Shown: in pieces, positions 1 to 64,000 of the stretch
How the letters are laid out: each line of letters opens with the position of its first letter
Numbering within the stretch: the first letter of the stretch is position 1
From: Methylomagnum ishizawai
GTDB lineage: Bacteria > Pseudomonadota > Gammaproteobacteria > Methylococcales > Methylococcaceae
Assembly: GCF_900155475.1 (NCBI RefSeq)
Contig: NZ_FXAM01000001.1
Location: 2,529,501-2,593,500 of the forward strand
DNA: 64,000 nt
Reading direction: 5' to 3'
Program-made: the position numbers and the translations under genes
The notes under the pieces: model-generated
Databases searched by the model: none
What the model was told of the DNA's origin: nothing
What the model saw: only the letters and a program-made list of their open reading frames with translations

Positions 1-181
1 GGCCTTCCCGCGCCGCCCGGTAGGTCGCCTTGAAGGTGCCGAAGCCCGCCAGGGCCACGGGTTCGCCCTTGGCGACGGTGGCGGTGATGGTTTCGAGCAG
101 GGCGTCCAGGGTCTTGCCGATTTCGGTCTTGGTCTGGCCGGAGGTGTCGGCGATGGCGTCGATCAGTTCGGATTTATTCAT
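1..181 (-). CDS. HU-family DNA-binding protein, C-terminus cut by window edge
   Basis: The minus-strand frame starts at an ATG (complement of 179-181) and runs off the left edge after 60 residues. It opens MNKSELIDAIADTSG and reaches the GFGTFKATYRAARE segment, which is the HU/IHF core: helix-turn-helix dimerisation part, then the first strand leading to the DNA-binding arm. The family forms small dimers that bend DNA and compact the nucleoid. The arm itself is outside the window. Spacing to the next minus gene is about 150 bases, so it probably has its own promoter. HU versus an IHF subunit cannot be settled from the visible half; the MNKSELIDAIA start favours HU. Confidence 0.9.
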   Translation of the reverse strand, partial: MNKSELIDAIADTSGQTKTEIGKTLDALLETITATVAKGEPVALAGFGTFKATYRAAREG

Positions 182-330
182 GCTTGGGTCTCGCAGAGCT
201 TGAAGGGAGGCGCATTGTCGCATGAATCGGGGCGGGCTTTGCATGGGTTTCGCCTGATTTCATAGGGCTTTCGCCGTGGGCGCGCGGGCTGGATCGGTGG
301 TGGAGGCCACCGCTCCCAAACCCCCGCCGC

Positions 331-1083
331 TCAAGACCGGGTCAAGGCATTGCGCCGGTCCGGGAACGGCAATTTCCCCGGCAATATCCACATCTCGTAC
401 ATCGACACCACCCACATGAACACGAAGGCCATCGCCATGCCGCCGCCGCCCAGGATCACCAGCAGGGCGAAGTTCGGATTGAGCTTGGTCAGCCACCACG
501 AGGTAATATCCAGCAACAGGAACACATAGGGCATGACGATGGCCGCGCCCTTGAGCTTGCCCGGCACCCCCGAGGCCAGGGCGAAGATCAATCCCACGAA
601 CATGAAGATGAAGGCGATCCCGAACAAATGGATGTGCGATACCCGCGCCAGCGAAGCGAAGGTCGCGCCCTGGTCGGATTGGGCGCGTTGGTGGATATGC
701 TCGAACTGGGTGAAATCGGGCAGCCCTGCCGCCTCCGAGTTATGGCACATGATGCAGCGCAATTCGATGATGGGCTTGATCTCCTTGTCATAGACCTTGG
801 CGTCGCCGCCGTCGCGCACCCATTGGATGATCTTGAAACGCTCGCTGTCGGGGGCGTTGTTCTTCATGGAGCCGTTCAGCTTGCTCTCCAACACCGAGCC
901 CGAGCGGTTGCCGTAATAGCTATAGACGATGTCCTCGATGGACAGGCCGAACTTGCCATCGGCCATCCCATGCGTGAATAGCACTTGCATGACGGCCACC
1001 CCATAGCCGATTGCGATGACTACCAAATACCCGGAAAATAGCATTTTGATCGAGAATCCCAGATTGCTAAGGTTCAATGGCAT
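331..1083 (-). CDS. Membrane protein with one c-type heme motif (CIMCH)
   Basis: 250 residues. One hydrophobic segment lies near residues 11-36, followed by a soluble domain of about 110 residues, then three more membrane segments near 150-170, 178-197 and 205-230. The soluble domain contains Cys110-Ile-Met-Cys113-His114, a canonical c-type heme attachment motif, and the second membrane segment begins with His150 and His152 that could ligand a heme. This points to a membrane-anchored cytochrome with the heme domain on the periplasmic side, but I cannot name the family or its redox partner. A TATAAA -10 element at 1167-1172 would give a leader of roughly 75 bases. No operon partner is evident; the next gene, nudJ, is divergent. 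Confidence 0.75.
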   Translation of the reverse strand: MPLNLSNLGFSIKMLFSGYLVVIAIGYGVAVMQVLFTHGMADGKFGLSIEDIVYSYYGNRSGSVLESKLNGSMKNNAPDSERFKIIQWVRDGGDAKVYDKEIKPIIELRCIMCHNSEAAGLPDFTQFEHIHQRAQSDQGATFASLARVSHIHLFGIAFIFMFVGLIFALASGVPGKLKGAAIVMPYVFLLLDITSWWLTKLNPNFALLVILGGGGMAMAFVFMWVVSMYEMWILPGKLPFPDRRNALTRS

Positions 1084-1166
1084 CGATTCGGCTCCATGGC
1101 TGGCGTGCCCCGCGTCGCCGTCCGGCAGATTCCGGGCGGTTCCTAAGGCGTTGAGGGAAGGGCGGT

Positions 1167-1175
1167 TTTATAGCA
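1167..1175 (-). promoter_or_regulatory. Extended -10 promoter for the CXXCH membrane protein
   Basis: Read on the minus strand this is TGC-TATAAA preceded by GTG, an extended -10 box. No convincing -35 lies 17 bases upstream. It is one of five promoters in the window sharing GTGCTAT. Confidence 0.4.
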
Positions 1176-1216
1176 CAGCGCCCTTCCCAGACGCTGACCC
1201 CGGTAGAAAAAACTTC

Positions 1217-1690
1217 ATGCACACATCGGAAATCCAGGCCCAACGGCCCCGCGTCACCGTCGCGACCTTGGTCGAGCGGGACGGACGTTTTTTGTTCGTC
1301 GAGGAAATCGACCCCCAAGGCCGCTTGGTCATCAACCAGCCGGCCGGCCATGTCGAGGGCGGCGAAACCCTGGTCGAAGCCGCCCTCCGCGAGACCTTCG
1401 AGGAAACCGGCTGGCATGTCCAACCCGAGTATCTGGTTGGCATCTACCTGTGGAGCCGGCCCGACGCCACGGCCAGCTATTGCCGGGTCGCCCTCGCGGG
1501 CCGGGCCGAACGCCACGATCCCGCCGCGCCCTTGGATGCGGGCATCCAGCGGGCCTTGTGGTTGACGCCCGAGGAATTGGCCGGGCGGGAGGCTTCCTTG
1601 CGTAGTCCCATGGTGCGGCGCTGCCTGGAGGATTATCTGGCGGGCGAGCGCCATCCCCTGTCGGTGTTGAAATCGCTGTTGGCGGCTTGA
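1217..1690 (+). CDS. nudJ: Nudix hydrolase, NudJ-type phosphatase
   Basis: 157 residues. The Nudix box spans residues 44-66 (G-x5-E-x7-R-E-x2-E-E-x-G: Gly44, Glu50, Arg58, Glu59, Glu62, Glu63), the metal-binding site for cleaving nucleoside di- and triphosphates. NudJ in enterobacteria hydrolyses HMP-PP, a thiamine precursor, and several nucleotides. An upstream in-frame ATG at 1016 would add 67 residues without family similarity and would run into the divergent gene, so the ATG at 1217 is preferred. The stop codon overlaps the mnmA start (TGATG); the nudJ-mnmA pairing is the same as in E. coli and supports the specific name. Confidence 0.85.
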
Positions 1691-2793
1691 TGGGCATGGC
1701 GCACAAGGTCGTGGTGGGCATGTCGGGCGGGGTGGATTCTTCCGTGACCGCCCAGGTCCTGCTGGAACAGGGCTACGAGGTCGTGGGCCTGTTCATGAAG
1801 AACTGGGAGGAAGACGACGGCACCGAATATTGCACCGCCCTTGAGGATTTGGCCGATGCCCAGGGCGTGTGCGATAAACTCGGGATTCCGCTCAAGACCG
1901 TGAATTTCGCCGCCGAATACTGGGACCAAGTGTTCGAGATTTTCCTGCACGAATACGGGGCCGGGCGCACACCCAACCCGGATATCCTCTGCAACAAGGA
2001 AATCAAGTTCAAAGCCTTCCTCGACTATGCCCAGGACTTGGGGGCCGACCTCATCGCCACCGGCCATTACGCCCGCGTCGAACAGCGCGATGGGCGGTTC
2101 CATCTGCTCAAGGGCTGGGATGGCAACAAGGACCAGAGCTATTTCATCTATACCCTGGGCCAGCCGCAACTCTCCCGCACCCTGTTTCCCATCGGCCACC
2201 TCGACAAGCCCGAAGTGCGCCGCATCGCCGCCCGCCTGGGCTTCGACAACGCCCGCAAGAAGGACAGCACCGGCATTTGCTTCATCGGCGAACGGCGCTT
2301 CAAGGATTTCCTGCAACGCTATTTGCCCGCCCAGCCCGGCGCTATCGAAACCCCGGACGGCGTGGCGGTCGGTCGCCACGAGGGCTTGATGTATTACACC
2401 CTGGGCCAGCGCCGGGGTTTCGGCGTGGGCGGTATCAAGGGCGCGGACCCGGAGGCTTGGTACGTGCTGCGCAAGGATTTGGAGCGCAATGTGCTGGTGG
2501 TCGGGCAGGGCCACGACCATCCTTGGCTGTTCACCGATACCCTGGAAGCGGGCACCTTGGATTGGTGCGATAACCAGCCCTTGCGGGAACCTGTGCGCTG
2601 CGCCGCCAAGACCCGCTATCGCCAGCCCGACCAGCCGTGCCGGATCGAACCTGTGGACGGTGGCCGCTGCCGGGTGGTGTTCGACGCACCGCAGCGGGCG
2701 GTGACGCCGGGGCAGTCGGTGGTGTTTTATCGTGGGGAGGAATGCTTGGGTGGCGGGGTGATAGAGCGGGCTTTCAACACGGAGCAACCATGA
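1690..2793 (+). CDS. mnmA: tRNA-specific 2-thiouridylase MnmA
   Basis: 367 residues. It catalyses s2U34 formation in Lys, Glu and Gln tRNAs using ATP and persulfide sulfur relayed by TusE or an IscS-type donor. The PP-loop SGGVDSS is at residues 12-18, the catalytic cysteines are Cys101 (DILCNKE) and Cys197 (DSTGICFIG), and the C-terminal half holds the usual beta-barrel ([14 protein letters not shown]). Length is normal. The start at 1690 is one base inside the nudJ stop; an in-frame ATG at 1696 is an equally possible start. The last bases overlap the start of the following DUF29 remnant (ATGA). Confidence 0.97.
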
Positions 2794-3003
2794 GCGCCAA
2801 TTGGCATGATGGCGATTTCTATGCCTGGACTCAACAACAGGCCGCTTTGTTGAAAGCGGGCTGGTGGGCCAAACTCGACATCGAACATTTGATCGGGGAA
2901 ATCGAAACCGTTGATCAGTCGGTTGGCCGTATTATTGGCCCATTTGCTCAAATGGGAATATCAGCCGACCCATCGTGGGCGTAGTGGCGGGCCTGCTGAA
3001 TAG
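2790..3003 (+). pseudogene. Frameshifted DUF29 gene remnant
   Basis: The start codon overlaps the mnmA stop and opens [18 protein letters not shown], followed by LLKAGWWAKLDIEHLIGEIE, the typical DUF29 N-terminus. The frame then loses similarity and stops at 2984. In the +1 frame from about 2911 the continuation reappears as SRLAVLLAHLLKWEYQP followed by THRGRS, the central DUF29 motif, ending at a TAG at 3001-3003. Roughly ten residues that normally separate the two blocks are missing, so an out-of-frame deletion around 2905-2912 is the simplest explanation. Even counting both frames, only the first half of a typical DUF29 protein remains. Function of DUF29 is unknown. Confidence 0.8.
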
Positions 3004-3029
3004 CCGATTTTGATTGCTGTGGTGGAAAT

Positions 3030-4190
3030 ATGGGTTCCAGCCAAGTTTTTCCCTTGGATATAGATACCCTGCCTAAAAACCTAGGTGAAGGCTCAAATCT
3101 GGCCTTTCAATCCCAGCCAATTCGCTATCAAGCTGCGCCGGGACGGGTTTATCCGAGGAAGCAGCCTCTGGGTATCTGCGGGCCAGGGGCGAAACAAGCG
3201 GGATCGGTGATCGATAAGTTATCCGCGCCGCCGCCCGCCACGCCTTGGTCGGGTTTCGTGGGCCTGTGCGACGCCACGATAATCGCCAAGGGATTGACCT
3301 TGACCGGCGACAATAGGATATTGTTGGGCCGTGGTTTGATGTTGAATCCTAAAAGTTTCCCCCAAGCGCCCCTGGCCTCGTTAGCCGCCAAAGACCCTGC
3401 TATGCCGGGAACTTATCGGGTCGATAAGCCGGAAGAAGCTATTTATCTGGCCGGGACCGTTTGCAATCTCGGCTTGCCGGGGGCGCGTATCTACGGGCAT
3501 TGGATCGTCGATGTCCTGCCGAGGCTGTATAAAACCTTGGGCCATGGCCTGGTTATCGATCATTATGTGATGGGCGAAACGCGAAAACCATGGCAAAACG
3601 ATATTCTGAAAGCCGTGGGTGTCGCCGAAGATAAGTTCTTGTTTTGGGATGCACGGCAATATCGGCTCGAAGCCGAGCGCTTGGTCGTCCCCACTTTCGC
3701 CAGGATTAGCAGCGAACTCCACGAGGAGTTCATGGACGTCCATATCTTCTTGCGGGAAAAACACGCCGCGTCCGAACTGGGTAGCCCGGCGACCGATAAG
3801 TTGTTTATTGCGCGGGCGGAAGGGGGCAATCGGCAACTCGCCAACCGGGATGCGGTTGAAGCGGTGTTTGCGGACCATGGGTTCGAGATTTTCAGGCCGG
3901 AACTTTGGCCTTTTGTCGAACAAATCAAAAAACTGGCGCGGGCGGCGGTGGTGGCGGGGGAATGTGGCTCGGGAATGCATAACACCGTGTTTTGCCGTCC
4001 GGGCACCCGCGTCGGTGTATTACAGTCCAGCGCCAATCTTAGCTTTCTTCAGGGGCAAATCGCGCTACACGCGCAGCATGATTTGTATTATTTGATAGGG
4101 ATGCCCATCGATCCCAAGGAGGCTTATCTTAAATCCAGTTGGCGCGTGGATATTGCAGATGCGCATCGGTTTATCGCGATGCTGTCTTGA
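3030..4190 (+). CDS. Glycosyltransferase family 61 (DUF563) protein
   Basis: 386 residues, no signal peptide or membrane segment. The middle carries YGHWIVDVLPRL (about residues 155-166) and the end carries AAVVAGECGSGMHNTVFCRPGT (read as two halves near 305-330), which match the GT61/DUF563 signatures of a His-Trp motif and an (H/E)GxGxxN loop near the nucleotide-sugar site. Such enzymes transfer pentoses or other sugars to glycans; the acceptor here is unknown. No glycan-biosynthesis neighbours are present. Composition is lower in G+C than its surroundings (30 of 60 bases in 3541-3600; 23 of 60 in 4081-4140), suggesting acquisition separate from mnmA and purB. Confidence 0.75.
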   Translation: MGSSQVFPLDIDTLPKNLGEGSNLAFQSQPIRYQAAPGRVYPRKQPLGICGPGAKQAGSVIDKLSAPPPATPWSGFVGLCDATIIAKGLTLTGDNRILLGRGLMLNPKSFPQAPLASLAAKDPAMPGTYRVDKPEEAIYLAGTVCNLGLPGARIYGHWIVDVLPRLYKTLGHGLVIDHYVMGETRKPWQNDILKAVGVAEDKFLFWDARQYRLEAERLVVPTFARISSELHEEFMDVHIFLREKHAASELGSPATDKLFIARAEGGNRQLANRDAVEAVFADHGFEIFRPELWPFVEQIKKLARAAVVAGECGSGMHNTVFCRPGTRVGVLQSSANLSFLQGQIALHAQHDLYYLIGMPIDPKEAYLKSSWRVDIADAHRFIAMLS

Positions 4191-4263
4191 GTATTATAAC
4201 CCGTGCCGACGCTGCCGATGTGGAATTTCAATGAACGCTGTAAGGCGGGAATCGCCAGCCTGA

Positions 4264-5676
<1,413 letters not shown>

Positions 5677-5693
5677 CCCACCGCCGAGGTTCC

Positions 5694-6317
5694 ATGTTCA
5701 AACAAGTTTTGCCAGCGCTGCTTTTGGTGGCGGCGTCCGCGTCGGTCCGGGCCGGGGACGAGCCGGTCCAGCATCTGCGTCATTTCCTGGCCCATGCCCA
5801 TACCTTGCAGGCCGAATTCAGCCAGGTGCTGGTCGATGAGAAGGGCGGCACCGATAGGCGCAGCAACGGGGTGTTCTATCTGGAAAGGCCGGGCAAATTC
5901 CGCTGGGATTACCAAAAGCCCTATCATCAGGAAATCGTGTCCAGCGGTGGCAAGGTCTGGTTCTACGATGTGGACCTGGAACAAGTCACCGCCAAGCGCC
6001 TGAACGCTGCCATCGGTTCCACCCCGGCTTTGCTGTTGAGCGGCGAGGTGCCTTTGGAAACCAATTTCAGCATCGAGAAGCAGGCGCTGGACGAGGGTTT
6101 GTATTGGATCAAGCTGGTGCCCAAGGCCGAGGACAGCGGCTTCAAATATGTGCTGCTGGGCTTGGAGGGCGATAAGTTGGCCGGGATGGAACTCAGCGAC
6201 AATTTCGGCCAGTTGACCCGGATTTATTTCGACAAGGTGAAAACCGGACTCAAGCTGGACCCGGCTTTGTTCGAGTTCAAGCCGCCCGCTGGGGTGGATG
6301 TGTTCGAGGAGAAATAG
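5694..6317 (+). CDS. lolA: Outer-membrane lipoprotein carrier protein LolA
   Basis: 207 residues with a signal peptide of about 20 residues ending ASVRA-GDE. The mature protein has the LolA half-barrel pattern: the [13 protein letters not shown] start strand, [17 protein letters not shown], and [12 protein letters not shown]. LolA picks up lipoproteins from LolCDE at the inner membrane and hands them to LolB across the periplasm. It is followed after 13 bases by rarA, the same order as in many gammaproteobacteria. Confidence 0.95.
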
Positions 6318-6330
6318 GGCGGGTGGGACG

Positions 6331-7632
6331 ATGAACGCCGATGCGCTGAAACCCCTGGCCGACCGGATGCGGCCCCGGAATCTGGACGAATACATCGGCC
6401 AGCGCCATATCCTCGCGCCGGGGAAGCCCTTGTACGCGGCGATCAAGGCCGGTCGGCTGCATTCCATGATCTTGTGGGGACCGCCCGGCACCGGCAAGAC
6501 CACCCTGGCCCGGCTGGTCGCCCATCACGCCGATGCCGAGTTCCTGCCGATCTCGGCGGTGCTGTCCGGGGTCAAGGAAATCCGCGAAGCGGTGGCGGCG
6601 GCCCGGCACCTCTTGGCCGCCCACAACCGCCGGACCCTCCTGTTCGTGGACGAGGTCCACCGCTTCAACAAATCCCAGCAGGATGCTTTCCTGCCGCATG
6701 TCGAGGATGGCACCGTGTATTTCATCGGGGCCACCACCGAGAATCCTTCCTTCGAGTTGAACAACGCCTTGTTATCGCGGGCGCGGGTCTATGTGTTGCG
6801 CGGCCTGACCGGGGAGGATTTGCAACTGGCCCTGGACCGGGCCTTGACCGACCCCGAGCGCGGCTATGGCGACAGGGATTTGGACATGCCGGAAGAAGTG
6901 CGCGGCTGGTACGCCCAGGCGGCGGACGGCGACGCCCGCAAGTTGCTGAACCTCCTGGAAATCACCCTCGACCTGGTCGAGCCGGGCCAGCGCGAAATCA
7001 CCCCGGAACTGGCCCGCGCGGTCCTGGCCGGGGGTTCGGCCCGCCGTTTCGACAAGCATGGGGAGGAATTCCACAACCAGATTTCCGCCCTGCACAAGGC
7101 GGTGCGCGGTAGCGCCCCGGACGCGGCCTTGTATTGGCTGTGCCGGATGCTGGACGGCGGCTGCGATCCCCTTTATCTGGCCCGGCGTATCGTCCGTATT
7201 GCCAGCGAGGATATCGGCAACGCCGACCCGCGCGGCCTGCAACTGGCGCTCAACGCCTGGGACGCGCAGGAGCGCCTGGGCAGTCCCGAAGGCGAACTGG
7301 CCTTGGCCCAAGCCGTGCTTTATCTGGCTTGCGCCCCCAAGAGCAATGCCGTATACACCGCCTACAAGGCGGCGCGGGCCGAGGCGGCGGCGACCGGGAG
7401 CCTCGAAGTCCCGGCGCATCTGCGCAACGCTCCTACCAGCCTGATGCAACAACTCGGTTACGGCAAGCACTACCGCTATGCCCACGACGAGCCGGAGGCC
7501 TATGCCGCCGGGGAGAATTATTTCCCAGAGGGACTGGAACCCCGTGCTTATTACCGGCCCGCGCCACGCGGCCTGGAAATCAAGATCGCCGAAAAACTGG
7601 CGCGGTTGAAAGCCTTGGACCAAGCCCGATAA
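6331..7632 (+). CDS. rarA: Replication-associated recombination protein A (AAA ATPase)
   Basis: 433 residues. Walker [10 protein letters not shown] is near residues 50-58, Walker [11 protein letters not shown] near 102-111, and the sensor ATTENPSFE follows. The C-terminal part ([22 protein letters not shown] and [10 protein letters not shown] blocks) is the MgsA tetramerisation region. RarA acts at stalled replication forks, binding SSB and DNA ends. The start at 6331 gives [24 protein letters not shown], the family N-terminus. Confidence 0.96.
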
Positions 7633-7650
7633 ACCCACCGGACGAGCGCT

Positions 7651-8334
7651 ATGGATACCGAAGAAGCATTGGACCCGGAAGCGGATTTCCCCAACACCCA
7701 GGGCGGGACCGAACGGGAACGCCGCCGCTATTTCCGCATCGAGGAACAGGTCATCCTGTCCTTCAAGGAAATCTCCCCCAGGGAGATTCCCGACCTGGCC
7801 GGGTTCCAGGAAATCACGGAATTGCCCTGCAATCCGTTCGCGCTGGCGTCCAGCTTGGAATTGCTGTCGCAGGAATCGCGCTTCCTATTGCGCAAGATCG
7901 AGCGCGACGCGCCCGATATCGCCGAAGCCTTGCGGATCATCGAGCGCAAGGTCGATCTGGTCACGCGGGTGTTCATGTCGCGGGAGCCCGATCTGGCGGA
8001 ATGCCTGCCCCAGGAAATCAACCTCAGCGCCTCGGGCCTGTCGTTCTCCATCGACCAGACCTACGATCCGGGCCGGGTGTTGGAAATCAAGATGGTGCTG
8101 TTGCCCAATATGGTCGGCGTGATCGCCTATGGCCGGGTGATCTATTGCCGCCGCAATGTGACCCTGGCGGGGCAGCCCTACCGGGTCGGGGTGGATTTCA
8201 TCGGGTTGAGCGACCGCGACCGGGAAATGCTGATCCGCCATGTGGTGCGGCGGCAATCGCAAATCCTGCGCGGCCAGAAGCAGAACGGCCAGCCCCCAGG
8301 GCGGGGGAGCGATGGTGGATACGATCCGGAATAG
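7651..8334 (+). CDS. PilZ domain protein (putative c-di-GMP receptor)
   Basis: 227 residues. Residues about 23-30 read RERRRYFRIEE, the PilZ RxxxR-type entry, and the NLSASGLSFS stretch near 130 corresponds to the second half of the c-di-GMP-binding signature (D/N)xSxxG. The two are separated by about 100 residues that look helical (ASSLELLSQESRFLLRKIE and beyond), so the PilZ barrel carries a long insertion or an N-terminal domain. Its last 23 bases overlap birA. Role in cyclic-di-GMP signalling is family inference; the output is unknown. Confidence 0.75.
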   Translation: MDTEEALDPEADFPNTQGGTERERRRYFRIEEQVILSFKEISPREIPDLAGFQEITELPCNPFALASSLELLSQESRFLLRKIERDAPDIAEALRIIERKVDLVTRVFMSREPDLAECLPQEINLSASGLSFSIDQTYDPGRVLEIKMVLLPNMVGVIAYGRVIYCRRNVTLAGQPYRVGVDFIGLSDRDREMLIRHVVRRQSQILRGQKQNGQPPGRGSDGGYDPE

Positions 8335-9298
8335 GCTGCTGCGCCTGTTGGCCGACCGCCGTTTCCATTCCGGGGCCGCCATCGCCGCCGAGTTGGGCGT
8401 GAGCCGCACTTCGGTATGGAAATGGGTGCGGGAACTGGAAAACCTGGGGCTGGAGATCGCCGCCCTGCCGGGCAAGGGCTACCGGGTGCTGTCCCCGCTG
8501 GAATTGCTCGACAGCGCCGTGATCCGCCAGCACTTGGGACCGGAGGCCGCGGCCTCGCTGACCGCCCTCCTGATCCACGACCAACTCGATTCCACCAATA
8601 CCCAGCTGATGCGGCTCGCCGCCGAAGGCGCGGCGGCGGGTACGGTGTGCCTGGCCGAAACCCAAACGGCGGGCCGGGGTCGGATCGGGCGGGAATGGGT
8701 GTCGCCGTTCGGGTCCAATATCTATCTTTCGCTGCTGTGGCGCTACGAGGACACCTCGCGCATCGCCGGGCTGAGCCTCGCGGTCGGGGTTGGCGTGGTG
8801 CGGGCCTTGGCCGGGTTGGGCGTGGCGGATATCGGGCTGAAGTGGCCGAACGATCTGCTGCTGGGCGAGCGCAAGCTGGGCGGCCTCCTGATCGAGGTGG
8901 CCGGGGAAGCCCATGGCCGTTGCGCCGTGGTGGTCGGCCTGGGCTTGAACCGCTATTTGCCGCCGCGTCTGGGCCGCGCCATCGACCAGCCCTGGGCCGA
9001 TCTATCCATGAACGGGGGACCGCCGCCGCGCAACCGCTTGGTCGCGGCCCTGCTCGACGAATTGCTGCCCTTGCTCGACCGTTACGCGGCGGTGGGTTTG
9101 GCGCCCTATCTGCCGGAATGGCGCGGCCATCACCGCTGGCAAGGCCGCGAAGCCGTGATCCACCAGGGCGAAACCCGGACCCTGGGCCGGATCGAGGATA
9201 TTTCGGCGGCGGGGCTGTTGATCCTGCGCTGCGCGGACGGGCGCTTGCGCGAATTCGCGTCCGGGGATGTGCGCTTGCGGGCCTTGGACCATGGCTAG
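8312..9298 (+). CDS. birA: Bifunctional biotin operon repressor / biotin-protein ligase
   Basis: 328 residues. An N-terminal winged helix (residues 1-60, with GAAIAAELGVSRTSVWKWV) binds the bio operator; the catalytic domain has GRGRIGREW near residues 120-128 and KWPNDLLL near 176-183, which bind biotinyl-AMP. It ligates biotin to the acetyl-CoA carboxylase carrier protein and represses biotin synthesis when substrate is lacking. The start at 8312 has a GGGGGAG ribosome-binding site 2 bases upstream-adjacent; longer in-frame extension lies within the PilZ gene. It overlaps coaX by 8 bases, indicating one operon. Confidence 0.95.
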   Translation: MVDTIRNRLLRLLADRRFHSGAAIAAELGVSRTSVWKWVRELENLGLEIAALPGKGYRVLSPLELLDSAVIRQHLGPEAAASLTALLIHDQLDSTNTQLMRLAAEGAAAGTVCLAETQTAGRGRIGREWVSPFGSNIYLSLLWRYEDTSRIAGLSLAVGVGVVRALAGLGVADIGLKWPNDLLLGERKLGGLLIEVAGEAHGRCAVVVGLGLNRYLPPRLGRAIDQPWADLSMNGGPPPRNRLVAALLDELLPLLDRYAAVGLAPYLPEWRGHHRWQGREAVIHQGETRTLGRIEDISAAGLLILRCADGRLREFASGDVRLRALDHG

Positions 9299-10037
9299 CC
9301 TGTTGGTGGACATCGGCAATTCCCGGCTGAAGTGGGCCGCGGTGTCGAACGCGGGGGAACTGCGGGTCGGCCCGGCTTTTCCTTCGTCCGTCGCCGGTTT
9401 GGCCGATCACCTGGACCGGAATTGGGCCGGGCTGGAAGCGCCGGATGCCGTCTATGTCTCGAACGTGGCGGGTGCCGGAACCGCCGGACAGCTTTCCGCC
9501 TGGGTCGCCCGGCGGTGGCGGCTGCCCGTGCATTGCGTGCGCTCCCAGGCCGTGGGCTATGGCGTGATCAATGGCTATCTCGAACCGGAGCGCCTGGGCG
9601 TGGACCGCTGGGTCGGTTTGGTCGCCCTGCGCCGGGATTATCCCTTGCCCGCTTGCCTGGTCGATTGCGGTACGGCCCTGACCCTGGATGTGCTGGACGC
9701 GGCGGGGCGGCATCTGGGCGGATTGATCGCGCCCGGCCCGGCCCTGATGCGGCGGGCCTTGTTCCAGGAAACCCAGGGCGTCCGGCCCGGTGGCGAACCG
9801 GCCCAGGATATTCTGGGACGGGATACCGCTTCCGGGGTGGCGGGCGGCATCATGGCCGCCTGCGCCGGGTTGGTGGAAAAAACCCTGGCCGGACTCGCCT
9901 TCGACCGCCTGCCCACCCTGGTGCTGACCGGCGGCGACGCGGCGGCGCTGGCTTCCGCCCTGTCCCCGCCTTGCCGGTTCGCCCCCGATATGGTGTTGCG
10001 GGGCTTGTTCATCATCGCGACTACCGAATCGACATGA
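9291..10037 (+). CDS. coaX: Type III pantothenate kinase
   Basis: 248 residues of the ASKHA fold. MASLLVDIGNSRLKWA is the phosphate-1 motif, LGVDRWVGLVALRR near 105 the pantothenate-binding helix, and LVDCGTALTLDVLD near 124 the second phosphate motif with the catalytic Asp. It performs the first step of CoA synthesis. The birA-coaX pair with overlapping ends is a common arrangement. The stop overlaps the next start (ATGA). Confidence 0.95.
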   Translation: MASLLVDIGNSRLKWAAVSNAGELRVGPAFPSSVAGLADHLDRNWAGLEAPDAVYVSNVAGAGTAGQLSAWVARRWRLPVHCVRSQAVGYGVINGYLEPERLGVDRWVGLVALRRDYPLPACLVDCGTALTLDVLDAAGRHLGGLIAPGPALMRRALFQETQGVRPGGEPAQDILGRDTASGVAGGIMAACAGLVEKTLAGLAFDRLPTLVLTGGDAAALASALSPPCRFAPDMVLRGLFIIATTEST

Positions 10038-10747
10038 AGTATTCCGTTTACCTGCTGATCCTCGTCAATGTGGTGTTTTTCCTGTGGGAGACCGGCTTCC
10101 GGGGCGAGGGGGGCGGACCCCAGGAACTGGCGATCCCGAGCGAATTGGAGCGGATACTCCTGAGCAGCGAGGCGGCGGATTCGGAAGCGGCGGAATTGGA
10201 GCCGGGCGATGCCGAACTGAAATCGGTCGAGGACGAACAGACCGACGATACGCCCACCCCGGAAGTGAAACCGCCGCCGCCGAGCGATTGTTTCCTGATC
10301 GGTCCTTCCAACCAGGCGCGGGCCGACGAACTACGCGGGCTGATCAAAAGCCATACCGGCGAGGTCGAGGTGGTGGCCAAGCCGGGCGAGGTGCCCGCCG
10401 GTTGGTGGATTTTGTTCCCCAAAGCCCCGAGCCTCGAAGCCGCCCGCGAGAACCGCCGCATGTTGGCCGGGAAGGGGGTGGCGGATATGTGGGTGTTCGA
10501 GAAAGGCTCGCTGCAATGGGCGATTTCGCTGGGGTTGTATCCGGGCCGGGCCGAGGCCGAGGCCGCCCAGAAGCAGTTCACCGACAAGAATATCGTGACC
10601 GAGGTCGCGCCGCGCTTGGTGCAGGGGGAGGTTTATTGGCTGCGGATTCCCTGGCACCGGCCCAGGATCGAATTAGAGGAGATCGTGCAGTTGCTCAACA
10701 CCCAAGACCCGGAGTCGAAGATTCCGGCACCGATTGCTTGTCCTTGA
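10034..10747 (+). CDS. SPOR-domain membrane protein
   Basis: 237 residues. One transmembrane helix at about residues 4-17 (VYLLILVNVVFFLW), a Glu/Asp-rich linker to about residue 85, then a domain from DCFLIGPSN to about 205 with two repeats of the SPOR beta-alpha-beta fold (WAISLGLYPGRAEAEAAQKQ). SPOR domains bind denuded septal peptidoglycan, so a role at the cell-division site is likely by family. It is the last gene of the PilZ-birA-coaX unit and sits directly before a strong hairpin terminator. Confidence 0.8.
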   Translation: MKYSVYLLILVNVVFFLWETGFRGEGGGPQELAIPSELERILLSSEAADSEAAELEPGDAELKSVEDEQTDDTPTPEVKPPPPSDCFLIGPSNQARADELRGLIKSHTGEVEVVAKPGEVPAGWWILFPKAPSLEAARENRRMLAGKGVADMWVFEKGSLQWAISLGLYPGRAEAEAAQKQFTDKNIVTEVAPRLVQGEVYWLRIPWHRPRIELEEIVQLLNTQDPESKIPAPIACP

Positions 10748-10762
10748 ACGATCCCCGATACA

Positions 10763-10800
10763 AAAAGCCCGCCGGACTCGTCCAGTCCGGGCGGGCTTTT
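10763..10800. terminator. Bidirectional rho-independent terminator
   Basis: A 16-base arm beginning AAAAGCCCGCC and its complement ending GGCGGGCTTTT flank a 5-base loop, with one bulged G. The A run on one side and T run on the other serve both the plus-strand SPOR operon and the convergent ctaA gene. Confidence 0.92.
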
Positions 10801-10816
10801 CCATATCCAGGATCGC

Positions 10817-11818
10817 TCAGCCCGGCGCTTTGGCCGTGGCCGGGTCGGCCAGCGGCGCGGCGCTATCACCATAGCGCAAGGCCGTGAACAGGAAGAACTG
10901 GCAGCCGAAGATCAAATTCGCCAGCAACAAATGCACCGGCTGCACCAAGGCCGGGAAGCCCAGCCGGTCCAGGCTCACGCCGGTCAGGATGGCGACCACG
11001 ACCAAGCCGCCCAGCGTGTAGGCGAAGCGCCGCAATAAATGCCCGGCGTTCAGATGGCGGGTGAAGTTCCACACCAGCCACAGGTTGGTGAACAGGATCA
11101 CCGACGAGAACGAACGGTGGACATAGAAGATGATGGGGAAATGCTCGCGCCAGACATTGCGCTCCAATACTTCGTTGGCATTGGTGATGCCGTCGATGGC
11201 CTCGCGGATTTGGGTGCCCATGGCGATTTGCAGCAGGCTCAGGCCCAGGGCGACCAGCAGCACGGTGCGGACCTTGGACGGCAGCGCGGTGGTATCGAGA
11301 CGCCGCAATACCTGCTGCTGGGAACGGCAGACCGTATATACCAACAGCATTACGATCAAGAAAGCCGTCACCATATGCGCGGTGATCATCACGGGCCGCA
11401 AATCGCTGGCGACCACCCGCGATCCCAGCCAGCCCTGGAATCCCACCAATAGGAACACCGCCAGCGCCAGTTGGAACACCGGCGGGTCCAGTTTGCGGTA
11501 GGGCAGGGAACGCCACAAGGTCATGAACACCAGGATACCGATGCTCACGCCCACCAAGCGGTTGAGGTACTCGGTCCAGGTCTTGACCGGATTGAACTGG
11601 GTGTCGCCGTAGCCGATGTATTTCTGGTGGTAATCGGGCGGCAATTGGGATTCCTCGGTGGGCGGGACCAGCCTGCCGAAGCAGGTGGGCCAGTCGGGGC
11701 AGCCCATCCCGGCCCCCGAAGCCCGGACGATGCCGCCGACCAGGATCAGGAAATACACGGCGGCGAGGGTGATGAGGCCGATGCGGCGGAAGCGCGTGGA
11801 AATATCGGAATCGGTCAT
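10817..11818 (-). CDS. ctaA: Heme A synthase (COX15/CtaA)
   Basis: 333 residues, eight predicted membrane segments. It opens with FRRIGLITLAAVYFLILVGG, then VRASGAGMGCPDWPTCFG, the conserved cysteine pair region, and the ligand histidines YLNRLVG, ITAHMV and VHLLLAN. The enzyme oxidises heme O to heme A for aa3-type terminal oxidases. No oxidase or ctaB gene is adjacent. An extended -10 box (11859-11867) lies about 40 bases upstream of the ATG. Convergent with the SPOR operon across the shared terminator. Confidence 0.95.
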   Translation of the reverse strand: MTDSDISTRFRRIGLITLAAVYFLILVGGIVRASGAGMGCPDWPTCFGRLVPPTEESQLPPDYHQKYIGYGDTQFNPVKTWTEYLNRLVGVSIGILVFMTLWRSLPYRKLDPPVFQLALAVFLLVGFQGWLGSRVVASDLRPVMITAHMVTAFLIVMLLVYTVCRSQQQVLRRLDTTALPSKVRTVLLVALGLSLLQIAMGTQIREAIDGITNANEVLERNVWREHFPIIFYVHRSFSSVILFTNLWLVWNFTRHLNAGHLLRRFAYTLGGLVVVAILTGVSLDRLGFPALVQPVHLLLANLIFGCQFFLFTALRYGDSAAPLADPATAKAPG

Positions 11819-11858
11819 GGCGGATTCGGTAAGTACTTGAAGGAATAGGGAAGGCCGG

Positions 11859-11867
11859 ATGATAGCA
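11859..11867 (-). promoter_or_regulatory. Extended -10 promoter for ctaA
   Basis: On the minus strand GTGC-TATCAT, an extended -10 box giving an expected leader of about 33 bases. No clear -35 element. Confidence 0.4.
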
Positions 11868-11929
11868 CCGGCACCGTGCGGGCGGAATTCAGCCGGTTCC
11901 GGCGGGGTCCGCGGCGTCCCAAGCCCTGT

Positions 11930-12499
11930 TCACGCCGCATCCGGCCCTTGCCGCTGTTTTTCCCGCCAATAGCTGCTACCCCAGACCTGGACGTAATGCG
12001 CCCCGCTTGCCAGCGTGGTGAACGCGGTCAGCCACAGCAGCGCCTCCGCCACCGCCGCCGGGAACGGCGCGATGCCCTGCCGCACGATCACAGCGAACAC
12101 CAAGACCAATTGCAGCACGGTGTTGAGCTTGCTGAGCAGAGTGGGCTGGCCCTCGAAGGGCCGCAGCATGAAGTAATAGGCCACCGCCCCGCCGAAAATC
12201 ACCAAATCGCGCAGTACCACCAAACCCACCAGCCACACCGGCATCAGGCCCAGCCAGCCCAGGGCGACATAGGAGGAAATCAACAGCAGCTTGTCGGCCA
12301 GGGGGTCCAGATAGGAACCCAAGCGCGATTGCCAGTGGTAATGCTTGGCGAGGAAGCCGTCCACGCCATCCGACAGTCCCGCCACCACGAACAAGGCCAG
12401 TGCCGCTCCGAAGCGCTGTTGCAACAGCAGGCTGACGACCGGATAGACCAGGAGGATGCGGGCCACGCTGATGAGATTGGGGAGATGCTTCGGGTTCAT
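11930..12499 (-). CDS. pgsA: CDP-alcohol phosphatidyltransferase, PgsA-like
   Basis: 189 residues with about five membrane helices. The catalytic motif D-x2-D-G-x2-A-K-x8-G-x3-D-x3-D is complete near residues 44-70 (DGVDGFLAK, then GSYLDPLAD), with Lys replacing the more usual Arg. It should condense CDP-diacylglycerol with glycerol-3-phosphate to phosphatidylglycerol phosphate. The start at 12499 overlaps the stop of the DUF2066 gene (ATGA). Substrate assignment is by similarity; another CDP-alcohol acceptor is possible. Confidence 0.82.
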   Translation of the reverse strand: MNPKHLPNLISVARILLVYPVVSLLLQQRFGAALALFVVAGLSDGVDGFLAKHYHWQSRLGSYLDPLADKLLLISSYVALGWLGLMPVWLVGLVVLRDLVIFGGAVAYYFMLRPFEGQPTLLSKLNTVLQLVLVFAVIVRQGIAPFPAAVAEALLWLTAFTTLASGAHYVQVWGSSYWREKQRQGPDAA

Positions 12500-13536
12500 G
12501 GCGTCCACCGATAGATGAGCGGCCCCGCGCCCCCGGTGGTTTCTCCGTCCTGGGGTTTGAGCCGGTGGCTGAGGTTGAGGGTTTGCCGCAGGGCTTCGCG
12601 CCCGCCGCGCACCACTAGCTTGAACGCGGCCTCGCCGGTGCCCACCGCCAGCCATTCCAGGCGGTTGACCGGTGAGAGTTTTTCCAGGTAGGCGGCGATT
12701 TGGTTGGCGTCGTCCAGGGATTCGAGTCCGGTGATATGCAGTTCCACGCTGGCCGGGGTGGTGTCACGGGGGACGCTCTGGGTCAAAAGCCGGGCATAGG
12801 TGGTTTCGATGCCCGCCGCCAGGGTGTCCGCCAGCGTGGCGGTCTTGCTTTGCCAGCGTTCCGGGGCGCGGGCGGAATAGAGCCGCCATTCCGCTTCCCA
12901 GGTATCGTCCGCCACCGGGCTGAGCCTGCCGGTGAGGACGGTGTCGGTTTCATAGCGCTGGGCGGCGAGGCGGATGCGCTCGGCGTTGCCGGTATTGATA
13001 TCGTTCCAATCGAGGGCTTGCCGGTCCGGCAAATCCCACAGCGGCAGGGAGAGCGGCAGGCCGCGCTCCGCCGCGAACCCGCCCAGGAGGCGGTCGGCTT
13101 GGGGCAGGATTTCGGCGGCGCTGGACCAAACGCCTTGTTTGTCGCGCACCGCCAGCCAGACCAAGAGTTCCGGCCGTTCCGCGCCCCAGACCGGGATGCC
13201 GTGGCGGCGCAACTCCCCATCGAGCCGGGCCGGATCGAAATCGACCCGGAGGATCGGCGTCGCCAGCGGCCCTTCGCCCCGCAAGGTGTAATCGAACTCC
13301 TCGACATACTCCTGGGGTTTGGTGAGCAGGCCGCGCACCGTGGCGGAATCGAGGTCGTTCGGGCGGACCAGGCGTTTCAACACCCGGCCCAGCGCGGCGC
13401 GGATATCCTCGGCGCGGGCCGCTTCGGCGCGGCTCCGCACGGCGGTTTCGCTCCGGTACAGCCCCTCGATTTCGGCGGCGGGCGCGGTCGGGCCGAACCA
13501 CGCGGCCAGGGCCAGGCAGGCCAGGAACGGACGCAT
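12496..13536 (-). CDS. DUF2066 domain secreted protein
   Basis: 346 residues with a signal peptide of about 20 residues (MRPFLACLALAAWFGPTAPAAE). The mature N-terminus has the DUF2066 pattern of an alpha-beta domain (RSRAEAARAEDIRAALGRVL, VEEFDYTL), followed by LLVWLAVRD and a long periplasmic region. Function is unknown in the family. A GGAGGAAA ribosome-binding site lies 5 bases before the ATG at 13536. The divergent position next to purM and the overlap with pgsA are recurrent in gammaproteobacteria. Confidence 0.8.
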   Translation of the reverse strand: MRPFLACLALAAWFGPTAPAAEIEGLYRSETAVRSRAEAARAEDIRAALGRVLKRLVRPNDLDSATVRGLLTKPQEYVEEFDYTLRGEGPLATPILRVDFDPARLDGELRRHGIPVWGAERPELLVWLAVRDKQGVWSSAAEILPQADRLLGGFAAERGLPLSLPLWDLPDRQALDWNDINTGNAERIRLAAQRYETDTVLTGRLSPVADDTWEAEWRLYSARAPERWQSKTATLADTLAAGIETTYARLLTQSVPRDTTPASVELHITGLESLDDANQIAAYLEKLSPVNRLEWLAVGTGEAAFKLVVRGGREALRQTLNLSHRLKPQDGETTGGAGPLIYRWTP

Positions 13537-13571
13537 CAAGTTTCCTCCGGCAGGTTGGGGCGGGGCGTTGT

Positions 13572-13580
13572 AAAATAGCA
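13572..13580 (-). promoter_or_regulatory. Extended -10 promoter for the DUF2066-pgsA unit
   Basis: On the minus strand GTGC-TATTTT with an expected leader of about 30 bases to the ATG at 13536. Confidence 0.35.
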
Positions 13581-13684
13581 CAGTCCCCAAGGCGCGGAAT
13601 CCTGGGTTCGGAGCCGGTTCCATGGTCGCCGTTCCTGCCGTGTCCCGCATCGTTTTCCCCTATGAGCTTTCCTGGAGAGTCCGC

Positions 13685-14737
13685 TTGAGCAACACCCACA
13701 CCGAATCCTTAGACTACAAAAGCGCCGGCGTCGATATCGCGGCGGGCAACGCGCTGGTGGAAAAAATCAAGCCCGTGGCCGCCAAGACCCGCATTCCGGG
13801 GGTCTTGGCCGGCCTGGGCGGTTTCGGCTCCCTGTTCGAGTTGCCGGTGGAGCGTTACCGGCGTCCGGTGCTGGTGGCCGGCACCGATGGCGTGGGCACC
13901 AAGCTCCGGCTCGCCATCGAGACCGGCAGGCATTCCGGCGTGGGCGTCGATCTGGTGGCGATGTGCGTCAACGATATCGTGGTGCAGGGCGCGGAGCCTT
14001 TGTTCTTCCTGGATTATTACGCCACCGGCGCTTTGGATGTCGAAGTCGCGGCGGCGGTGATCGCCGGGATAGGCCGGGGCTGCGAACTGGCCGGTTGCGC
14101 CCTGGTCGGCGGCGAAACCGCCGAGATGCCCGGCATGTACAGCGCCGGGGATTACGATCTGGCCGGGTTCTGCGTGGGCGTGGTCGAGAAGGACGCCATC
14201 CTCGACGGTGGCCGGGTCCGCCCTGGCGACACGCTGATCGGGCTGGCCTCGTCCGGGCCGCATTCCAACGGCTATTCCCTGATCCGCAAGGTGCTGGACC
14301 GCCAGGGCTGGAACCTCGCCGAAACCCTGGACGGCCAAGCCCTGGGCGATTGGCTGCTGGAACCGACCCGCATCTATGTCAAACCCCTGTTGAATCTCCT
14401 GAAAACCATCGAGGTCCACGCCTTCGCCCATATCACCGGCGGCGGCATCACCGAAAACCTGCCAAGGGTCTTGCCCGCGGGTACGGCGGCGGTGGTCGAT
14501 GCGGCGGCCTGGGCGCGGCCCGCCGTGTTCGGCTGGTTGGCCGAGGTGGGCAAGATCGCCGAGGCCGAGATGCTCCGCACCTTCAATTGCGGCATCGGCA
14601 TGATTGTCTGCGTGGCCCCGGAGGACGCGGCCACCGCGCTGGACACCTTGCGGGCCGTGGGCGAAACCGCCTGCGTCATCGGCGCGATTGTCGCCGCCGA
14701 GGGCGGTCCCGCCGTGCGCTACGCCGATGCGGGCTGA
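13685..14737 (+). CDS. purM: Phosphoribosylformylglycinamidine cyclo-ligase
   Basis: 350 residues. It makes aminoimidazole ribotide from FGAM with ATP. Conserved blocks are [60 protein letters not shown] and [16 protein letters not shown]. No ATG fits the family N-terminus; the TTG at 13685 does, with GGAG 7 bases upstream, so an unusual TTG start is called. An in-frame ATG at 13622 would add 21 residues without similarity. purN is not adjacent; a glycosyltransferase follows 10 bases later. Confidence 0.95.
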
Positions 14738-14747
14738 GGGGGTAGGC

Positions 14748-15470
14748 ATGGAACTGAGCGTCGTGGTCCCCGTACATAACGAAACCGACAACGTCCGCCC
14801 GCTCATCGAGGAAATCGATGCCGCGCTGGATGCTGCCCTGGCCTATGAAATCGTCTATGTGGACGATGGCAGCGGCGACGATACCTTGGCGAAGCTGGTG
14901 GCGTTGCAGGCCGAATTCCCGCGCCTCCGGGTGCTGAGCCATCGGCGCTGCTGCGGACAAAGCACCGCGCTCCGCACCGGCATCCGCGCCGCGAAGGGCC
15001 GGGTTGTCGCCACCCTGGACGGCGACGGCCAGAACAACCCGGCGGATATTCCCCGCCTGCTCGCCGCCTGGCGCGAACTCGACGGCGGCCCGGCGGGCGC
15101 GATGGTCGCGGGCTACCGTAAAAAGCGCCAGGACACCGAATGGCGCAGGCTCTCCTCCAAGATCGCCAATGGCGTGCGCGGCTCCCTGCTCCAGGACAAC
15201 ACCCCCGACACCGGCTGCGGACTCAAGGTGTTTTCGCGGGAGTTGTTCCTGGCCCTGCCGTATTTCGACCATATGCACCGCTTCCTGCCGGCCCTGGCCC
15301 AGCGGGCGGGCGGCAAGGTGGTCTCGGTCGAGGTCGATCATCGCCCCAGGCTGCGTGGACAGTCCAAATATGGCACTTGGCACCGGCTGTGGGTGGGCCT
15401 CTGGGATTTGCTCGGGGTGATGTGGTTGCAGCGCCGCGCCCAGGTGCCGGAAGTGACCGAGGTGGCCTGA
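14748..15470 (+). CDS. Family 2 glycosyltransferase (DPM1-like)
   Basis: 240 residues. A GT-A fold with MELSVVVPVHNETDN at the start, IVYVDDGSGDDTL, and the LDGDGQNNPADIP metal-binding block near residues 89-101, typical of polyprenyl-phosphate glycosyltransferases. The C-terminal WHRLWVGLWDLLGVMWLQRR forms one amphipathic or membrane-associated helix rather than the two membrane spans of ArnC relatives. It probably transfers a sugar to a polyprenyl phosphate; the sugar is unknown. Start chosen at 14748 because GAGGGGG lies 7 bases upstream; an ATG at 14727 is in frame. Its stop overlaps the cupin start (TGATG). Confidence 0.8.
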   Translation: MELSVVVPVHNETDNVRPLIEEIDAALDAALAYEIVYVDDGSGDDTLAKLVALQAEFPRLRVLSHRRCCGQSTALRTGIRAAKGRVVATLDGDGQNNPADIPRLLAAWRELDGGPAGAMVAGYRKKRQDTEWRRLSSKIANGVRGSLLQDNTPDTGCGLKVFSRELFLALPYFDHMHRFLPALAQRAGGKVVSVEVDHRPRLRGQSKYGTWHRLWVGLWDLLGVMWLQRRAQVPEVTEVA

Positions 15471-15901
15471 TGAACCGTTCAACCCCCCATCCACCAGGGC
15501 CATCCATGTGGGTTTCCTGTGCCCGGCGGTTCGGCGTATGGATCGCCGCGCTGGCCGTATCGGGCGGCCCCGTGCAGGCCGAGGAACCCAAGCCCGACGA
15601 GGTCAAGCTGCCGCCCCTCCAGGTGCTGTTGGAAAAGCCGGTCGAATTGCCCGGCAACAAGCTCACCACGCGGGTGGTCCGGGTGGTCTTGCCGCAGGGC
15701 TACAAGACACCCTTGCACACCCACGAAGGACCGGGGCCGCGCTATGTGCTGAGGGGCCGGGTGAAGGTCGAGGAGGGTGGCCAAGTCCATGAATACGGGC
15801 CGGGCGAGGTGTTCTGGGAATCCGGCCAGTGGACCACCGCCGAGAACATCGGCCAGGGTGAGGTCGAGTTGTTGATCGTGGAATTGGCCGCGGTGAAATA
15901 A
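15470..15901 (+). CDS. Secreted cupin-domain protein
   Basis: 143 residues. After a signal peptide (ending GGPVQA-EEP; an in-frame ATG at 15506 gives a more compact one) a single cupin barrel follows: LPQGYKTPLHTHEGPGPRYV contains HxH and the cupin-1 motif, and EYGPGEVFWESGQWT the second. Metal binding through the His pair is likely; the reaction is unknown. It is coupled to the glycosyltransferase by a one-base overlap. A GACCCC-GCC-GGGGTC hairpin without T run follows at 15905-15919, shared with the convergent gene. Confidence 0.7.
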   Translation: MNRSTPHPPGPSMWVSCARRFGVWIAALAVSGGPVQAEEPKPDEVKLPPLQVLLEKPVELPGNKLTTRVVRVVLPQGYKTPLHTHEGPGPRYVLRGRVKVEEGGQVHEYGPGEVFWESGQWTTAENIGQGEVELLIVELAAVK

Positions 15902-15917
15902 CCCGACCCCGCCGGGG

Positions 15918-16505
15918 TCAAGCGTAGAGGTCGATGGCGGTCGGGCGGTCCCGGTCCGCCGCTTCGACCGTTTTGAACAGGCCGGTTTTTTCCTTGCCGC
16001 TATCGCTTGGATTGGCGTGCTGGAGGGTCAATTCCGCCAACGCCTGGGCCGCCATCTGCCCCGCCCGCGCCGCCACTTGCCGATCCTGTCCCGAGGGTTC
16101 GGCGGGGGCGAGCGCGGCCCTGGCGATGGTCGCGGCCTTGGCGAGGGTGGCGGCGGGATTGCCGGACACGGGCGAGGTGTCGATATTGACCTCGCCGCCG
16201 ATGGCGTATTGTTGGCCGTCCGGTCCCCGCTGGTAACTGAAGCTGGCCCCGCCCCGCGCCAATCCGCCCGCCGCCGCCTGATGGGCGGCTTCGTGCGCCC
16301 GGACTTCGCGGTCGCGCTTCCTGAGCGATTCGAGTTGTTTGAGTTGGTCTTCGCTGAGGTTTTGGGTGGAGCCGCCCGCCGCCGTGGTGGAAGAGGGGGT
16401 CGCCGTGGTGTCGTCCTTCTTGGCATCGCCGCCCCGGACCCCGCTCCAATCGGGGAGCCGGATGGCGGTATGGACGTTGGCGCTGCTGCTGATGGCGGCG
16501 AACAT
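15918..16505 (-). CDS. SprA-related putative metalloprotease-like protein
   Basis: 195 residues. The central part reads REVRAHEAAHQAAAGG (His71-Glu-Ala-Ala-His75) followed by SFSYQRGPDGQQYAIGGEV, the signature of the SprA-related family (HExxH-like zinc motif plus a beta hairpin). The N-terminal 65 residues are Ser/Thr/Gly-rich and the C-terminal part is Ala/Gln-rich helix. No signal peptide is evident. Biological role is not established; the HEAAH motif suggests but does not prove peptidase activity. It stands alone, convergent with the cupin gene. Confidence 0.7.
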   Translation of the reverse strand: MFAAISSSANVHTAIRLPDWSGVRGGDAKKDDTTATPSSTTAAGGSTQNLSEDQLKQLESLRKRDREVRAHEAAHQAAAGGLARGGASFSYQRGPDGQQYAIGGEVNIDTSPVSGNPAATLAKAATIARAALAPAEPSGQDRQVAARAGQMAAQALAELTLQHANPSDSGKEKTGLFKTVEAADRDRPTAIDLYA

Positions 16506-16643
16506 GGGCGGGATTCCGTGGAAACCGGGCTATCGCTTAACTATACCGCAAGCTGTGTTCGCGGGCATGTTCTGGCCACCACGATCTACCGTTCCCGATG
16601 GGCCGGTTCTGGAACCCCTTCCCGTGCCGGTTGTCATAATTAC

Positions 16644-16660
16644 GCAAACAATCTGTTTGC
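16644..16660. promoter_or_regulatory. Palindrome upstream of the secreted repeat protein
   Basis: A perfect inverted repeat GCAAACA-ATC-TGTTTGC, ending 28 bases before the ATG at 16689 and just upstream of the CGGAGGC ribosome-binding site. TTGTCA at 16631 and CATAAT at 16635 lie directly upstream. It could be a repressor operator over the promoter or an mRNA hairpin near the translation start. Confidence 0.4.
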
Positions 16661-16688
16661 TGATTGTGAATGACCCGGAGGCAAAACC

Positions 16689-17066
16689 ATGGATACCGCG
16701 AAAAACATCAAAGCCACCGTGTTGGGTTGCGCCCTCGCCCTGGGCTACGCTTGCGCCGCGCCCGCTTGGGGTGGCGCGGATCGTCACACCGGCCTGGGCT
16801 ATGTGAGCCAGGCGCACGGTCCCGCCATTTTCGGCTACCCCGGCCTCGAAGGCGTCGAGCGTCCCAGCGCCGAACCCGTCATCGTCTATGCCAACCCGGC
16901 CTATGGCCAGGCGATCTACAGCTATCCCCAGGTCGGCGGTGAAACCGTCGCCGGCTTCAATGTGGAATACGTCGATCCGGCCTATGGGCAGGCGATCCAG
17001 GGCTATCCCCATTGGGGCGACGACGCCTTGGGCGAAGTCGAAATCCTGCCGGTGGCCCCCGAATAG
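16689..17066 (+). CDS. Small secreted protein with three YGQAI-x2-YP repeats
   Basis: 125 residues, no recognised family. A signal peptide spans about residues 1-28 (VLGCALALGYACAAPAWG). The mature part holds three copies of a nine-residue motif: HGPAIFGYP (43-51), YGQAIYSYP (72-80) and YGQAIQGYP (99-107), spaced 29 and 27 residues apart; the last two are preceded by VYANPA and EYVDPA. The mature chain is rich in Gly, Tyr, Pro and acidic residues and lacks Cys. A good ribosome-binding site (CGGAGGC) precedes the ATG. The repeats suggest a beta-rich surface or matrix protein, but function is unknown. Confidence 0.65.
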   Translation: MDTAKNIKATVLGCALALGYACAAPAWGGADRHTGLGYVSQAHGPAIFGYPGLEGVERPSAEPVIVYANPAYGQAIYSYPQVGGETVAGFNVEYVDPAYGQAIQGYPHWGDDALGEVEILPVAPE

Positions 17067-17082
17067 CATCCCGCCGGTGCGT

Positions 17083-17106
17083 GCCCGGACCGCGCCGCGT
17101 CCGGGC
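17083..17106. terminator. Possible terminator hairpin between convergent genes
   Basis: GCCCGGAC and GTCCGGGC form an 8-base stem around an 8-base loop. There is no T run on either strand, so factor-independent termination is uncertain. Confidence 0.35.
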
Positions 17107-17127
17107 TGCTGGTTCCTCATGGGCGCC

Positions 17128-18081
17128 TCAGGCCGCGGCTTCCGGCGCGTCCCGCATCCGGTCCAGCGCCACCGCCACGGCGGCGGCGCGGGTCGCCACT
17201 CCCAGCTTCTCGAAGATATGCTCCAGGTGCTTGTTGATGGTGCGCGGGCTGCTGCCGAGGATTTGGCCCACGTCCTTGTTGGTCTTGCCACGGGCGATCC
17301 ACATCAGGATTTCGGCTTCCCGCGGGGTCAGGCCCAGGGCGCTTTTCAAGGAATCCAGGTTCCAGTCGCCGGAGGATTCCTGCAACAGCAACAGATATTC
17401 CTGCCCGTCCTGGCAGGGGACCAGCCGCGCCGTGAAGCGTTTGCCGTCGCGCTGGGCGGTGAAGGTGCCCTGGTGGGGGTCGGTGTCCTCCACCGCGATG
17501 CGTTGGCGCGACCATTCGGCCAGGGGTGGGGGCAGGTTGGCGGGCGGGGTGCCGCCGCTGCTGCGGCCCGAAAGCTCCTGGAGCCAGCGGCAACCCGCCG
17601 GGGTCAGCCAGGTGATGCCGCCCGCGCCGTCGATGGCGAGCGCCGCGAAACCGCTGCGTACCAGGGCGTCCTCGGAACGGCGGATCAGCCGGGCCTGGGC
17701 CATGTGGCTCCCGACCCGCGCCAGCACTTCCTGATGGCGGATCGGCTTCACCAGATAATCCACCGCGCCTTCCTCGAAGGCCCGCAGCAAATCGTCCAAT
17801 TCGCTCAGGGCGGTCATGAAGATGACCGGGATCAGGCTGGTGCCGGGATCGGCCTTGAGGCGGCGGCAGGTCTCGAAGCCGTCCAGGCCGGGCATGACCG
17901 CGTCCAGCAGGATGGCGTCGGGCTGGGCGTAGCGCAGTTGTTCCAGGGCCGAAGCGCCGTCGGTGGCGACCAGGACGCGGTAGCCGGCCTCTTCCAGGGC
18001 GTCGGACAGGAAGGCCAGGTTGCCGGGCGCGTCGTCCACGATCATGACGGTGCCCAGGGCTTGGGGTCGGGAAGGGTTCAT
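17128..18081 (-). CDS. LuxR-type response regulator paired with the permease-kinase
   Basis: 317 residues. The receiver domain (about 10-125) has Asp16-Asp17, phosphoacceptor Asp60 (AILLDAVMPG) and the VDYLVKPI lysine. A PAS-like middle region follows (FAALAIDGAGGITWLTPAG to about 230). The C-terminal LuxR/GerE helix-turn-helix (248-300) reads LTPREAEILMWIARGKTNKD and RTINKHLEHIFEKLGV. Its start overlaps the stop of the upstream kinase gene (ATGA), so the two form one unit: kinase first, regulator second. Targets are unknown; nearby candidates are puuE, the urt operon and urease. Confidence 0.85.
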   Translation of the reverse strand: MNPSRPQALGTVMIVDDAPGNLAFLSDALEEAGYRVLVATDGASALEQLRYAQPDAILLDAVMPGLDGFETCRRLKADPGTSLIPVIFMTALSELDDLLRAFEEGAVDYLVKPIRHQEVLARVGSHMAQARLIRRSEDALVRSGFAALAIDGAGGITWLTPAGCRWLQELSGRSSGGTPPANLPPPLAEWSRQRIAVEDTDPHQGTFTAQRDGKRFTARLVPCQDGQEYLLLLQESSGDWNLDSLKSALGLTPREAEILMWIARGKTNKDVGQILGSSPRTINKHLEHIFEKLGVATRAAAVAVALDRMRDAPEAAA

Positions 18082-21000
18082 GGGGGGGTCTCCGGGTGGC
18101 TGCCGAGGAAAGCCTTGATATCGGCGATCCTGAATTCTTTGGCCAGGCCTTGCAGGTGGCGGGCGTAGGGCAGGTATTTGAAATCCTCGTCGATCAAATC
18201 CTTGAGGCGGTCGGTCAGGCCGCGCATATCGCCGATGCGGGCGCAGAATTCCAGTTCCTCCAATACGTCCGGCGGCGGCGGGGCCAGGGTTTGCTCCGCC
18301 GCCGTCCGGCCCGCCGCCGCGCCGTCCTTGCGGTAAATCCAATCCAATCCCAGGTGCAGTTTGACCTTGCGCAAAAGCTCGGCGATCTGGATCGGCTTGG
18401 CGACGAAATCGTCGCAACCGGCCCCGAAGGACTGCCTGCGGTCGGAGGGATAGGCGTTGGCGCTGACCACGATGATGGGACTGCGGCAACCCTGCGCCCG
18501 CAGGCGTTCGGCGGCCTCGATGCCGCCGGTGTCCGCCATCACCAAGTCCATCAGGATCAAATCGGGCCGCCGCCGGGCGACCTGGGCGAGGCAGTCCGTC
18601 CCGGAACCGGCCTCGTCCAGGTCGAAGCCCAGGGGGTCGAGGATGGAGCGCAGCAAGCCCCGGTGTTCGGGCTGGTCGTCCACGACCAGGATGCGTTTGC
18701 GCGGGCCGTGATAGCCCGCGATATCGTCCTCGGCGGCAATCTCCTCGAAGTTTTTGAGATCGGGCAGGAACAGGCGCACCGAAAAGGTCGAGCCTCGGCC
18801 CGGTTCGCTTTCCACCGACAGTTCCCCGCCCATGATTTCCGCCAGGATTTTGCTGATGGTGAGGCCGAGGCCGCTGCCGGAAGCGGCGTTGCCCCGCGTC
18901 CCCGCGAGGCGCTGGAACGGCTGGAAGATTTCTTCGAGCTGGTCGGCGGGGATGCCGATGCCGGTATCGACGATCTGGAAGCGGGCGATTTCGCCGCCGT
19001 AGCCGACCCGGAACAGCACCTCGCCGCCCTGGGTGAATTTCACCGCGTTGCCCAGCAGGTTGATGAGGATTTGCCCGACCCGTTTCTCGTCGCCCCGGAT
19101 GCGGCGCGGCAGGGTATCGACAATCTGGCAGCGGAAGGCCAAGCCCTTGGCCTCGGCCTGGGGCCGGAACATCCGCGCCAATTGTTCGATCAGGGCCGGG
19201 AGGTCGATGGGGGCGCGTTTGAGTTCCAGCTTGCGGGCCTCGATGCGGGCGATGTCGAGGATATCCTCGATCAGGGCGGAAAGATGTTCGCCGCTGCGCT
19301 GGACGATCTCCACGGCATCGCGGCGGTGGGCCGGGATGGCCGGGTCCTTGCCGAGGATTTGGGCATAGCCCAGGATGCTGTTGAGCGGGGTGCGGATTTC
19401 ATGGCTCATATCGCTGAGGAAGCGGCTTTTGGCTTGGTTGGCGCGTTCGGCGGCGTCCCTGGCTTGTTTCAGCTTGATATCGGTTTTGCGGTGTTCCTCG
19501 ATTTCCTGCATCAGGCGCTGGGTCTGGCGGGCCGATTCTTCCTGGGCGACCTGGCGGCTCTCGCTGTTCAGGACCAACCACCAAGCACCCAGCCCCAGGA
19601 ATACCAGCAAGGCCGCGTAGACCTTGACGAAGCTATCGACCAGGGCGTGAGCCAGGGCCGGATTGCCGACCCGCGCCGCCAGCACGTCCTGGTAGAAGAT
19701 CACGCCCACGAACAAGCCGCCCAAGGTCGCCAGCAAGGAAAACACCATGGCGAAGCGGAGCAGGCGCAAACGGATGGCGATGGGCCAGCCGGTGGGCAGC
19801 CAGCGGGCGAGGCTTTCCAATTGGTCCTTGAGGCGGACGCCGGGTTTGCAGGCGTCCAGGCAGCGGGCGTCCAGGGTGCAGCACAGCGAGCAGATGGTGC
19901 CCTGGTAGGCCGGGCAATAGGCCTTGTCCTCGATCTCGAAATCGTTGCCGCAGATGCAGCACTGGGCGTGGGGCGTGGCTTGGCCCCAGTCGTCGCGGTC
20001 GCGGGCCAGATAGAACCGGCCCCGGCTGAGGAAGGCGATCAAGGGGGCCAGGGCGAACGCCAATCCCAAGGCCAGGAAGGCCGAGAACGCCTTCGGTCCC
20101 GCCCCGAACAGGCCGAGATAGGCCAGGATCGACACCAGCGAGGCGCACAGGGTCGAGACCACGCCCACCGGATTCAGGTCCGGCAGATAGGCCCGCTTGA
20201 ACTCGACATGGGCGGGACTCAGGCCCAAGGGCTTGTTCACCACCAAATCCGCCACCAGGGCGCCGATCCAGGCGATGGCGATATTGGAGAACAGGCCCAG
20301 CACCCGTTCCAAGGCCCCGAACACGCCCAGTTCCATCAGCAGCAAGGCGATGGCGACATTGAACACCAGCCACACCACCCGCCCCGGATGGCTATGGGTC
20401 AGCCGGGAAAAGAAATTCGACCAGGCCAGGGAACCGGCATAGGCGTTGGTGACATTGATCTTGACCTGGGATACCACCACCAGCAGGGTGGTCGCCGCCA
20501 GCGCCAGCGCCGGGTTGTCGAACACATGGCCATAGGCGGTCAGATACATCTGGGTCGGCTCGTGGGCATGGACCGGGTCGATGCCATGGCGGATGGCGAG
20601 GTGGGCCAGCAAGGCACCGCCCAATTGCCGCGCCACGCCCAGCAAAATCCAGCCGGGACCGGCCAGGATGGTTGCCGCCCACCAGCGCCAGCGGTTGGCG
20701 GTGGTCTTTTCCGGCAGGAACCGCAGGAAATCCACTTGCTCCCCGATCTGGGCCACCATCGAGAAGGCCATGGTGCAGGCCGCGCCGAACAGCAGCCCGT
20801 CGAAACCGCCGTCCACCGGACCCCGGCCCGTGAACAGCGGCAGGGTCCGCAGCGCTTCCGGCTCGCGCAGCAACACCCCGACATAGGGCGCGACCAGGAG
20901 GGCCAGCCACAGCGGTTGGGTCCACAATTGCAGCCGGTTGATCATGGTGATGCCGAAAGTCACCAAGGGGATCACCACCACCGCGCTCACCACATGGGCC

Positions 21001-21455
21001 AGGGCCAGCGGCATCCCGAAATACAACTCCAGCGCCAGCGACATGATCGAGGCTTCCAGCGCGAACAGGATGAAGGTGAACGAGGCGTAGATCAGCGAGG
21101 TGAGGGTGGAGCCGATATAGCCGAAGCCCGCGCCACGGGTCAAAAGGTCCATGTCGATGTTGTGGCGGGCGGCGTAATAGCTGATGGGGAACCCTGTTAG
21201 GAACACGATCAGCCCGACCGTGAGGATGGCGAGGCAGGCGTTGGTGAAGCCGTAGTTGACCGCCATCAGCCCGCCCATGGCCTCCAGCACCAGGAAGGAA
21301 ATCGAACCGAAGGCGGTGTTGGCAACCCGGAATTCCGACCATTTGCGGAAGCTGCGCGGGGCGAACCGCAGCGCATAATCTTCCAGGGTTTCGTTGGCGA
21401 CCCAGGAATTGTAATCGCGCCGGACCTTGGCGATGGTTTGCCGGTTGACGGCCAT
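18078..21455 (-). CDS. NCS1 permease-like receptor hybrid histidine kinase
   Basis: 1125 residues. Residues about 1-485 form a 12-helix NCS1 (nucleobase-cation-symport, cytosine/purine/allantoin permease) domain, recognisable by FGSISFLVLEAMGG and ISYYAARHNIDMDLLTRGAG. A cysteine cluster follows (Cys499, 500, 502, 514, 522, 525, 526, 532, 536), likely a metal-binding knuckle. Two more membrane helices (about 566-588, 607-628) lead through a coiled coil (633-675) to the HisKA box (His685 in SDMSHEIRTP), the ATPase domain (N box NLLGNAVKF, DTGIGIP, SGLGLTISK), and a receiver at 920-1035 with Asp970 and Lys1020. A 60-residue helical tail closes the protein. It appears to couple a transporter-like sensor to phosphorelay. 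The neighbours suggest a ureide, purine or urea ligand; this is inference. Confidence 0.85.
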   Translation of the reverse strand: MAVNRQTIAKVRRDYNSWVANETLEDYALRFAPRSFRKWSEFRVANTAFGSISFLVLEAMGGLMAVNYGFTNACLAILTVGLIVFLTGFPISYYAARHNIDMDLLTRGAGFGYIGSTLTSLIYASFTFILFALEASIMSLALELYFGMPLALAHVVSAVVVIPLVTFGITMINRLQLWTQPLWLALLVAPYVGVLLREPEALRTLPLFTGRGPVDGGFDGLLFGAACTMAFSMVAQIGEQVDFLRFLPEKTTANRWRWWAATILAGPGWILLGVARQLGGALLAHLAIRHGIDPVHAHEPTQMYLTAYGHVFDNPALALAATTLLVVVSQVKINVTNAYAGSLAWSNFFSRLTHSHPGRVVWLVFNVAIALLLMELGVFGALERVLGLFSNIAIAWIGALVADLVVNKPLGLSPAHVEFKRAYLPDLNPVGVVSTLCASLVSILAYLGLFGAGPKAFSAFLALGLAFALAPLIAFLSRGRFYLARDRDDWGQATPHAQCCICGNDFEIEDKAYCPAYQGTICSLCCTLDARCLDACKPGVRLKDQLESLARWLPTGWPIAIRLRLLRFAMVFSLLATLGGLFVGVIFYQDVLAARVGNPALAHALVDSFVKVYAALLVFLGLGAWWLVLNSESRQVAQEESARQTQRLMQEIEEHRKTDIKLKQARDAAERANQAKSRFLSDMSHEIRTPLNSILGYAQILGKDPAIPAHRRDAVEIVQRSGEHLSALIEDILDIARIEARKLELKRAPIDLPALIEQLARMFRPQAEAKGLAFRCQIVDTLPRRIRGDEKRVGQILINLLGNAVKFTQGGEVLFRVGYGGEIARFQIVDTGIGIPADQLEEIFQPFQRLAGTRGNAASGSGLGLTISKILAEIMGGELSVESEPGRGSTFSVRLFLPDLKNFEEIAAEDDIAGYHGPRKRILVVDDQPEHRGLLRSILDPLGFDLDEAGSGTDCLAQVARRRPDLILMDLVMADTGGIEAAERLRAQGCRSPIIVVSANAYPSDRRQSFGAGCDDFVAKPIQIAELLRKVKLHLGLDWIYRKDGAAAGRTAAEQTLAPPPPDVLEELEFCARIGDMRGLTDRLKDLIDEDFKYLPYARHLQGLAKEFRIADIKAFLGSHPETPP

Positions 21456-21760
21456 GCGTTGCTATGCCCCTTGAGGATCGACGCCCCGGTCTTTGCGCCG
21501 GGTTGTCCGGTAAGTGCTGGCGCTTTTCAGCCACAATGATGTTTCCGCGCCACAGGATTGTTGGGCATATGCAAATTCCATGCGCTGGCGCGGGGGCGGA
21601 ATGGCCATCGTCGTAGCCGCCGGGCCGGGAGTCCGTGGTGGCGGCTGGGAGACCGTGGCACGGCCTATTTTGGGGTGTTATGACCTATATTGGTGCGTTC
21701 CTGGGTCCAGGCCGGGCTGGCTTATAATTCCCGGAACATCCAGCCAAGAGAACCCAACCC
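21456..21760. other. Divergent intergenic region, permease-kinase / puuE
   Basis: 305 bases with no credible gene. A TATAAT box at 21723-21728 lies 32 bases before the puuE ATG, with no good -35 at 17-base spacing. This region must also contain the start of the kinase-regulator unit reading the other way, so it is the natural place for an autoregulatory site. I see no clear palindrome. Confidence 0.5.
21723..21728 (+). promoter_or_regulatory. Candidate -10 element for puuE
   Basis: Perfect TATAAT, expected leader about 26 bases. The -35 region is not recognisable, which would fit activator dependence. Confidence 0.4.
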
Positions 21761-22681
21761 ATGAACCTACCCGATTTGCCCACAGTCCCCCGCGATTTCA
21801 TCGGCTATGGCCGCAATCCGCCCGATCCGGCCTGGCCCGGCGCAGCCAGGGTCGCGCTCAATTTCGTGCTGAACTACGAGGAAGGCGGCGAAAGCACCCC
21901 GCTCGACGGCGACCCGGTATCGGAGGGCTATCTGCATGAAATCATCGGTGCGCCGCCTAGTGTCGGCGTCCGTAACCTGAACGTGGAATCGATGTACGAA
22001 TACGGCAGCCGCGCCGGTTTCTGGCGGATGCACCGCTTGTTCACCGGGCGGGGTTTACCATTGACCGTGTACGCGGTGGGACTGGCCTTGGAGCGGAATC
22101 CGGCCGCCGCCGTCGCCATGGCTGGGGCCGGTTGGGAAGTCGCCAGCCACGGCTGGCGCTGGATCGATTACCAGGGCATGGACGAGGCCGAGGAGCGCGA
22201 GCATATCCTGTGCTGCATCGACACCATCGCCGGTTTGACCGGCCAGCGCCCGGTGGGGTGGTACACGGGGCGGATCAGCGCCAATACCCGGCGCTTGGTG
22301 GTGGAGGAGGGCGGTTTCTTGTACGACTCGGATTCCTACGCCGACGAATTGCCCTATTGGCAGACGGTGGCGGGCCAGCCGCATCTGGTGATTCCCTACA
22401 CTTTGGATTGCAACGATTTCAAATACCTACTGCCGAACGGCTTTACCACCGGGGATGATTTCTACCGCTATCTGGTGGACGCTTTCGAGCAGCATTGGGA
22501 AGAGGGCGCGGCCCGTCCGACCTTGATGTCGGTGGGCCTGCATTGCCGGATTTCCGGGCGTCCGGGGCGGGCGCGGGCCTTGGCGCGGTTCCTCGACCAT
22601 GTGAAGGACCGGGAAGGCGTGTGGATCGCCACCCGCGAGCAGATCGCCCGCCATTGGCACCAACACCATAAGCCCGCGTAG
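21761..22681 (+). CDS. puuE: PuuE-type allantoinase (polysaccharide-deacetylase fold)
   Basis: 306 residues. The N-terminus DFIGYGRNPPDPAWPG and ALNFVLNYEEGGES, then NVESMYEYGSRAGFWRM, EVASHGWRWIDYQGM and GWYTGRIS, are signatures of the metal-independent PuuE allantoinase branch of the NodB-like deacetylase superfamily. The family hydrolyses allantoin to allantoate. No other ureide-degrading gene (uricase, allantoate amidohydrolase, ureidoglycolate lyase) is in the window, so a related cyclic amide is a possible substrate. It ends 2 bases before the convergent urtE stop and lies beside the urea transporter, consistent with a shared nitrogen-scavenging role. Confidence 0.85.
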   Translation: MNLPDLPTVPRDFIGYGRNPPDPAWPGAARVALNFVLNYEEGGESTPLDGDPVSEGYLHEIIGAPPSVGVRNLNVESMYEYGSRAGFWRMHRLFTGRGLPLTVYAVGLALERNPAAAVAMAGAGWEVASHGWRWIDYQGMDEAEEREHILCCIDTIAGLTGQRPVGWYTGRISANTRRLVVEEGGFLYDSDSYADELPYWQTVAGQPHLVIPYTLDCNDFKYLLPNGFTTGDDFYRYLVDAFEQHWEEGAARPTLMSVGLHCRISGRPGRARALARFLDHVKDREGVWIATREQIARHWHQHHKPA

Positions 22682-22683
22682 GC

Positions 22684-23466
22684 TCACACCGTCAGATAGC
22701 GCTTCACCATGTCCTCGGTGAGTTCGCCCATGGCCCCGGTGGCGACGGCGCGGCCCCGGTCCATGATGCAGAAGCGGTCGGCCACCTTGCGGGCGAACGG
22801 CAGTTTTTGCTCCACCAGCAGCACCGTCACGCCCAAGTCCCGTTTCACCTTGACGATGGCGTCGTTGATCTCGTCCACCACGTCGGGGGCGGTTTTTTCG
22901 ATTGGGGTTGGGATGCCCCGCGCCCGGTTCAACCGGATGATGACATCGCCGATTTCGCTGACGATGTTGGGTTGGATGCCTTCGGTCGGCTCGTCGAGGA
23001 TCAATAATTTCGGGTCCAACACCAGCGCCCGGCCTATCGCCAATTGCTGTTGCTGGCCGCCGGAAAGATCGCCGCCGCGCCGTTTCAACATCTTCTTCAG
23101 CACCGGGAAAATCTCGAACACCTGTTCGGGCACGTCCTTGATGCCCTTGCGGCGGACGGCGCGGAGCCCGGTCCTGAGGTTTTCCTCCACCGTCATCAGC
23201 GGGAAGATTTCCCGGCCCTGCGGCACGTAGCCGATGCCGAGTTCGGCCCGCTGCTCGGCCTTGAGGCCCAGCAGGTTGCCGCCATCGAACATGATGCCGC
23301 CGGAACGGGCCGGGATCAGGCCCATCACGGTCTTGAGCAGGGTGGTCTTGCCCACGCCGTTGCGGCCCATCAGGCACAGGCACGCGCCTTTCGGCACCTC
23401 CAGCCCCAAATCCCACAAGGTATGGCTCTCGCCGTAAAACTGGTTCAAACCGGCAACGTTTAACAT
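22684..23466 (-). CDS. urtE: Urea ABC transporter ATP-binding protein UrtE
   Basis: 260 residues, longer than the roughly 230 usual for UrtE. Walker A GRNGVGKT is at 34-41, the signature LSGGQ at 134-138, Walker B LLILDE at 154-159, and DEPTEGIQPNIV follows as in UrtE. Extra sequence lies at about 183-212, between the D-loop and the LLVEQ strand; its core (195-213, DVVDEINDAIVKVKRDLGV) resembles the preceding 167-185 (NIVSEIGDVIIRLNRARGI), suggesting an internal duplication. UrtE and UrtD together power urea import. The ATG overlaps the urtD stop by one base. Last gene of the porin-urtABCDE operon. Confidence 0.92.
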   Translation of the reverse strand: MLNVAGLNQFYGESHTLWDLGLEVPKGACLCLMGRNGVGKTTLLKTVMGLIPARSGGIMFDGGNLLGLKAEQRAELGIGYVPQGREIFPLMTVEENLRTGLRAVRRKGIKDVPEQVFEIFPVLKKMLKRRGGDLSGGQQQQLAIGRALVLDPKLLILDEPTEGIQPNIVSEIGDVIIRLNRARGIPTPIEKTAPDVVDEINDAIVKVKRDLGVTVLLVEQKLPFARKVADRFCIMDRGRAVATGAMGELTEDMVKRYLTV

Positions 23467-24287
23467 CAGCCCCCCAAATACACCTGGATGACCCGTGGGT
23501 CGTTCTGTACTTCGTCCATGCTGCCTTCGGTCAACACCGTGCCCTCGTGCAATACCGTGACCCGCTTGGCGATGGAGCGCACGAATTCCATATCGTGTTC
23601 CACCACCACCACCGAATGCTTGCCTTGCAGCGATAACAGCAATTCGGCGGTGCGCTCGGTTTCCTGGTGGGTCATGCCGGCCACGGGCTCGTCCACCAGC
23701 AGCACCTTGGGCTCTTGCATGAGCAACATGCCGATTTCCAGCCATTGCTTCTGGCCGTGCGACAGTGCCCCGGCCCGGAAATCGCGTTGATCGGCGAGGC
23801 CGATGGTTTGCAGCACTTCGCCGATTCGGTCCGTTTGCTCGCCCCGCAGTTGGGCGAACAGGGTCGGCCAGACCCGCTTGTCGGTGCGCATGGCCAGTTC
23901 CAGGTTTTCGAATACGCTGAGCTTGTCGAACACGCTGGGCTTTTGGAACTTGCGGCAGACCCCGGCCTGGGCGATGGCGGGTTCGTCCAATTTGAGGAGG
24001 TCGATGGTCTGGCCGAAAAACACCGTGCCGATATCGGGCCGGGTCTTGCCGGTGATGACATCCATCATGGTGGTTTTGCCCGCGCCGTTGGGACCGATGA
24101 TGCAGCGCAATTCGCCCTCGTCGATGTAGAGCGAGAGTTTATTCAGCGCTTTGAAGCCGTCGAAGCTGACGCTCACATCTTCCAGATAGAGGATGGGGCG
24201 GTGGCTGGTGTCGAGTTGACCGCCCGGCATGGGGCGGCCGGCTTGGGGACCGAGGCTGGAGCCTTCGAGTGGGGTGCCGGAAATCAT
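23466..24287 (-). CDS. urtD: Urea ABC transporter ATP-binding protein UrtD
   Basis: 273 residues. A Gly/Pro-rich N-terminal tail of about 30 residues precedes ILYLEDVSVSFDGFKALN. Walker [10 protein letters not shown] near 70, a branched-chain-amino-acid-type loop (ITGKTRPDIGTVFFG), signature LSHGQKQWLEIGMLL (LSHGQ instead of LSGGQ, usual for UrtD) and Walker B VLLVDEPVAGMT. It belongs to the LivG-like half of the ATPase pair. It overlaps urtC by four bases (ATGA). Confidence 0.95.
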   Translation of the reverse strand: MISGTPLEGSSLGPQAGRPMPGGQLDTSHRPILYLEDVSVSFDGFKALNKLSLYIDEGELRCIIGPNGAGKTTMMDVITGKTRPDIGTVFFGQTIDLLKLDEPAIAQAGVCRKFQKPSVFDKLSVFENLELAMRTDKRVWPTLFAQLRGEQTDRIGEVLQTIGLADQRDFRAGALSHGQKQWLEIGMLLMQEPKVLLVDEPVAGMTHQETERTAELLLSLQGKHSVVVVEHDMEFVRSIAKRVTVLHEGTVLTEGSMDEVQNDPRVIQVYLGG

Positions 24288-25372
24288 GCGGCTTCCTCCT
24301 TGCGGCGTTGCCAGAGGCCGACGAGGCCGTCCGGCAGGAACAGCGTCACCAGCACGAAAATAGCGCCCAGCGCGAACAGCCAGACCTCGGGCAGGATCGC
24401 CGTGAACACGGTTTTGCCGTAGTTGACCAGGATGGCCCCGACGATGGCCCCGTACAGGGTCGAACGCCCGCCGACCGCCACCCAGACCACGATTTCCAGC
24501 GAGGCCAGGGGCGAGAATTCGCTGGGGTTGATGATGCCGACCTGGGGCACGTACAGCGCCCCCGCGATACCGGCCAGGATGGCCGAGAACACGAAAATCC
24601 ACAGCTTGAACATCTCCACCTTGTAGCCGAGGAAACGCACCCTGGCTTCCTGGTCGCGGATGGCGGTCACGACCCGGCCCAACTTGGAATCCACCACGTA
24701 GCGGCAGGCCAGATAAGCCAGGATCACGCTGGACCCCGTGGCTGCGAACAGGGCGGCGCGGGTGCCGCCCGCTTGCAGGTTGAAGCCTAGGATGTCCTTG
24801 AAGTCGGTCAGGCCGTTGTTGCCGCCGAAGCCCATTTCGTTACGGAAGAAGGCCAGCAACAGGGCGTAGGTCAAGGCTTGGGTGATGATGGAGAGGTAGA
24901 CGCCGGTCACGCGGGAACGGAACGCCAGCCAGCCGAACACGAAGGCCAACACGCCCGGTGCCAGCACGATCATCAGCAGGGCGAACCAGAATTGGTCGAA
25001 GCCTTGCCAATACCAGGGCAGTTCCGGCCAGTTGAGGAACACCATGAAATCGGGCAGGACCGGATTGCCATAAACGCCCCGGTCGCCGATCTGGCGCATC
25101 AAATACATGCCCATGGCATAGCCCCCGAGCGCGAAGAAAGCGCCATGGCCCAGGCTCAGGATGCCGCAATAGCCCCACACCAGGTCCATCGCCAACGCCA
25201 ACAAAGCGTAGGTCAGGTATTTGCCCAGCAGCGATACCGTGTAGGTGGAGAAATGCAGGGGCGAGCTTTCCGGCAGCAGCAGGTTGAACAGCGGCACGAA
25301 CACCGTGATGAGGGCGACCGCCCCCAGCACGATCTGGCCGAATTTGTCGTTTTGGAGTAGCGGGAAAGTCAT
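24284..25372 (-). CDS. urtC: Urea ABC transporter permease UrtC
   Basis: 362 residues with about ten membrane helices, LivM-like. Distinctive UrtC blocks are LGKYLTYALLALAMDLVWGYCGILSLGHGAFFALGGY and FGGNNGLTDFKDILGF (quoted as family landmarks, each within its own helix or loop) and the EAR-loop region SRVTGVYLSIITQALTYALL. It forms the translocation pore with UrtB. ATG at 25372 is preferred; a TTG two codons upstream overlaps the urtB stop. Confidence 0.95.
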   Translation of the reverse strand: MTFPLLQNDKFGQIVLGAVALITVFVPLFNLLLPESSPLHFSTYTVSLLGKYLTYALLALAMDLVWGYCGILSLGHGAFFALGGYAMGMYLMRQIGDRGVYGNPVLPDFMVFLNWPELPWYWQGFDQFWFALLMIVLAPGVLAFVFGWLAFRSRVTGVYLSIITQALTYALLLAFFRNEMGFGGNNGLTDFKDILGFNLQAGGTRAALFAATGSSVILAYLACRYVVDSKLGRVVTAIRDQEARVRFLGYKVEMFKLWIFVFSAILAGIAGALYVPQVGIINPSEFSPLASLEIVVWVAVGGRSTLYGAIVGAILVNYGKTVFTAILPEVWLFALGAIFVLVTLFLPDGLVGLWQRRKEEAA

Positions 25373-25374
25373 GC

Positions 25375-27018
25375 TCAAGCCTCCGCCGCCCGGCCTTTCT
25401 GCGGGAACAAGCCGCGCGGGCGTTTTTGGATGAAGATGATGATGAACACCAGCACCAGGATTTTCGCCAGCACCGCCCCGGCATAGGGTTCGAGGAATTT
25501 ATTGGCGACCCCTAGCGAAAACCCGGCGACCAGGGTGCCCCACAGGTTTCCCACGCCGCCGAACACCACCACCATGAACGAATCGACGATATAGGATTGC
25601 CCGAGGTTCGGCCCCACGTTGGTCAACTGGCTGAGCGCGACCCCGGCCACCCCGGCGATACCGGAACCCAGCCCGAAAGTCATCGCGTCCACCCGTTCGG
25701 TGGGGATGCCCATGGCTTTGGCCATCGCCCGGTTCTGGGCTACGGCGCGGACTTCGAGGCCGAGGCGGGTGCGCTTGAGGATTTGCAGCAGCATCACGAA
25801 CACGATCACGCAGAACAACAGGATGTAGAAGCGGTTCAAGGTCAGCGAGAGGGCGTCGTTGATCTGCCAAGAGCCGCTCATCCAGGCGGGCGTCGCCACG
25901 CTGCGGTTCAGGGGCGAGAAGATCGAGCGCACCGCTTGCTGTAGGAACAGGCTCACGCCGAAGGTCGCCAGCAAGGTTTCCAGGGGACGGCCATACAGGA
26001 AGCGGATGATGCCGCGTTCGATGGCGATGCCGACCAAGGCGGAAATCAGGAACGCCGCCGGGATCGCCACGAACAGCGAGAGTTCCAGATGGTTGGGCAT
26101 GAGTTGCTGCACCACATAGGTGGTATACGCCCCGATCATCATCAGTTCGCCATGGGCCATGTTGATGATGCCCATGACGCCGAAGGTGATGGCGAGGCCG
26201 ATGGCGGCGAGGACCAGGACCGCCCCCAGGCTCAGGCCGAAGAACACGGTTTCGATGCTAGCGTACAGTTGCAGCCGCCCCTTGATGTCGGTCAGCGCGG
26301 CCTCGGCGGTATGGCGTATATCGGAATCGGGTTCGAGGTATTCGCCCGCTTCGTTCTTTTCCAACAGGGCGTTGAGATGGTTCACCACGTCCGCGCCGAC
26401 TTCGGTGCGTAGCGTGGCGATGGCTTTCAGCCGGTTGGCCTTGTCGGGGCTGTTCAAATCGGCCAGGGCCAGGGCCAGGCGGATCGCGGCGAGGACTTTG
26501 GGGTCTTGTTCCTGCCCCAACCGGGCCAGGAGCAGGGCGAGGGTTGCGGGGTCCGGGGCTTGGCTCATGGCCTCCACGGCTTTGAGCCGCACGTCGGCCT
26601 CGGGGGCGTTGAGTTCCAAACGTCCGATGAGTTGGCGCAGGGTGGAGCGCAGAGCGTTGTTCAGATTGATTTTTTTCACATCGAAGCGGCCCGCCGTGCC
26701 GAGTTGCTCGCCGGTCGCGGCATCGGCGAGGGCGTAGCCGTCGTCGGCGCTGTCGCCCGTCACGATGCGATTATCGGCCTTTTGGTAGAACAAACGGCCA
26801 TCGAGCAGGGCTTGCAGGAGTTTCGGCACCCGTGCGTCCGGGACGGTGGCGAATTGCTGGATGCTGGCTTCCAGTTGGTCCAGCGGGGCCGCTTTGATCT
26901 GGGCCAGGCCGTCGGCGACCGGATCGCCCGCCTGGGCCGTTCCGATCCGGCACAAGGCCAGGACCAAGAGGAGCCAAAGGGCGGGCAAGGGGCTGGATTG
27001 GAATTTCATGTCGGACAT
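25375..27018 (-). CDS. urtB: Urea ABC transporter permease UrtB with periplasmic N-domain
   Basis: 547 residues. A signal-like helix (residues 10-30) is followed by about 230 soluble residues made of helical repeats (VRLKAVEAMSQAPDPATLALLLARL), then a LivH-like permease from about 255 to the end (FGVMGIINMAHGELMMIGAY, RPLETLLATFGVSLFLQQ). The long N-domain is normal for UrtB. AGGA lies 6 bases before the ATG. It is separated from urtA by 166 bases containing two hairpins, unlike the tight junctions downstream. Confidence 0.95.
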   Translation of the reverse strand: MSDMKFQSSPLPALWLLLVLALCRIGTAQAGDPVADGLAQIKAAPLDQLEASIQQFATVPDARVPKLLQALLDGRLFYQKADNRIVTGDSADDGYALADAATGEQLGTAGRFDVKKINLNNALRSTLRQLIGRLELNAPEADVRLKAVEAMSQAPDPATLALLLARLGQEQDPKVLAAIRLALALADLNSPDKANRLKAIATLRTEVGADVVNHLNALLEKNEAGEYLEPDSDIRHTAEAALTDIKGRLQLYASIETVFFGLSLGAVLVLAAIGLAITFGVMGIINMAHGELMMIGAYTTYVVQQLMPNHLELSLFVAIPAAFLISALVGIAIERGIIRFLYGRPLETLLATFGVSLFLQQAVRSIFSPLNRSVATPAWMSGSWQINDALSLTLNRFYILLFCVIVFVMLLQILKRTRLGLEVRAVAQNRAMAKAMGIPTERVDAMTFGLGSGIAGVAGVALSQLTNVGPNLGQSYIVDSFMVVVFGGVGNLWGTLVAGFSLGVANKFLEPYAGAVLAKILVLVFIIIFIQKRPRGLFPQKGRAAEA

Positions 27019-27068
27019 AGGCGTTCCTCGTTGCCGCCGGGTAGCGGGCGGGCTTGGGTGCCCATGGG

Positions 27069-27135
27069 TTGGAGCGCAGGACTTGCCCTGCGCTCCAAAG
27101 CTGGGAATTCAAAAAGAAGGGGCGCGGTGCGCCCC
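27069..27135 (-). promoter_or_regulatory. Two hairpins in the urtA-urtB intergenic region
   Basis: A 12-base perfect stem (TTGGAGCGCAGG at 27069-27080 with its complement at 27087-27098, loop of 6) and a second one GGGGCGC-GGT-GCGCCCC at 27119-27135. Neither has a T run on the minus strand. Located after the binding-protein gene, they probably protect the urtA message or partly attenuate read-through into the permease and ATPase genes. Confidence 0.55.
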
Positions 27136-27184
27136 GACAGGTTTCCCGCGCAACGGAGCGGGAAGGGGGCCATGAAGCCTTACA

Positions 27185-28483
27185 TCAATATTTCTGGCCG
27201 GAGCATTTCTTGGTCTTGGTGTTGTAGTTGCCACAATTGATGGGCGCGGTCCAGTCGGCCACGATGGGCTTGGATTCCGGCAGGAAGTCGGACCAGGCGT
27301 CGCCATCGACCAAGCCCTTGGTCTGCCACACCACGGAGAACTGGCCGTCGTCCTGGATTTCGCCGATCAACACCGGCTTGGAGATGTGGTGGTTGGGCAG
27401 CATCTTGGAGGTGCCGCCGGTCAGGTTGGGTTGCTCCACGCCGATGATGGCCTTGGCGACCGCGTCGGTGTCGGTGGTCTTGGCCTTCTCCACCGCCTTC
27501 ACCCACATGTTGAAGCCGATGTAATGGGCTTCCATCGGGTCGTTGGTGACGCGCTTGGGGTTCTTGATGAAGCTGTGCCAGTTCTTGATGAACTCGGCGT
27601 TGGCCGGGGTATCGACCGACATGAAGTAGTTCCAGGCGGCGAGATGGCCGACCAGGGGCTTGGTGTCGATGCCGGACAGTTCTTCCTCGCCGACCGAGAA
27701 CGCCACCACCGGAATCTGTTCGGCGGAAATGCCCTGGTTGCCGAGTTCCTTGTAGAACGGCACGTTGGCGTCGCCGTTGATGGTGGAGACCACGGCGGTC
27801 TTCTTGCCCGCCGAGCCGAACTTCTTGATATCCGACACGATGCTCTGCCAATCGGAATGGCCGAACGGCGTGTAGTTGATCATGATGTCGGCGGGCTTGA
27901 CGCCCTTGGCCTTCAGATAGGCTTCCAGGATTTTATTGGTGGTGCGCGGATAGACGTAGTCGGTACCGGCCAGTACCCAGCGCTTCACCTTCAAATCCTT
28001 CATCAGATAATCCACCGCCGGGATGGCTTGCTGGTTCGGGGCCGCGCCGGTGTAGAACACGTTCTTGGAGGATTCCTCGCCCTCGTATTGCACCGGGTAG
28101 AACAACAGGCCGTTGAGTTCTTCCACCACCGGCAGCGCCGATTTGCGGGACACCGAAGTCCAGCAGCCGAAGATCGCCGCCACCTTGTCCTTGCTGATGA
28201 GTTCGCGGGTCTTTTCGGCGAACAAGGGCCAGTTGGAGGCGGGATCGACCACCACCGGCTCCAATTTCTTGCCGAGGAGGCCGCCTTTCTTGTTCTGCTC
28301 GTCGATGAGCATGAGCATGGTGTCCTTCAGCGTGGTTTCGCTGATGGCCATGGTGCCGGACAGGGAATGCAGGATGCCGACCTTGATGGTGTCCTCGGCA
28401 TGGACACTGAACGCGACCAGGGTCGAACCGGCCACGGCCAGCGATTGGAACCAGCGGCGCAGGGGGTATTGATGTTCGGACAT
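27185..28483 (-). CDS. urtA: Urea ABC transporter substrate-binding protein UrtA
   Basis: 432 residues. Signal peptide about 1-29 (ending FSVHA-EDT). The mature protein begins IKVGILHSLSGTMAIS, and FGCWTSVSRKSALPVVEE, LLFYPVQYEGEESSKNVFYTGAA and NYTPFGHSDWQ are UrtA landmarks of the type I periplasmic-binding fold. It captures urea in the periplasm. GAGGAG lies upstream of the ATG. First urt gene after the porin; gap 77 bases. Confidence 0.96.
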   Translation of the reverse strand: MSEHQYPLRRWFQSLAVAGSTLVAFSVHAEDTIKVGILHSLSGTMAISETTLKDTMLMLIDEQNKKGGLLGKKLEPVVVDPASNWPLFAEKTRELISKDKVAAIFGCWTSVSRKSALPVVEELNGLLFYPVQYEGEESSKNVFYTGAAPNQQAIPAVDYLMKDLKVKRWVLAGTDYVYPRTTNKILEAYLKAKGVKPADIMINYTPFGHSDWQSIVSDIKKFGSAGKKTAVVSTINGDANVPFYKELGNQGISAEQIPVVAFSVGEEELSGIDTKPLVGHLAAWNYFMSVDTPANAEFIKNWHSFIKNPKRVTNDPMEAHYIGFNMWVKAVEKAKTTDTDAVAKAIIGVEQPNLTGGTSKMLPNHHISKPVLIGEIQDDGQFSVVWQTKGLVDGDAWSDFLPESKPIVADWTAPINCGNYNTKTKKCSGQKY

Positions 28484-28560
28484 GGATTACTCCTCGTGAT
28501 GAAGGGGGTGGGGACGGCCAGGCGCGCCCCCGGGCAGTTGTTTGGGAATGCGGGAAAAAC

Positions 28561-29793
28561 CTAGATTTGCAATTGGAAGCCCAACAGCAAGGAGCTGACG
28601 TGGCTGCCGCTGGCGGTCGAGGTGTAGTTCAAACCCTTGGTGAACATGTCGCTGTAGTTGTAAACCAGAGAAATCTTGGCGTTGTGGCCGTCGATGACGT
28701 AGTTGAGACCGGCTTCCCAGTTGTTGCGGTCGCTGCTGTTGAAGGGCATGGCTTCCACATAGCGCAGGTACGGCTGGAACTGGCCGATCCAGACCTTGTC
28801 CGGGACCAGGTACATGGCGCTGATATCGTAGGCGTTGCCCTCGAACAGGTCGAAGCCGGGGGTCTGGGATTGGCGCTGGGCCATGCCGTAGCCGCCGCTG
28901 ATGCCGTAGTTCTTGTATTCGCCGTTGAAGGTGAGGACGCCGGAGTCGCCGCCGTTGAGGTTCTGTTCATACAGCACGTCCACCGTGGTGCCGCGGAAGT
29001 TGCCGGGATCGGTGGCGGTGCCCGCGCCGTCCTCCTGGTACTGGTTGGAAACGCCGAGGGTGAGGATATCGCCGCCCTTGCCGTAATAGGTGCCCGAGGT
29101 GTAGTAGCCGGGGTTCTTCTCGACATCGAGGAAGTTGTAGGCGAAGCGCTGGGCGTAGAGGATATTGTCGTTCTGGTTCGCGCCGTTGCGTAGGCCCCGG
29201 AAGAAACCGACGGCGTATTGGAAGCGGTTCTCGTAGACCGCGCCCCAGATCGTGGCGCCGTCGTCGCGGCCATAGGAACCGGCGGAATTGCCGTTGGATT
29301 GGATGGTGACGTTATAGTCCGAGGGCTCGAACGGTGTGCCGGTGCGGAACATGTCGTACACGGCGCTGAAGAACGGACCGTTCATCTCGCGGCGTTCGGC
29401 GGGGACCAGCATCCGGCCCATCCACAGGTTGATCATCGGGTCGTATTCGATCTTGCCGATGGCGTCCAGCACCCGGATCTCGCCACCGTTGTTGCAGGTT
29501 TGGCAATCGGTGTTGAATTCGAGCTTGAGGTACTTGAATATCTGGCCGTTGATGTAGAGACGGATGTTGTCGAGGTTGAAATCGTTCGACCATTGGGTGC
29601 CGTTCGCCGCGCCTTTCTCGGTGGCGCTGAAGCTGGTGCGTAATCCCGCCCCGATGCTGATCCATTTGGTGTCGTCGATCTTGAAGGTCGCCCCGGCCTC
29701 CGCGTGGGGCGCGTAGCCCGCCGAGAACGCGAGCGTGATGGCGGCGGGCAACAGCGCCAAGCGCCGGCCGCCCAGGGTTTGGGTGTTATGCAT
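28561..29793 (-). CDS. Outer-membrane porin upstream of urtA (FmdC-like)
   Basis: 410 residues, signal peptide about 1-32 (ending HAEAG), then alternating beta-strand pattern with aromatic strand ends and a C-terminal LLLGFQLQI typical of outer-membrane beta barrels. An extended loop carries a Cys pair (DCQTCNNGG). It resembles porins that accompany amide and urea transport loci (FmdC). Being first in the urt operon, it likely forms the outer-membrane entry for urea or short amides; this is context-based. Lacks a recognisable start-site promoter; an operator-like repeat array lies about 70-100 bases upstream. Confidence 0.75.
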   Translation of the reverse strand: MHNTQTLGGRRLALLPAAITLAFSAGYAPHAEAGATFKIDDTKWISIGAGLRTSFSATEKGAANGTQWSNDFNLDNIRLYINGQIFKYLKLEFNTDCQTCNNGGEIRVLDAIGKIEYDPMINLWMGRMLVPAERREMNGPFFSAVYDMFRTGTPFEPSDYNVTIQSNGNSAGSYGRDDGATIWGAVYENRFQYAVGFFRGLRNGANQNDNILYAQRFAYNFLDVEKNPGYYTSGTYYGKGGDILTLGVSNQYQEDGAGTATDPGNFRGTTVDVLYEQNLNGGDSGVLTFNGEYKNYGISGGYGMAQRQSQTPGFDLFEGNAYDISAMYLVPDKVWIGQFQPYLRYVEAMPFNSSDRNNWEAGLNYVIDGHNAKISLVYNYSDMFTKGLNYTSTASGSHVSSLLLGFQLQI

Positions 29794-29815
29794 GGTTGGA
29801 CCCCTGAAGGTTTGG

Positions 29816-29895
29816 CTTAAATGACGGAGCCCATTAAAATTTCCGCGCCCTATCTCAACAATCAGTCATCTGACTCATCAGTCAAATGACGTATG
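29816..29895. promoter_or_regulatory. Array of AGTCA/TGACT repeats between porin-urt and urease units
   Basis: AGTCA (29864), TGACT (29871), and AGTCA (29880) alternate as overlapping inverted repeats with 2- and 4-base gaps. In addition TTAAATGACGGA (29817) and TCAAATGACGTA (29883) are near-identical direct repeats. The cluster lies in the 208-base divergent region, placed to control both the porin-urt operon and the lipoprotein-ureDABC unit. Binding factor unknown. Confidence 0.45.
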
Positions 29896-29917
29896 CCGGA
29901 CGCGCCACCGCCGACGC

Positions 29918-29923
29918 TATAGT
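29918..29923 (+). promoter_or_regulatory. Candidate -10 for the lipoprotein-ureDABC unit
   Basis: TATAGT preceded by GC, expected leader about 70 bases to 30002. No -35 consensus; the operator-like repeats lie just upstream, where an activator would sit. Confidence 0.3.
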
Positions 29924-30001
29924 CCGGGCAGGCCAGGGGACTGGCGGTTCATTCCGGTATCGCCGGGCCGGTCCCTCCCAACCCCGAGGAAGCCCGATAC
30001 C

Positions 30002-30982
30002 ATGAATCCCACTCCCGGAAAGCGCCGCGCACGGTGGCTCCGCCTGTCCATCCTGACCGTCCTCGCCGGTTGCGCGGAACAAGCGCCTTATCGGGGCGTC
30101 CGTCCCGATCCGGCCCAGGTCCACAAGATCGGCCTCAAGATCGATCCCACGCTTGCCGGGAGCCGCGCCGACGGCGCCAAGCTCAAGGACATGGCCGCCC
30201 GCGCCGCCCGGAACCTGGGCGGCTGGGGTTATGCGGTGGCGGCGGGGAGCGGGGACTTCAGCCATATCCTCGAAGCCAAGATCGATCCGGTGGCGCATAA
30301 AAGCACGCCGCCCGGCTTTTCCATGAGCATGGGCAATTCCGATCCCCGTGCGCTGGAATTCCAGAAAGCCTATGTGCTGCCGGTGGATTGCGTGATCTAT
30401 CCGGTGGCGCGGCCCCAGGACCGCGCCAGCCTGTACATGGATTTCGTCGCCAAGGACACCTCCCTCAGCGATCCCGATTCGGTCAAGACCTATGTGGACC
30501 ATATTTCCACGGTCTGTTTCAACCTGCTGGAAGATTTGAAGATCAAGCGGACCCAGGCCGCGCCCGCCGCCGCCCAGGCCGAAACCCCGGCCAATGCCGA
30601 TACCTGGTTCCCGGAAGTACGGGTCGAGGTCCGTAATAAGACCGTGACGCCGATCGCCGCGCCGGTCGCGGCTCCGTCCGTGCCCAGTGCGCCGCCGCCG
30701 ATGGCTCCGGTTCCGGTGGTTCCGGCGGTGCCCAAGCCGGCGGCAGCGCCCGTTCCCGCCAGGGCGGTGGTTCCATCCGCGCCTGTGGCGGTGCCCGCGC
30801 CCGCCGCGCCGGTTTCCACGAGTCCACCCGTTCCGCCCACCACGGCACCCGCGCCGTCCCAGCCCCAAGCCCCGGCGGTGACGACCGAAACCGCCACCGA
30901 CCCCGGCAACGGCAAGAAGGAAATGATCATCCACAACCAGGGCAGCCCGATCATCTTGGAATTCGGCTACGAGCGGAAATGA
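30002..30982 (+). CDS. Proline/alanine-rich lipoprotein coupled to ureD
   Basis: 326 residues, no family recognised. Residues 1-24 are a lipoprotein signal ending in the lipobox LAGC (Cys24). Residues about 35-180 form a folded domain with repeated KI-DP elements (IGLKIDPTLAG, HILEAKIDPVAH) and a central FSMSMGNSDPRALEFQKAYV. Residues 205-300 are a Pro/Ala/Val linker of the kind that spans the periplasm, and the last 25 residues end [10 protein letters not shown]. The stop overlaps the ureD start (ATGA), so it is translated with the urease accessory genes. It may be a cell-envelope component tied to urea or nickel handling, but that rests on position alone. Confidence 0.65.
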   Translation: MNPTPGKRRARWLRLSILTVLAGCAEQAPYRGVRPDPAQVHKIGLKIDPTLAGSRADGAKLKDMAARAARNLGGWGYAVAAGSGDFSHILEAKIDPVAHKSTPPGFSMSMGNSDPRALEFQKAYVLPVDCVIYPVARPQDRASLYMDFVAKDTSLSDPDSVKTYVDHISTVCFNLLEDLKIKRTQAAPAAAQAETPANADTWFPEVRVEVRNKTVTPIAAPVAAPSVPSAPPPMAPVPVVPAVPKPAAAPVPARAVVPSAPVAVPAPAAPVSTSPPVPPTTAPAPSQPQAPAVTTETATDPGNGKKEMIIHNQGSPIILEFGYERK

Positions 30983-31818
30983 GCGCCGTTCCCGCGACTG
31001 AGGCGGCGGCCCCGGAAGGTTGGCGGGCCGGATTGGAACTGGGTTTCGCGGCCACGGGGTCCGGCAAGACCCTACTGGCCCGGCGGCGGCACCATGGCCC
31101 GCTCGCGGTGCAGCGGCCTTTCCATCCCGAGGGCGGCGTCTGCCATGTGTATGTGCTGCATCCGCCCGGCGGCGTGGTGGCGGGGGATCGGCTGTCGATC
31201 CGGGTCGAAGCCGATCCGGGCGCGGCGGCCTTGGTCACCACCCCGGCGGCGGGCAAGTTCTACCGCAGCGCCGGACCCTTGGCCCGGCAATCGGTAGCGC
31301 TGACAATAGCGCCGGGCGCGGCCCTGGAATGGCTGCCGCAGGAAACGATTGTTTACCAAGGTGCCCGCGTGGCTTCGACGACACGGGTGGATTTGCGGGA
31401 AGGGGCCCGCTTCCTGGGCTGGGAAGTGCTGGCGCTGGGCCGTCCCGCCGCCGGCGAAGGTTTCGAGGCGGGCGAGGCCGGGTTGGATTGGCGGATCGAC
31501 CTGGAAGGCCAGCCGCTCTATCTGGAACGGCTGGTGCTGGACCCTTGGGCGTTCCGGGCCCACTGGGGTTTGCGTGGGCGTGCGGCTTTGGGCACCTTGT
31601 TCGCTTATCCGGCCACGGCGGCGCAGTTGGACACCGTGCGCGGACTTGTCGGCGACCGGCCCGACCTGGGCGTCAGCCTGATCGAAGGCTTGTTGATCTG
31701 CCGGGGCTTGGATGCCAGGGCCGATGTGCTGCGGCGGTTTTTCGAGCAGGTTTGGGCGGCGCTGCGGCCCGGCGTGATGGGGCGGCCCGCCTGTCCGCCA
31801 CGCATCTGGGCGACTTGA
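30979..31818 (+). CDS. ureD: Urease accessory protein UreD
   Basis: 279 residues. Family landmarks are [30 protein letters not shown] (read in two parts near 35-64), [12 protein letters not shown], and [14 protein letters not shown]. UreD is the scaffold that docks apo-urease and recruits UreFG for nickel delivery. As in many proteobacteria it precedes ureABC. ureA begins 74 bases later with its own strong ribosome-binding site. Confidence 0.93.
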
Positions 31819-31892
31819 TCCATACCGCGCCCGGTCCGGGGCGGTTGCGCCGCGCCGCAGCCGGGCTACGAAAACGCAAACGAGAGGGAAAC

Positions 31893-32195
31893 ATGCAACT
31901 CACACCCCGCGAAAAAGACAAGCTATTGATTTTCACCGCCGCCCTCCTGGCCGAGCGCCGCAAGGCCCGTGGCCTCAAGCTCAACCATCCCGAAGCCGTG
32001 GCCTATCTGTCCGCCGCCATCATGGAGGGTGCCCGCGATGGCCGTTCCGTGGCCGAACTGATGGACTATGGCCGTTTGCTCCTGACCCGCGCCGATGTGA
32101 TGGAGGGCGTGCCGGAACTGATCCCCGATGTCCAGGTCGAGGCCACCTTCCCGGACGGCACCAAGCTGGTGACGGTCCACAACCCCATCGAATAG
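31893..32195 (+). CDS. ureA: Urease gamma subunit
   Basis: 100 residues, the standard length. It opens [17 protein letters not shown] and contains [21 protein letters not shown] and the closing LVTVHNPIE. Structural subunit of the (UreABC)3 urease. GAGAGGG lies 4 bases before the ATG. Confidence 0.97.
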
Positions 32196-32228
32196 CCTTT
32201 TTCCACCCACCCCAACCTTGGTTTTCCC

Positions 32229-32546
32229 ATGATCCCAGGCGAAATCATCCCCGCCGACGGCAGCATCGAATTGAACGCGGGCCGTCCCGTCCGCGTCCTC
32301 ACGGTGGCGAACACCGGCGACCGGCCCATCCAGGTCGGCTCCCACTACCATTTTTCCGAGACCAACCCGGCCCTCCGCTTCGACCGCGCCCAGGCCAGGG
32401 GCCACCGGCTCGACATCCCGGCGGGCACGGCGGTGCGCTTCGAGCCGGGCCAGGAACGCGAGGTGCGGCTGGTGCCGTTCGCGGGCCGGCGGGAAATCTA
32501 CGGTTTCCGCCAGGAAGTCATGGGCGCTTGGGAGGACCAGCCATGA
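32229..32546 (+). CDS. ureB: Urease beta subunit
   Basis: 105 residues. [39 protein letters not shown] and [17 protein letters not shown] are diagnostic. It supports the alpha subunit in the urease trimer. Overlaps ureC by four bases. Confidence 0.97.
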
Positions 32547-34246
32547 GCCGGATATCGCGACACGCCTATGCCGAGATGTTCGGTCCCACCACCGGGGACA
32601 AGGTGCGGCTGGCCGATACCGGCCTGTTCCTGGAGGTCGAGAAGGATTTCACCGTCTACGGCGACGAGGTGAAATTCGGCGGCGGCAAGGTCATCCGCGA
32701 CGGCATGGGCCAGGGCCAGCAGGATTCCGCCACGGCGGTCGATACCGTCATCACCAATGCGCTGATCGTCGATTGGTGGGGCATCGTCAAGGCCGATGTC
32801 GGCATCAAAGGGGGCCGCATCGCCGGGATTGGCAAGGCCGGCAACCCGGATACCCAGGCGGGCGTCGATATCGTCATCGGCCCCGGCACCGAGGTCATCG
32901 CCGGGGAAGGCCAAATCCTCACCGCCGGGGGCATCGATGCCCACATCCATTTCATTTGCCCGCAGCAGGTGGAAGAAGCCCTGATGTCGGGCGTCACCAC
33001 TATGATCGGCGGCGGCACCGGACCCGCCACCGGCACCAACGCCACCACCTGCACCCCCGGTCCGTGGAACATCCACCGCATGCTGCAAGCCGTGGATGGA
33101 TTGCCCATGAATATCGGCCTGCTGGGCAAAGGCAACGCCAGTTTGCCCGCCGCCTTGGTCGAGCAGGTCCAAGCCGGGGCCATCGGTCTCAAGCTGCACG
33201 AGGATTGGGGCACCACGCCCGCCGCCATCGATTGCTGCCTCGCGGTGGCCGACGAATATGACGTGCAGGTCGCCATCCATACCGACACCCTCAACGAATC
33301 CGGTTTCGTCGAGGATACCTTCGCCGCCTTCAAGGGCCGCACCATCCACACCTACCACACCGAAGGCGCGGGTGGCGGCCACGCCCCCGATATCATCAAA
33401 GCCTGCGGCGAATCCAATGTTTTGCCCTCGTCCACCAATCCGACCCGGCCCTATACGGTCAACACCGTGGACGAGCATCTCGACATGCTGATGGTTTGCC
33501 ACCATCTCGACCCGGCCATCCCCGAGGACGTGGCTTTCGCCGAATCGCGCATCCGCCGCGAAACCATCGCGGCGGAGGACATATTGCACGATTTGGGTGC
33601 GTTCTCGATGCTGTCCTCCGATTCGCAGGCCATGGGCCGGGTCGGCGAGGTGGTTATCCGCACTTGGCAGACCGCCCATAAGATGAAGGCCCAGCGCGGC
33701 CCGCTGCCGGAAGATAACCCTGGCAATGACAATTTCCGCATCAAGCGTTACATCGCCAAATACACCATCAACCCGGCCCTCAGCCATGGCATTGCCCACG
33801 AGGTCGGCTCGGTCGAGGTGGGGAAACTGGCCGATTTGGTGCTGTGGTCCCCGGCTTTCTTCGGGGTGAAGCCCAGTGTGATCCTCAAGGGCGGCTTCAT
33901 CGCCGCCGCGCCCATGGGCGATCCCAACGCCTCGATCCCGACCCCGCAGCCGGTGCATTACCGGCCCATGTTCGGGGCGCTGGGCGACGCCTGCCGCGCC
34001 ACTTCCATGACCTTCCTGTCCCAGGCGGCTTTCGAGTCCGGTGTGGCCCAGCGTTTGCAACTCCGAAAACTGATCGGTGTGGTTTCCCATACCCGCGACA
34101 TCGGCAAGAAGGACTTGATACATAACGCCTATCAACCCCGGATCGAGGTCGATGCCCAAACCTATGCGGTGCGGGCCGATGGGGTCTTGCTGACCTGCGA
34201 ACCCGCCGAGGTGTTGCCGATGGCGCAGCGCTATTTCTTGTTCTGA
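32543..34246 (+). CDS. ureC: Urease alpha (catalytic) subunit
   Basis: 567 residues, exactly family length. The dinickel ligands and active-site residues fall at canonical numbers: His134 and His136 (AHIHF), carbamylated Lys217 (GLKLHEDWG), and Cys319-His320-His321 on the flap (MVCHHLD). It hydrolyses urea to ammonia and carbamate. Start at 32543 inside ureB; five more codons upstream are open but do not match the family. After it comes a 139-base gap and then a foreign-looking signalling cassette rather than ureE. Confidence 0.98.
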
Positions 34247-34385
34247 CCGGGGTGCGGGCCGCGCCATCGGAGCGGGAAACTGCCCGCTGCCGGTGGGGGC
34301 GCCGCCATCCCCGCGCAAGCATAACCCACCCCCGCCCGGCTCACGGAAATTCGGAGCGAAATCCTTTCCACCACCAGGAGTCGAT

Positions 34386-36530
34386 ATGATGAGCGCCCCT
34401 GATTCGCAGCGTTTTCTGGGTAAGTACCGTGAAATCATCGTCGCGGTGGCTTTCTTCCTGATTTTCGATTTGGCGGTTCTGATCCTGAATTTCTATATCT
34501 CCTACAAGATTTCGGAAAGCGCCGTCGAAATCAATTTGGCCGGACGCCAAAGGATGTTATCGCAGCGCATGACCAAGGAGTTATTGATCGGGTTGCAAGA
34601 TGCCCAGCAACTCCAGGATGTGAATGGGTCCATCGAGAAAATATATGCCTCGGCTTTGGGTTTCAATCAAACCCTGCAAGCTTTCCGCCAGGGCGGGACG
34701 GTCGTTAGCGCCGATAACCAGCCCGCCACCTTGAAGGCGGTCGCCATTCCTGCCGCCCAGGACGTACTGGCCAGGGCGGATAGGCTATGGCAGCCTTTGT
34801 TCCAGCGGATACTCACGGTCAAGCGCACCAACGACGATATTCGGGCGCTGTTCAATGCTCATTTGCTCGGGGCCGAGGAAGCCCAGGACAAAAGCGCGGA
34901 ACGGGAATTGACCTTGGAAGCCGCTGTGCGCTATGCCCAGGTTTACAACCTGGATTTGCTGGACTTGATGAACCAGTTCACCAACCAACTCGAATCCGCC
35001 GCCAATCAACGCGCCAATACCCTGCGCCAAGTGCAAACGGCGGGTATTTTGCTGGCCTTGCTGAACTTCGGTTTCATCCTGTTCAAATTCATCCGCCGCT
35101 TGCTCGAAAACGACCAGCGGGTCGAGAAGGCCCGCCAGGAAACTTCCGAAATCCTGGGCACGGTGCGCGAGGGTTTGTTCTTGCTGGGACAGGATTTCTC
35201 GATAGGCTCGCAATACTCGACGTCCCTAGCGGCTATTTTGGGTAGGCCGATCAAGGCGGGGGATGATTTGCGTACCCTGCTGGCCGATATGGTCAGCCCC
35301 GAATCCTTGAAGGCCGCGACCGAGTATATCGGCCTGTTATTGGGCGACCGGGTCAAGGAATCGCTGGTGCAAGACCTGAATCCCTTGGTCAACCTGCCCG
35401 TGCAATTGGCCGATGCCCAGGGTCACAGCCGCCAGCGCTATTTGAGCCTGTATTTCAACCGGGTATTGGAACACGGGAAGATCGTGCATTTGCTGGTGAC
35501 GGTGTTCGATGTCACGACGCAGGTGCGTTTGGAGCAGGAATTGGCAGCGGCCAAACAAAAAGCCAAGGCCGAGATGGAGGTTTTGTTGGATTTGCTCAAG
35601 GTGAATCCGGCCCATTTGAAGCATTATCTGGGTCGAGCCGAAAGTGAGTTATTGGGTATCAACGACCAATTGCGGAATATCGAGAATAGCCGGGATTATC
35701 GTCAAACCATTAATCAAATCTTCCGTCAGACCCATACCCTCAAGGGCGAGGCGGCGGCGCTGGGTTTGGGGATTTTCGAGGATTTGGCGCAGAGGTTCGA
35801 GGATATGCTGTCCGAATTGCGCGGCAAATCCACCGTGCTGGGCCGCGATTTGCTAGCCTTGCCCTTGCCCTTGGACGATTTCCTGAACCGCATCGGCCAA
35901 GTGCGCGAACTGAGTCGCCGCCTCTCCGATTTGCAAGCGGCTTTCAGCGAGCCCAACGAACCCGAGTTGGTCAGGAATATGACCGCGCTGGCGCAGCGTA
36001 TCGCCGAGGACCATGCCAAACAGGTGGACTTGGAAACCGATCTGGCTTTGATGGCGGTATTGCCACCCAAAATCCGCCATGGTTTGAACGATATCGCCTT
36101 GCAGTTATTACGGAATGCCATCGTGCATGGTATCGAAAGCCGGAGCGAGCGTTTGATCTGGAATAAGGCCGTGACCGGCACGGTGCAGGTTTTCTTGAAG
36201 CAGCGCGAGGACGAATATGAATTCGTGATGCGCGACGATGGCCGGGGTTTGATCGCGGAGGATATTCGCGCCGAATTGCTGCGCCGGGGTTTATATACCG
36301 AAGCCCAATTGCGGGAATTCGACGATAACCAAGTCGTCATGAAGATATTCGAGCCGGGTTTCAGTACTGCCGACAGCGTAGGCCGCGATGCGGGGCATGG
36401 GGTGGGATTGGATGTGGTCAAGCATATGATCGGCGAATTGGGCGCGCGCCTGAGTATAGCCACCGAGAAATATAGCTATACCCAGTTCAGTATTTGTTTC
36501 CCGGTACCAGCGGAGGAAGCTACGGCATGA
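34386..36530 (+). CDS. PilJ-type sensor / HPt / CheA-like ATPase kinase
   Basis: 714 residues. A membrane helix at about 18-40 is followed by the PilJ-type methyl-accepting N-domain (INLAGRQRMLSQRMTKEL, 49-66) and helices to about 210, then a second membrane helix (217-236), a PAS-like domain (about 245-380), a coiled coil, an HPt domain with His450 (FRQTHTLKGEAAALG), and a CheA-type ATPase (Asn577 in LLRNAIVHGIES, DDGRGL at 617, GHGVGLDVV at 670). There is no HisKA box and no CheW-like P5 domain. AGGAG lies 5 bases upstream; a second ATG at 34389 is possible. It overlaps the CheY gene (ATGA). Composition is AT-rich compared with urease genes on either side. Confidence 0.82.
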   Translation: MMSAPDSQRFLGKYREIIVAVAFFLIFDLAVLILNFYISYKISESAVEINLAGRQRMLSQRMTKELLIGLQDAQQLQDVNGSIEKIYASALGFNQTLQAFRQGGTVVSADNQPATLKAVAIPAAQDVLARADRLWQPLFQRILTVKRTNDDIRALFNAHLLGAEEAQDKSAERELTLEAAVRYAQVYNLDLLDLMNQFTNQLESAANQRANTLRQVQTAGILLALLNFGFILFKFIRRLLENDQRVEKARQETSEILGTVREGLFLLGQDFSIGSQYSTSLAAILGRPIKAGDDLRTLLADMVSPESLKAATEYIGLLLGDRVKESLVQDLNPLVNLPVQLADAQGHSRQRYLSLYFNRVLEHGKIVHLLVTVFDVTTQVRLEQELAAAKQKAKAEMEVLLDLLKVNPAHLKHYLGRAESELLGINDQLRNIENSRDYRQTINQIFRQTHTLKGEAAALGLGIFEDLAQRFEDMLSELRGKSTVLGRDLLALPLPLDDFLNRIGQVRELSRRLSDLQAAFSEPNEPELVRNMTALAQRIAEDHAKQVDLETDLALMAVLPPKIRHGLNDIALQLLRNAIVHGIESRSERLIWNKAVTGTVQVFLKQREDEYEFVMRDDGRGLIAEDIRAELLRRGLYTEAQLREFDDNQVVMKIFEPGFSTADSVGRDAGHGVGLDVVKHMIGELGARLSIATEKYSYTQFSICFPVPAEEATA

Positions 36531-36898
36531 AACTCAAACTGCTGATCGTGGACGATTCCAATATCATCCGCAGGCGCATCGTCCGGGTCGCGGCCTTGCC
36601 GGAGTTGCAAGGCATGGGTATCGTGGGTTTGGCGCGGAATGGGGTCGAGGCCATCGAGGTTTGTCGGCAAATCGTGCCCGATATTGTCACCATGGATTTG
36701 ACCATGCCGGAAATGGACGGTAATACCTGCGTGGAGGAAATGGTGAAGATTTGTCCCGCTGTCAAAATTCTGGTGGTATCGGCCCTGAGCGACAAGGCGA
36801 CGGCTATCGACGCGCTGAAACGCGGGGCGCAGGGTTTTCTATATAAACCCTTCACCGACGAGCAACTCGTCAACGCGCTGTTGGAATTGGTCGCTTGA
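36527..36898 (+). CDS. Stand-alone CheY-like response regulator
   Basis: 123 residues, receiver domain only. Asp9, Asp10, phosphoacceptor Asp57 (VTMDLTMPEMDG), Ser85 and Lys107 (LYKPFTD) are all present. The expected partner is the upstream kinase, through His450 of its HPt domain, and dephosphorylation by the CheX-like protein encoded 17 bases downstream. Output is unknown since there is no DNA-binding domain. Confidence 0.88.
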   Translation: MKLKLLIVDDSNIIRRRIVRVAALPELQGMGIVGLARNGVEAIEVCRQIVPDIVTMDLTMPEMDGNTCVEEMVKICPAVKILVVSALSDKATAIDALKRGAQGFLYKPFTDEQLVNALLELVA

Positions 36899-36915
36899 GA
36901 ATAAGGAGGACGACG

Positions 36916-37377
36916 ATGCCCGAGCTGTCCGAAATCGATTTGAAGGTATTTGTGGATGCGGTGACCCATTATTTCCAGACCAGCACCGACGAGCCCGCCA
37001 CCATCCGCTCCGCCTATCTGGCACAGGATATTCCGCCCTCTGAATCCTATATTGGCTTGATTACCTGTTCGGGCCGTTTCCGGGGCTGTGTGCATTTTTC
37101 GGCGGCGGATCGCATGGTCCGCGAATTACTGCGCTATTGGGGCGAACACGACCATAGCGAGGCCAACCTGTTGGACGCCGTGGGCGAGATCGCCAATACC
37201 ATCGCGGGGAATGCCCGGCGTCATTTCGGGACAGGATTGCAGATTTCCGTGCCGGTGAAATTGCGCGGTCCCAGCGAGCGGATCAAGGCGGCGGTGCGGG
37301 CGCGTCCGTTTGTGATCGCCCTGCGGTGGCGTGATCACAACGCCATCGTGGTGGTCGATCTGGCCCCGGATGAGTGA
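36916..37377 (+). CDS. CheX-family phosphatase-like protein
   Basis: 153 residues. The [21 protein letters not shown] stretch (read around residues 85-105) contains Glu91-x-x-Asn94, the E-x2-N catalytic pair with which CheX-family proteins dephosphorylate CheY-P. Strong AAGGAGGA ribosome-binding site 7 bases upstream. It completes a kinase-regulator-phosphatase trio. ureE starts 5 bases after its stop, so the trio is cotranscribed with the accessory genes unless it has its own terminator, which I do not see. Confidence 0.8.
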
Positions 37378-37381
37378 ACCC

Positions 37382-37813
37382 ATGTACAGCCTGACCGAAT
37401 TCGCCTCCCCCGAAACGCCCCACGGCGATACCCTGACCCTGCCTTATGAAGCCCGCCAGAAAAGCCGCCTCCTGGCCCGCACCGACGGCGGCGTCCAGGT
37501 CGGCCTGTTCCTGCCGCGCGGGAAGGTGCTGCGTGGCGGCGATGTGCTGACCGGACCCACGGGCGAGGTGGTGGCGGTCCGGTCCGCGCCGGAAGCCCTG
37601 TCCGTCGTGAAGACCGGCGACGCCCTGTTGTTCGCCCGCGCCTGCTACCACCTGGGCAACCGCCATGTGGCTTTGCAGATCGCGCCGGGCGAGCTGCGCT
37701 ATCTGGCCGACCACGTCCTGGACGAAATGGTGCGCGGCCTGGGGTTGGAGATCGCCCACGAGTCCGCCCCGTTCGAGCCGGAAGCCGGCGCTTATCACGG
37801 CCATGGGCACTGA
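37382..37813 (+). CDS. ureE: Urease accessory protein UreE (nickel carrier)
   Basis: 143 residues. [49 protein letters not shown] with the nickel-binding His, and [15 protein letters not shown] are UreE features; the tail carries only a short HGHGH nickel site. It hands nickel to UreG. ATG at 37382 fits the family start; an ATG at 37370 is four codons earlier. It overlaps ureF by 11 bases. Confidence 0.93.
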
Positions 37814-38477
37814 TTTGGCCCTGGTCCGCCTGCTGCAACTGGCCAGCCCGGCCTTGCCCATCGGCATGTACAGCTATTCCCAAGGCATGGAGCGGGCGGT
37901 AGAGGATGGCTGGATCGCGACCGAGGCCGACGCCCTGGCGTGGCTGTCCGGGGTGTTGGAGCGCGGCCTGGGGCGGGTGGATTTGCCGGTGCTGGCCCGT
38001 TTGCACGCGGCCTGGGCGGCGGACGACGCCGGGACCGTGGCCCGTTGGAGCCGCCATCTCTTGGCCTGCCGGGAAACCTTGGAACTCCGGGCCGAGGACC
38101 GTCAGACCGGGCAGGCTCTGGCCCGGCTATTGGATGCCCTGGGCGTGGCCCGCGCCGCCGCCTGGACCCGCGACCCGGCGGCGACGCTGGCCAATGGTTT
38201 CGCGCTGGCGGCGGTGGAATGGGGTATCGACCAACGCCAAGCGCTGTTGGGCTATGCCTGGGGCTGGCTGGAAAACCAAGTCCTGTGCGCCGTGAAACTG
38301 GTGCCGCTGGGGCAGGTGGCGGGGCAGCGCCTGTCGCTGGAACTCGCCGCCACGTTGCCCGCGCGGGTGGACCGGGCCTTGCTCATGGCCGACGCCGATA
38401 TCGGCGGCAGCGCCTTCGGGCTGGCCTTGGCCAGCGCCCGCCACGAGACCCAGTATTCCCGGCTGTTCCGTTCTTGA
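37803..38477 (+). CDS. ureF: Urease accessory protein UreF
   Basis: 224 residues, helical. [21 protein letters not shown] near the start and the C-terminal [26 protein letters not shown] are UreF signatures. UreF acts with UreD to gate UreG GTPase activity on the apo-urease complex. Tight coupling with ureE suggests equimolar translation. Confidence 0.94.
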
Positions 38478-38529
38478 GCTGGCCGCAGCGCCGGGCCACG
38501 GTTTTTTCCCTCAACTTTGGAAATGAAAG

Positions 38530-39153
38530 ATGTCCGACAAACCCGTCTTGAGAGTAGGTGTCGGCGGCCCGGTGGGCTCCGGCAAGACCGCCCTGGTGGA
38601 CGCCCTGTGCAAGCGTATGCGCGGCGATTACCAGATCGGCGTGGTGACCAACGATATCTATACCCGCGAGGACCAGCAATTCCTGATCCGCAGCCAAGCC
38701 CTGCCCGAGGAACGCATCCTGGGCGTCGAGACCGGCGGTTGCCCCCATACCGCCATCCGCGAGGACGCCTCGATGAACCTGGCGGCGGTCGAGGAACTGT
38801 GCCAGCGTTTCGGCGACCTGGATTTCGTGCTGGTGGAAAGCGGCGGCGACAATCTCAGCGCCACCTTCAGCCCGGAACTGGCCGATCTCACCTTGTACGT
38901 GATCGACGTGTCGGCGGGGGACAAGATTCCGCGCAAGGGCGGTCCCGGCATCACCCGTTCCGACCTGCTCATCATCAACAAGACCGATCTGGCCCCGTAT
39001 GTGGGCGCGTCGCTGGAGGTGATGGATCGCGATGCCCGCAAGATGCGCGGCGAGCGGCCTTTCGTGTTCACCAACCTCAAGACCGGCGCGGGCCTGGATG
39101 AGGTGGTGGGCTTCATCGTGCGGCAGGGGATGTTGGGGGCGGTCCCGGCCTGA
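38530..39153 (+). CDS. ureG: Urease accessory GTPase UreG
   Basis: 207 residues. P-loop GGPVGSGKT at 12-20, the metal-binding [13 protein letters not shown] (Cys-Pro-His) near 65-77, [19 protein letters not shown], and the guanine-specific NKTD. It drives nickel insertion by GTP hydrolysis. Last gene of the urease unit, followed by a strong bidirectional terminator. Confidence 0.97.
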
Positions 39154-39164
39154 GCTTTGCCCGT

Positions 39165-39205
39165 AAAAAAACCGCCGCCGGGGTCGCCCCTGGCGGCGGT
39201 TTTTT
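39165..39205. terminator. Bidirectional rho-independent terminator
   Basis: AAAAAACCGCCGCC at 39166-39179 pairs with GGCGGCGGTTTTTT at 39192-39205 around a loop that can itself fold (GGG/CCC). It closes both the urease unit and the convergent sucAB operon. Confidence 0.95.
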
Positions 39206-39226
39206 CATGCCCGTGCGGTGCCGGGT

Positions 39227-40456
39227 TCAGACGCCGAGCAGCAGGCGGCCTGGGTCTTCCAGCAATTCCTTGATGGTGTAGAGGCAGGACACGGCGTCGC
39301 GCCCGTCGATGATGCGGTGGTCGTAGGACAAGGCCAGATAGATCATGGGCCGGATCACGATTTGGCCGTCCTCCACCACGGGCCGGTCCTTGATGGCGTG
39401 CATCCCCAGGATGGCGCTTTGCGGCGGGTTGAGGATGGGCGTCGAGAGCATCGAGCCGAAGATGCCGCCATTGGTGATGGTGAAGGTGCCGCCGTTGAGT
39501 TCCTCGTAGGTCAGCTTGCCGTCGCGGGCGCGTTTGGAGAATTCGACCACGGCCTTTTCGATGTCGGCGAAATCCTTTTGATCGGCGTCGCGCAGCACCG
39601 GCACCACCAGGCCGCGGTCGGTCGAGACCGCGAGGCCGATGTCGTAGTAGTCGTGGTAGACAATATCGTTGCCCTCGACCGAGGAATTGACGATGGGATA
39701 GCGCTTCAGGGCTTCCACCGCCGCCTTCACGAAGAAGGACATATAGCCCAGTTTGACCTTGTGGGCCTGCTCGAATTTGTCCCGGTAGCGCTTGCGGAGG
39801 TCGTTGATGTTTTTAAGGTTGACCTCGTTGAAGGTGGTCAGGGTGGCGGTGGAGCGCTGGGCGTCGATCAAGCGCTCGGCGATGCGGGCGCGGAGCCGGG
39901 TCATGGGCACGCGGCGGTCGCCGGGACGGGTGGCCGGTGCCGGTTGCGGGGTGGGTGCGGGCCGGGCGGGTTCCGCCGCCGGTCGGGCCGGGGCGGCTTG
40001 CTGGTGGTCGAGGTAATGCTGTACATCCTCCCGCGTGAGCCGCCCCTCCCGGCCCGTGCCTTGGATGGCGGCGGAGTCCAGCCCATGCTCGGACAGCATC
40101 CGGCGCACGGCGGGACTCAGGGTCGGCGGGAATTCGGGCCGGGGTTCCGGGGCGGCGGCGGGCGGCGGGGCGCTGGGCTTGGGGGGTTCCGGCACCGGGG
40201 CCGCGGCCGCGGGCTTGGCCTCGGTGTCGATGACGGCCAGCAATTCGCCGCTGGTCACCACATCGCCCTTGTGGCGGAGGATTTCCAGCAGGACGCCGTT
40301 TTCCGGCACCGGCACTTCCAGCACGACCTTGTCGGTTTCGAGGTCGATGAGGTTGTCGGACTTTAGGACCGGGTCGCCGGGCCGCTTGTGCCAGTCGAGC
40401 AGGACGGCGTCGCTGACGGATTCCGGGAGGTTAGGGACTGTGACTTCTATGCGCAT
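39227..40456 (-). CDS. sucB: 2-oxoglutarate dehydrogenase E2 (dihydrolipoyl succinyltransferase)
   Basis: 409 residues. Single lipoyl domain with lipoylated Lys43 ([10 protein letters not shown]), an Ala/Pro-rich linker, the E1/E3-binding domain ([33 protein letters not shown] read in parts near 108-145), another Ala/Pro linker, and the acyltransferase domain ending with catalytic His380 and Asp384 (DHRIIDGRD). Cotranscribed with sucA, which overlaps it by 26 bases. The E3 gene lpd is not here. Confidence 0.96.
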
Positions 40457-43259
40457 GGACGATCCTGACGGATTGTTGAGGGTTCACGGCCCGGAACAGC
40501 GCGTCTTCCACGACTTTCTTCTGCTGTTCCAGGTGGCGGTGGAATTGGCCCACGGCGGGCGCGGCGGACATGGGGCGCCCCGCGTAGCCGAGGAGGATGT
40601 CTTTTTCCAGGAGGGATAGGAAACGGTGCTTGATCTGGTGCCAAGCGCCCTGGTTCTCGGGTTCTTCCTGGCACCAGACCAGTTCCCTGAGGTTGTTGAA
40701 CGGGGAGAGCTGTTCCAGGAAATAATCGAATGGGAACGGATAGAGTTGCTCGATGCGGATCAGGGCGACATGTTCCAGATGTTCCTTGCGGCGGGTTTCC
40801 AACAGGTCGTAGAACACCTTGCCGGAACACAGCACCACGCGGGTGATCTTGTCGGGATCGTGCGGGTCGATCTCGCCGATGACGTTGTGGAAATGGCCCC
40901 GCGTCAGGTCTTCCAGGGGCGAGATCGCCAGCTTGTGCCGCAACAGGCTTTTCGGGGTCATCACGATCAAGGGCTTGCGGTAGCGCCGCACCAGTTGCCG
41001 CCGCAGCAGGTGGAAAATCTGGGCCGGGCTGCTCGGCACGCAGACCTGCACGTTCTGCTCGGCGCACAGTTGCAGGTAGCGTTCCAGCCGGGCCGAGGAA
41101 TGCTCCGGTCCCTGGCCTTCGTAGCCGTGGGGCAGCAGCATGGTGAGGGCGCACAAGCGGCCCCATTTGGTTTCGCCGGAGGTGATGAACTGGTCGATGA
41201 CGACCTGGGCGTTGTTGGCGAAATCGCCGAACTGGGCTTCCCAGATCACCAGGGTCTCGGGTTCGGAACTGGCGTAGCCGTACTCGAAGCCCAACACGCC
41301 TTCCTCCGACAACAGGGAGTCGTAGATATGGAATTTGCCGCCTGGCCCGTCCAGATGGTGCAACGGGACGTGGGCCGCGCCATTGTCCTGGTCGTACAGC
41401 ACGGCGTGGCGGTGGAAGAAGGTGCCGCGCCCCACGTCCTGGCCGCTGATGCGGACGTTGTAGCCTTCTTTCAGCAGGGAGGCGTAGGCCAGGGTTTCGG
41501 CGAAGCCCCAGTCCATCGGGATTTCCCCGGTCGCCATCTTGCGGCGGCTGTCCATGACGGCGGCGGTCCTGGAATGCAGCGAGAAACCGTCCGGCACGCG
41601 GGCGATCTGTCCGGCCAGGCCGCGGGCGGTGTCGAGGTCCAGGGTCGAATCGTAGTCCACGCTCCATTCCGCGCCCAGATAGCGGTCCCAACTGGTTTTC
41701 AGGTAGCTGGCGGCGTCCGGCAGCACCGGGCGCGACACGATCTCGTCGCGCTTGAGCGAACCCTGGTAGTCTTCCTCCATGCCCAGTTCGTCCTCGCGGC
41801 TGATGACGCCCGCCTGGATCAAGGTTTCGGCGTAGAGCCGCCGCACCGGCGGATGCTGGCGGATGAAGCGGTACATGGCGGGTTGCGTCACCGCCGGCTC
41901 GTCGGCTTCGTTATGGCCGTGGCGGCGGTAGCAGATCAGGTCGATCACCACGTCGCGCTTGAACCTCATGCGATAATCGACCGCTAGCTGGGTCACGAAC
42001 AGCACGGCCTCGGGGTCGTCGCCGTTCACATGGAACACGGGTGCCTGGACCATGTTGGCCACGTCGGTGCAGTACAGCGTGGAGCGGGCGTCGAACGGGT
42101 TGCTGGTGGTGAAGCCGATCTGGTTGTTGATGACGATGTGGATACTGCCGCCGGTGGTGTAGGCGCGGGTTTCGGCCATGTTGAGGGTTTCCATCACCAC
42201 GCCCTGCCCGGCGAAGGCGGCGTCGCCATGCACCAACACCGCCAGCACCCCGGTTTCGCCGTCGCCGTCGCGGCGGTCCTGGCGGGCGCGCACCGAGCCT
42301 TCCACCACCGGGCTGATGATTTCCAGGTGCGAGGGATTGAAGGCCATGGCGAGGTGCAGCGGACCCTTGGGCGTTTGCAGGTCGGAGGAAAAGCCCATGT
42401 GGTATTTCACATCGCCCGCGCTGGCGTGGGGCGGGGCGCTGGTGTAGGTGCCCTCGAATTCCTGGAACAGGGAACCCGGTTTCTTGCCCAGGATGTTGAT
42501 GAGGACGTTGAGGCGTCCGCGGTGGGCCATGCCGATCACGATTTCCTGCGTGCCCTGGTCGCCGGCCCGCTGGATCAACTCGTCGAGCAGCGGGATCATG
42601 CTTTCCGCGCCCTCCAGCGAGAAGCGCTTCTGGCCCACGTATTTGCGGTGCAGGTATTTCTCGATGCCCTCGGCGGCGGTCAGCATCCTCAAGAGCCAGC
42701 GCTGGGATTCGGCGTCGGGCAAGGCCCAGGTGGTGGCGGTTTCCAGCCGTTCCCGCACCCATTGCTTGATCTCGCTATCGACGATATGCATGTACTCGGA
42801 ACCGATGGCCCCGCAGTAGGTGCGCTTGAGCCGGGCGATGATCTCGCGCAGCGGCAGTTTCTTGGAGCCGCGCATGATATCGACGTAGAACGGGCGGTCG
42901 AGGTCGGCGGCGTCGAGGCCGTAGTGGGCCGGGTCCAGGTCCGGCAGGGCGGGGGGCGGGGCGAGCTTGAGGGGATTGTTGTCCGCCGCCTGGTGGCCGC
43001 GGGTGCGGTAATGGTAGATGAGCCGGTCCACGGCGGCCTGCTTGCGCAGGGCTTCCTCGATATCGGCGGGCATCGTCGCCGTGGGCGGGGTGGCGGGATG
43101 CAGGCGCACCGGTTCTTGGATGGACTTGAATTTCTCGCGCCAACTGGGATCGACCGATTCGGGATCGCGCTGGAAACGTTCGTACAGGTCTTCGAGGAAA
43201 CCGACGTTATCCTCCGCGCAAGCGGAGGACTCTTCGAATAGGTATTTGAGCGTGTTCAT
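40431..43259 (-). CDS. sucA: 2-oxoglutarate dehydrogenase E1
   Basis: 942 residues. The N-terminal E2-binding segment ([24 protein letters not shown]) is followed by LVIHGDAAF-type region ([15 protein letters not shown]), the ThDP-binding block ([28 protein letters not shown]) and the transketolase-like C-domain. It decarboxylates 2-oxoglutarate in the TCA cycle. The start at 43259 fits the family; 40 more open codons upstream are unlike it. Some type I methanotrophs were long considered to lack this activity, so its presence is of metabolic interest if the organism is one. Confidence 0.96.
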
Positions 43260-43599
43260 ATTGCCGTCTTGGAATATCCACTGGGTGTCTTCGATGGGTG
43301 GCCGGGACCGCGTGGCCCGGTGGGGTGGCCCCATGGCAGGTATGATGTGGTGGTGCCGCCTGGGCGGAGGTCCAGGCACGGATACGGGATGGGGCTGGGG
43401 CGGTGCGGGGCACCGGTCGGAAAGGCGTAGGTCGGCGCAACGGATGGGGGACGTGGCTGTTGGGTCATTGGGGTGTGTGGCCGTCCGGCGTTTACTTTAG
43501 ATTGTAGGACTAGAGCCGCAACAAATCGACCCTAACCTTGTCGCGGGGCGATTCATTGCTTACCCTCAAGGCGTGGCTTGGACCAGCGGAGTGAACGAT
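43260..43599. other. Divergent intergenic region, sucA / EAL-HDOD gene
   Basis: 340 bases without a credible gene. The half nearest sucA is G+C-rich and can form small stems (CCGGG around 43305 with CCCGG). An AT-richer patch at 43490-43560 probably holds the promoters. On the minus strand TACAAT (complement of 43501-43506) with TCGATT 17 bases upstream is the best sucA candidate, implying a leader near 235 bases. Confidence 0.4.
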
Positions 43600-44799
43600 A
43601 TGTTCGATGGCATGGTGGGTCGTTTACCGATTTTCGACCGGGGCTTGGAGGTGTTCGGCTATGAGCTGAGGTTTTGCGACCGGGCAGCCCTGCGCCGGGG
43701 CGGGGGCGGCGTGGCCGGGCCGGAGACCTTGCGCGAGGCCAGCCATTGCCTGTCCCTGGCCGATTTGGTCGGTGGTGGCCGGGCCTTGGTCCGGGTGCCG
43801 TCCGATGGCTTGGCCGCTTGCGCCGAATGGGGCTGGCCCAAGGCGCGGGTCGTCCTCGCCGTGCCGGGCGCGGTGGCGCGGGATGCCGGGCTGGGCGCGG
43901 TGGCCGGAGGCTTGGCGGCCTTGGGCTACGCCATCGCCTTGTGCGATCCCGTAGGCGATCCCGGCCGGCTGCGCCGGGAAGCCGCTTATGTTTCCCTCTG
44001 CTTGTTCGACGCGGACCGGCTTGCCGCCGGGGTGGCCGGATGGCCGGGCGGGCACGGCTTGGATCCGCGGTGCTTGGTCGCCGGGGTCGGCACCCGCGAC
44101 CAATTCGAACGTTGCGTCAAACTGGGATTTCATTATTTCCAGGGGGCGTTCGTCGAGCGTCCGGGTCGGCTGCGCGGCCCCGACATACCGGGCAACCGGC
44201 TGGCCCTGCTGGAACTGCTCGCCAAGTTGCAAAACCCCGATATTTCCATCGCCGAGGCCGAAACCCTGATCGGCCGAGATATGGTGCTGAGCTACAAACT
44301 GCTGCGCTTGATCAATTCCGCCTTCTTCGGGCTGGGGAAGCCGGTGGAATCGATCCGCCGGGCGGTGTTGGTGTTCGGTCTGGGCCGGGTGAAGAACTGG
44401 GCTTCGGTGATCTTGATGAACTCGGTGGACTACCAGCCCCGCGAATTGCTGGCGATGGCGACCTTGCGGGCGCGCACCTGCGAATCCTTGGCCCAGCATC
44501 TCAACCGCCCCGATCCCGAACATTATTATCTCGCGGGCTTGTTTTCCCTGCTGGACGCCATCATGGACCTGCCCAGGGAGCAAATCCTGGCCGCCTTGAA
44601 CCTGCCCGCCCCGGTCCATACCGCCTTGTTGGAAGGCGCGGGGCCGGTGGGCGAGGTCTTGCGGCTGGCCCTGGCTTTCGAGCGGGCCGATCCGGCCCCG
44701 CTGGTCGCGGCGGGCTTGGCCGATGTGGTGCCGTCCCACCTGTACCTGGACGCTATACGCTGGAGCCGGGATTTGGGCGCGGCCTTGCTTGCCGCTTAG
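43600..44799 (+). CDS. Degenerate-EAL / HDOD signalling protein
   Basis: 399 residues. The N-terminus PIFDRGLEVFGYELRF matches the start of EAL domains, but the glutamate-leucine pair is followed by Arg and the downstream catalytic positions (LVAGVGTRDQFERC in place of the EKVET motif) are lost, so c-di-GMP hydrolysis is unlikely. Residues about 195-390 form an HDOD domain (NPDISIAEAETLIGRDMVLSY, LLRLINSAFFGL, and RRAVLVFGLGRVKNW). The YuxH-type EAL-HDOD architecture is used in motility and c-di-GMP signalling. GGAG lies 8 bases before the ATG at 43600; GTG starts at 43573 and 43591 are in frame. Confidence 0.82.
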   Translation: MFDGMVGRLPIFDRGLEVFGYELRFCDRAALRRGGGGVAGPETLREASHCLSLADLVGGGRALVRVPSDGLAACAEWGWPKARVVLAVPGAVARDAGLGAVAGGLAALGYAIALCDPVGDPGRLRREAAYVSLCLFDADRLAAGVAGWPGGHGLDPRCLVAGVGTRDQFERCVKLGFHYFQGAFVERPGRLRGPDIPGNRLALLELLAKLQNPDISIAEAETLIGRDMVLSYKLLRLINSAFFGLGKPVESIRRAVLVFGLGRVKNWASVILMNSVDYQPRELLAMATLRARTCESLAQHLNRPDPEHYYLAGLFSLLDAIMDLPREQILAALNLPAPVHTALLEGAGPVGEVLRLALAFERADPAPLVAAGLADVVPSHLYLDAIRWSRDLGAALLAA

Positions 44800-44895
44800 C
44801 GGTTTTAGCGTCCCTGTTGACGGTAATTCCCCAGTAAAACACTTGGCTGTCATGGGGGGGCGTGGCAGAATCGCGTCATCAAGCCGAAACAATCG

Positions 44896-45897
44896 ATGAC
44901 CATGAACGCCAATCCCTTGATCGACCGCTATGGTAGGCGGGTCCATTATCTCCGGGTGTCCATCACCGACCGCTGCGATTTCCGGTGTATCTACTGTATG
45001 GGCGAGGAGATGGAATTCCTGCCCCGCGCCCAAATCCTGACCCTGGAGGAAATCGCCGCCGTTTGCCGGGCCTTCGTGGCCTTGGGCGCGGACAAGATCA
45101 GGATCACCGGCGGCGAGCCTTTGGTGCGCAAGGGCGCGGTGGATTTGATGCGGGATATTGGCGGCTTGCCGGGCCTTAGGGAATTGGCGCTGACCACCAA
45201 TGGCTCGCAATTGGAGGGCTGCGCCGCCGACCTCAAGGCCGCCGGGGTCAAGCGCATCAATGTGAGCCTGGATTCGCTGGACGCCGGACGTTTCCGCCAG
45301 ATGACCCGGATCGGCGATTTGGGGCGGGTGTTGCGGGGGATCGACGCGGCGCTGGAACAGGATTTCGACAAGGTCAAGCTCAACACCGTGGTGCTGAAGG
45401 GCCGCAACCACGACGAGGTCTGCGATCTCGTGGCCTATGCCGTCGCCAAGCGGATGGATATCAGCTTCATCGAGGAAATGCCGCTGGGCGTGGTCGATGG
45501 CCACGACCGGGCCGAGGAATATTATTCCAGCGACGCCATCCACCGCGACCTCGACAAGCATTTCTCGCTGCTGCCCACGCCCGAGAATACCGGCGGGCCT
45601 TCGCGCTATTTCCGGGTGGTTGGCACCGCGACGCGGGTCGGTTTCATTTCGCCCCACAGCCATAATTTCTGCGGCACCTGTAACCGGGTCCGGCTCACCG
45701 CCGAGGGACGCTTGTTGCTGTGCCTGGGGAATGAGCATTCGGTGGACCTCAAGCGGGTGTTGCGGGCCAATCCCGGCGACGCCGCCAAGCTGAGGCAGGC
45801 CATCGTCGAGTCCATGCACCTCAAGCCCGAGCGCCATCATTTCGACCTCAAGGCGGAGCCGGTGATTTTCCGGCATATGAACGCGACGGGCGGGTGA
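44896..45897 (+). CDS. moaA: GTP 3',8-cyclase (molybdenum cofactor synthesis)
   Basis: 333 residues, radical-SAM enzyme. The first cluster motif is Cys-x3-Cys-x2-Cys in CDFRCIYC (about 27-34), and the second cluster cysteines are in [10 protein letters not shown] and LLLCLG near the end; the protein ends in the GG-type tail (MNATGG) required for activity. It converts GTP to the cyclised precursor of molybdopterin. moaC is not adjacent. Two ATGs (44896, 44902) are possible. No molybdenum-cofactor riboswitch is seen in the 96-base upstream gap. Confidence 0.95.
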
Positions 45898-45905
45898 GGC
45901 GGGGG

Positions 45906-46778
45906 TTATGGATTTTCCAAGCCCAAACGCCCGCTCCAATCCTTGGCGAACTGCCAGGCCACCCGCCCGCTGCGCGAGCCCCTGAGCAGGGCGTAGCGCA
46001 AAGCCTCGGCGCGGGCCGTGTCCCAATCCTCCAGCGGCGTCCCCAGCCGCTCCAGCCAATGGCGCACCACGGCCAGGTATTGGTCTTGGTTGAAGGCGTG
46101 GAACGACAGCCACACCCCGAAGCGCTCCGACAGCGAAATCTTCTCCTCCACCGCCTCGCCCTGGTGCAACTCGCCTTCGATCCAGCGGGCCTGTTGGTTG
46201 TCCTCGGCGTATTCGGGCAACAGGTGGCGGCGGTTCGAGGTGGCGTAGATCAGCACGTTGGGCGGCGGGGCGTGGAACGAGCCTTCGAGGATGGCTTTCA
46301 GCGCCTTATAACCGGCGTCGTCGGCCTCGAACGAAAGATCGTCGCAGTACAGGATGAATTTTTCCGGCCTGGGATGGAGCAGGTCCAGGATGTCCGGCAG
46401 TTCCACCAGGTGTTGGCGGTCCACCTCGATCACGCGGAGTCCGTCGGCGGCATACTCATGCAGCAAGGCCTTGACGAGCGAGGATTTGCCGGTGCCCTTC
46501 GCGCCCCACAACAGGGCGTTGTTGGCGGGCAAACCCTTGAGGAATTGCCGGGTGTTGCGGTCGAGTTCGGCTTTCTGCCGGTCCACGCACAGGAGATCGG
46601 CCAGCGCCAGCCGGTGCGGCCTGGGGATGGCCTGCAAGGGCTGGCGGGCCGCCGCGCCCCGCCAGCGGAAGGCGGGGGAGGCGTTCCAATCGACGGTTGC
46701 CGGCGCGGCGGGGACCAGCTGTTCTAGCCGGTCCACCAGCGCCGCGGCCTTTTCGAGGAAGTGGGCCAGCGCGTCCAT
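45906..46778 (-). CDS. DUF815 AAA-family ATPase
   Basis: 290 residues. Walker A GAKGTGKSS near 93-101, Walker B FILYCDDLSFEA near 140, sensor YATSNRRHLLPE and a C-terminal arginine-rich lid. The N-terminal 80 residues are family specific. DUF815 proteins are widespread in proteobacteria with no agreed role. Its start overlaps the deaD stop (TGATG), so it is translated after the helicase. Confidence 0.82.
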   Translation of the reverse strand: MDALAHFLEKAAALVDRLEQLVPAAPATVDWNASPAFRWRGAAARQPLQAIPRPHRLALADLLCVDRQKAELDRNTRQFLKGLPANNALLWGAKGTGKSSLVKALLHEYAADGLRVIEVDRQHLVELPDILDLLHPRPEKFILYCDDLSFEADDAGYKALKAILEGSFHAPPPNVLIYATSNRRHLLPEYAEDNQQARWIEGELHQGEAVEEKISLSERFGVWLSFHAFNQDQYLAVVRHWLERLGTPLEDWDTARAEALRYALLRGSRSGRVAWQFAKDWSGRLGLENP

Positions 46779-48577
46779 CAGCTCTCGTCGCGGCCCGGCT
46801 TATTGGGCTTGCGCTTGGGCAGATGGACATCCACGTCGGCCCGCTTGCGGCCACCCGCCGGGCGATAGGGCGCATCGCCATCTTTTAACCGCAAGGGTTT
46901 GCGCGGGCCACGCTCGCCGCCTTCTTCCGGTTGCAGGTTGATGCGCTGGTTACGGACCCAGGTTTTTTTCAGGCGGGCGAAGCAATCGCCGGGCAGGTCT
47001 TCCGGCAGTTCCACCGTGCTGTGGGTGTCGTGCAGCTTGATCTGGCCGATGCGCCGGGCCGGGATGCCGCCCTCGTTGGCCAGCGCCCCGACGATATCCC
47101 TGGGGGTGACGCCATGCTCGCGGCCCACGTCGAGGGTGTAGCGGCGCATGGGTTCGGTATCGCGGCGGCGGTCGTCGCGGTCGCGGCGTTCCGGGCGGCG
47201 GTCGGAACCCCGGTCGCGGTCGAAGTCGCGGAATTCGCGTACCGGCGGTTCCGGCTCGTCCGGCGCGGCCAGGGGGCGTTCCTTATGCATCAGATGGGCG
47301 ATGGCGGCGGCGATATCGGCGGGTTCGCCCAGTTCCTCCGTCACCATCTGGTCGACCAATTCGCGGTAGAAACCGATGTCCTCGTTGTCCAGCACCTCGA
47401 CCAGCTGCGCCTTGAATTGCTCGATGCGGCGGTCGGCGATGTCTTGCAAGGTCGGCAGGCGCATCTGTTGGATGGGCTGGCGGGTGGCCTGCTCGATGGC
47501 CCGCAACATGCGGCGTTCACGCGGGGCCACGAACAGGATCGCCGTGCCCTTGCGCCCGGCCCGGCCCGTGCGGCCGATGCGGTGGACATAGGCTTCGGTG
47601 TCGTAGGGGATGTCGTAGTTCACCACATGGGTGATGCGTTCCACGTCCAGGCCACGGGCGGCGACATCGGTGGCGATGACGATATCCAACCCGCCCTTCT
47701 TCAAACGGTCGATGACCTTTTCGCGCAGGACCTGGCTCATGTCGCCGTTCAGCGCCGCCGCCTCGTAGCCGCGGGCTTCCAGCTTCTCGGCCAGTTCCAC
47801 GGTTTCGGTCTTGGTGCGGACGAAGATGATCATGGCGTCGATATCCTCGGCGTCGAGGATGCGGGTCAGGGCTTCCAGCTTTTGCAGGCCCGACACCAGC
47901 CAATATTGCTGGTTGATGGATTCGACGGTGGCGGTCTTGGCCTTGATCTTGACTTCTACCGGCTCGCGCAGCTGGCCGTCGGCGATCTTGCGGATCACCG
48001 GCGGCATGGTGGCGGAGAACAGGGCGGTCTGGCGGGTGTCAGGGGTGTGTTCGAGGATCCATTCCACATCCTCGATGAAACCCATGCGCAGCATCTCGTC
48101 GGCCTCGTCGAGGACCAGGGTGGTGAGCGCATCCAGGTTCAAGGTGCCCCGGCGCAAATGGTCCATGACCCGCCCTGGGGTGCCGACCACGACATGGACG
48201 CCGCGGGCGAGGTGGCGCAATTGCAGGGTCATGCCCTGGCCACCGTAGATGGGCAGGATATGGAAACCTTCGAGGTGGCGGGCGTAGGTCTGGAACGCCT
48301 CGGCGACCTGGATGGCGAGTTCGCGGGTCGGGGCCAGCACCAGGGCTTGCGGGGCGCGGCGCTCGATATCGATGCGGTTGAGGACGGGCAGGGCGAAGGC
48401 GGCGGTTTTGCCGGTGCCGGTTTGGGCTTGGCCGATGAGGTCGCGTCCGGCCAGAAGGTGCGGGATGCACGCGGCCTGGATGGGGGAGGGGTTCTCGTAG
48501 CCGATTTCCTGGATGGTTTGCAGGAGTTCCGGGGAAAGGCCGAGGTCTTCGAAGGAGAGGTTGGTTTCGTCGGTCAT
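46778..48577 (-). CDS. deaD: DEAD-box RNA helicase DeaD/CsdA
   Basis: 599 residues. Q motif at the start (LSFEDLGLSPELLQTIQEIG), Walker A AQTGTGKT, DEAD box (VLDEADEML), SATMPPVI, and HRIGRTGRAG. Residues about 480-555 form the DbpA-like RNA-binding domain (YTLDVGREHGVTPRDIVGALANEGG read in parts) preceded by an Arg/Asp/Glu-rich linker. It unwinds structured RNA in ribosome assembly and mRNA decay, particularly in the cold. The 193-base leader to ettA includes a hairpin. Confidence 0.95.
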   Translation of the reverse strand: MTDETNLSFEDLGLSPELLQTIQEIGYENPSPIQAACIPHLLAGRDLIGQAQTGTGKTAAFALPVLNRIDIERRAPQALVLAPTRELAIQVAEAFQTYARHLEGFHILPIYGGQGMTLQLRHLARGVHVVVGTPGRVMDHLRRGTLNLDALTTLVLDEADEMLRMGFIEDVEWILEHTPDTRQTALFSATMPPVIRKIADGQLREPVEVKIKAKTATVESINQQYWLVSGLQKLEALTRILDAEDIDAMIIFVRTKTETVELAEKLEARGYEAAALNGDMSQVLREKVIDRLKKGGLDIVIATDVAARGLDVERITHVVNYDIPYDTEAYVHRIGRTGRAGRKGTAILFVAPRERRMLRAIEQATRQPIQQMRLPTLQDIADRRIEQFKAQLVEVLDNEDIGFYRELVDQMVTEELGEPADIAAAIAHLMHKERPLAAPDEPEPPVREFRDFDRDRGSDRRPERRDRDDRRRDTEPMRRYTLDVGREHGVTPRDIVGALANEGGIPARRIGQIKLHDTHSTVELPEDLPGDCFARLKKTWVRNQRINLQPEEGGERGPRKPLRLKDGDAPYRPAGGRKRADVDVHLPKRKPNKPGRDES

Positions 48578-48733
48578 GTGTTTCTGCTGAGTGAGGAAAG
48601 GGGTGGGGCCGCGCCGGAAGGGCGGCGGTCATCAAAATGGCTTGCCGATGGCCACCGTAGAGTGGGTGGCGATGGGAAAGCCGATTCGGTTGCTGGTTCG
48701 CGGTTCCTTTGTTTTGGGAAGCGCCGGGAGACT

Positions 48734-48751
48734 CCCAGGCCGAAACCTGGG
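48734..48751 (-). terminator. Hairpin between ettA and deaD
   Basis: CCCAGG-CCGAAA-CCTGGG, extendable with GGGA/TCCC on either side. It lies just after the ettA stop on its strand. Without a T run it may be a partial terminator or part of the deaD 5' leader. Confidence 0.4.
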
Positions 48752-48770
48752 AATCCCGCAGTCCTTAGGA

Positions 48771-50438
48771 TTAACCCATCAGCGGCTTATACCGGATGCG
48801 GTGCGGATTCTCGGCTTCGTCGCCCAGGCGGCGCTTGCGGTCGGCCTCGTAGTCGGCGTAATTGCCCTCGAACCACACCACTTTGCTTTCGCCCTCGAAA
48901 GCCAGCATGTGGGTGGCGATGCGGTCCAGGAACCAGCGGTCGTGCGAGATCACCACCGCGCAGCCGGGGAAGTCGAGCAAGGCTTCTTCCAATGCCCGCA
49001 GGGTTTCCACGTCCAGGTCGTTGGTCGGTTCGTCCAACAGCAGGACGTTGCCGCCGCTCTTCAGCAGCTTGGCCAGATGGACGCGGTTGCGTTCGCCGCC
49101 CGACAGGTCGCCGATGCGCTTTTGCTGGTCGGAGCCCTTGAAGTTGAAGCGGCCACAGTAGGCGCGGGATGGCGTCTGGTAATTGCCGACGGTAATCATG
49201 TCGAGTCCGTCGGAAATCTCCTCCCAGACGGTCTTGTTGGGGTCGAGATGGTCGCGGGTTTGATCGACATGGGCGATTTGCACGGTTTCGCCATGGCGGA
49301 TGGTACCACTATCCGGCGGTTCTATGCCCGCGATCATGCGGAATAGGGTGGTTTTGCCCGCGCCATTGGGGCCGATGATGCCGACGATGCCGCCGGGCGG
49401 CAGCCGGAAGCTCAGGTCGTCGACCAACAAACGGTCGCCGAAGCCTTTCCGCAAGCTTTTCACCTCGACCACCATATCCCCGAGCCGCGGCCCCGGCGGG
49501 ATGTAGATTTCCTTGGTTTCGTTGCGCTTTTGGGTTTCCTGGTTGGCGAGTTCGTCGAAGCGCTGCAAACGGGCCTTGCTCTTGGCGTGGCGGCCTTTGG
49601 GGTTGGCGCGGACCCATTCCAATTCGGCCTTCATGGCTTTCTGGCGGGCGGATTCCTGTTTTTCCTCGATGGCGAGGCGTTTTTCCTTCTGGTCCAGCCA
49701 GGAGGAATAATTGCCTTCCCAGGGGATGCCGTGGCCGCGGTCGAGTTCCAGAATCCAGCCCGCGACGTTGTCGAGGAAATAGCGGTCGTGGGTGACGGCG
49801 ATCACGGTGCCGGGGAAATCGTGGAGGAAGCGTTCCAGCCAGGCCACCGATTCGGCGTCGAGGTGGTTGGTGGGTTCGTCCAGCAGCAGCATGTCGGGGC
49901 TGGACAGTAGCAAGCGGCACAGGGCCACGCGGCGTTTTTCGCCCCCCGAAAGTTTGGTGACATCGGCGTCCCAGTCCGGGAGGCGGAGGGCGTCGGCGGC
50001 GATTTCCAGGGTGCGGTCGAGGTTGTGGCCGTCGCTGGCCTGGATGATGCCTTCCAGCCGGGCCTGTTCGGCGGCGAGGGTGTCGAAATCGGCGTCCGGT
50101 TCGGCATAGGCGGCGTAGACCGCGTCCAGTTGGGCCAAGGCGTCCTTGATGTGGGACAGGGCTTCCTCGACATTGCCGCGCACGTTCTTGCTGGGGTCGA
50201 GTTGCGGTTCTTGCGGCAGGTAGCCGATGTTGATGCCGGGTTGCGGGCGGGCTTCGCCGTTGTAATCCTGATCGACCCCGGCCATGATCCGCAATAGGCT
50301 GGATTTGCCGGAGCCGTTGAGTCCCAGCACGCCGATCTTGGCACCGGGGAAGAAGGAGAGCGAGATGTCCCGGAGGATTTCGCGCTTGGGCGGGACGACC
50401 TTGCCCACCCGGTTCATTGTATAAATATATTGAGCCAT
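48771..50438 (-). CDS. ettA: Energy-dependent translational throttle protein EttA
   Basis: 555 residues, the standard length. Two ABC-F ATPase domains with GLNGSGKSS and GPNGAGKTT Walker A motifs, LSGGEKRR and LSGGERNR signatures, the toothlike arm in the first domain ([22 protein letters not shown]) and the PtIM linker ([28 protein letters not shown] read in parts, 265-300). EttA binds the ribosomal E site and gates the first peptide bonds according to ADP/ATP ratio. Confidence 0.96.
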
Positions 50439-50533
50439 TTCAATGCCATGCCTTCGGCGTGAAAACCGATATTATTTCACGGTTCGCCGCCGGGTTCACG
50501 GCGTGTAGTTTCGCGGATGGAGGGGAGCAGCCG

Positions 50534-51688
50534 ATGCGGCTAGAAGGTGGAATGAAAACGCGGGTCGTGCGGCGCTTGGCCGAAGTCGATGCCGCCGCGT
50601 GGAACGCGCTGACCGGAGGGGCTTATCCGTTCCTGCGCCATGAGTTCCTGTCGGCCTTGGAAGAATGCGGTTGCCTGGGCCAGCGGGTCGGGTGGATGCC
50701 GCGGCATTTGTTGTTCGAGGACGGGGCGGGGCGCTTGGTCGCCGCTTGTCCGATGTACCTCAAATTTAATTCCTTCGGGGAGTTCGTGTTCGATGGGGCC
50801 TGGGCCAGCGCCTATGAGCGCTCGGGCCTCGATTATTACCCCAAACTGGTGGTGGCCGCGCCGTTCACGCCCGCCACCGGACCACGGTTGTTGATCGCCC
50901 CGGAATACCGCTCCGCCGCACTGGCGGCGGCGATGATGGAAGCGGCCATCGAACTGGCCGATGAGGCCGGGGTGTCTTCGTTGCATTGGTTGTTCGCCAC
51001 CGACGCCGATTTGCTGGGATCGCCGCGCTTGATGCGGCGGCTGGGCTGCCAATTCCATTGGGAGAACCGGGATTACCGGGATTTCGGCGATTTCCTGGCG
51101 GGGTTCACCGCCAAGCGGCGCAAGGAGGTCCAGCGCGAGCGGCGCTTGGTGCGGGAGGCGGGCGTCGAGTTGGAGCGTATCCAGGGTGGCGCTGTCGTGC
51201 CGGAACTCTGGCGCAAGGTCCACGAGCTTTATTGCGCGACCTTCGCTAAGCACGGCAATTATCCGGCGCTGACCGAGGCGTTCTTCCGCGAAATCGCCGC
51301 TACCATGGGCGATCAGGTGATGCTGGTGCTGGCCCGGCGTGGCGGGGACGTTATCGGCGCGGCTTATTTCCTGGTGGGGACCGAGTGTTTGTATGGCCGT
51401 TATTGGGGGTGTTGGGAGGAGGTGCCCGGTCTCCATTTCGAGGCGTGCTATTACCAGGGCATCGAGTATTGCATCGGGAACGGCCTGAAACGGTTCGAGC
51501 CGGGTGCCCAGGGCGAACACAAGATCAGCCGGGGGTTCTTGCCGACGCCGACCTGGTCGGCGCATTGGATCGCGCATCCGGGATTTAAGGAGCCTATCGC
51601 CCGGTTTTTGGAGCGGGAGGAACAGGGGATGCTGGGGTATATGGCGGAGCTTGGGGAGCGGTCGCCGTTCAAGGACGGTGGGGCATGA
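50534..51688 (+). CDS. COG3146-type GNAT acyltransferase
   Basis: 384 residues. Two GNAT-like halves; diagnostic blocks are WMPRHLLFEDGAGRLVAACPMYLKFNSFGEFVFDGAWASAY (quoted as parts), SSLHWLFA, GCQFHWENRDYRDFGDFL, KRRKEVQRERR and the C-terminal FEACYYQGIEYCI and EPGAQGEHKISRGF. The COG3146 family is labelled peptidoglycan biosynthesis or N-acetyltransferase but biochemical function is not settled. GGGGAG lies 6 bases before the ATG at 50534; an ATG at 50552 is also possible. It precedes aat with a 72-base gap, a common neighbour pair. Confidence 0.75.
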   Translation: MRLEGGMKTRVVRRLAEVDAAAWNALTGGAYPFLRHEFLSALEECGCLGQRVGWMPRHLLFEDGAGRLVAACPMYLKFNSFGEFVFDGAWASAYERSGLDYYPKLVVAAPFTPATGPRLLIAPEYRSAALAAAMMEAAIELADEAGVSSLHWLFATDADLLGSPRLMRRLGCQFHWENRDYRDFGDFLAGFTAKRRKEVQRERRLVREAGVELERIQGGAVVPELWRKVHELYCATFAKHGNYPALTEAFFREIAATMGDQVMLVLARRGGDVIGAAYFLVGTECLYGRYWGCWEEVPGLHFEACYYQGIEYCIGNGLKRFEPGAQGEHKISRGFLPTPTWSAHWIAHPGFKEPIARFLEREEQGMLGYMAELGERSPFKDGGA

Positions 51689-51760
51689 AGGTCTTGCGCC
51701 CAGCGGGTCGGCAAGTTTCTCGGGTATACTCGGGCCGTTGCCCGATTCCATCCTCCACCC

Positions 51761-52465
51761 ATGCTCACCGTCCTCAACCCCTTCGATAAGCACCAACCCT
51801 TCCCCACCGTGGACAAGGCTTTGCGCGATCCCAACGGGCTGTTGGCCATGGGCGGTTGCCTCTCCCCGGAACGGCTGTGCAACGCCTACCGCCGTGGCAT
51901 CTTTCCCTGGTTCGGCGAGAACGAGCCGATCCTGTGGTGGTCGCCCGATCCCAGGCTGGTGCTACGGCCCGAGCAGGTCAAGGTGTCCCGCAGCCTCGGC
52001 AAGCGGCTCAAGCGCGGCGAATTCGCCTTCACCCACGATGTTTGCTTCGCCGACGTGGTCGAGGCTTGCGCCGGACCCCGATCGATGGCGGCGGGTACCT
52101 GGATCACCGCCGACATGAAGCGGGCCTATCGCCGCCTGTACGAGCAGGGGTTGGCCCATTCCTTCGAGGCTTGGCGGGAAGGCAGGTTGGTGGGGGGGTT
52201 GTATGGCGTGGCTTTGGGGCGGGTGTTTTTCGGTGAGTCGATGTTCCACCGCGCCACCGACGCTTCCAAGGCCGCGTTCGCCTATGCCTGCGGGCGGTTG
52301 GCGGAGTGGGGCTATGCGCTGATCGATTGCCAGGTCCATACCCAGCATTTGGCGAGCCTTGGGGCCGGGGAAATCCCGCGCCGCGAATTCGTCCGCCTGC
52401 TTAACCTCTATTGCGAACAAACCGCCGCGTCCGGGGCGTGGCAACCCAGGGAAGAATCCTTATGA
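51761..52465 (+). CDS. aat: Leucyl/phenylalanyl-tRNA-protein transferase
   Basis: 234 residues. LLAMGGCLSPERLCNAYRRGIFPWF, PILWWSPDPRLVL, WITADMKRAYRRLYEQGLAHSFEAW and GLYGVALGRVFFGESMF (each a family block) identify it. It adds Leu or Phe to proteins with N-terminal Lys or Arg, creating a primary N-degron read by ClpS. The stop overlaps the bpt start (ATGA). Confidence 0.97.
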   Translation: MLTVLNPFDKHQPFPTVDKALRDPNGLLAMGGCLSPERLCNAYRRGIFPWFGENEPILWWSPDPRLVLRPEQVKVSRSLGKRLKRGEFAFTHDVCFADVVEACAGPRSMAAGTWITADMKRAYRRLYEQGLAHSFEAWREGRLVGGLYGVALGRVFFGESMFHRATDASKAAFAYACGRLAEWGYALIDCQVHTQHLASLGAGEIPRREFVRLLNLYCEQTAASGAWQPREESL

Positions 52466-53181
52466 AATCCATCCCCCTTTATCTCGGCTACGAGCACGAT
52501 TGCGATTATCTTCCAGGGCAACGGGCGCGGATGGCTTATGTGTCGCCCAGGGTGGCGCTGGACCCCGTGTTGTATACCCGGCTCGCGGCCAGCGGGTTCC
52601 GGCGCAGCGGCGATTTGGTCTACCGGCCCCACTGCCTGGATTGCTCGGCCTGTGTTCCGGTGCGGATTCCGGCCGTCCGTTTCCAGCCCAGCCGCGCCCA
52701 GCGCCGGGTCGCCAAGCTCAACGCCGATTTGCGCGTGGTGCGGAAATACGATGTTTTCGACGAGCGGCATTATCGGCTGTATATGCGCTACTTGGAATCG
52801 CGCCATGCCGACGGCCATATGGCGTTGTCCAGCCCGGAGGATTACATCCAGTTCGTCGGCAGCGATTGGGGCGATACCGGCTTGTACGAGTTCCTGGAAG
52901 GGGACGAATTGCGGGCGGTGGCGGTGGTCGACCACCTAAGCGACGGATTATCGGCGGTTTATACCTTTTACGACCCGGAAGCGCCGCGCCGGAGCCTGGG
53001 CACCCAGGCCGTGCTGTGGCAGATCGACGAGGCCCGGCGGCGCGGATTGCCCTGGGTGTACCTGGGATTCTGGATTTCGGGATGCCGCAAGATGGCCTAT
53101 AAGGATGCGTTCAGGCCGTTCGAGGTGCTGCGGGAGGGAGGCTGGACCCCGTGGGACGGAGGCGGCAATGCCAGGGTTTGA
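52462..53181 (+). CDS. bpt: Bacterial leucyl-transferase Bpt (ATE-like)
   Basis: 239 residues. LVYRPHCLDCSACVPVRIP carries the Cys-x2-Cys pair, RAQRRVAKLN follows, and the C-terminal half reads YTFYDPEAPRRSLGTQAVL and GFWISGCRKMAYKDAFRP. Bpt transfers Leu to N-terminal Asp or Glu, complementing Aat in the bacterial N-end rule. ATG at 52462 is coupled to aat. An infA promoter overlaps its stop. Confidence 0.95.
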   Translation: MKSIPLYLGYEHDCDYLPGQRARMAYVSPRVALDPVLYTRLAASGFRRSGDLVYRPHCLDCSACVPVRIPAVRFQPSRAQRRVAKLNADLRVVRKYDVFDERHYRLYMRYLESRHADGHMALSSPEDYIQFVGSDWGDTGLYEFLEGDELRAVAVVDHLSDGLSAVYTFYDPEAPRRSLGTQAVLWQIDEARRRGLPWVYLGFWISGCRKMAYKDAFRPFEVLREGGWTPWDGGGNARV

Positions 53182-53183
53182 TG

Positions 53184-53192
53184 TGCTATCAT
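53184..53192 (+). promoter_or_regulatory. Extended -10 promoter for infA
   Basis: TGC-TATCAT overlapping the end of bpt, giving a leader of about 40 bases. A GCGCTT/AAGCGC hairpin (53195-53211) lies at the expected transcript start. infA thus can be made independently of the transferase genes, as in E. coli. Confidence 0.45.
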
Positions 53193-53238
53193 TCGCGCTT
53201 TGCCGAAGCGCGGCGCGATACGTTTAGAGAAGAGGTTT

Positions 53239-53457
53239 ATGTCGAAAGAAGATCATATCGAAATGGAAGGCAAGGTGATCGAAACCCTGCCCAATACCAC
53301 TTTCCGGGTGCAGTTGGATAATGGCCACACCATCATCGCCCATATCTCCGGTAAGATGCGGAAGCATTACATCCGCATCCTGACCGGGGATCGGGTGAAG
53401 GTCGAAATGACCCCCTACGATCTATCCAAGGGCCGCATCACCTTCCGCCAACGCTGA
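53239..53457 (+). CDS. infA: Translation initiation factor IF-1
   Basis: 72 residues, one S1-type OB fold: [44 protein letters not shown] and the final RITFRQR. It blocks the ribosomal A site during initiation. The stop is 2 bases from the convergent clpA stop, with no terminator hairpin between them. Confidence 0.97.
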
Positions 53458-53459
53458 AC

Positions 53460-55727
53460 TCAGGCGGGCTCGGGCGCCACCCGTGCGCTTTCGAACTCGA
53501 ACGAAAGCTTGTCTTCCTCCACCCCGATCCTGACGATCCCGCCTTCGGTCAGCCTGCCGAACAATATTTCCTCGGCCAGGGGCTTCTTGATGTTCTCCTG
53601 AATCACGCGGCTCATGGGCCGCGCCCCCATCTTGGGGTCGAAGCCATGCTCGGCCAGCCATTCCCGCGCGTCGGGTTCCAACACCAGGGACACCCGCTTT
53701 TCCGCCAACTGCGTTTCCAGTTCGAACAGGAACTTGTCCACCACTTGGCCGATGGTGTCGATGCTGAGCGGCTTGAATTGGATCACGGCGTCGAGGCGGT
53801 TGCGGAATTCCGGGGAGAACGAGCGTTCGATCACCTTCATGCTGTCGGTGCTGTGGTCCTGTTGGGTGAAGCCGATGGAGGGCCGTCCGCCTTCCGCCGC
53901 GCCGGCGTTGGTGGTCATCACCAGGATGATGTTGCGGAAATCGGCCTTGCGTCCGTTGTTGTCGGTCAAGGTGCCGTGGTCCATGACTTGCAGCAGCAGG
54001 TTGAACACATCGCCGTGGGCCTTTTCGATTTCGTCCAACAGCAACACCGCGTGCGGATGCTTGGTGACTTCCTCGGTGAGGAGGCCGCCCTGGTCGAAGC
54101 CGACATAGCCGGGCGGTGCGCCGATCAAACGGGACACGGTGTGGCGTTCCATGTATTCCGACATGTCGAAGCGGATCAATTCCACGCCCAGCACCTTGGC
54201 GAGCTGGCGGGTGACTTCGGTCTTGCCGACGCCGGTGGGGCCGGAGAACAGGAAGCAGCCGATAGGCTTCTGGGTTTCCCGCAGACCCGCCCGTGCCAGC
54301 TTGATGGCGGCCGAGAGCGCCGTGATGGCCGCGTCCTGGCCGAACACCAACATCTTCAGGTTTTTTTCCAGATCGCGCAGCTTGTCCTTGTCGTTGGTGG
54401 ACACGGTTTTCGGCGGGATGCGGGCGATCTTGGATACGATATCCTCGATTTCCAGGGTGCCGATCAGCTTCTTGCGGCGGGAGACCGGTTGCAGCCGTTG
54501 GCAAGCCCCGGCTTCGTCGATCACGTCGATGGCCTTGTCGGGTAAATGCCGGTCGGTGATGTAGCGGTCGGAGAGTTCCGCCGCCGTGCGCAGGGCCGCG
54601 AGCGAGTATTTCACCTCGTGGTGCTTCTCGAACCGGGTCTTGAGTCCCTTGAGGATTTGGTAGGTTTCATCGACCGTGGGTTCGTGGACATCGATCTTCT
54701 GGAAGCGGCGGGCCAGGGCGCGGTCCTTTTCGAAGATGCCGCGATATTCCTGGTAGGTGGTCGAACCGATACAACGTAGGTCGCCCGAGGCCAGCACTGG
54801 CTTGATGAGGTTGGAGGCGTCCATCACCCCGCCCGAAGCCGAACCGGCACCAATGATGGTGTGGATTTCGTCGATGAACAGGATGGAGTTCGGTTCCTTC
54901 TTCAATTGCGCCAACAGGGCTTTCAGGCGTTTTTCAAAGTCGCCGCGGTATTTGGTGCCCGCCACCAAGGCACCCAGGTCCAGGGAATAGATGGTGCTTT
55001 CGGCCAGGATGTCCGGGACTTCGTTGTCGATGATCTTCTTGGCCAGTCCCTCGGCGATGGCGGTTTTGCCGACCCCGGCCTCGCCGACCAACAGCGGGTT
55101 GTTCTTGCGGCGGCGGCAGAGGACTTGCACCGTGCGCTCGATTTCGTCCTTGCGGCCGATCAGGGGATCGATCTTGCCGCGCTTGGCCATTTCGTTGAGG
55201 TTGGTGGCGAATTTTTCCAACGGGTTGGCGTTGGAGGTGTCGCTTTCATCCCCATCCGGGCTACCGGATTTGGTGGCGGGTTCGGCTTCCTCGCGCACTT
55301 TGGAGATGCCGTGGGAAATGTAGTTCACCACGTCCAGCCGGGTCACGTCCTGTTTGTTCAGCAGGTAGACCGCCTGGGAATCCTGTTCGCTGAAGATGGC
55401 GACCAGGATATTGGCCCCGGTGACTTCCTTCTTGCCGGAGGATTGCACATGGAAAGCCGCCCGTTGCAGTACCCTTTGGAAACCCAGGGTCGGCTGGGTT
55501 TCGCGCTTGACGCCGGGAGGGATCAAGGGGGTGGTTTCGTCGAGGAAATCGATCAATTCCTTGCGGAGCGGGTCGAGCCGGGCACCGCAGGCCTTGAGGA
55601 CTTCCACCGCGACGGCGTTGTCGAGCATCGCCAGCAGCAGATGTTCGACGGTGATGAATTCGTGCCGCTTTTCGTAGGCCGACCGGAACGCGACATTCAG
55701 CGAGTGTTCGAGATCTTTGCTTAACAT
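53460..55727 (-). CDS. clpA: ATP-dependent Clp protease ATP-binding subunit ClpA
   Basis: 755 residues. N-domain with the ClpS-docking start (MLSKDLEHSLNVAFRSAYE), first AAA domain (GEAGVGKTA, then RRRKNNPLLV before it), second AAA domain (GPTGVGKTE), and the IGx loop region. ATG at 55727 matches the family; a TTG two codons earlier is open. It unfolds ClpS-delivered N-degron substrates for ClpP, which is encoded elsewhere. It follows clpS after 13 bases. Confidence 0.97.
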   Translation of the reverse strand: MLSKDLEHSLNVAFRSAYEKRHEFITVEHLLLAMLDNAVAVEVLKACGARLDPLRKELIDFLDETTPLIPPGVKRETQPTLGFQRVLQRAAFHVQSSGKKEVTGANILVAIFSEQDSQAVYLLNKQDVTRLDVVNYISHGISKVREEAEPATKSGSPDGDESDTSNANPLEKFATNLNEMAKRGKIDPLIGRKDEIERTVQVLCRRRKNNPLLVGEAGVGKTAIAEGLAKKIIDNEVPDILAESTIYSLDLGALVAGTKYRGDFEKRLKALLAQLKKEPNSILFIDEIHTIIGAGSASGGVMDASNLIKPVLASGDLRCIGSTTYQEYRGIFEKDRALARRFQKIDVHEPTVDETYQILKGLKTRFEKHHEVKYSLAALRTAAELSDRYITDRHLPDKAIDVIDEAGACQRLQPVSRRKKLIGTLEIEDIVSKIARIPPKTVSTNDKDKLRDLEKNLKMLVFGQDAAITALSAAIKLARAGLRETQKPIGCFLFSGPTGVGKTEVTRQLAKVLGVELIRFDMSEYMERHTVSRLIGAPPGYVGFDQGGLLTEEVTKHPHAVLLLDEIEKAHGDVFNLLLQVMDHGTLTDNNGRKADFRNIILVMTTNAGAAEGGRPSIGFTQQDHSTDSMKVIERSFSPEFRNRLDAVIQFKPLSIDTIGQVVDKFLFELETQLAEKRVSLVLEPDAREWLAEHGFDPKMGARPMSRVIQENIKKPLAEEILFGRLTEGGIVRIGVEEDKLSFEFESARVAPEPA

Positions 55728-55740
55728 AATCAAGACCCTG

Positions 55741-56061
55741 CTAGGTCTCCTCCATGCTGCACAGCAAGGGATGCTGGTGCTGCCGGGAGTAGTCGTTTAC
55801 CAAGCGGACTTTGGTTTCCGCCACGTCTTTTGAGAAAACACCGCACACGCCGATACCCCGTGTATGGACATGGAGCATGACCTGGGTGGCTTTTTCCTCG
55901 CTCATGCCGAAGAAGGTTTTCAGCACTTCGACCACGAAATCCATCGGGGTGAAGTCATCGTTCAACAAGACAACCTTGTATAGGGGAGGCCGCTTGAGTT
56001 TGGGTTCTGCTTCCTGGACAGCAAGATCGTCGTTGAGCTTGTGATCAGGATGTTGGGCCAT
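55741..56061 (-). CDS. clpS: ClpS adaptor protein
   Basis: 106 residues. After an acidic tail the core reads [23 protein letters not shown] (read in parts), with the ND-D pocket (Asn-Asp-Asp and Thr-Pro-Met-Asp) and [13 protein letters not shown] that binds primary N-degrons. It recruits such proteins to ClpA. The start at 56061 matches the family; open upstream sequence covers its promoter. Confidence 0.96.
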
Positions 56062-56110
56062 CTCTTGGAATCCTATATTGCGAACAGGCCGGATCGTTTC
56101 GGCGGAACTT

Positions 56111-56139
56111 ACTATAGCACCGGGCAAGGGGCTTGTCTT
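56111..56139 (-). promoter_or_regulatory. Promoter for clpS-clpA
   Basis: On the minus strand AAGACA (-35), 17 bases, then TGC-TATAGT (extended -10). Expected leader about 40-50 bases to the clpS ATG. Confidence 0.5.
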
Positions 56140-56267
56140 AACCCCAGGCGGCGGTATTTGGGGTGGTTAAAGGTGTCGGTGTGATACCGTTCGCGGCATT
56201 ATCCCGTGGGCGATATTGGCCGAAAATGGGGGGCCGGGCGGCGGCGGGCCACCTCGGCCCCGGTCCG

Positions 56268-57161
56268 TCAGCGCAACTCGCGCAGGGCGGCGATGCGTTC
56301 CTCCAGCGGCGGGTGGCTCATGAACAGCTTCTGGAAGCCCTCCGCGATGCCGCCGTTGATGCCGAAGGCGGCGAGCTGCCCCGGCAGTTCCTCTTGTTCA
56401 TGGCTGCGCCGCAGGGCTTCGAGGGCCGAAATCATCTTGCCGCGCCCGGTCAAACCGGCGGCCCCGGCATCGGCGCGGAACTCCCGCCAGCGCGAGAACC
56501 ACATCACGATCATGGTCGCGAGGATGGAGAGCAGCACTTGCGCTACCATCTGGGTGATGTAGTAGGCCGGACCGTAGCCGCCGCGGTCGTCGTCGCCCGA
56601 GCGGAACAGGGTGCGGTCCACCACATGGCCGATGAGGGTCGCGAAGAAATAGACGAAGGTGTTCACCACCCCTTGCAGCAAGCCCATGGTCACCATATCG
56701 CCGTTGGCGACATGGCTGATTTCGTGGCCCAGTACCGCTTCCACCGCGTTGGCGTCCATGGCGTGCAGCAGCCCGGTGCTGACGGCGACCAGGGAGCTGT
56801 TTTTGCTCATGCCAGTGGCGAAGGCGTTGGGTTCGGGGGAGTCGAAGATGCCGACCTCCGGCATCCCGATCCGGGCTTGTTGGGCGAGGCGGGCGACGGT
56901 TTCCACCAGCCATTGCTCGGTGGAATTGGAAGGCTGTTCGATGACATAGACCCCCATGGATTGTTTGGCCATCCATTTCGACATCAACAGCGAAATGAAC
57001 GAGCCGCTCATGCCGATGATGGCCGACATGAGCAGCAATTGGTCGAGGTTGAGGTGGACGCCCTGGCGGCCCAGGTATTGGCCCAGCCCGAGGACGTGGA
57101 AGATGACGCTGACCAACAGCAGCACGGCGGCGTTGGTCAGCAGGAACAAGAAGATGCGCAT
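56268..57161 (-). CDS. htpX: Membrane protease HtpX
   Basis: 297 residues. Membrane helices at about 4-24 and 40-60, the zinc motif His146-Glu-Ile-Ser-His150 (GHEISHVANGDM), two further helices (about 158-180, 195-222) and third ligand Glu227 (REFRAD). It degrades damaged inner-membrane proteins together with FtsH. A sigma-32-like promoter lies upstream. Start at 57161 (MRIFLFLLTNAAVL) fits the family. Confidence 0.95.
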   Translation of the reverse strand: MRIFLFLLTNAAVLLLVSVIFHVLGLGQYLGRQGVHLNLDQLLLMSAIIGMSGSFISLLMSKWMAKQSMGVYVIEQPSNSTEQWLVETVARLAQQARIGMPEVGIFDSPEPNAFATGMSKNSSLVAVSTGLLHAMDANAVEAVLGHEISHVANGDMVTMGLLQGVVNTFVYFFATLIGHVVDRTLFRSGDDDRGGYGPAYYITQMVAQVLLSILATMIVMWFSRWREFRADAGAAGLTGRGKMISALEALRRSHEQEELPGQLAAFGINGGIAEGFQKLFMSHPPLEERIAALRELR

Positions 57162-57197
57162 GGTGTCGATTACCTGTCTGTGTGGCGGTGATACCAT

Positions 57198-57225
57198 ATT
57201 TGGAGGCGCTGGCTTAAAAATCAAG
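57198..57225 (-). promoter_or_regulatory. Candidate heat-shock (sigma-32-like) promoter for htpX
   Basis: On the minus strand CTTGAT, 14 bases, CTCCAAAT, against the consensus CTTGAA and CCCCATNT. A sigma-70 reading (TTGATT, 17 bases, AAATAT) is also possible. Expected leader about 30 bases. Confidence 0.4.
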
Positions 57226-57344
57226 TTGTTCGGGGCGATGTCCAGGGTCGGCCCGATAGGCCGGAAGCTGTTCCATGCCGTCTTTTCCCCTCGCCGATCT
57301 GGCGGGCAGGACGCCCAATCCCTCCAAAATCCACGAGGAATGCC

Positions 57345-58454
57345 ATGAATATCCGATCCAAGCTATTAGGGTGCCTGCTGGCCTGCGTCGGCGCGGCCAC
57401 CGCCCAGGCCGGGTCCGGCCTGGGCGGGATCACCGTGCCGCCCGGATTCCATATCGAGCTATTCACCGACCAGGTGCCCAGTGCCCGCTCCCTGGCCTTG
57501 GGCGACGATGGTACCGTGTATGTCGGCAGCCTGGACGCGGGCAAGGTCTATGCGGTGCGCGACGACAACCTCGATGGCAAGGCCGACCGGGTCTATACCC
57601 TGGCTTCCGGCCTGCATATGCCCAACGGGGTGGCCAGCCTGGACGGGGATTTGTACGTGGCCGAGGTGTCCCGCATCGGCAAGCTCAAGGATATCGGCCA
57701 TCATCTGGCCGACCCGCCGCCTTTGACAACGGTCTACGACAGTTATCCCAAGGATATCCATCATGGTTGGAAATATCTCAGGGTCGGGCCGGACCGCAAG
57801 TTGTACGCGCCGGTGGGAGCGCCCTGTAATATCTGCAACCCTTCCCAGGACGTCTACGCCAGCCTGACCCGGCTCGATCCCGACGGCAAGAACCTGGAAA
57901 TCTACGCCAAGGGCATCCGCAACACGGTCGGTTTCGACTGGCAGCCCGAGACCCATGAACTGTGGTTCACCGACAATGGCCGCGATTGGCTGGGCGACGA
58001 CGCCCCGCCCGATGAACTCAATACCGCGCCCAAGGCCGGGATGCATTTCGGCTATCCCTTCTGCCACGGCAAGGACATCGCCGATCCCGAGTTCGGCAAA
58101 TTCAAAGCCTGCGCCCACACTACGCCGCCCGCCTGGAATTTCCCGGCCCATGTCGCTCCTTTGGGGATGCGCTTCTATACCGGCACCCAATTCCCCGCCG
58201 AATACCGGGGCCAGCTTTTCGTCGCCCAGCATGGTTCATGGAACCGCTCCACGCCCCAGGGTTATCGGGTGGTGCTGGTGCGTTTCCAGGATGGCAGGCC
58301 GGTGGAGGAAAAACCCTTCGCCGAGGGGTGGCTCCAGGCCGATGGCAAGGTGACAGGCCGTCCCGTCGATATCTTGACGCTGCCGGACGGGGCTTTGCTG
58401 GTGTCGGACGATCAGCGCGGCGCGCTCTACCGCATTTCCTATCAACCCCAATGA
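57345..58454 (+). CDS. PQQ-dependent sugar/sorbosone dehydrogenase-like protein
   Basis: 369 residues, signal peptide about 1-22 (ending TAQA-GSG). The mature protein is a six-bladed beta propeller: ARSLALGDDGTVYVGSLDAG, YLRVGPDRKLYAPVGAPCNICNPSQ (with a Cys-x2-Cys), FDWQPETHELWFTDNGRDWLGDD and FVAQHGSWNRS are landmarks of soluble quinoprotein dehydrogenases. It should act in the periplasm and depend on PQQ. Substrate unknown. Divergent from htpX. Confidence 0.8.
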   Translation: MNIRSKLLGCLLACVGAATAQAGSGLGGITVPPGFHIELFTDQVPSARSLALGDDGTVYVGSLDAGKVYAVRDDNLDGKADRVYTLASGLHMPNGVASLDGDLYVAEVSRIGKLKDIGHHLADPPPLTTVYDSYPKDIHHGWKYLRVGPDRKLYAPVGAPCNICNPSQDVYASLTRLDPDGKNLEIYAKGIRNTVGFDWQPETHELWFTDNGRDWLGDDAPPDELNTAPKAGMHFGYPFCHGKDIADPEFGKFKACAHTTPPAWNFPAHVAPLGMRFYTGTQFPAEYRGQLFVAQHGSWNRSTPQGYRVVLVRFQDGRPVEEKPFAEGWLQADGKVTGRPVDILTLPDGALLVSDDQRGALYRISYQPQ

Positions 58455-58462
58455 GGCATCCC

Positions 58463-59206
58463 ATGAACCAAGCCCACTACGTTGCCGAACTATTGTTCGA
58501 TGGTCCCATCGCCGAGGAATACAACCTGCTGCACCGGATCGCCCCGGAGATACCCGATATGAGCCGCCGGGTGGGCGAATTCGTCGGGGCTTGGGCCGCG
58601 CCCGCCGCCGGGAACCTGGAACTGCTGGAACTCGGCACCGGCACCGGCGTGACCACCGCGTATTTGCTGCATCACCGCCCGGAGGCGCGTATCACCAGCC
58701 TCGACAACGGTCCCGCCATGCTGGAACAGGCCGGTCGCCATCTGGCCGGGGCCGTGGCGCAAGGTCGGCTGCGCCTGGTCGAGAGCGATGCCTTGTCCTA
58801 CCTCGCCCAATGGCCGACCGCCAGCCTGGACCTGGTGGCCAGCGCCTACACCGTACACAATTTCCTGCAAGGCTACCGGGGCCGGGTGTTCGAAGAAATC
58901 CACCGCGTGTTGAAACCGGGCGGCGTGTTCGTCAACGGCGACCGCTACGCCCTCGACGACAGCCTGCAACACCTGCGGCGGACCCAGGACGAGGTGCGCG
59001 GTTATTTCCGGGAATTCCTGGCCATGGACCGGCCCGATTTGCTGGAACAATGGGTGGTGCATTTGTTCAGCGACGAATCCCAGGATCATATCATGCGGTT
59101 GGAACCGGCCTTGGCGCGGATGGCGGAAGCCGGATTCCAGCCCGTGACCTGCCATTACCGGGAAGGGGTCAATGCCTTGGTCAGCGGGGTGAAGCCTTGG
59201 CCGTGA
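58463..59206 (+). CDS. SAM-dependent methyltransferase
   Basis: 247 residues, class I Rossmann methyltransferase. Motif I is LELGTGTGVTTAYLL near 54-68, the acidic loop is SLDNGPAML, and the post-motif block is HRVLKPGGVFVNGDRYAL. No specific acceptor can be assigned. It is 8 bases after the quinoprotein gene and overlaps radA by 4 bases (GTGA), suggesting one operon. Confidence 0.82.
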   Translation: MNQAHYVAELLFDGPIAEEYNLLHRIAPEIPDMSRRVGEFVGAWAAPAAGNLELLELGTGTGVTTAYLLHHRPEARITSLDNGPAMLEQAGRHLAGAVAQGRLRLVESDALSYLAQWPTASLDLVASAYTVHNFLQGYRGRVFEEIHRVLKPGGVFVNGDRYALDDSLQHLRRTQDEVRGYFREFLAMDRPDLLEQWVVHLFSDESQDHIMRLEPALARMAEAGFQPVTCHYREGVNALVSGVKPWP

Positions 59207-60585
59207 AACCGCCCAAGGACAGCCGCAAAATCGTCTACCGCTGCACCGATTGCGGCCACGCCCAGAACAAATGGGCCGGCCAATGCCCCGGCTGCGGCGC
59301 TTGGAACTCCCTGGTCGAAGGCGTCGAAGACCGTGCCCCACCGCCCGCCCGGTTCGCGGGTTTCGCCGGGGCGGCGGGGGAGGGCGCCGTGCCGGTGTCC
59401 CTGGCCGAGGTCGAGGCCGAGGAAATCAGCCGCGTGCCCTGTGGCCTGGAAGAATTCGACCGGGTGTTGGGGGGCGGGCTGGTGCCGGGGTCGGCCATCC
59501 TGATCGGCGGCGATCCCGGCATCGGCAAATCCACCTTGCTGTTGCAGACTGTGGCCGCGCTGGGCGGCGACCACAAGGTGCTGTACGTCACCGGCGAGGA
59601 ATCCATCCGCCAGGTGAGCCTCAGGGCGCGGCGGCTGCAACTCGGCGGCGCGGCGGCGGTGCGGATCGTCGCCGAAACCCGCCTGGAGCAAATCTTGGCG
59701 GTGGCGCAGGCGGAACAGCCGGAATTCCTGGTGGTGGATTCCATCCAGACCGCCTACAGCGAATTGCTGCAATCCGCCCCCGGTTCGGTGGCCCAGGTGC
59801 GGGAGTGCGCCGCCCGGCTGGTGCGCTACGCCAAGGAAACCCAGACCACGGTGTTCCTGGTCGGCCATGTGACTAAGGAGGGCGCGCTGGCCGGTCCCAG
59901 GGTGTTGGAACATATGGTCGATACCGTGCTGTATTTCGAGGGCGATGACAGCAGCCGGTTCCGGGTGATCCGCGCCTTCAAGAACCGTTTCGGCGCGGTC
60001 AACGAAATGGGCGTGTTCGCCATGACCGAAACCGGCCTGCGCGAGGTCCGCAATCCCTCGGCCATCTTCCTGTCCCGTGGCGACGAGGACGCGCCCGGCA
60101 GCGTGGTGATGGTGATGCGCGAGGGCAGCCGCCCGATGCTGGTCGAAGTGCAGGCGCTGGTGGATGAATCCCATCTGCCCAGCCCGCGCCGGGTCGCGGT
60201 GGGTATGGAGGGCAACCGGCTGGCGATGCTGCTGGCGATCCTGCACCGGCATGGCGGGGTGCCGCTATTCAATCAGGACGTGTTCGTCAATCTGGTGGGC
60301 GGCTTGCGCCTGGGCGAGACCGCCGGGGATTTGGCGGTGGCCTTGGCGGTGGTGTCGAGTTACCGCGATAAACAGGTGCCGCGTGATTGGGTGGTGTTCG
60401 GCGAACTCGGCCTGAATGGCGAGGTCCGCCCGGTGCAGAATGGCGAGGAACGCTTAAAGGAAGCCGCCAAACATGGCTTCAAGCACGCCCTGGCACCGGC
60501 TAAGAACGTGCCCAGGTCGTTGGCCGTTCCCGGCTTGGAGGTCGTTCCCGTGAAGAGTCTCCGCGAAGCTATCGCCGTGTTATGA
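59203..60585 (+). CDS. radA: DNA repair protein RadA
   Basis: 460 residues. A zinc finger with Cys14, Cys17, Cys28 and Cys31 (RCTDCGHAQNKWAGQCPGCG read in two parts), Walker A GGDPGIGKS near 101-109, the KNRFG motif (RAFKNRFGAVNE) and a C-terminal Lon-like domain. It drives branch migration in recombination. A GTG at 59203 is the start, since it gives the zinc-finger N-terminus and overlaps the preceding stop. An inverted repeat overlaps its stop codon. Confidence 0.96.
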   Translation: MKPPKDSRKIVYRCTDCGHAQNKWAGQCPGCGAWNSLVEGVEDRAPPPARFAGFAGAAGEGAVPVSLAEVEAEEISRVPCGLEEFDRVLGGGLVPGSAILIGGDPGIGKSTLLLQTVAALGGDHKVLYVTGEESIRQVSLRARRLQLGGAAAVRIVAETRLEQILAVAQAEQPEFLVVDSIQTAYSELLQSAPGSVAQVRECAARLVRYAKETQTTVFLVGHVTKEGALAGPRVLEHMVDTVLYFEGDDSSRFRVIRAFKNRFGAVNEMGVFAMTETGLREVRNPSAIFLSRGDEDAPGSVVMVMREGSRPMLVEVQALVDESHLPSPRRVAVGMEGNRLAMLLAILHRHGGVPLFNQDVFVNLVGGLRLGETAGDLAVALAVVSSYRDKQVPRDWVVFGELGLNGEVRPVQNGEERLKEAAKHGFKHALAPAKNVPRSLAVPGLEVVPVKSLREAIAVL

Positions 60586-60597
60586 TAACAGTACCAT
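60582..60597. repeat. Imperfect palindrome, copy 1 (ATGATAACAGTACCAT)
   Basis: Inverted repeat with a 4-base centre, overlapping the radA stop codon. A second copy lies at 63626-63641 with 14 of 16 bases identical. Confidence 0.55.
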
Positions 60598-60641
60598 AGC
60601 GGGGTGCAGCATGTGCCGTCTTTGGTTTTCGAAGCGGGTTT

Positions 60642-61019
60642 TTAACTTGGACTGTGGACGGCGAGGGCTTCGAGGTCGCGGTCCAGCAACTCGGGATCGC
60701 CCAGGTTCAATTCCACCAAACGCCGGAGCGTGGAAATACTGTCGAGATCGATATGCTCGCACTTGAAACCCGCCCGCCGCTCCTGTCGGTGGATCAACGC
60801 TCCGCGCATGGCGATCCGCACATCCTCGCTCAAATGGATTTCGATGGAGTAGGGGATGCCAATGCCGAGCGCCACTGCCGGGTCGATCTCCAGCAGGCAG
60901 CCTCTGAGCGAAAGGTCAAGGGTCCGCGCCGTCAAGGCTGAATCTTCCAGGGTGATAAGCGCCGGGGCGTCGTGGGCGATGCGATGGAAAAGGCGGTGGT
61001 CTGGATGGGTGGCGGGCAT
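60642..61019 (-). CDS. Small PilZ domain protein
   Basis: 125 residues. RLFHRIAHDAPALITL holds the first PilZ arginines and TLDLSLRGCLLEI the DxSxxG element, so c-di-GMP binding is plausible although the first motif is HR rather than RR. Start at 61019. Follows the FHA gene after 15 bases and is transcribed away from fleQ. Confidence 0.75.
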   Translation of the reverse strand: MPATHPDHRLFHRIAHDAPALITLEDSALTARTLDLSLRGCLLEIDPAVALGIGIPYSIEIHLSEDVRIAMRGALIHRQERRAGFKCEHIDLDSISTLRRLVELNLGDPELLDRDLEALAVHSPS

Positions 61020-61034
61020 AGTGGTGGTTCCGGG

Positions 61035-61643
61035 TTATTTCTGGAAAAACAGCAACAGGGAGCTATTGATCCTGACGATATCGTTGTTCTGGAGCAAGAC
61101 TTCTTCGCCGATCTGTAGGGAATTGCCATTGACGGTCAGCAGCACCTCGCCATCCTTGGGGCTGATGGTATAGCCCGCGTCCCCCTTGTTGACGACCACA
61201 AGGCCGGTCGGGCCTTTGCCGATCTGGGTCAGCGTTTGCTTCAAAGGGATCACCATCCCGATCTTCTTCCCGTTCATCACTTGGAAGCTGCCCTCGAAGG
61301 CCCGAAATACATTGGTGGGACCGGGTTCGGGTAGTGGTGTCGTCCGCGGTGCCGGGGGCCGTTGGCTGAAATAGAGGTCGTGCTTGCCGATCAGGATATG
61401 GTCGCCATCGTCCAGCCGCTCCCGTGAAACCGGGCGTCCATTCAGGTACACCGGGAAATCCATCTGCAATTGCTGGATGACATAGCCTTCCTGGGTGAAC
61501 TTCACCATCGCGTGGAAATCGGCCAAGGCCAGGCTGTCGATATACACCGCGTTCGAGGGATTGCGGCCTATGCTGATCTCGTCCCGTTCCAACTCGATGG
61601 ACTGTAGGGGTATGCCTTTGAAAGTGACGGTCAGTTTGGACAT
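61035..61643 (-). CDS. FHA domain protein
   Basis: 202 residues. The FHA fold is at about 1-85: ISIGRNPSNAVYIDSLALADFHA contains the Gly-Arg and Ser/His phosphothreonine-binding loop pattern. A Pro/Thr linker (about 95-112) joins a second beta-rich domain (QTLTQIGKGPTGLVV, VLLTVNGNSLQIGEEV). It probably recognises phosphothreonine; no Ser/Thr kinase lies nearby. Start at 61643 was chosen for the family N-terminus; a longer open frame reaches 61784. Confidence 0.72.
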   Translation of the reverse strand: MSKLTVTFKGIPLQSIELERDEISIGRNPSNAVYIDSLALADFHAMVKFTQEGYVIQQLQMDFPVYLNGRPVSRERLDDGDHILIGKHDLYFSQRPPAPRTTPLPEPGPTNVFRAFEGSFQVMNGKKIGMVIPLKQTLTQIGKGPTGLVVVNKGDAGYTISPKDGEVLLTVNGNSLQIGEEVLLQNNDIVRINSSLLLFFQK

Positions 61644-62184
61644 GGATCGAGGCGTGGAAAAATGAGGGGGCCGGGGTAGGTTCGGGGCATGGGGTTGCAT
61701 GGAGTCCGTTCCGTTGTGGGGGTGTTGCGAGCGGTGTCTCCTCGTGACATCCCTAAAGTATAGCTGTTTTGCCTGCCGGTCCATCCATGGATATCGACAT
61801 TCTCCGGCTCTCCTCCGGGGATGGTGTGTCCCCTGACCGCCGTATTCCAGCGGCGGATTTTGATACGGCGGAAGAGGCCTTTACGAGGCCGGGCCGGAGA
61901 TGCTCGGAAAATCCTGCTGCTAAGTTGACGACGAATTTTTGACGATTAAACTTCCGAGGTATGGCTTAGAAAGCAACACCTTATCCAAGCCTGTCCCAAG
62001 CCGGTGTGCCATCCCCAAGAACGATGGCCGCGCCTTGTCGAAAGAAGGTCCGGTTTTCGGACTATCCTTCCTGGTTTGGCGGTCCAGATGCGGATGGCCA
62101 CCGGAATCCCCAGGGCCATAACGAAAATAAATCAGGCCCGGATCGGCCCGACCGAATCCGTTCCACCGATGGAGTTTTAGAACG
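61644..62184. other. Divergent intergenic region, FHA / fleQ
   Basis: 541 bases with no credible gene. Two direct TTGACGA repeats at 61925 and 61939 fall about 245-260 bases before fleQ and could be -35 elements, but no -10 at proper spacing is convincing. CCGCCGTAT (61837-61845) pairs with ATACGGCGG (61863-61871), and its first six bases can alternatively pair with CGGCGG at 61851-61856, giving two exclusive hairpins. Confidence 0.45.
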
Positions 62185-63579
62185 ATGCGTCCACGCCGTG
62201 TCCTATTGATCCAATCCAGCGCCGAACCCTGCGCGGAGCTTCAGGCCGTGCTGAATTTCGTCGAATGCGAGGTCGCGAGTTGCGTCCCGGCGCAGTTGGG
62301 CCGGGAGACCCCGCAGGAAATCGAAGCGGTGTTCGTGTTCCTGGACGAGGATACGGAAACGGTGCTGGCACGGGTGGTGGAGCGCTACCGGCAGGTGCCT
62401 TTGGTGCTGGTGCTGGACCGGCATAAACCCAAGGCCATGCCGCCCGGCCTTGAAAGCCGTGCCGCCGCCGTATTGGTCTGGCCCACCAACCATCGGGGTT
62501 TGAGCGATTGCCTGGAGCGGCTGGGGCAGCCGGGTCCGGCCCGGAACTCCGAGTTGTTCCGCAGTCTGACCGGCAACAGCCCGGCGATCCTGCGTACCCG
62601 CAAGCTGATCCAGCAGGCCGCGCCGTCCGATGCCACGGTCCTGATCCTCGGCGAGTCCGGCACCGGCAAGGAAGTCATCGCGCGGAACCTCCATTATTAC
62701 TCCGCCCGTCGCAACAAGCCCTTCGTGCCGGTCAATTGCGGCGCGATTCCCGGCGAATTGCTGGAGAGCGAATTGTTCGGCCACGAGAAGGGTGCCTTCA
62801 CCGGGGCTTTGAGCGCCCGCCAGGGCCGTTTCGAGCTGGCCGAGGGTGGTACCTTGTTCCTGGACGAGATCGGCGACATGCCCCTGGCCATGCAGGTCAA
62901 ACTGCTCCGGGTCTTGCAGGAGCGCACCTTCGAGCGGGTCGGTAGCAATAAAACCCTCCCGTGCGATGTCCGGGTCGTCGCCGCCACCCACCGCAACCTG
63001 GAGGATGAAATCCGCCTCAACCGCTTCCGGGAAGACCTGTACTACCGGTTGGATGTATTCCCCATCGCGGTGCCTCCCTTGCGCGAGCGCTTGGAGGATA
63101 TCCCGCTCTTGGTGGACGACCTGACCGCCCGGCTCAGGGCCGAGCGGCGCGGCGATATCCGCCTGTCCCCCGCCGCCTTGCGGACCTTGCGGCGTTACCA
63201 CTGGCCCGGCAATGTGCGCGAACTAGCGAACCTGGTCGAACGGTTGGCCATCCTATATCCCAACCAAATGGTGGAGACCACCGATCTGCCGGAACGGATA
63301 TTGGAACATTTGCAACCCGGCGACGCGGCGGAAGGGCAAGAGGACCACGGCGGTTTCGCCGATTCCAAGGAAGCGCTCTCCCTGGCCCGTCTGCCCGAAA
63401 ACGGCTTGGACCTGAAGGAACACCTCAGCCAGCTCGAATGCGAACTCATCAAGCAGGCTTTGGAAGAATGTGATGGGGTGGTGGCCCATGCCGCCAATTT
63501 GCTGCGAATGCGGCGCACCACCTTGGTCGAAAAACTACGTAAATACGGCTTGCGCGGCGAGGAATCCCCGGTGGTTTGA
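62185..63579 (+). CDS. fleQ: FleQ/FlrA-type sigma-54 flagellar regulator
   Basis: 464 residues. A receiver-like N-domain (1-115) lacks a clear phosphoacceptor Asp, as is usual for FleQ. The AAA+ domain has Walker A GESGTGKE (156-163), the sigma-54-contacting loop GAFTGA (203-208), [11 protein letters not shown] and WPGNVREL. The C-terminal Fis-type helix-turn-helix is [23 protein letters not shown]. FleQ activates class II flagellar promoters and responds to c-di-GMP. fliE follows 214 bases later behind a sigma-54-like promoter. Confidence 0.88.
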
Positions 63580-63625
63580 GTCGGCGCGGCTTACGTCCTA
63601 CGCCACGCCCGTCATCCACTTGTTT

Positions 63626-63641
63626 ACGATAACAGTATCAT
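63626..63641. repeat. Imperfect palindrome, copy 2 (ACGATAACAGTATCAT)
   Basis: Second copy of the inverted repeat found at the end of radA, located between fleQ and fliE, 47 bases after the fleQ stop. Confidence 0.55.
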
Positions 63642-63752
63642 TAAGGCCCGCGCCGCCGCGCCAAGCACCGGCAGATTGAGCCCCCATCCACCCTGTTTTT
63701 CCCATTCCACGCCGGGATTTCGTCGCCATGATGACCCAAAATTAAAAAAACA

Positions 63753-63768
63753 TGGCTCCAAATATGCT
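63753..63768 (+). promoter_or_regulatory. Sigma-54-like promoter for fliE
   Basis: TGG-C at 63753-63756 and TGC-T at 63765-63768 with exactly ten bases between GG and GC, the invariant -24/-12 spacing. Matches TGGC and TGC of the consensus; the interior is AT-rich. It lies 26 bases before the fliE ATG and downstream of the gene for a sigma-54 activator. Confidence 0.55.
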
Positions 63769-63793
63769 TAACAATAAAAAATGAGTCACTACC

Positions 63794-64000
63794 ATGAATA
63801 CGAATACCACTGAAATCAACACCGTCCTCAACCAAATTCACCGCCTGCGTGACCAAATGCAGCAGGGCACCAGCATCCGTTCGGAAACCCCATCAGTCAA
63901 TTTCGGCCAATTGCTCAAACAATCCGTAGACAAGGTCAACGATACCCAACACTACGCCGATAAATTGGCGCAAGACTTCGAGAGCGGCGAGCCTGGACTG
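63794..64000 (+). CDS. fliE: Flagellar hook-basal body protein FliE, C-terminus beyond window
   Basis: 69 residues visible, frame open to the window edge. After a polar N-terminus the block VNFGQLLKQSVDKVNDTQ followed by YADKLAQDFESG is the FliE signature. FliE joins the MS ring to the rod. The remaining third of the protein and the rest of the flagellar cluster are outside the window. Confidence 0.85.
   Translation, partial: MNTNTTEINTVLNQIHRLRDQMQQGTSIRSETPSVNFGQLLKQSVDKVNDTQHYADKLAQDFESGEPGL

Follow-up and report, generated by a model that had tools for sequence, protein, structure and literature searches.

A 1,125-residue permease-kinase protein encoded in the window, by which we mean the whole 64,000-nucleotide stretch of Methylomagnum ishizawai DNA that was analyzed, is very probably a regulator of the genes for urea uptake and urease, as judged from comparison of its relatives. 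Its most likely cue is urea or similar small amides, because the gene neighborhood of those relatives points there. Our preferred interpretation, which we consider likely to be correct, is that the protein is a receptor of transporter origin that responds to urea and short-chain amides by turning on urea uptake and urease. The domain architecture, the fold match, the genomic linkage, and a conserved predicted operator are all seen in the sequences, and the features are collected in Table 1.

Table 1. Features of the kinase locus and its neighborhood, in window positions.
Feature	Positions	Strand	Basis
NCS1-type hybrid sensor histidine kinase, 1125 aa	18078..21455	-	ATG start, Pfam, AlphaFold model, structure comparison
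NCS1-like permease domain, ~residues 24-480	20016..21386	-	AlphaFold model compared with PDB structures; PF02133 cut-off passed by stand-alone relatives L017 and L019
Nine-cysteine cluster, residues 499-536	19848..19961	-	Residue count, alignment
Two extra helices before kinase, residues 559-639	19539..19781	-	AlphaFold model
HisKA, His685	19236..19433	-	Pfam, residues 675-740
HATPase_c	18765..19094	-	Pfam, residues 788-897
Receiver domain (Response_reg), Asp970	18363..18692	-	Pfam, residues 922-1031
LuxR/GerE response regulator	17128..18081	-	Pfam receiver and GerE; ATGA overlap with kinase stop
puuE allantoinase, neighbor judged outside the system	21761..22681	+	TIGR03212 over cut-off
urtE, start codon estimated by eye	22684..23466	-	NCBIfam cut-off passed; below tblastn threshold used
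urtD, tblastn extent	23472..24194	-	tblastn, NCBIfam cut-off passed
urtC	24284..25378	-	NCBIfam cut-off passed
urtB	25375..27018	-	NCBIfam cut-off passed
urtA	27185..28483	-	NCBIfam cut-off passed
Porin-like protein heading urt operon	28561..29793	-	NF040900 (porin ExtI) 83 bits, below cut-off 150
Predicted tandem operator, two dyads	29861..29894	.	Stronger dyad 29877-29894, ATCAGTCAAATGACGTAT
Lipoprotein-like gene, ATGA overlap with ureD	30002..30982	+	Homologue just before kinase gene in relatives such as L025
ureD, ureA, ureB, ureC	30979..34243	+	Sequence searches including tblastn
ureE, ureF, ureG, tblastn extents	37427..39141	+	tblastn

The protein is a hybrid sensor kinase in which HisKA, ATPase, and receiver domains and the phospho-acceptor residues His685 and Asp970 are all present. 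The sequence-only reading had described a single frame joining a permease-type domain to a cysteine cluster, two extra helices, and a hybrid kinase, with a coupled LuxR-type regulator, and these elements held up: there is one frame with an ATG start, the kinase modules are identified by Pfam and a residue check, exactly nine cysteines were counted (499, 500, 502, 514, 522, 525, 526, 532, and 536), and the AlphaFold model places two helices, 559-593 and 599-639, C-terminal to them. The regulator, whose gene overlaps that of the kinase, is of the LuxR/NarL type, with both the receiver and the GerE helix-turn-helix detected by Pfam. Eight of the cluster cysteines, all except 500, are invariant across 30 aligned sequences including the window's, and the cluster is presumably cytoplasmic. 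Residues 480 to 675 gave a sub-threshold match to DUF2570 and no Pfam match over the cut-off. In the full-length model (pTM 0.43), to which we give no weight, a single helix spanning residues 599-703 bridges the last membrane helix and the kinase, with pLDDT below 50 at residues 651-688.

In the AlphaFold model of residues 1-640 (mean pLDDT, 81.1), the sensor domain is NCS1-like in fold. The top match by Foldseek and VIA-align was CodB (Z 34.4, 3.3 Å over 390 residues), and Mhp1 scored Z 26.8-29.2, with the remaining families listed at Z 24.0 or less, including the urea transporter DUR3, which we take to be of the SLC5 type, at 23.1. A structure prediction of these residues had been named beforehand as a check that could overturn the assignment to NCS1; that assignment was borne out, although the NCS1 profile PF02133 did not match the kinase at E ≤ 1 in a Pfam search and matched nothing else in the genome. 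Among stand-alone relatives, L017 and L019 score above the PF02133 cut-off and L022 does not, and a profile built from 17 relatives matches CodB at 1.2e-8. Pfam found no SSF (SLC5) domain in the kinase at E ≤ 1; phmmer searches against the PDB gave no matches for its N-terminal half and left TM8 unaligned for L019.

The permease core is strongly conserved among the aligned relatives, and the conserved aspartate is kept (D213 in CodB, D242 in the kinase). The CodB side chains that contact cytosine, Q105, W108, and F204 (PMC9379551, available text), correspond to T127, L130, and M233 in a profile alignment at ~17-19% identity. These substitutions would fit a small non-aromatic ligand, and ring-less metformin is taken up by an NCS1 protein (PMC13390362, available text). 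Also, T278 and T279, the hydroxyl ligands of the CodB Na+ site, are replaced in 35 of 35 aligned sequences (~17-19% identity to CodB). They fall on I333 and N334 of the kinase by MAFFT, or on K332 and I333 with one gap moved; because TM8 can thus be aligned in two registers one residue apart, we limit the claim to loss of both Na+ hydroxyl ligands.

Fusion to a signaling module is the rule among the relatives. In a length check of 115, 106 continued for >300 residues beyond the permease part, 8 were stand-alone proteins, and 1 was truncated where its stretch of DNA ends, so the fusion is not a chance one. To describe neighborhoods we used the best 80 of 525 confirmed loci, mostly Methylococcales (set A), and 72 regions from a whole-genome set (set B), from which L155, L159, L208, and L209 were left out as stand-alone or distant; the two sets are partly redundant, as with L028 and L158. 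Among loci with 8.5 kb or more of upstream sequence, urt, formamidase, or urease genes were found at 43 of 53 loci in set A (best 80 of 525), divergent in 39, and at 59 of 63 in set B, divergent in 54. Random 20-kb stretches of the relatives' genomes held these reference genes in 0 of 20 cases, and the deposited annotations agree with the linkage. The companions in set B were urt genes (55 of 72) and then formamidase (41 of 72), and porin homologues adjoin the kinase in many relatives. The 10 well-flanked loci of set A (best 80 of 525) that had no reference genes comprise 3 showing porin X; L028, where the methanotroph Methylotuvimicrobium buryatense 5G has two of these kinases and the tandem copy adjoins urt/fmd; and 6 that are unexplained. 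The 4 in set B are L142, L147, L148, and L149. As for the distant relatives, L208 has a UrtA-like gene nearby, and L159 and L209 have none of the reference genes. Of 530 plasmid records that matched, 342 are from Klebsiella, and the one examined shows the urt-amiF cluster order.

Divergent promoters of the relatives have a palindrome, TACGTCANNTGACGTA, in common. Motif discovery used divergent regions of up to 700 bp (70 regions, 59 non-redundant), and the core TACG-N8-CGTA was exact in 44 of the 59, a level that no dyad approached in 20 mononucleotide shuffles (none in more than 7). A wider count, of the 79 regions of up to 1500 bp among 111 found, gave 56 with the exact core and 23 without it, the latter including all six divergent from ureA. 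As controls, the core was found at 0 of 20 urtA promoters in kinase-less genomes and at 1 of 14 unlinked urtA copies. None of the 35 loci of the test set (L024-L091 with urt genes, outside L080 and L085-L090) fed the matrix. The best match lay upstream of porin/urtA or formamidase in 32 of these 35, nearly all labelled Methylococcales (24/27 plus 8/8; scores, 8.0-29.0), and away from urt in L062, L065, and L073.

In the window, the best match falls between porin-urtABCDE and lipoprotein-ureD, with a score of 17.9 against 5.6 for the next. This site is imperfect, with 2 mismatches, an equally high score arose somewhere in 2 of 20 shuffled windows, and one of the search patterns was derived from the site itself. 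The kinase gene is not adjacent to the predicted operator here. Nevertheless, the conserved predicted operator supports the earlier suggestion that the kinase and its LuxR-type partner may control the urea block, and the position of the kinase gene, divergent from puuE and near urea import and urease genes, was verified with TIGR03212, NCBIfam, and tblastn.

Urease or formamidase genes neighbor all four close stand-alone relatives (44-54% identity): L155/L017 follows ureDABCEFG and precedes a NicO transporter gene, L110 precedes ureEFG-ureDABC, and L154/L022 and L105 are near formamidase genes. In a tree rooted on CodB/AllW, the stand-alone copies fall outside the fused ones, and since this split has a support of 34 with long branches, we do not claim the order of fusion events as shown.

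We propose that an NCS1-type permease fold has been adapted as a sensor of urea and/or short-chain amides (formamide, acetamide). Occupancy of the permease pocket would alter the state of the fold, and the signal would pass through the cytoplasmic cysteine cluster and the two extra helices to the dimerization helices, setting autophosphorylation of His685. Phosphate would then reach the LuxR-type regulator, directly or via Asp970, and the regulator would bind TACGTCANNTGACGTA-type palindromes and activate porin-urtABCDE and, in the window's genome, also the divergent lipoprotein-ureDABC...EFG operon. In this scheme, the ligand, the sign of control, the binding of this regulator to this operator, and the signal path are what we infer. 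There is a precedent for such induction in the Methylophilus methylotrophus fmdCABDEF genes, which are induced by formamide and urea (PMC10781810, available text). A different signal, for example nitrogen limitation, might instead account for the linkage of kinase and urea genes: those Methylophilus genes are repressed by ammonia (PMC10781810), and an ntrC mutant of Burkholderia cenocepacia H111 shows lower expression of its urea-transport and urease genes (PMC5491218, available text).

The adjacent, divergent puuE had led the sequence-only reading to allantoin, another ureide, or a purine as the cue, a view that draws further on the annotation of the NCS1-type protein AllW as an allantoin transporter, on a distant stand-alone relative (L111, 29% identical) beside hydantoinase/oxoprolinase genes, and on an Acinetobacter johnsonii stand-alone copy annotated "allantoin permease." That copy sits in a urease cluster, and the close stand-alone relatives have urease or formamidase genes as neighbors. 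The survey of the fusions' neighbors, where the lack of any purine, ureide, or urea genes nearby had been named as a possible refutation, upheld the urea side and not the puuE side: puuE was found in the flanks of 0 of 80 loci in set A (best 80 of 525; 0 of 53 well flanked) and 0 of 72 in set B (0 of 63 well flanked), and there is no operator between the kinase gene and puuE (best score, -6.4). With puuE linkage not conserved and no operator at puuE, we reject this cue as very improbable. Formamide or other short-chain amides as the true cue, with urea a bystander or gratuitous ligand, is unlikely. Formamidase is second only to urt in set B, and the flanks of L186, L198, L105, and L154 hold formamidase without urt; against this, urease genes lie in the flanks of 17 of the 72 set B regions and of 12 of the 80 set A loci (best 80 of 525), and the window's genome has urt and urease and gave no match to a formamidase query that found the gene in many other loci, though with no positive control in that genome.

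Whether the permease fold senses anything may also be asked. It could be a mere anchor for a cysteine cluster that senses redox state or a metal (nickel, zinc), matching the nickel need of urease, as the near-complete invariance of the cluster and the NicO nickel transporter gene downstream of one stand-alone copy might indicate. We consider this quite doubtful, given that relatives with formamidase and urt but no urease in their flanks (for example, L086 and L103) retain the cluster, that L017 and L110, stand-alone permeases linked to urease, have just four of its cysteines, and that the permease core is under strong conservation. Somewhat unlikely, too, is a true transceptor, which would also transport its substrate and use transport turnover as the signal. 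The NCS1-like domain is complete, stand-alone homologues beside urease genes look like transporters, and the SLC5-type kinase CbrA transports histidine (PMC13022988, available text); on the other hand, urtABCDE already provides uptake, and the Na+-site hydroxyls are lost, which is still compatible with proton-coupled or passive transport.

The receptor that we favor, for urea and short-chain amides, resembles the SLC5/STAC kinases CbrA, CrbS, and RpuS, which likewise place a LeuT-fold transporter domain N-terminal to a kinase, act with a response regulator, and sense nutrients. It differs from them in that its permease is NCS1-like rather than SLC5, the cysteine cluster and two helices seem to occupy the STAC position, and the regulator is LuxR-type. 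With the NCS1 transporters CodB, Mhp1, AllW, and MetT (metformin) it has the fold and the conserved aspartate in common, whereas it is kinase-fused and PF02133-negative and has replaced the cytosine-contact and Na+ hydroxyl residues. The exsG/exsF genes of S. meliloti might encode such a kinase-regulator pair, and the unannotated pSymB sequence has divergent urt genes at its locus L106; exsG/exsF are named as RpoE2 targets (PMC6180224, available text). The fmdCABDEF genes of Methylophilus and the urtABCDE/urease operons contain the porin, ABC uptake, and amidase/urease sets that this kinase accompanies, and are target genes rather than the sensor; for fmd, the available text of PMC10781810 names a putative positive regulator and no two-component system. 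In Ectopseudomonas guguanensis G3, a hybrid kinase and LuxR regulator lie beside a second urtABCDE (PMC13296017), probably the same type of locus, given in the available text as an annotation listing without description of permease domain, ligand, or operator. The available text on urt-formamidase clusters in Klebsiella and Pseudomonas (PMC13060141 and PMC13209695) does not mention the kinase, and a search of the open-access literature turned up no description of fusions between NCS1 permeases and kinases.

On these results, the NCS1-like fold would be the second type of transporter to have become a kinase receptor. It is an evenly balanced proposition that the domain, cysteine cluster, and helix pair are together a portable urea/small-amide sensor module not yet described, derived from stand-alone urea/amide permeases and wired to hybrid kinases, receiver-less kinases, PAS-kinases, and a PAS-GGDEF-EAL cyclic-di-GMP protein (L148), which with the LuxR regulator and TACGTCANNTGACGTA operator would be a main urea/formamide inducer circuit in many Pseudomonadota. 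The finding supplies a testable candidate receptor, regulator, and operator for urea/amide genes and suggests a regulator for the urt-amiF cluster on Klebsiella plasmids.

We regard the front half of the kinase as an NCS1-like, NCS1-derived domain, a placement that draws on a structure model and sequence profiles. Pfam matched the protein in its back half only (HisKA 675-740, HATPase_c 788-897, receiver 922-1031); PF02133 gave no match to it at E ≤ 1 and matched nothing in the window genome, and the best 25 NCBIfam matches were general kinase models, all under their cut-offs. When a model of residues 1-640, built from 30 sequences (mean pLDDT 81.1, pTM 0.81), was compared with solved structures by Foldseek, CodB and Mhp1 filled the first five rows. 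A second look with VIA-align gave Z 34.4 for CodB (3.3 Å, 390 residues) and 26.8-29.2 for Mhp1, against at most 24.0 for other listed families, including the urea transporter DUR3 (23.1). A profile of 17 relatives found CodB in the PDB at 1.2e-8. The PF02133 cut-off was passed by the stand-alone relatives L017 (45% identical, 31.8 bits) and L019 (26%, 30.2 bits) and was not reached by L022 (53% identical). It is because of this structure ranking, the CodB profile match, and the two PF02133 passes that we use the NCS1 name, in agreement with the sequence-only reading. His685, the receiver, and the nine-cysteine cluster (499-536) noted there are confirmed from the residues, with Asp970 in the receiver, and the LuxR-type regulator is indeed coupled, its start lying within the kinase stop codon (ATGA overlap).

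Features of the kinase circuit and adjoining genes (window coordinates)
Feature	Position	Strand	Remarks
Regulator	17128-18081	-	Receiver and GerE helix-turn-helix
Kinase frame	18078-21455	-	1125 residues, ATG start
Helical tail after the receiver	18102-18326	-	About residues 1044-1118; without Pfam match; from a low-confidence full-length model
Predicted operator, second dyad	29861		Same tandem form recurs in several relatives
Predicted operator, stronger dyad	29877-29894		Best match in the window, score 17.9, next 5.6
Lipoprotein-like protein	30002-30982	+	No match in Pfam or NCBIfam; relatives identified by tblastn adjoin the kinase in many methanotroph loci
Second signalling module within the urease gene run	34293-37377	+	Between ureC and ureE: PilJ-Hpt-HATPase CheA-like protein, lone receiver, CheX phosphatase

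In the available text on CodB, cytosine is contacted by the side chains of Q105, W108, and F204, and the Na+ ligands include T278 and T279 (PMC9379551). Residues were mapped by alignment to E. coli CodB, whose letters agree at the position numbers used there. Q105 corresponds to T127 in the kinase, W108 to L130 (Phe in 26/35 aligned sequences), F204 to M233 (Leu in 25/35), and T278/T279 to I333/N334, or to K332/I333 with one gap shifted; D213 is conserved as D242. The nucleobase contacts and Na+ hydroxyl ligands are replaced in both fused and stand-alone relatives, a pattern that, on this distant alignment, would suit a small non-aromatic ligand and speaks against Na+ coupling of the classical type. 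Ring-less metformin is transported by another NCS1 protein, as described in the available part of PMC13390362.

The four close stand-alone relatives look like urea or amide permeases. L155/L017 has ureDABCEFG before it and a NicO nickel transporter gene after it; the Acinetobacter johnsonii plasmid copy (L110:5663-7270), annotated "allantoin permease," lies upstream of ureEFG-ureDABC and, within this urease cluster, is probably a urea permease; and L154/L022 and L105 each have a fused copy as well as formamidase adjoining them or close by. Urea or amide context was absent from four distant stand-alone relatives (L111, L159, L208, and L209), save for a UrtA-like gene near L208.

Neighboring genes of the fused kinases were searched with reference proteins (Urt, Fmd, Ure, PuuE, regulator, and others), and loci with at least 8.5 kb upstream were taken as well flanked (53 of the best 80 public loci and 63/72 whole-genome regions). 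Genes for urea/amide uptake (urt), formamidase (fmd), or urease (ure) were present in 43/53 well-flanked public loci (from the best 80 of 525), divergent from the kinase in 39, and in 59/63 whole-genome regions, divergent in 54; none of the reference genes was found in 20 stretches of 20 kb taken at random from these genomes. PuuE was found in the flanks of 0/80 public loci (best 80 of 525) and 0/72 whole-genome regions. The proximity to urea genes described from sequence alone holds across most well-flanked relatives, and that to puuE does not. Deposited annotation agrees, with divergent urtABCDE and formamidase in Burkholderia vietnamiensis (urtABCDE annotated as a HAAT-family amide transporter), Methylobacterium currus, and Klebsiella pneumoniae, divergent urtABCDE alone in Rhizobium Q54, and formamidase in Methylovirgula. 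A role in formamide uptake has been suggested for urt genes adjoining formamidase (available text of PMC13209695). Other kinase copies are divergent from ureABC-EFG (L146, L165, L171, L173, L180, and L201) or follow ureG (L062, L073, L169, L193, and L207). Reference genes were missing from 10/53 public loci and 4/63 whole-genome regions (L142, L147, L148, and L149). Among the ten, L054, L058, and L079 carry porin X, and the tandem copy of L028 adjoins urt/fmd (see L158); L044, L048, L050, L056, L066, and L083 make up the rest. Two groups can be told apart among the listed UrtA matches: the first shares 62-96% identity with the formamidase-linked query and has many members at kinase loci, and the second, of a more general type (~37-47%), includes both UrtA copies of the window genome.

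The dyad TACG-N8-CGTA occurs in 44/59 non-redundant divergent regions (≤700 bp), compared with a maximum of 7 regions for any one dyad in 20 mononucleotide shuffles; the fullest form of this predicted operator is TACGTCANNTGACGTA. The core was present in 56/79 of all divergent regions (≤1500 bp), versus 0/20 urtA upstream regions from genomes that lack the kinase, 1/14 from unlinked urtA copies in genomes that have it (window genome's second copy included), and 2 sites in 400 kb of random stretches. A matrix built from sites of the 79 regions, with the controls not used in building, scored ≥15 in 66/79 regions versus 0/20 and 0/14 controls. For 35 further loci outside the matrix, the best match lay upstream of porin/urtA or formamidase in 32, and elsewhere in L062, L065, and L073.

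In the window, the stronger dyad starts 84 bp before the porin gene heading urtABCDE and ends 107 bp before the lipoprotein-like gene, which overlaps ureD by ATGA; the best score in the kinase-puuE gap is -6.4. A score of 17.9 is not unusual for 64 kb (reached in 2/20 shuffles), and the operator pattern at ≤3 mismatches has one match versus 0.51 expected; the argument is carried by position and conservation, not by score alone. AGTCANNTGACGTAT, a pattern derived from this site, occurs with ≤1 mismatch only here in the 5.48-Mb genome. The second urtA of the genome (G000:C1:3093078-3094163, outside the window) has ~1 kb upstream without the operator core.

Relatives such as L025 have the order urtA, porin, operator, lipoprotein, kinase, regulator. 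The window's own lipoprotein gene is still at the operator but continues into ureD, and the kinase lies ~8.4 kb from the operator, past puuE and the urt operon; thus, puuE seems to have become a neighbor of the kinase through a local rearrangement, and its adjacency does not appear to hint at the ligand. The lipoprotein-like protein is a possible periplasmic partner. The CheA-like protein and CheX phosphatase of the urease gene run had no tblastn relatives (1e-10) in the other loci then compared.

We propose that a ligand occupying the NCS1 pocket would change the fold, that the Cys cluster and helix pair would relay this change onward to the kinase, and that phosphate would pass to the LuxR regulator, which would activate at the predicted operator. 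General nitrogen control may act alongside this kinase circuit or in its place, since urea genes are under NtrC control in B. cenocepacia, according to the available text of PMC5491218. Fusion of a transporter to a histidine kinase has a precedent in the already-known SLC5/STAC class; in CbrA, an SLC5 transceptor, histidine is bound and transported (available text of PMC13022988). The permease of the window kinase, in contrast, is NCS1-like, and no account of an NCS1 version was found in the open-access literature searched. In the available part of one genome paper (PMC13296017), a hybrid kinase and a LuxR regulator are listed as neighbors of a urtABCDE operon.

Searches at E ≤ 0.001 gave kinase matches in 19/369 genomes of the class and 61/398 of the phylum, the latter comprising 52 with strong matches (E < 1e-100, counted from the rows listed) and nine with weak or partial ones. 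At least 525 loci were confirmed in public genomes, and the best 80 of 525, which were kept, include methanotrophs, Pseudomonas, Stutzerimonas, Herbaspirillum, Caballeronia, Bordetella, and a Leptolyngbyaceae contig. Matches also occurred in 530/72,556 plasmid records, 342 of the 530 from Klebsiella. In relatives, the outputs joined to the module are hybrid kinases, kinases in which no receiver was matched (L089, L142, L186, and L198), PAS-PAS-HisKA-receiver (L149), and, in the same genome as L149, PAS-GGDEF-EAL (L148:7351-11019). These swapped outputs support reading the NCS1-Cys part as a putative sensor module, which in the L148 fusion would also feed a cyclic-di-GMP enzyme.
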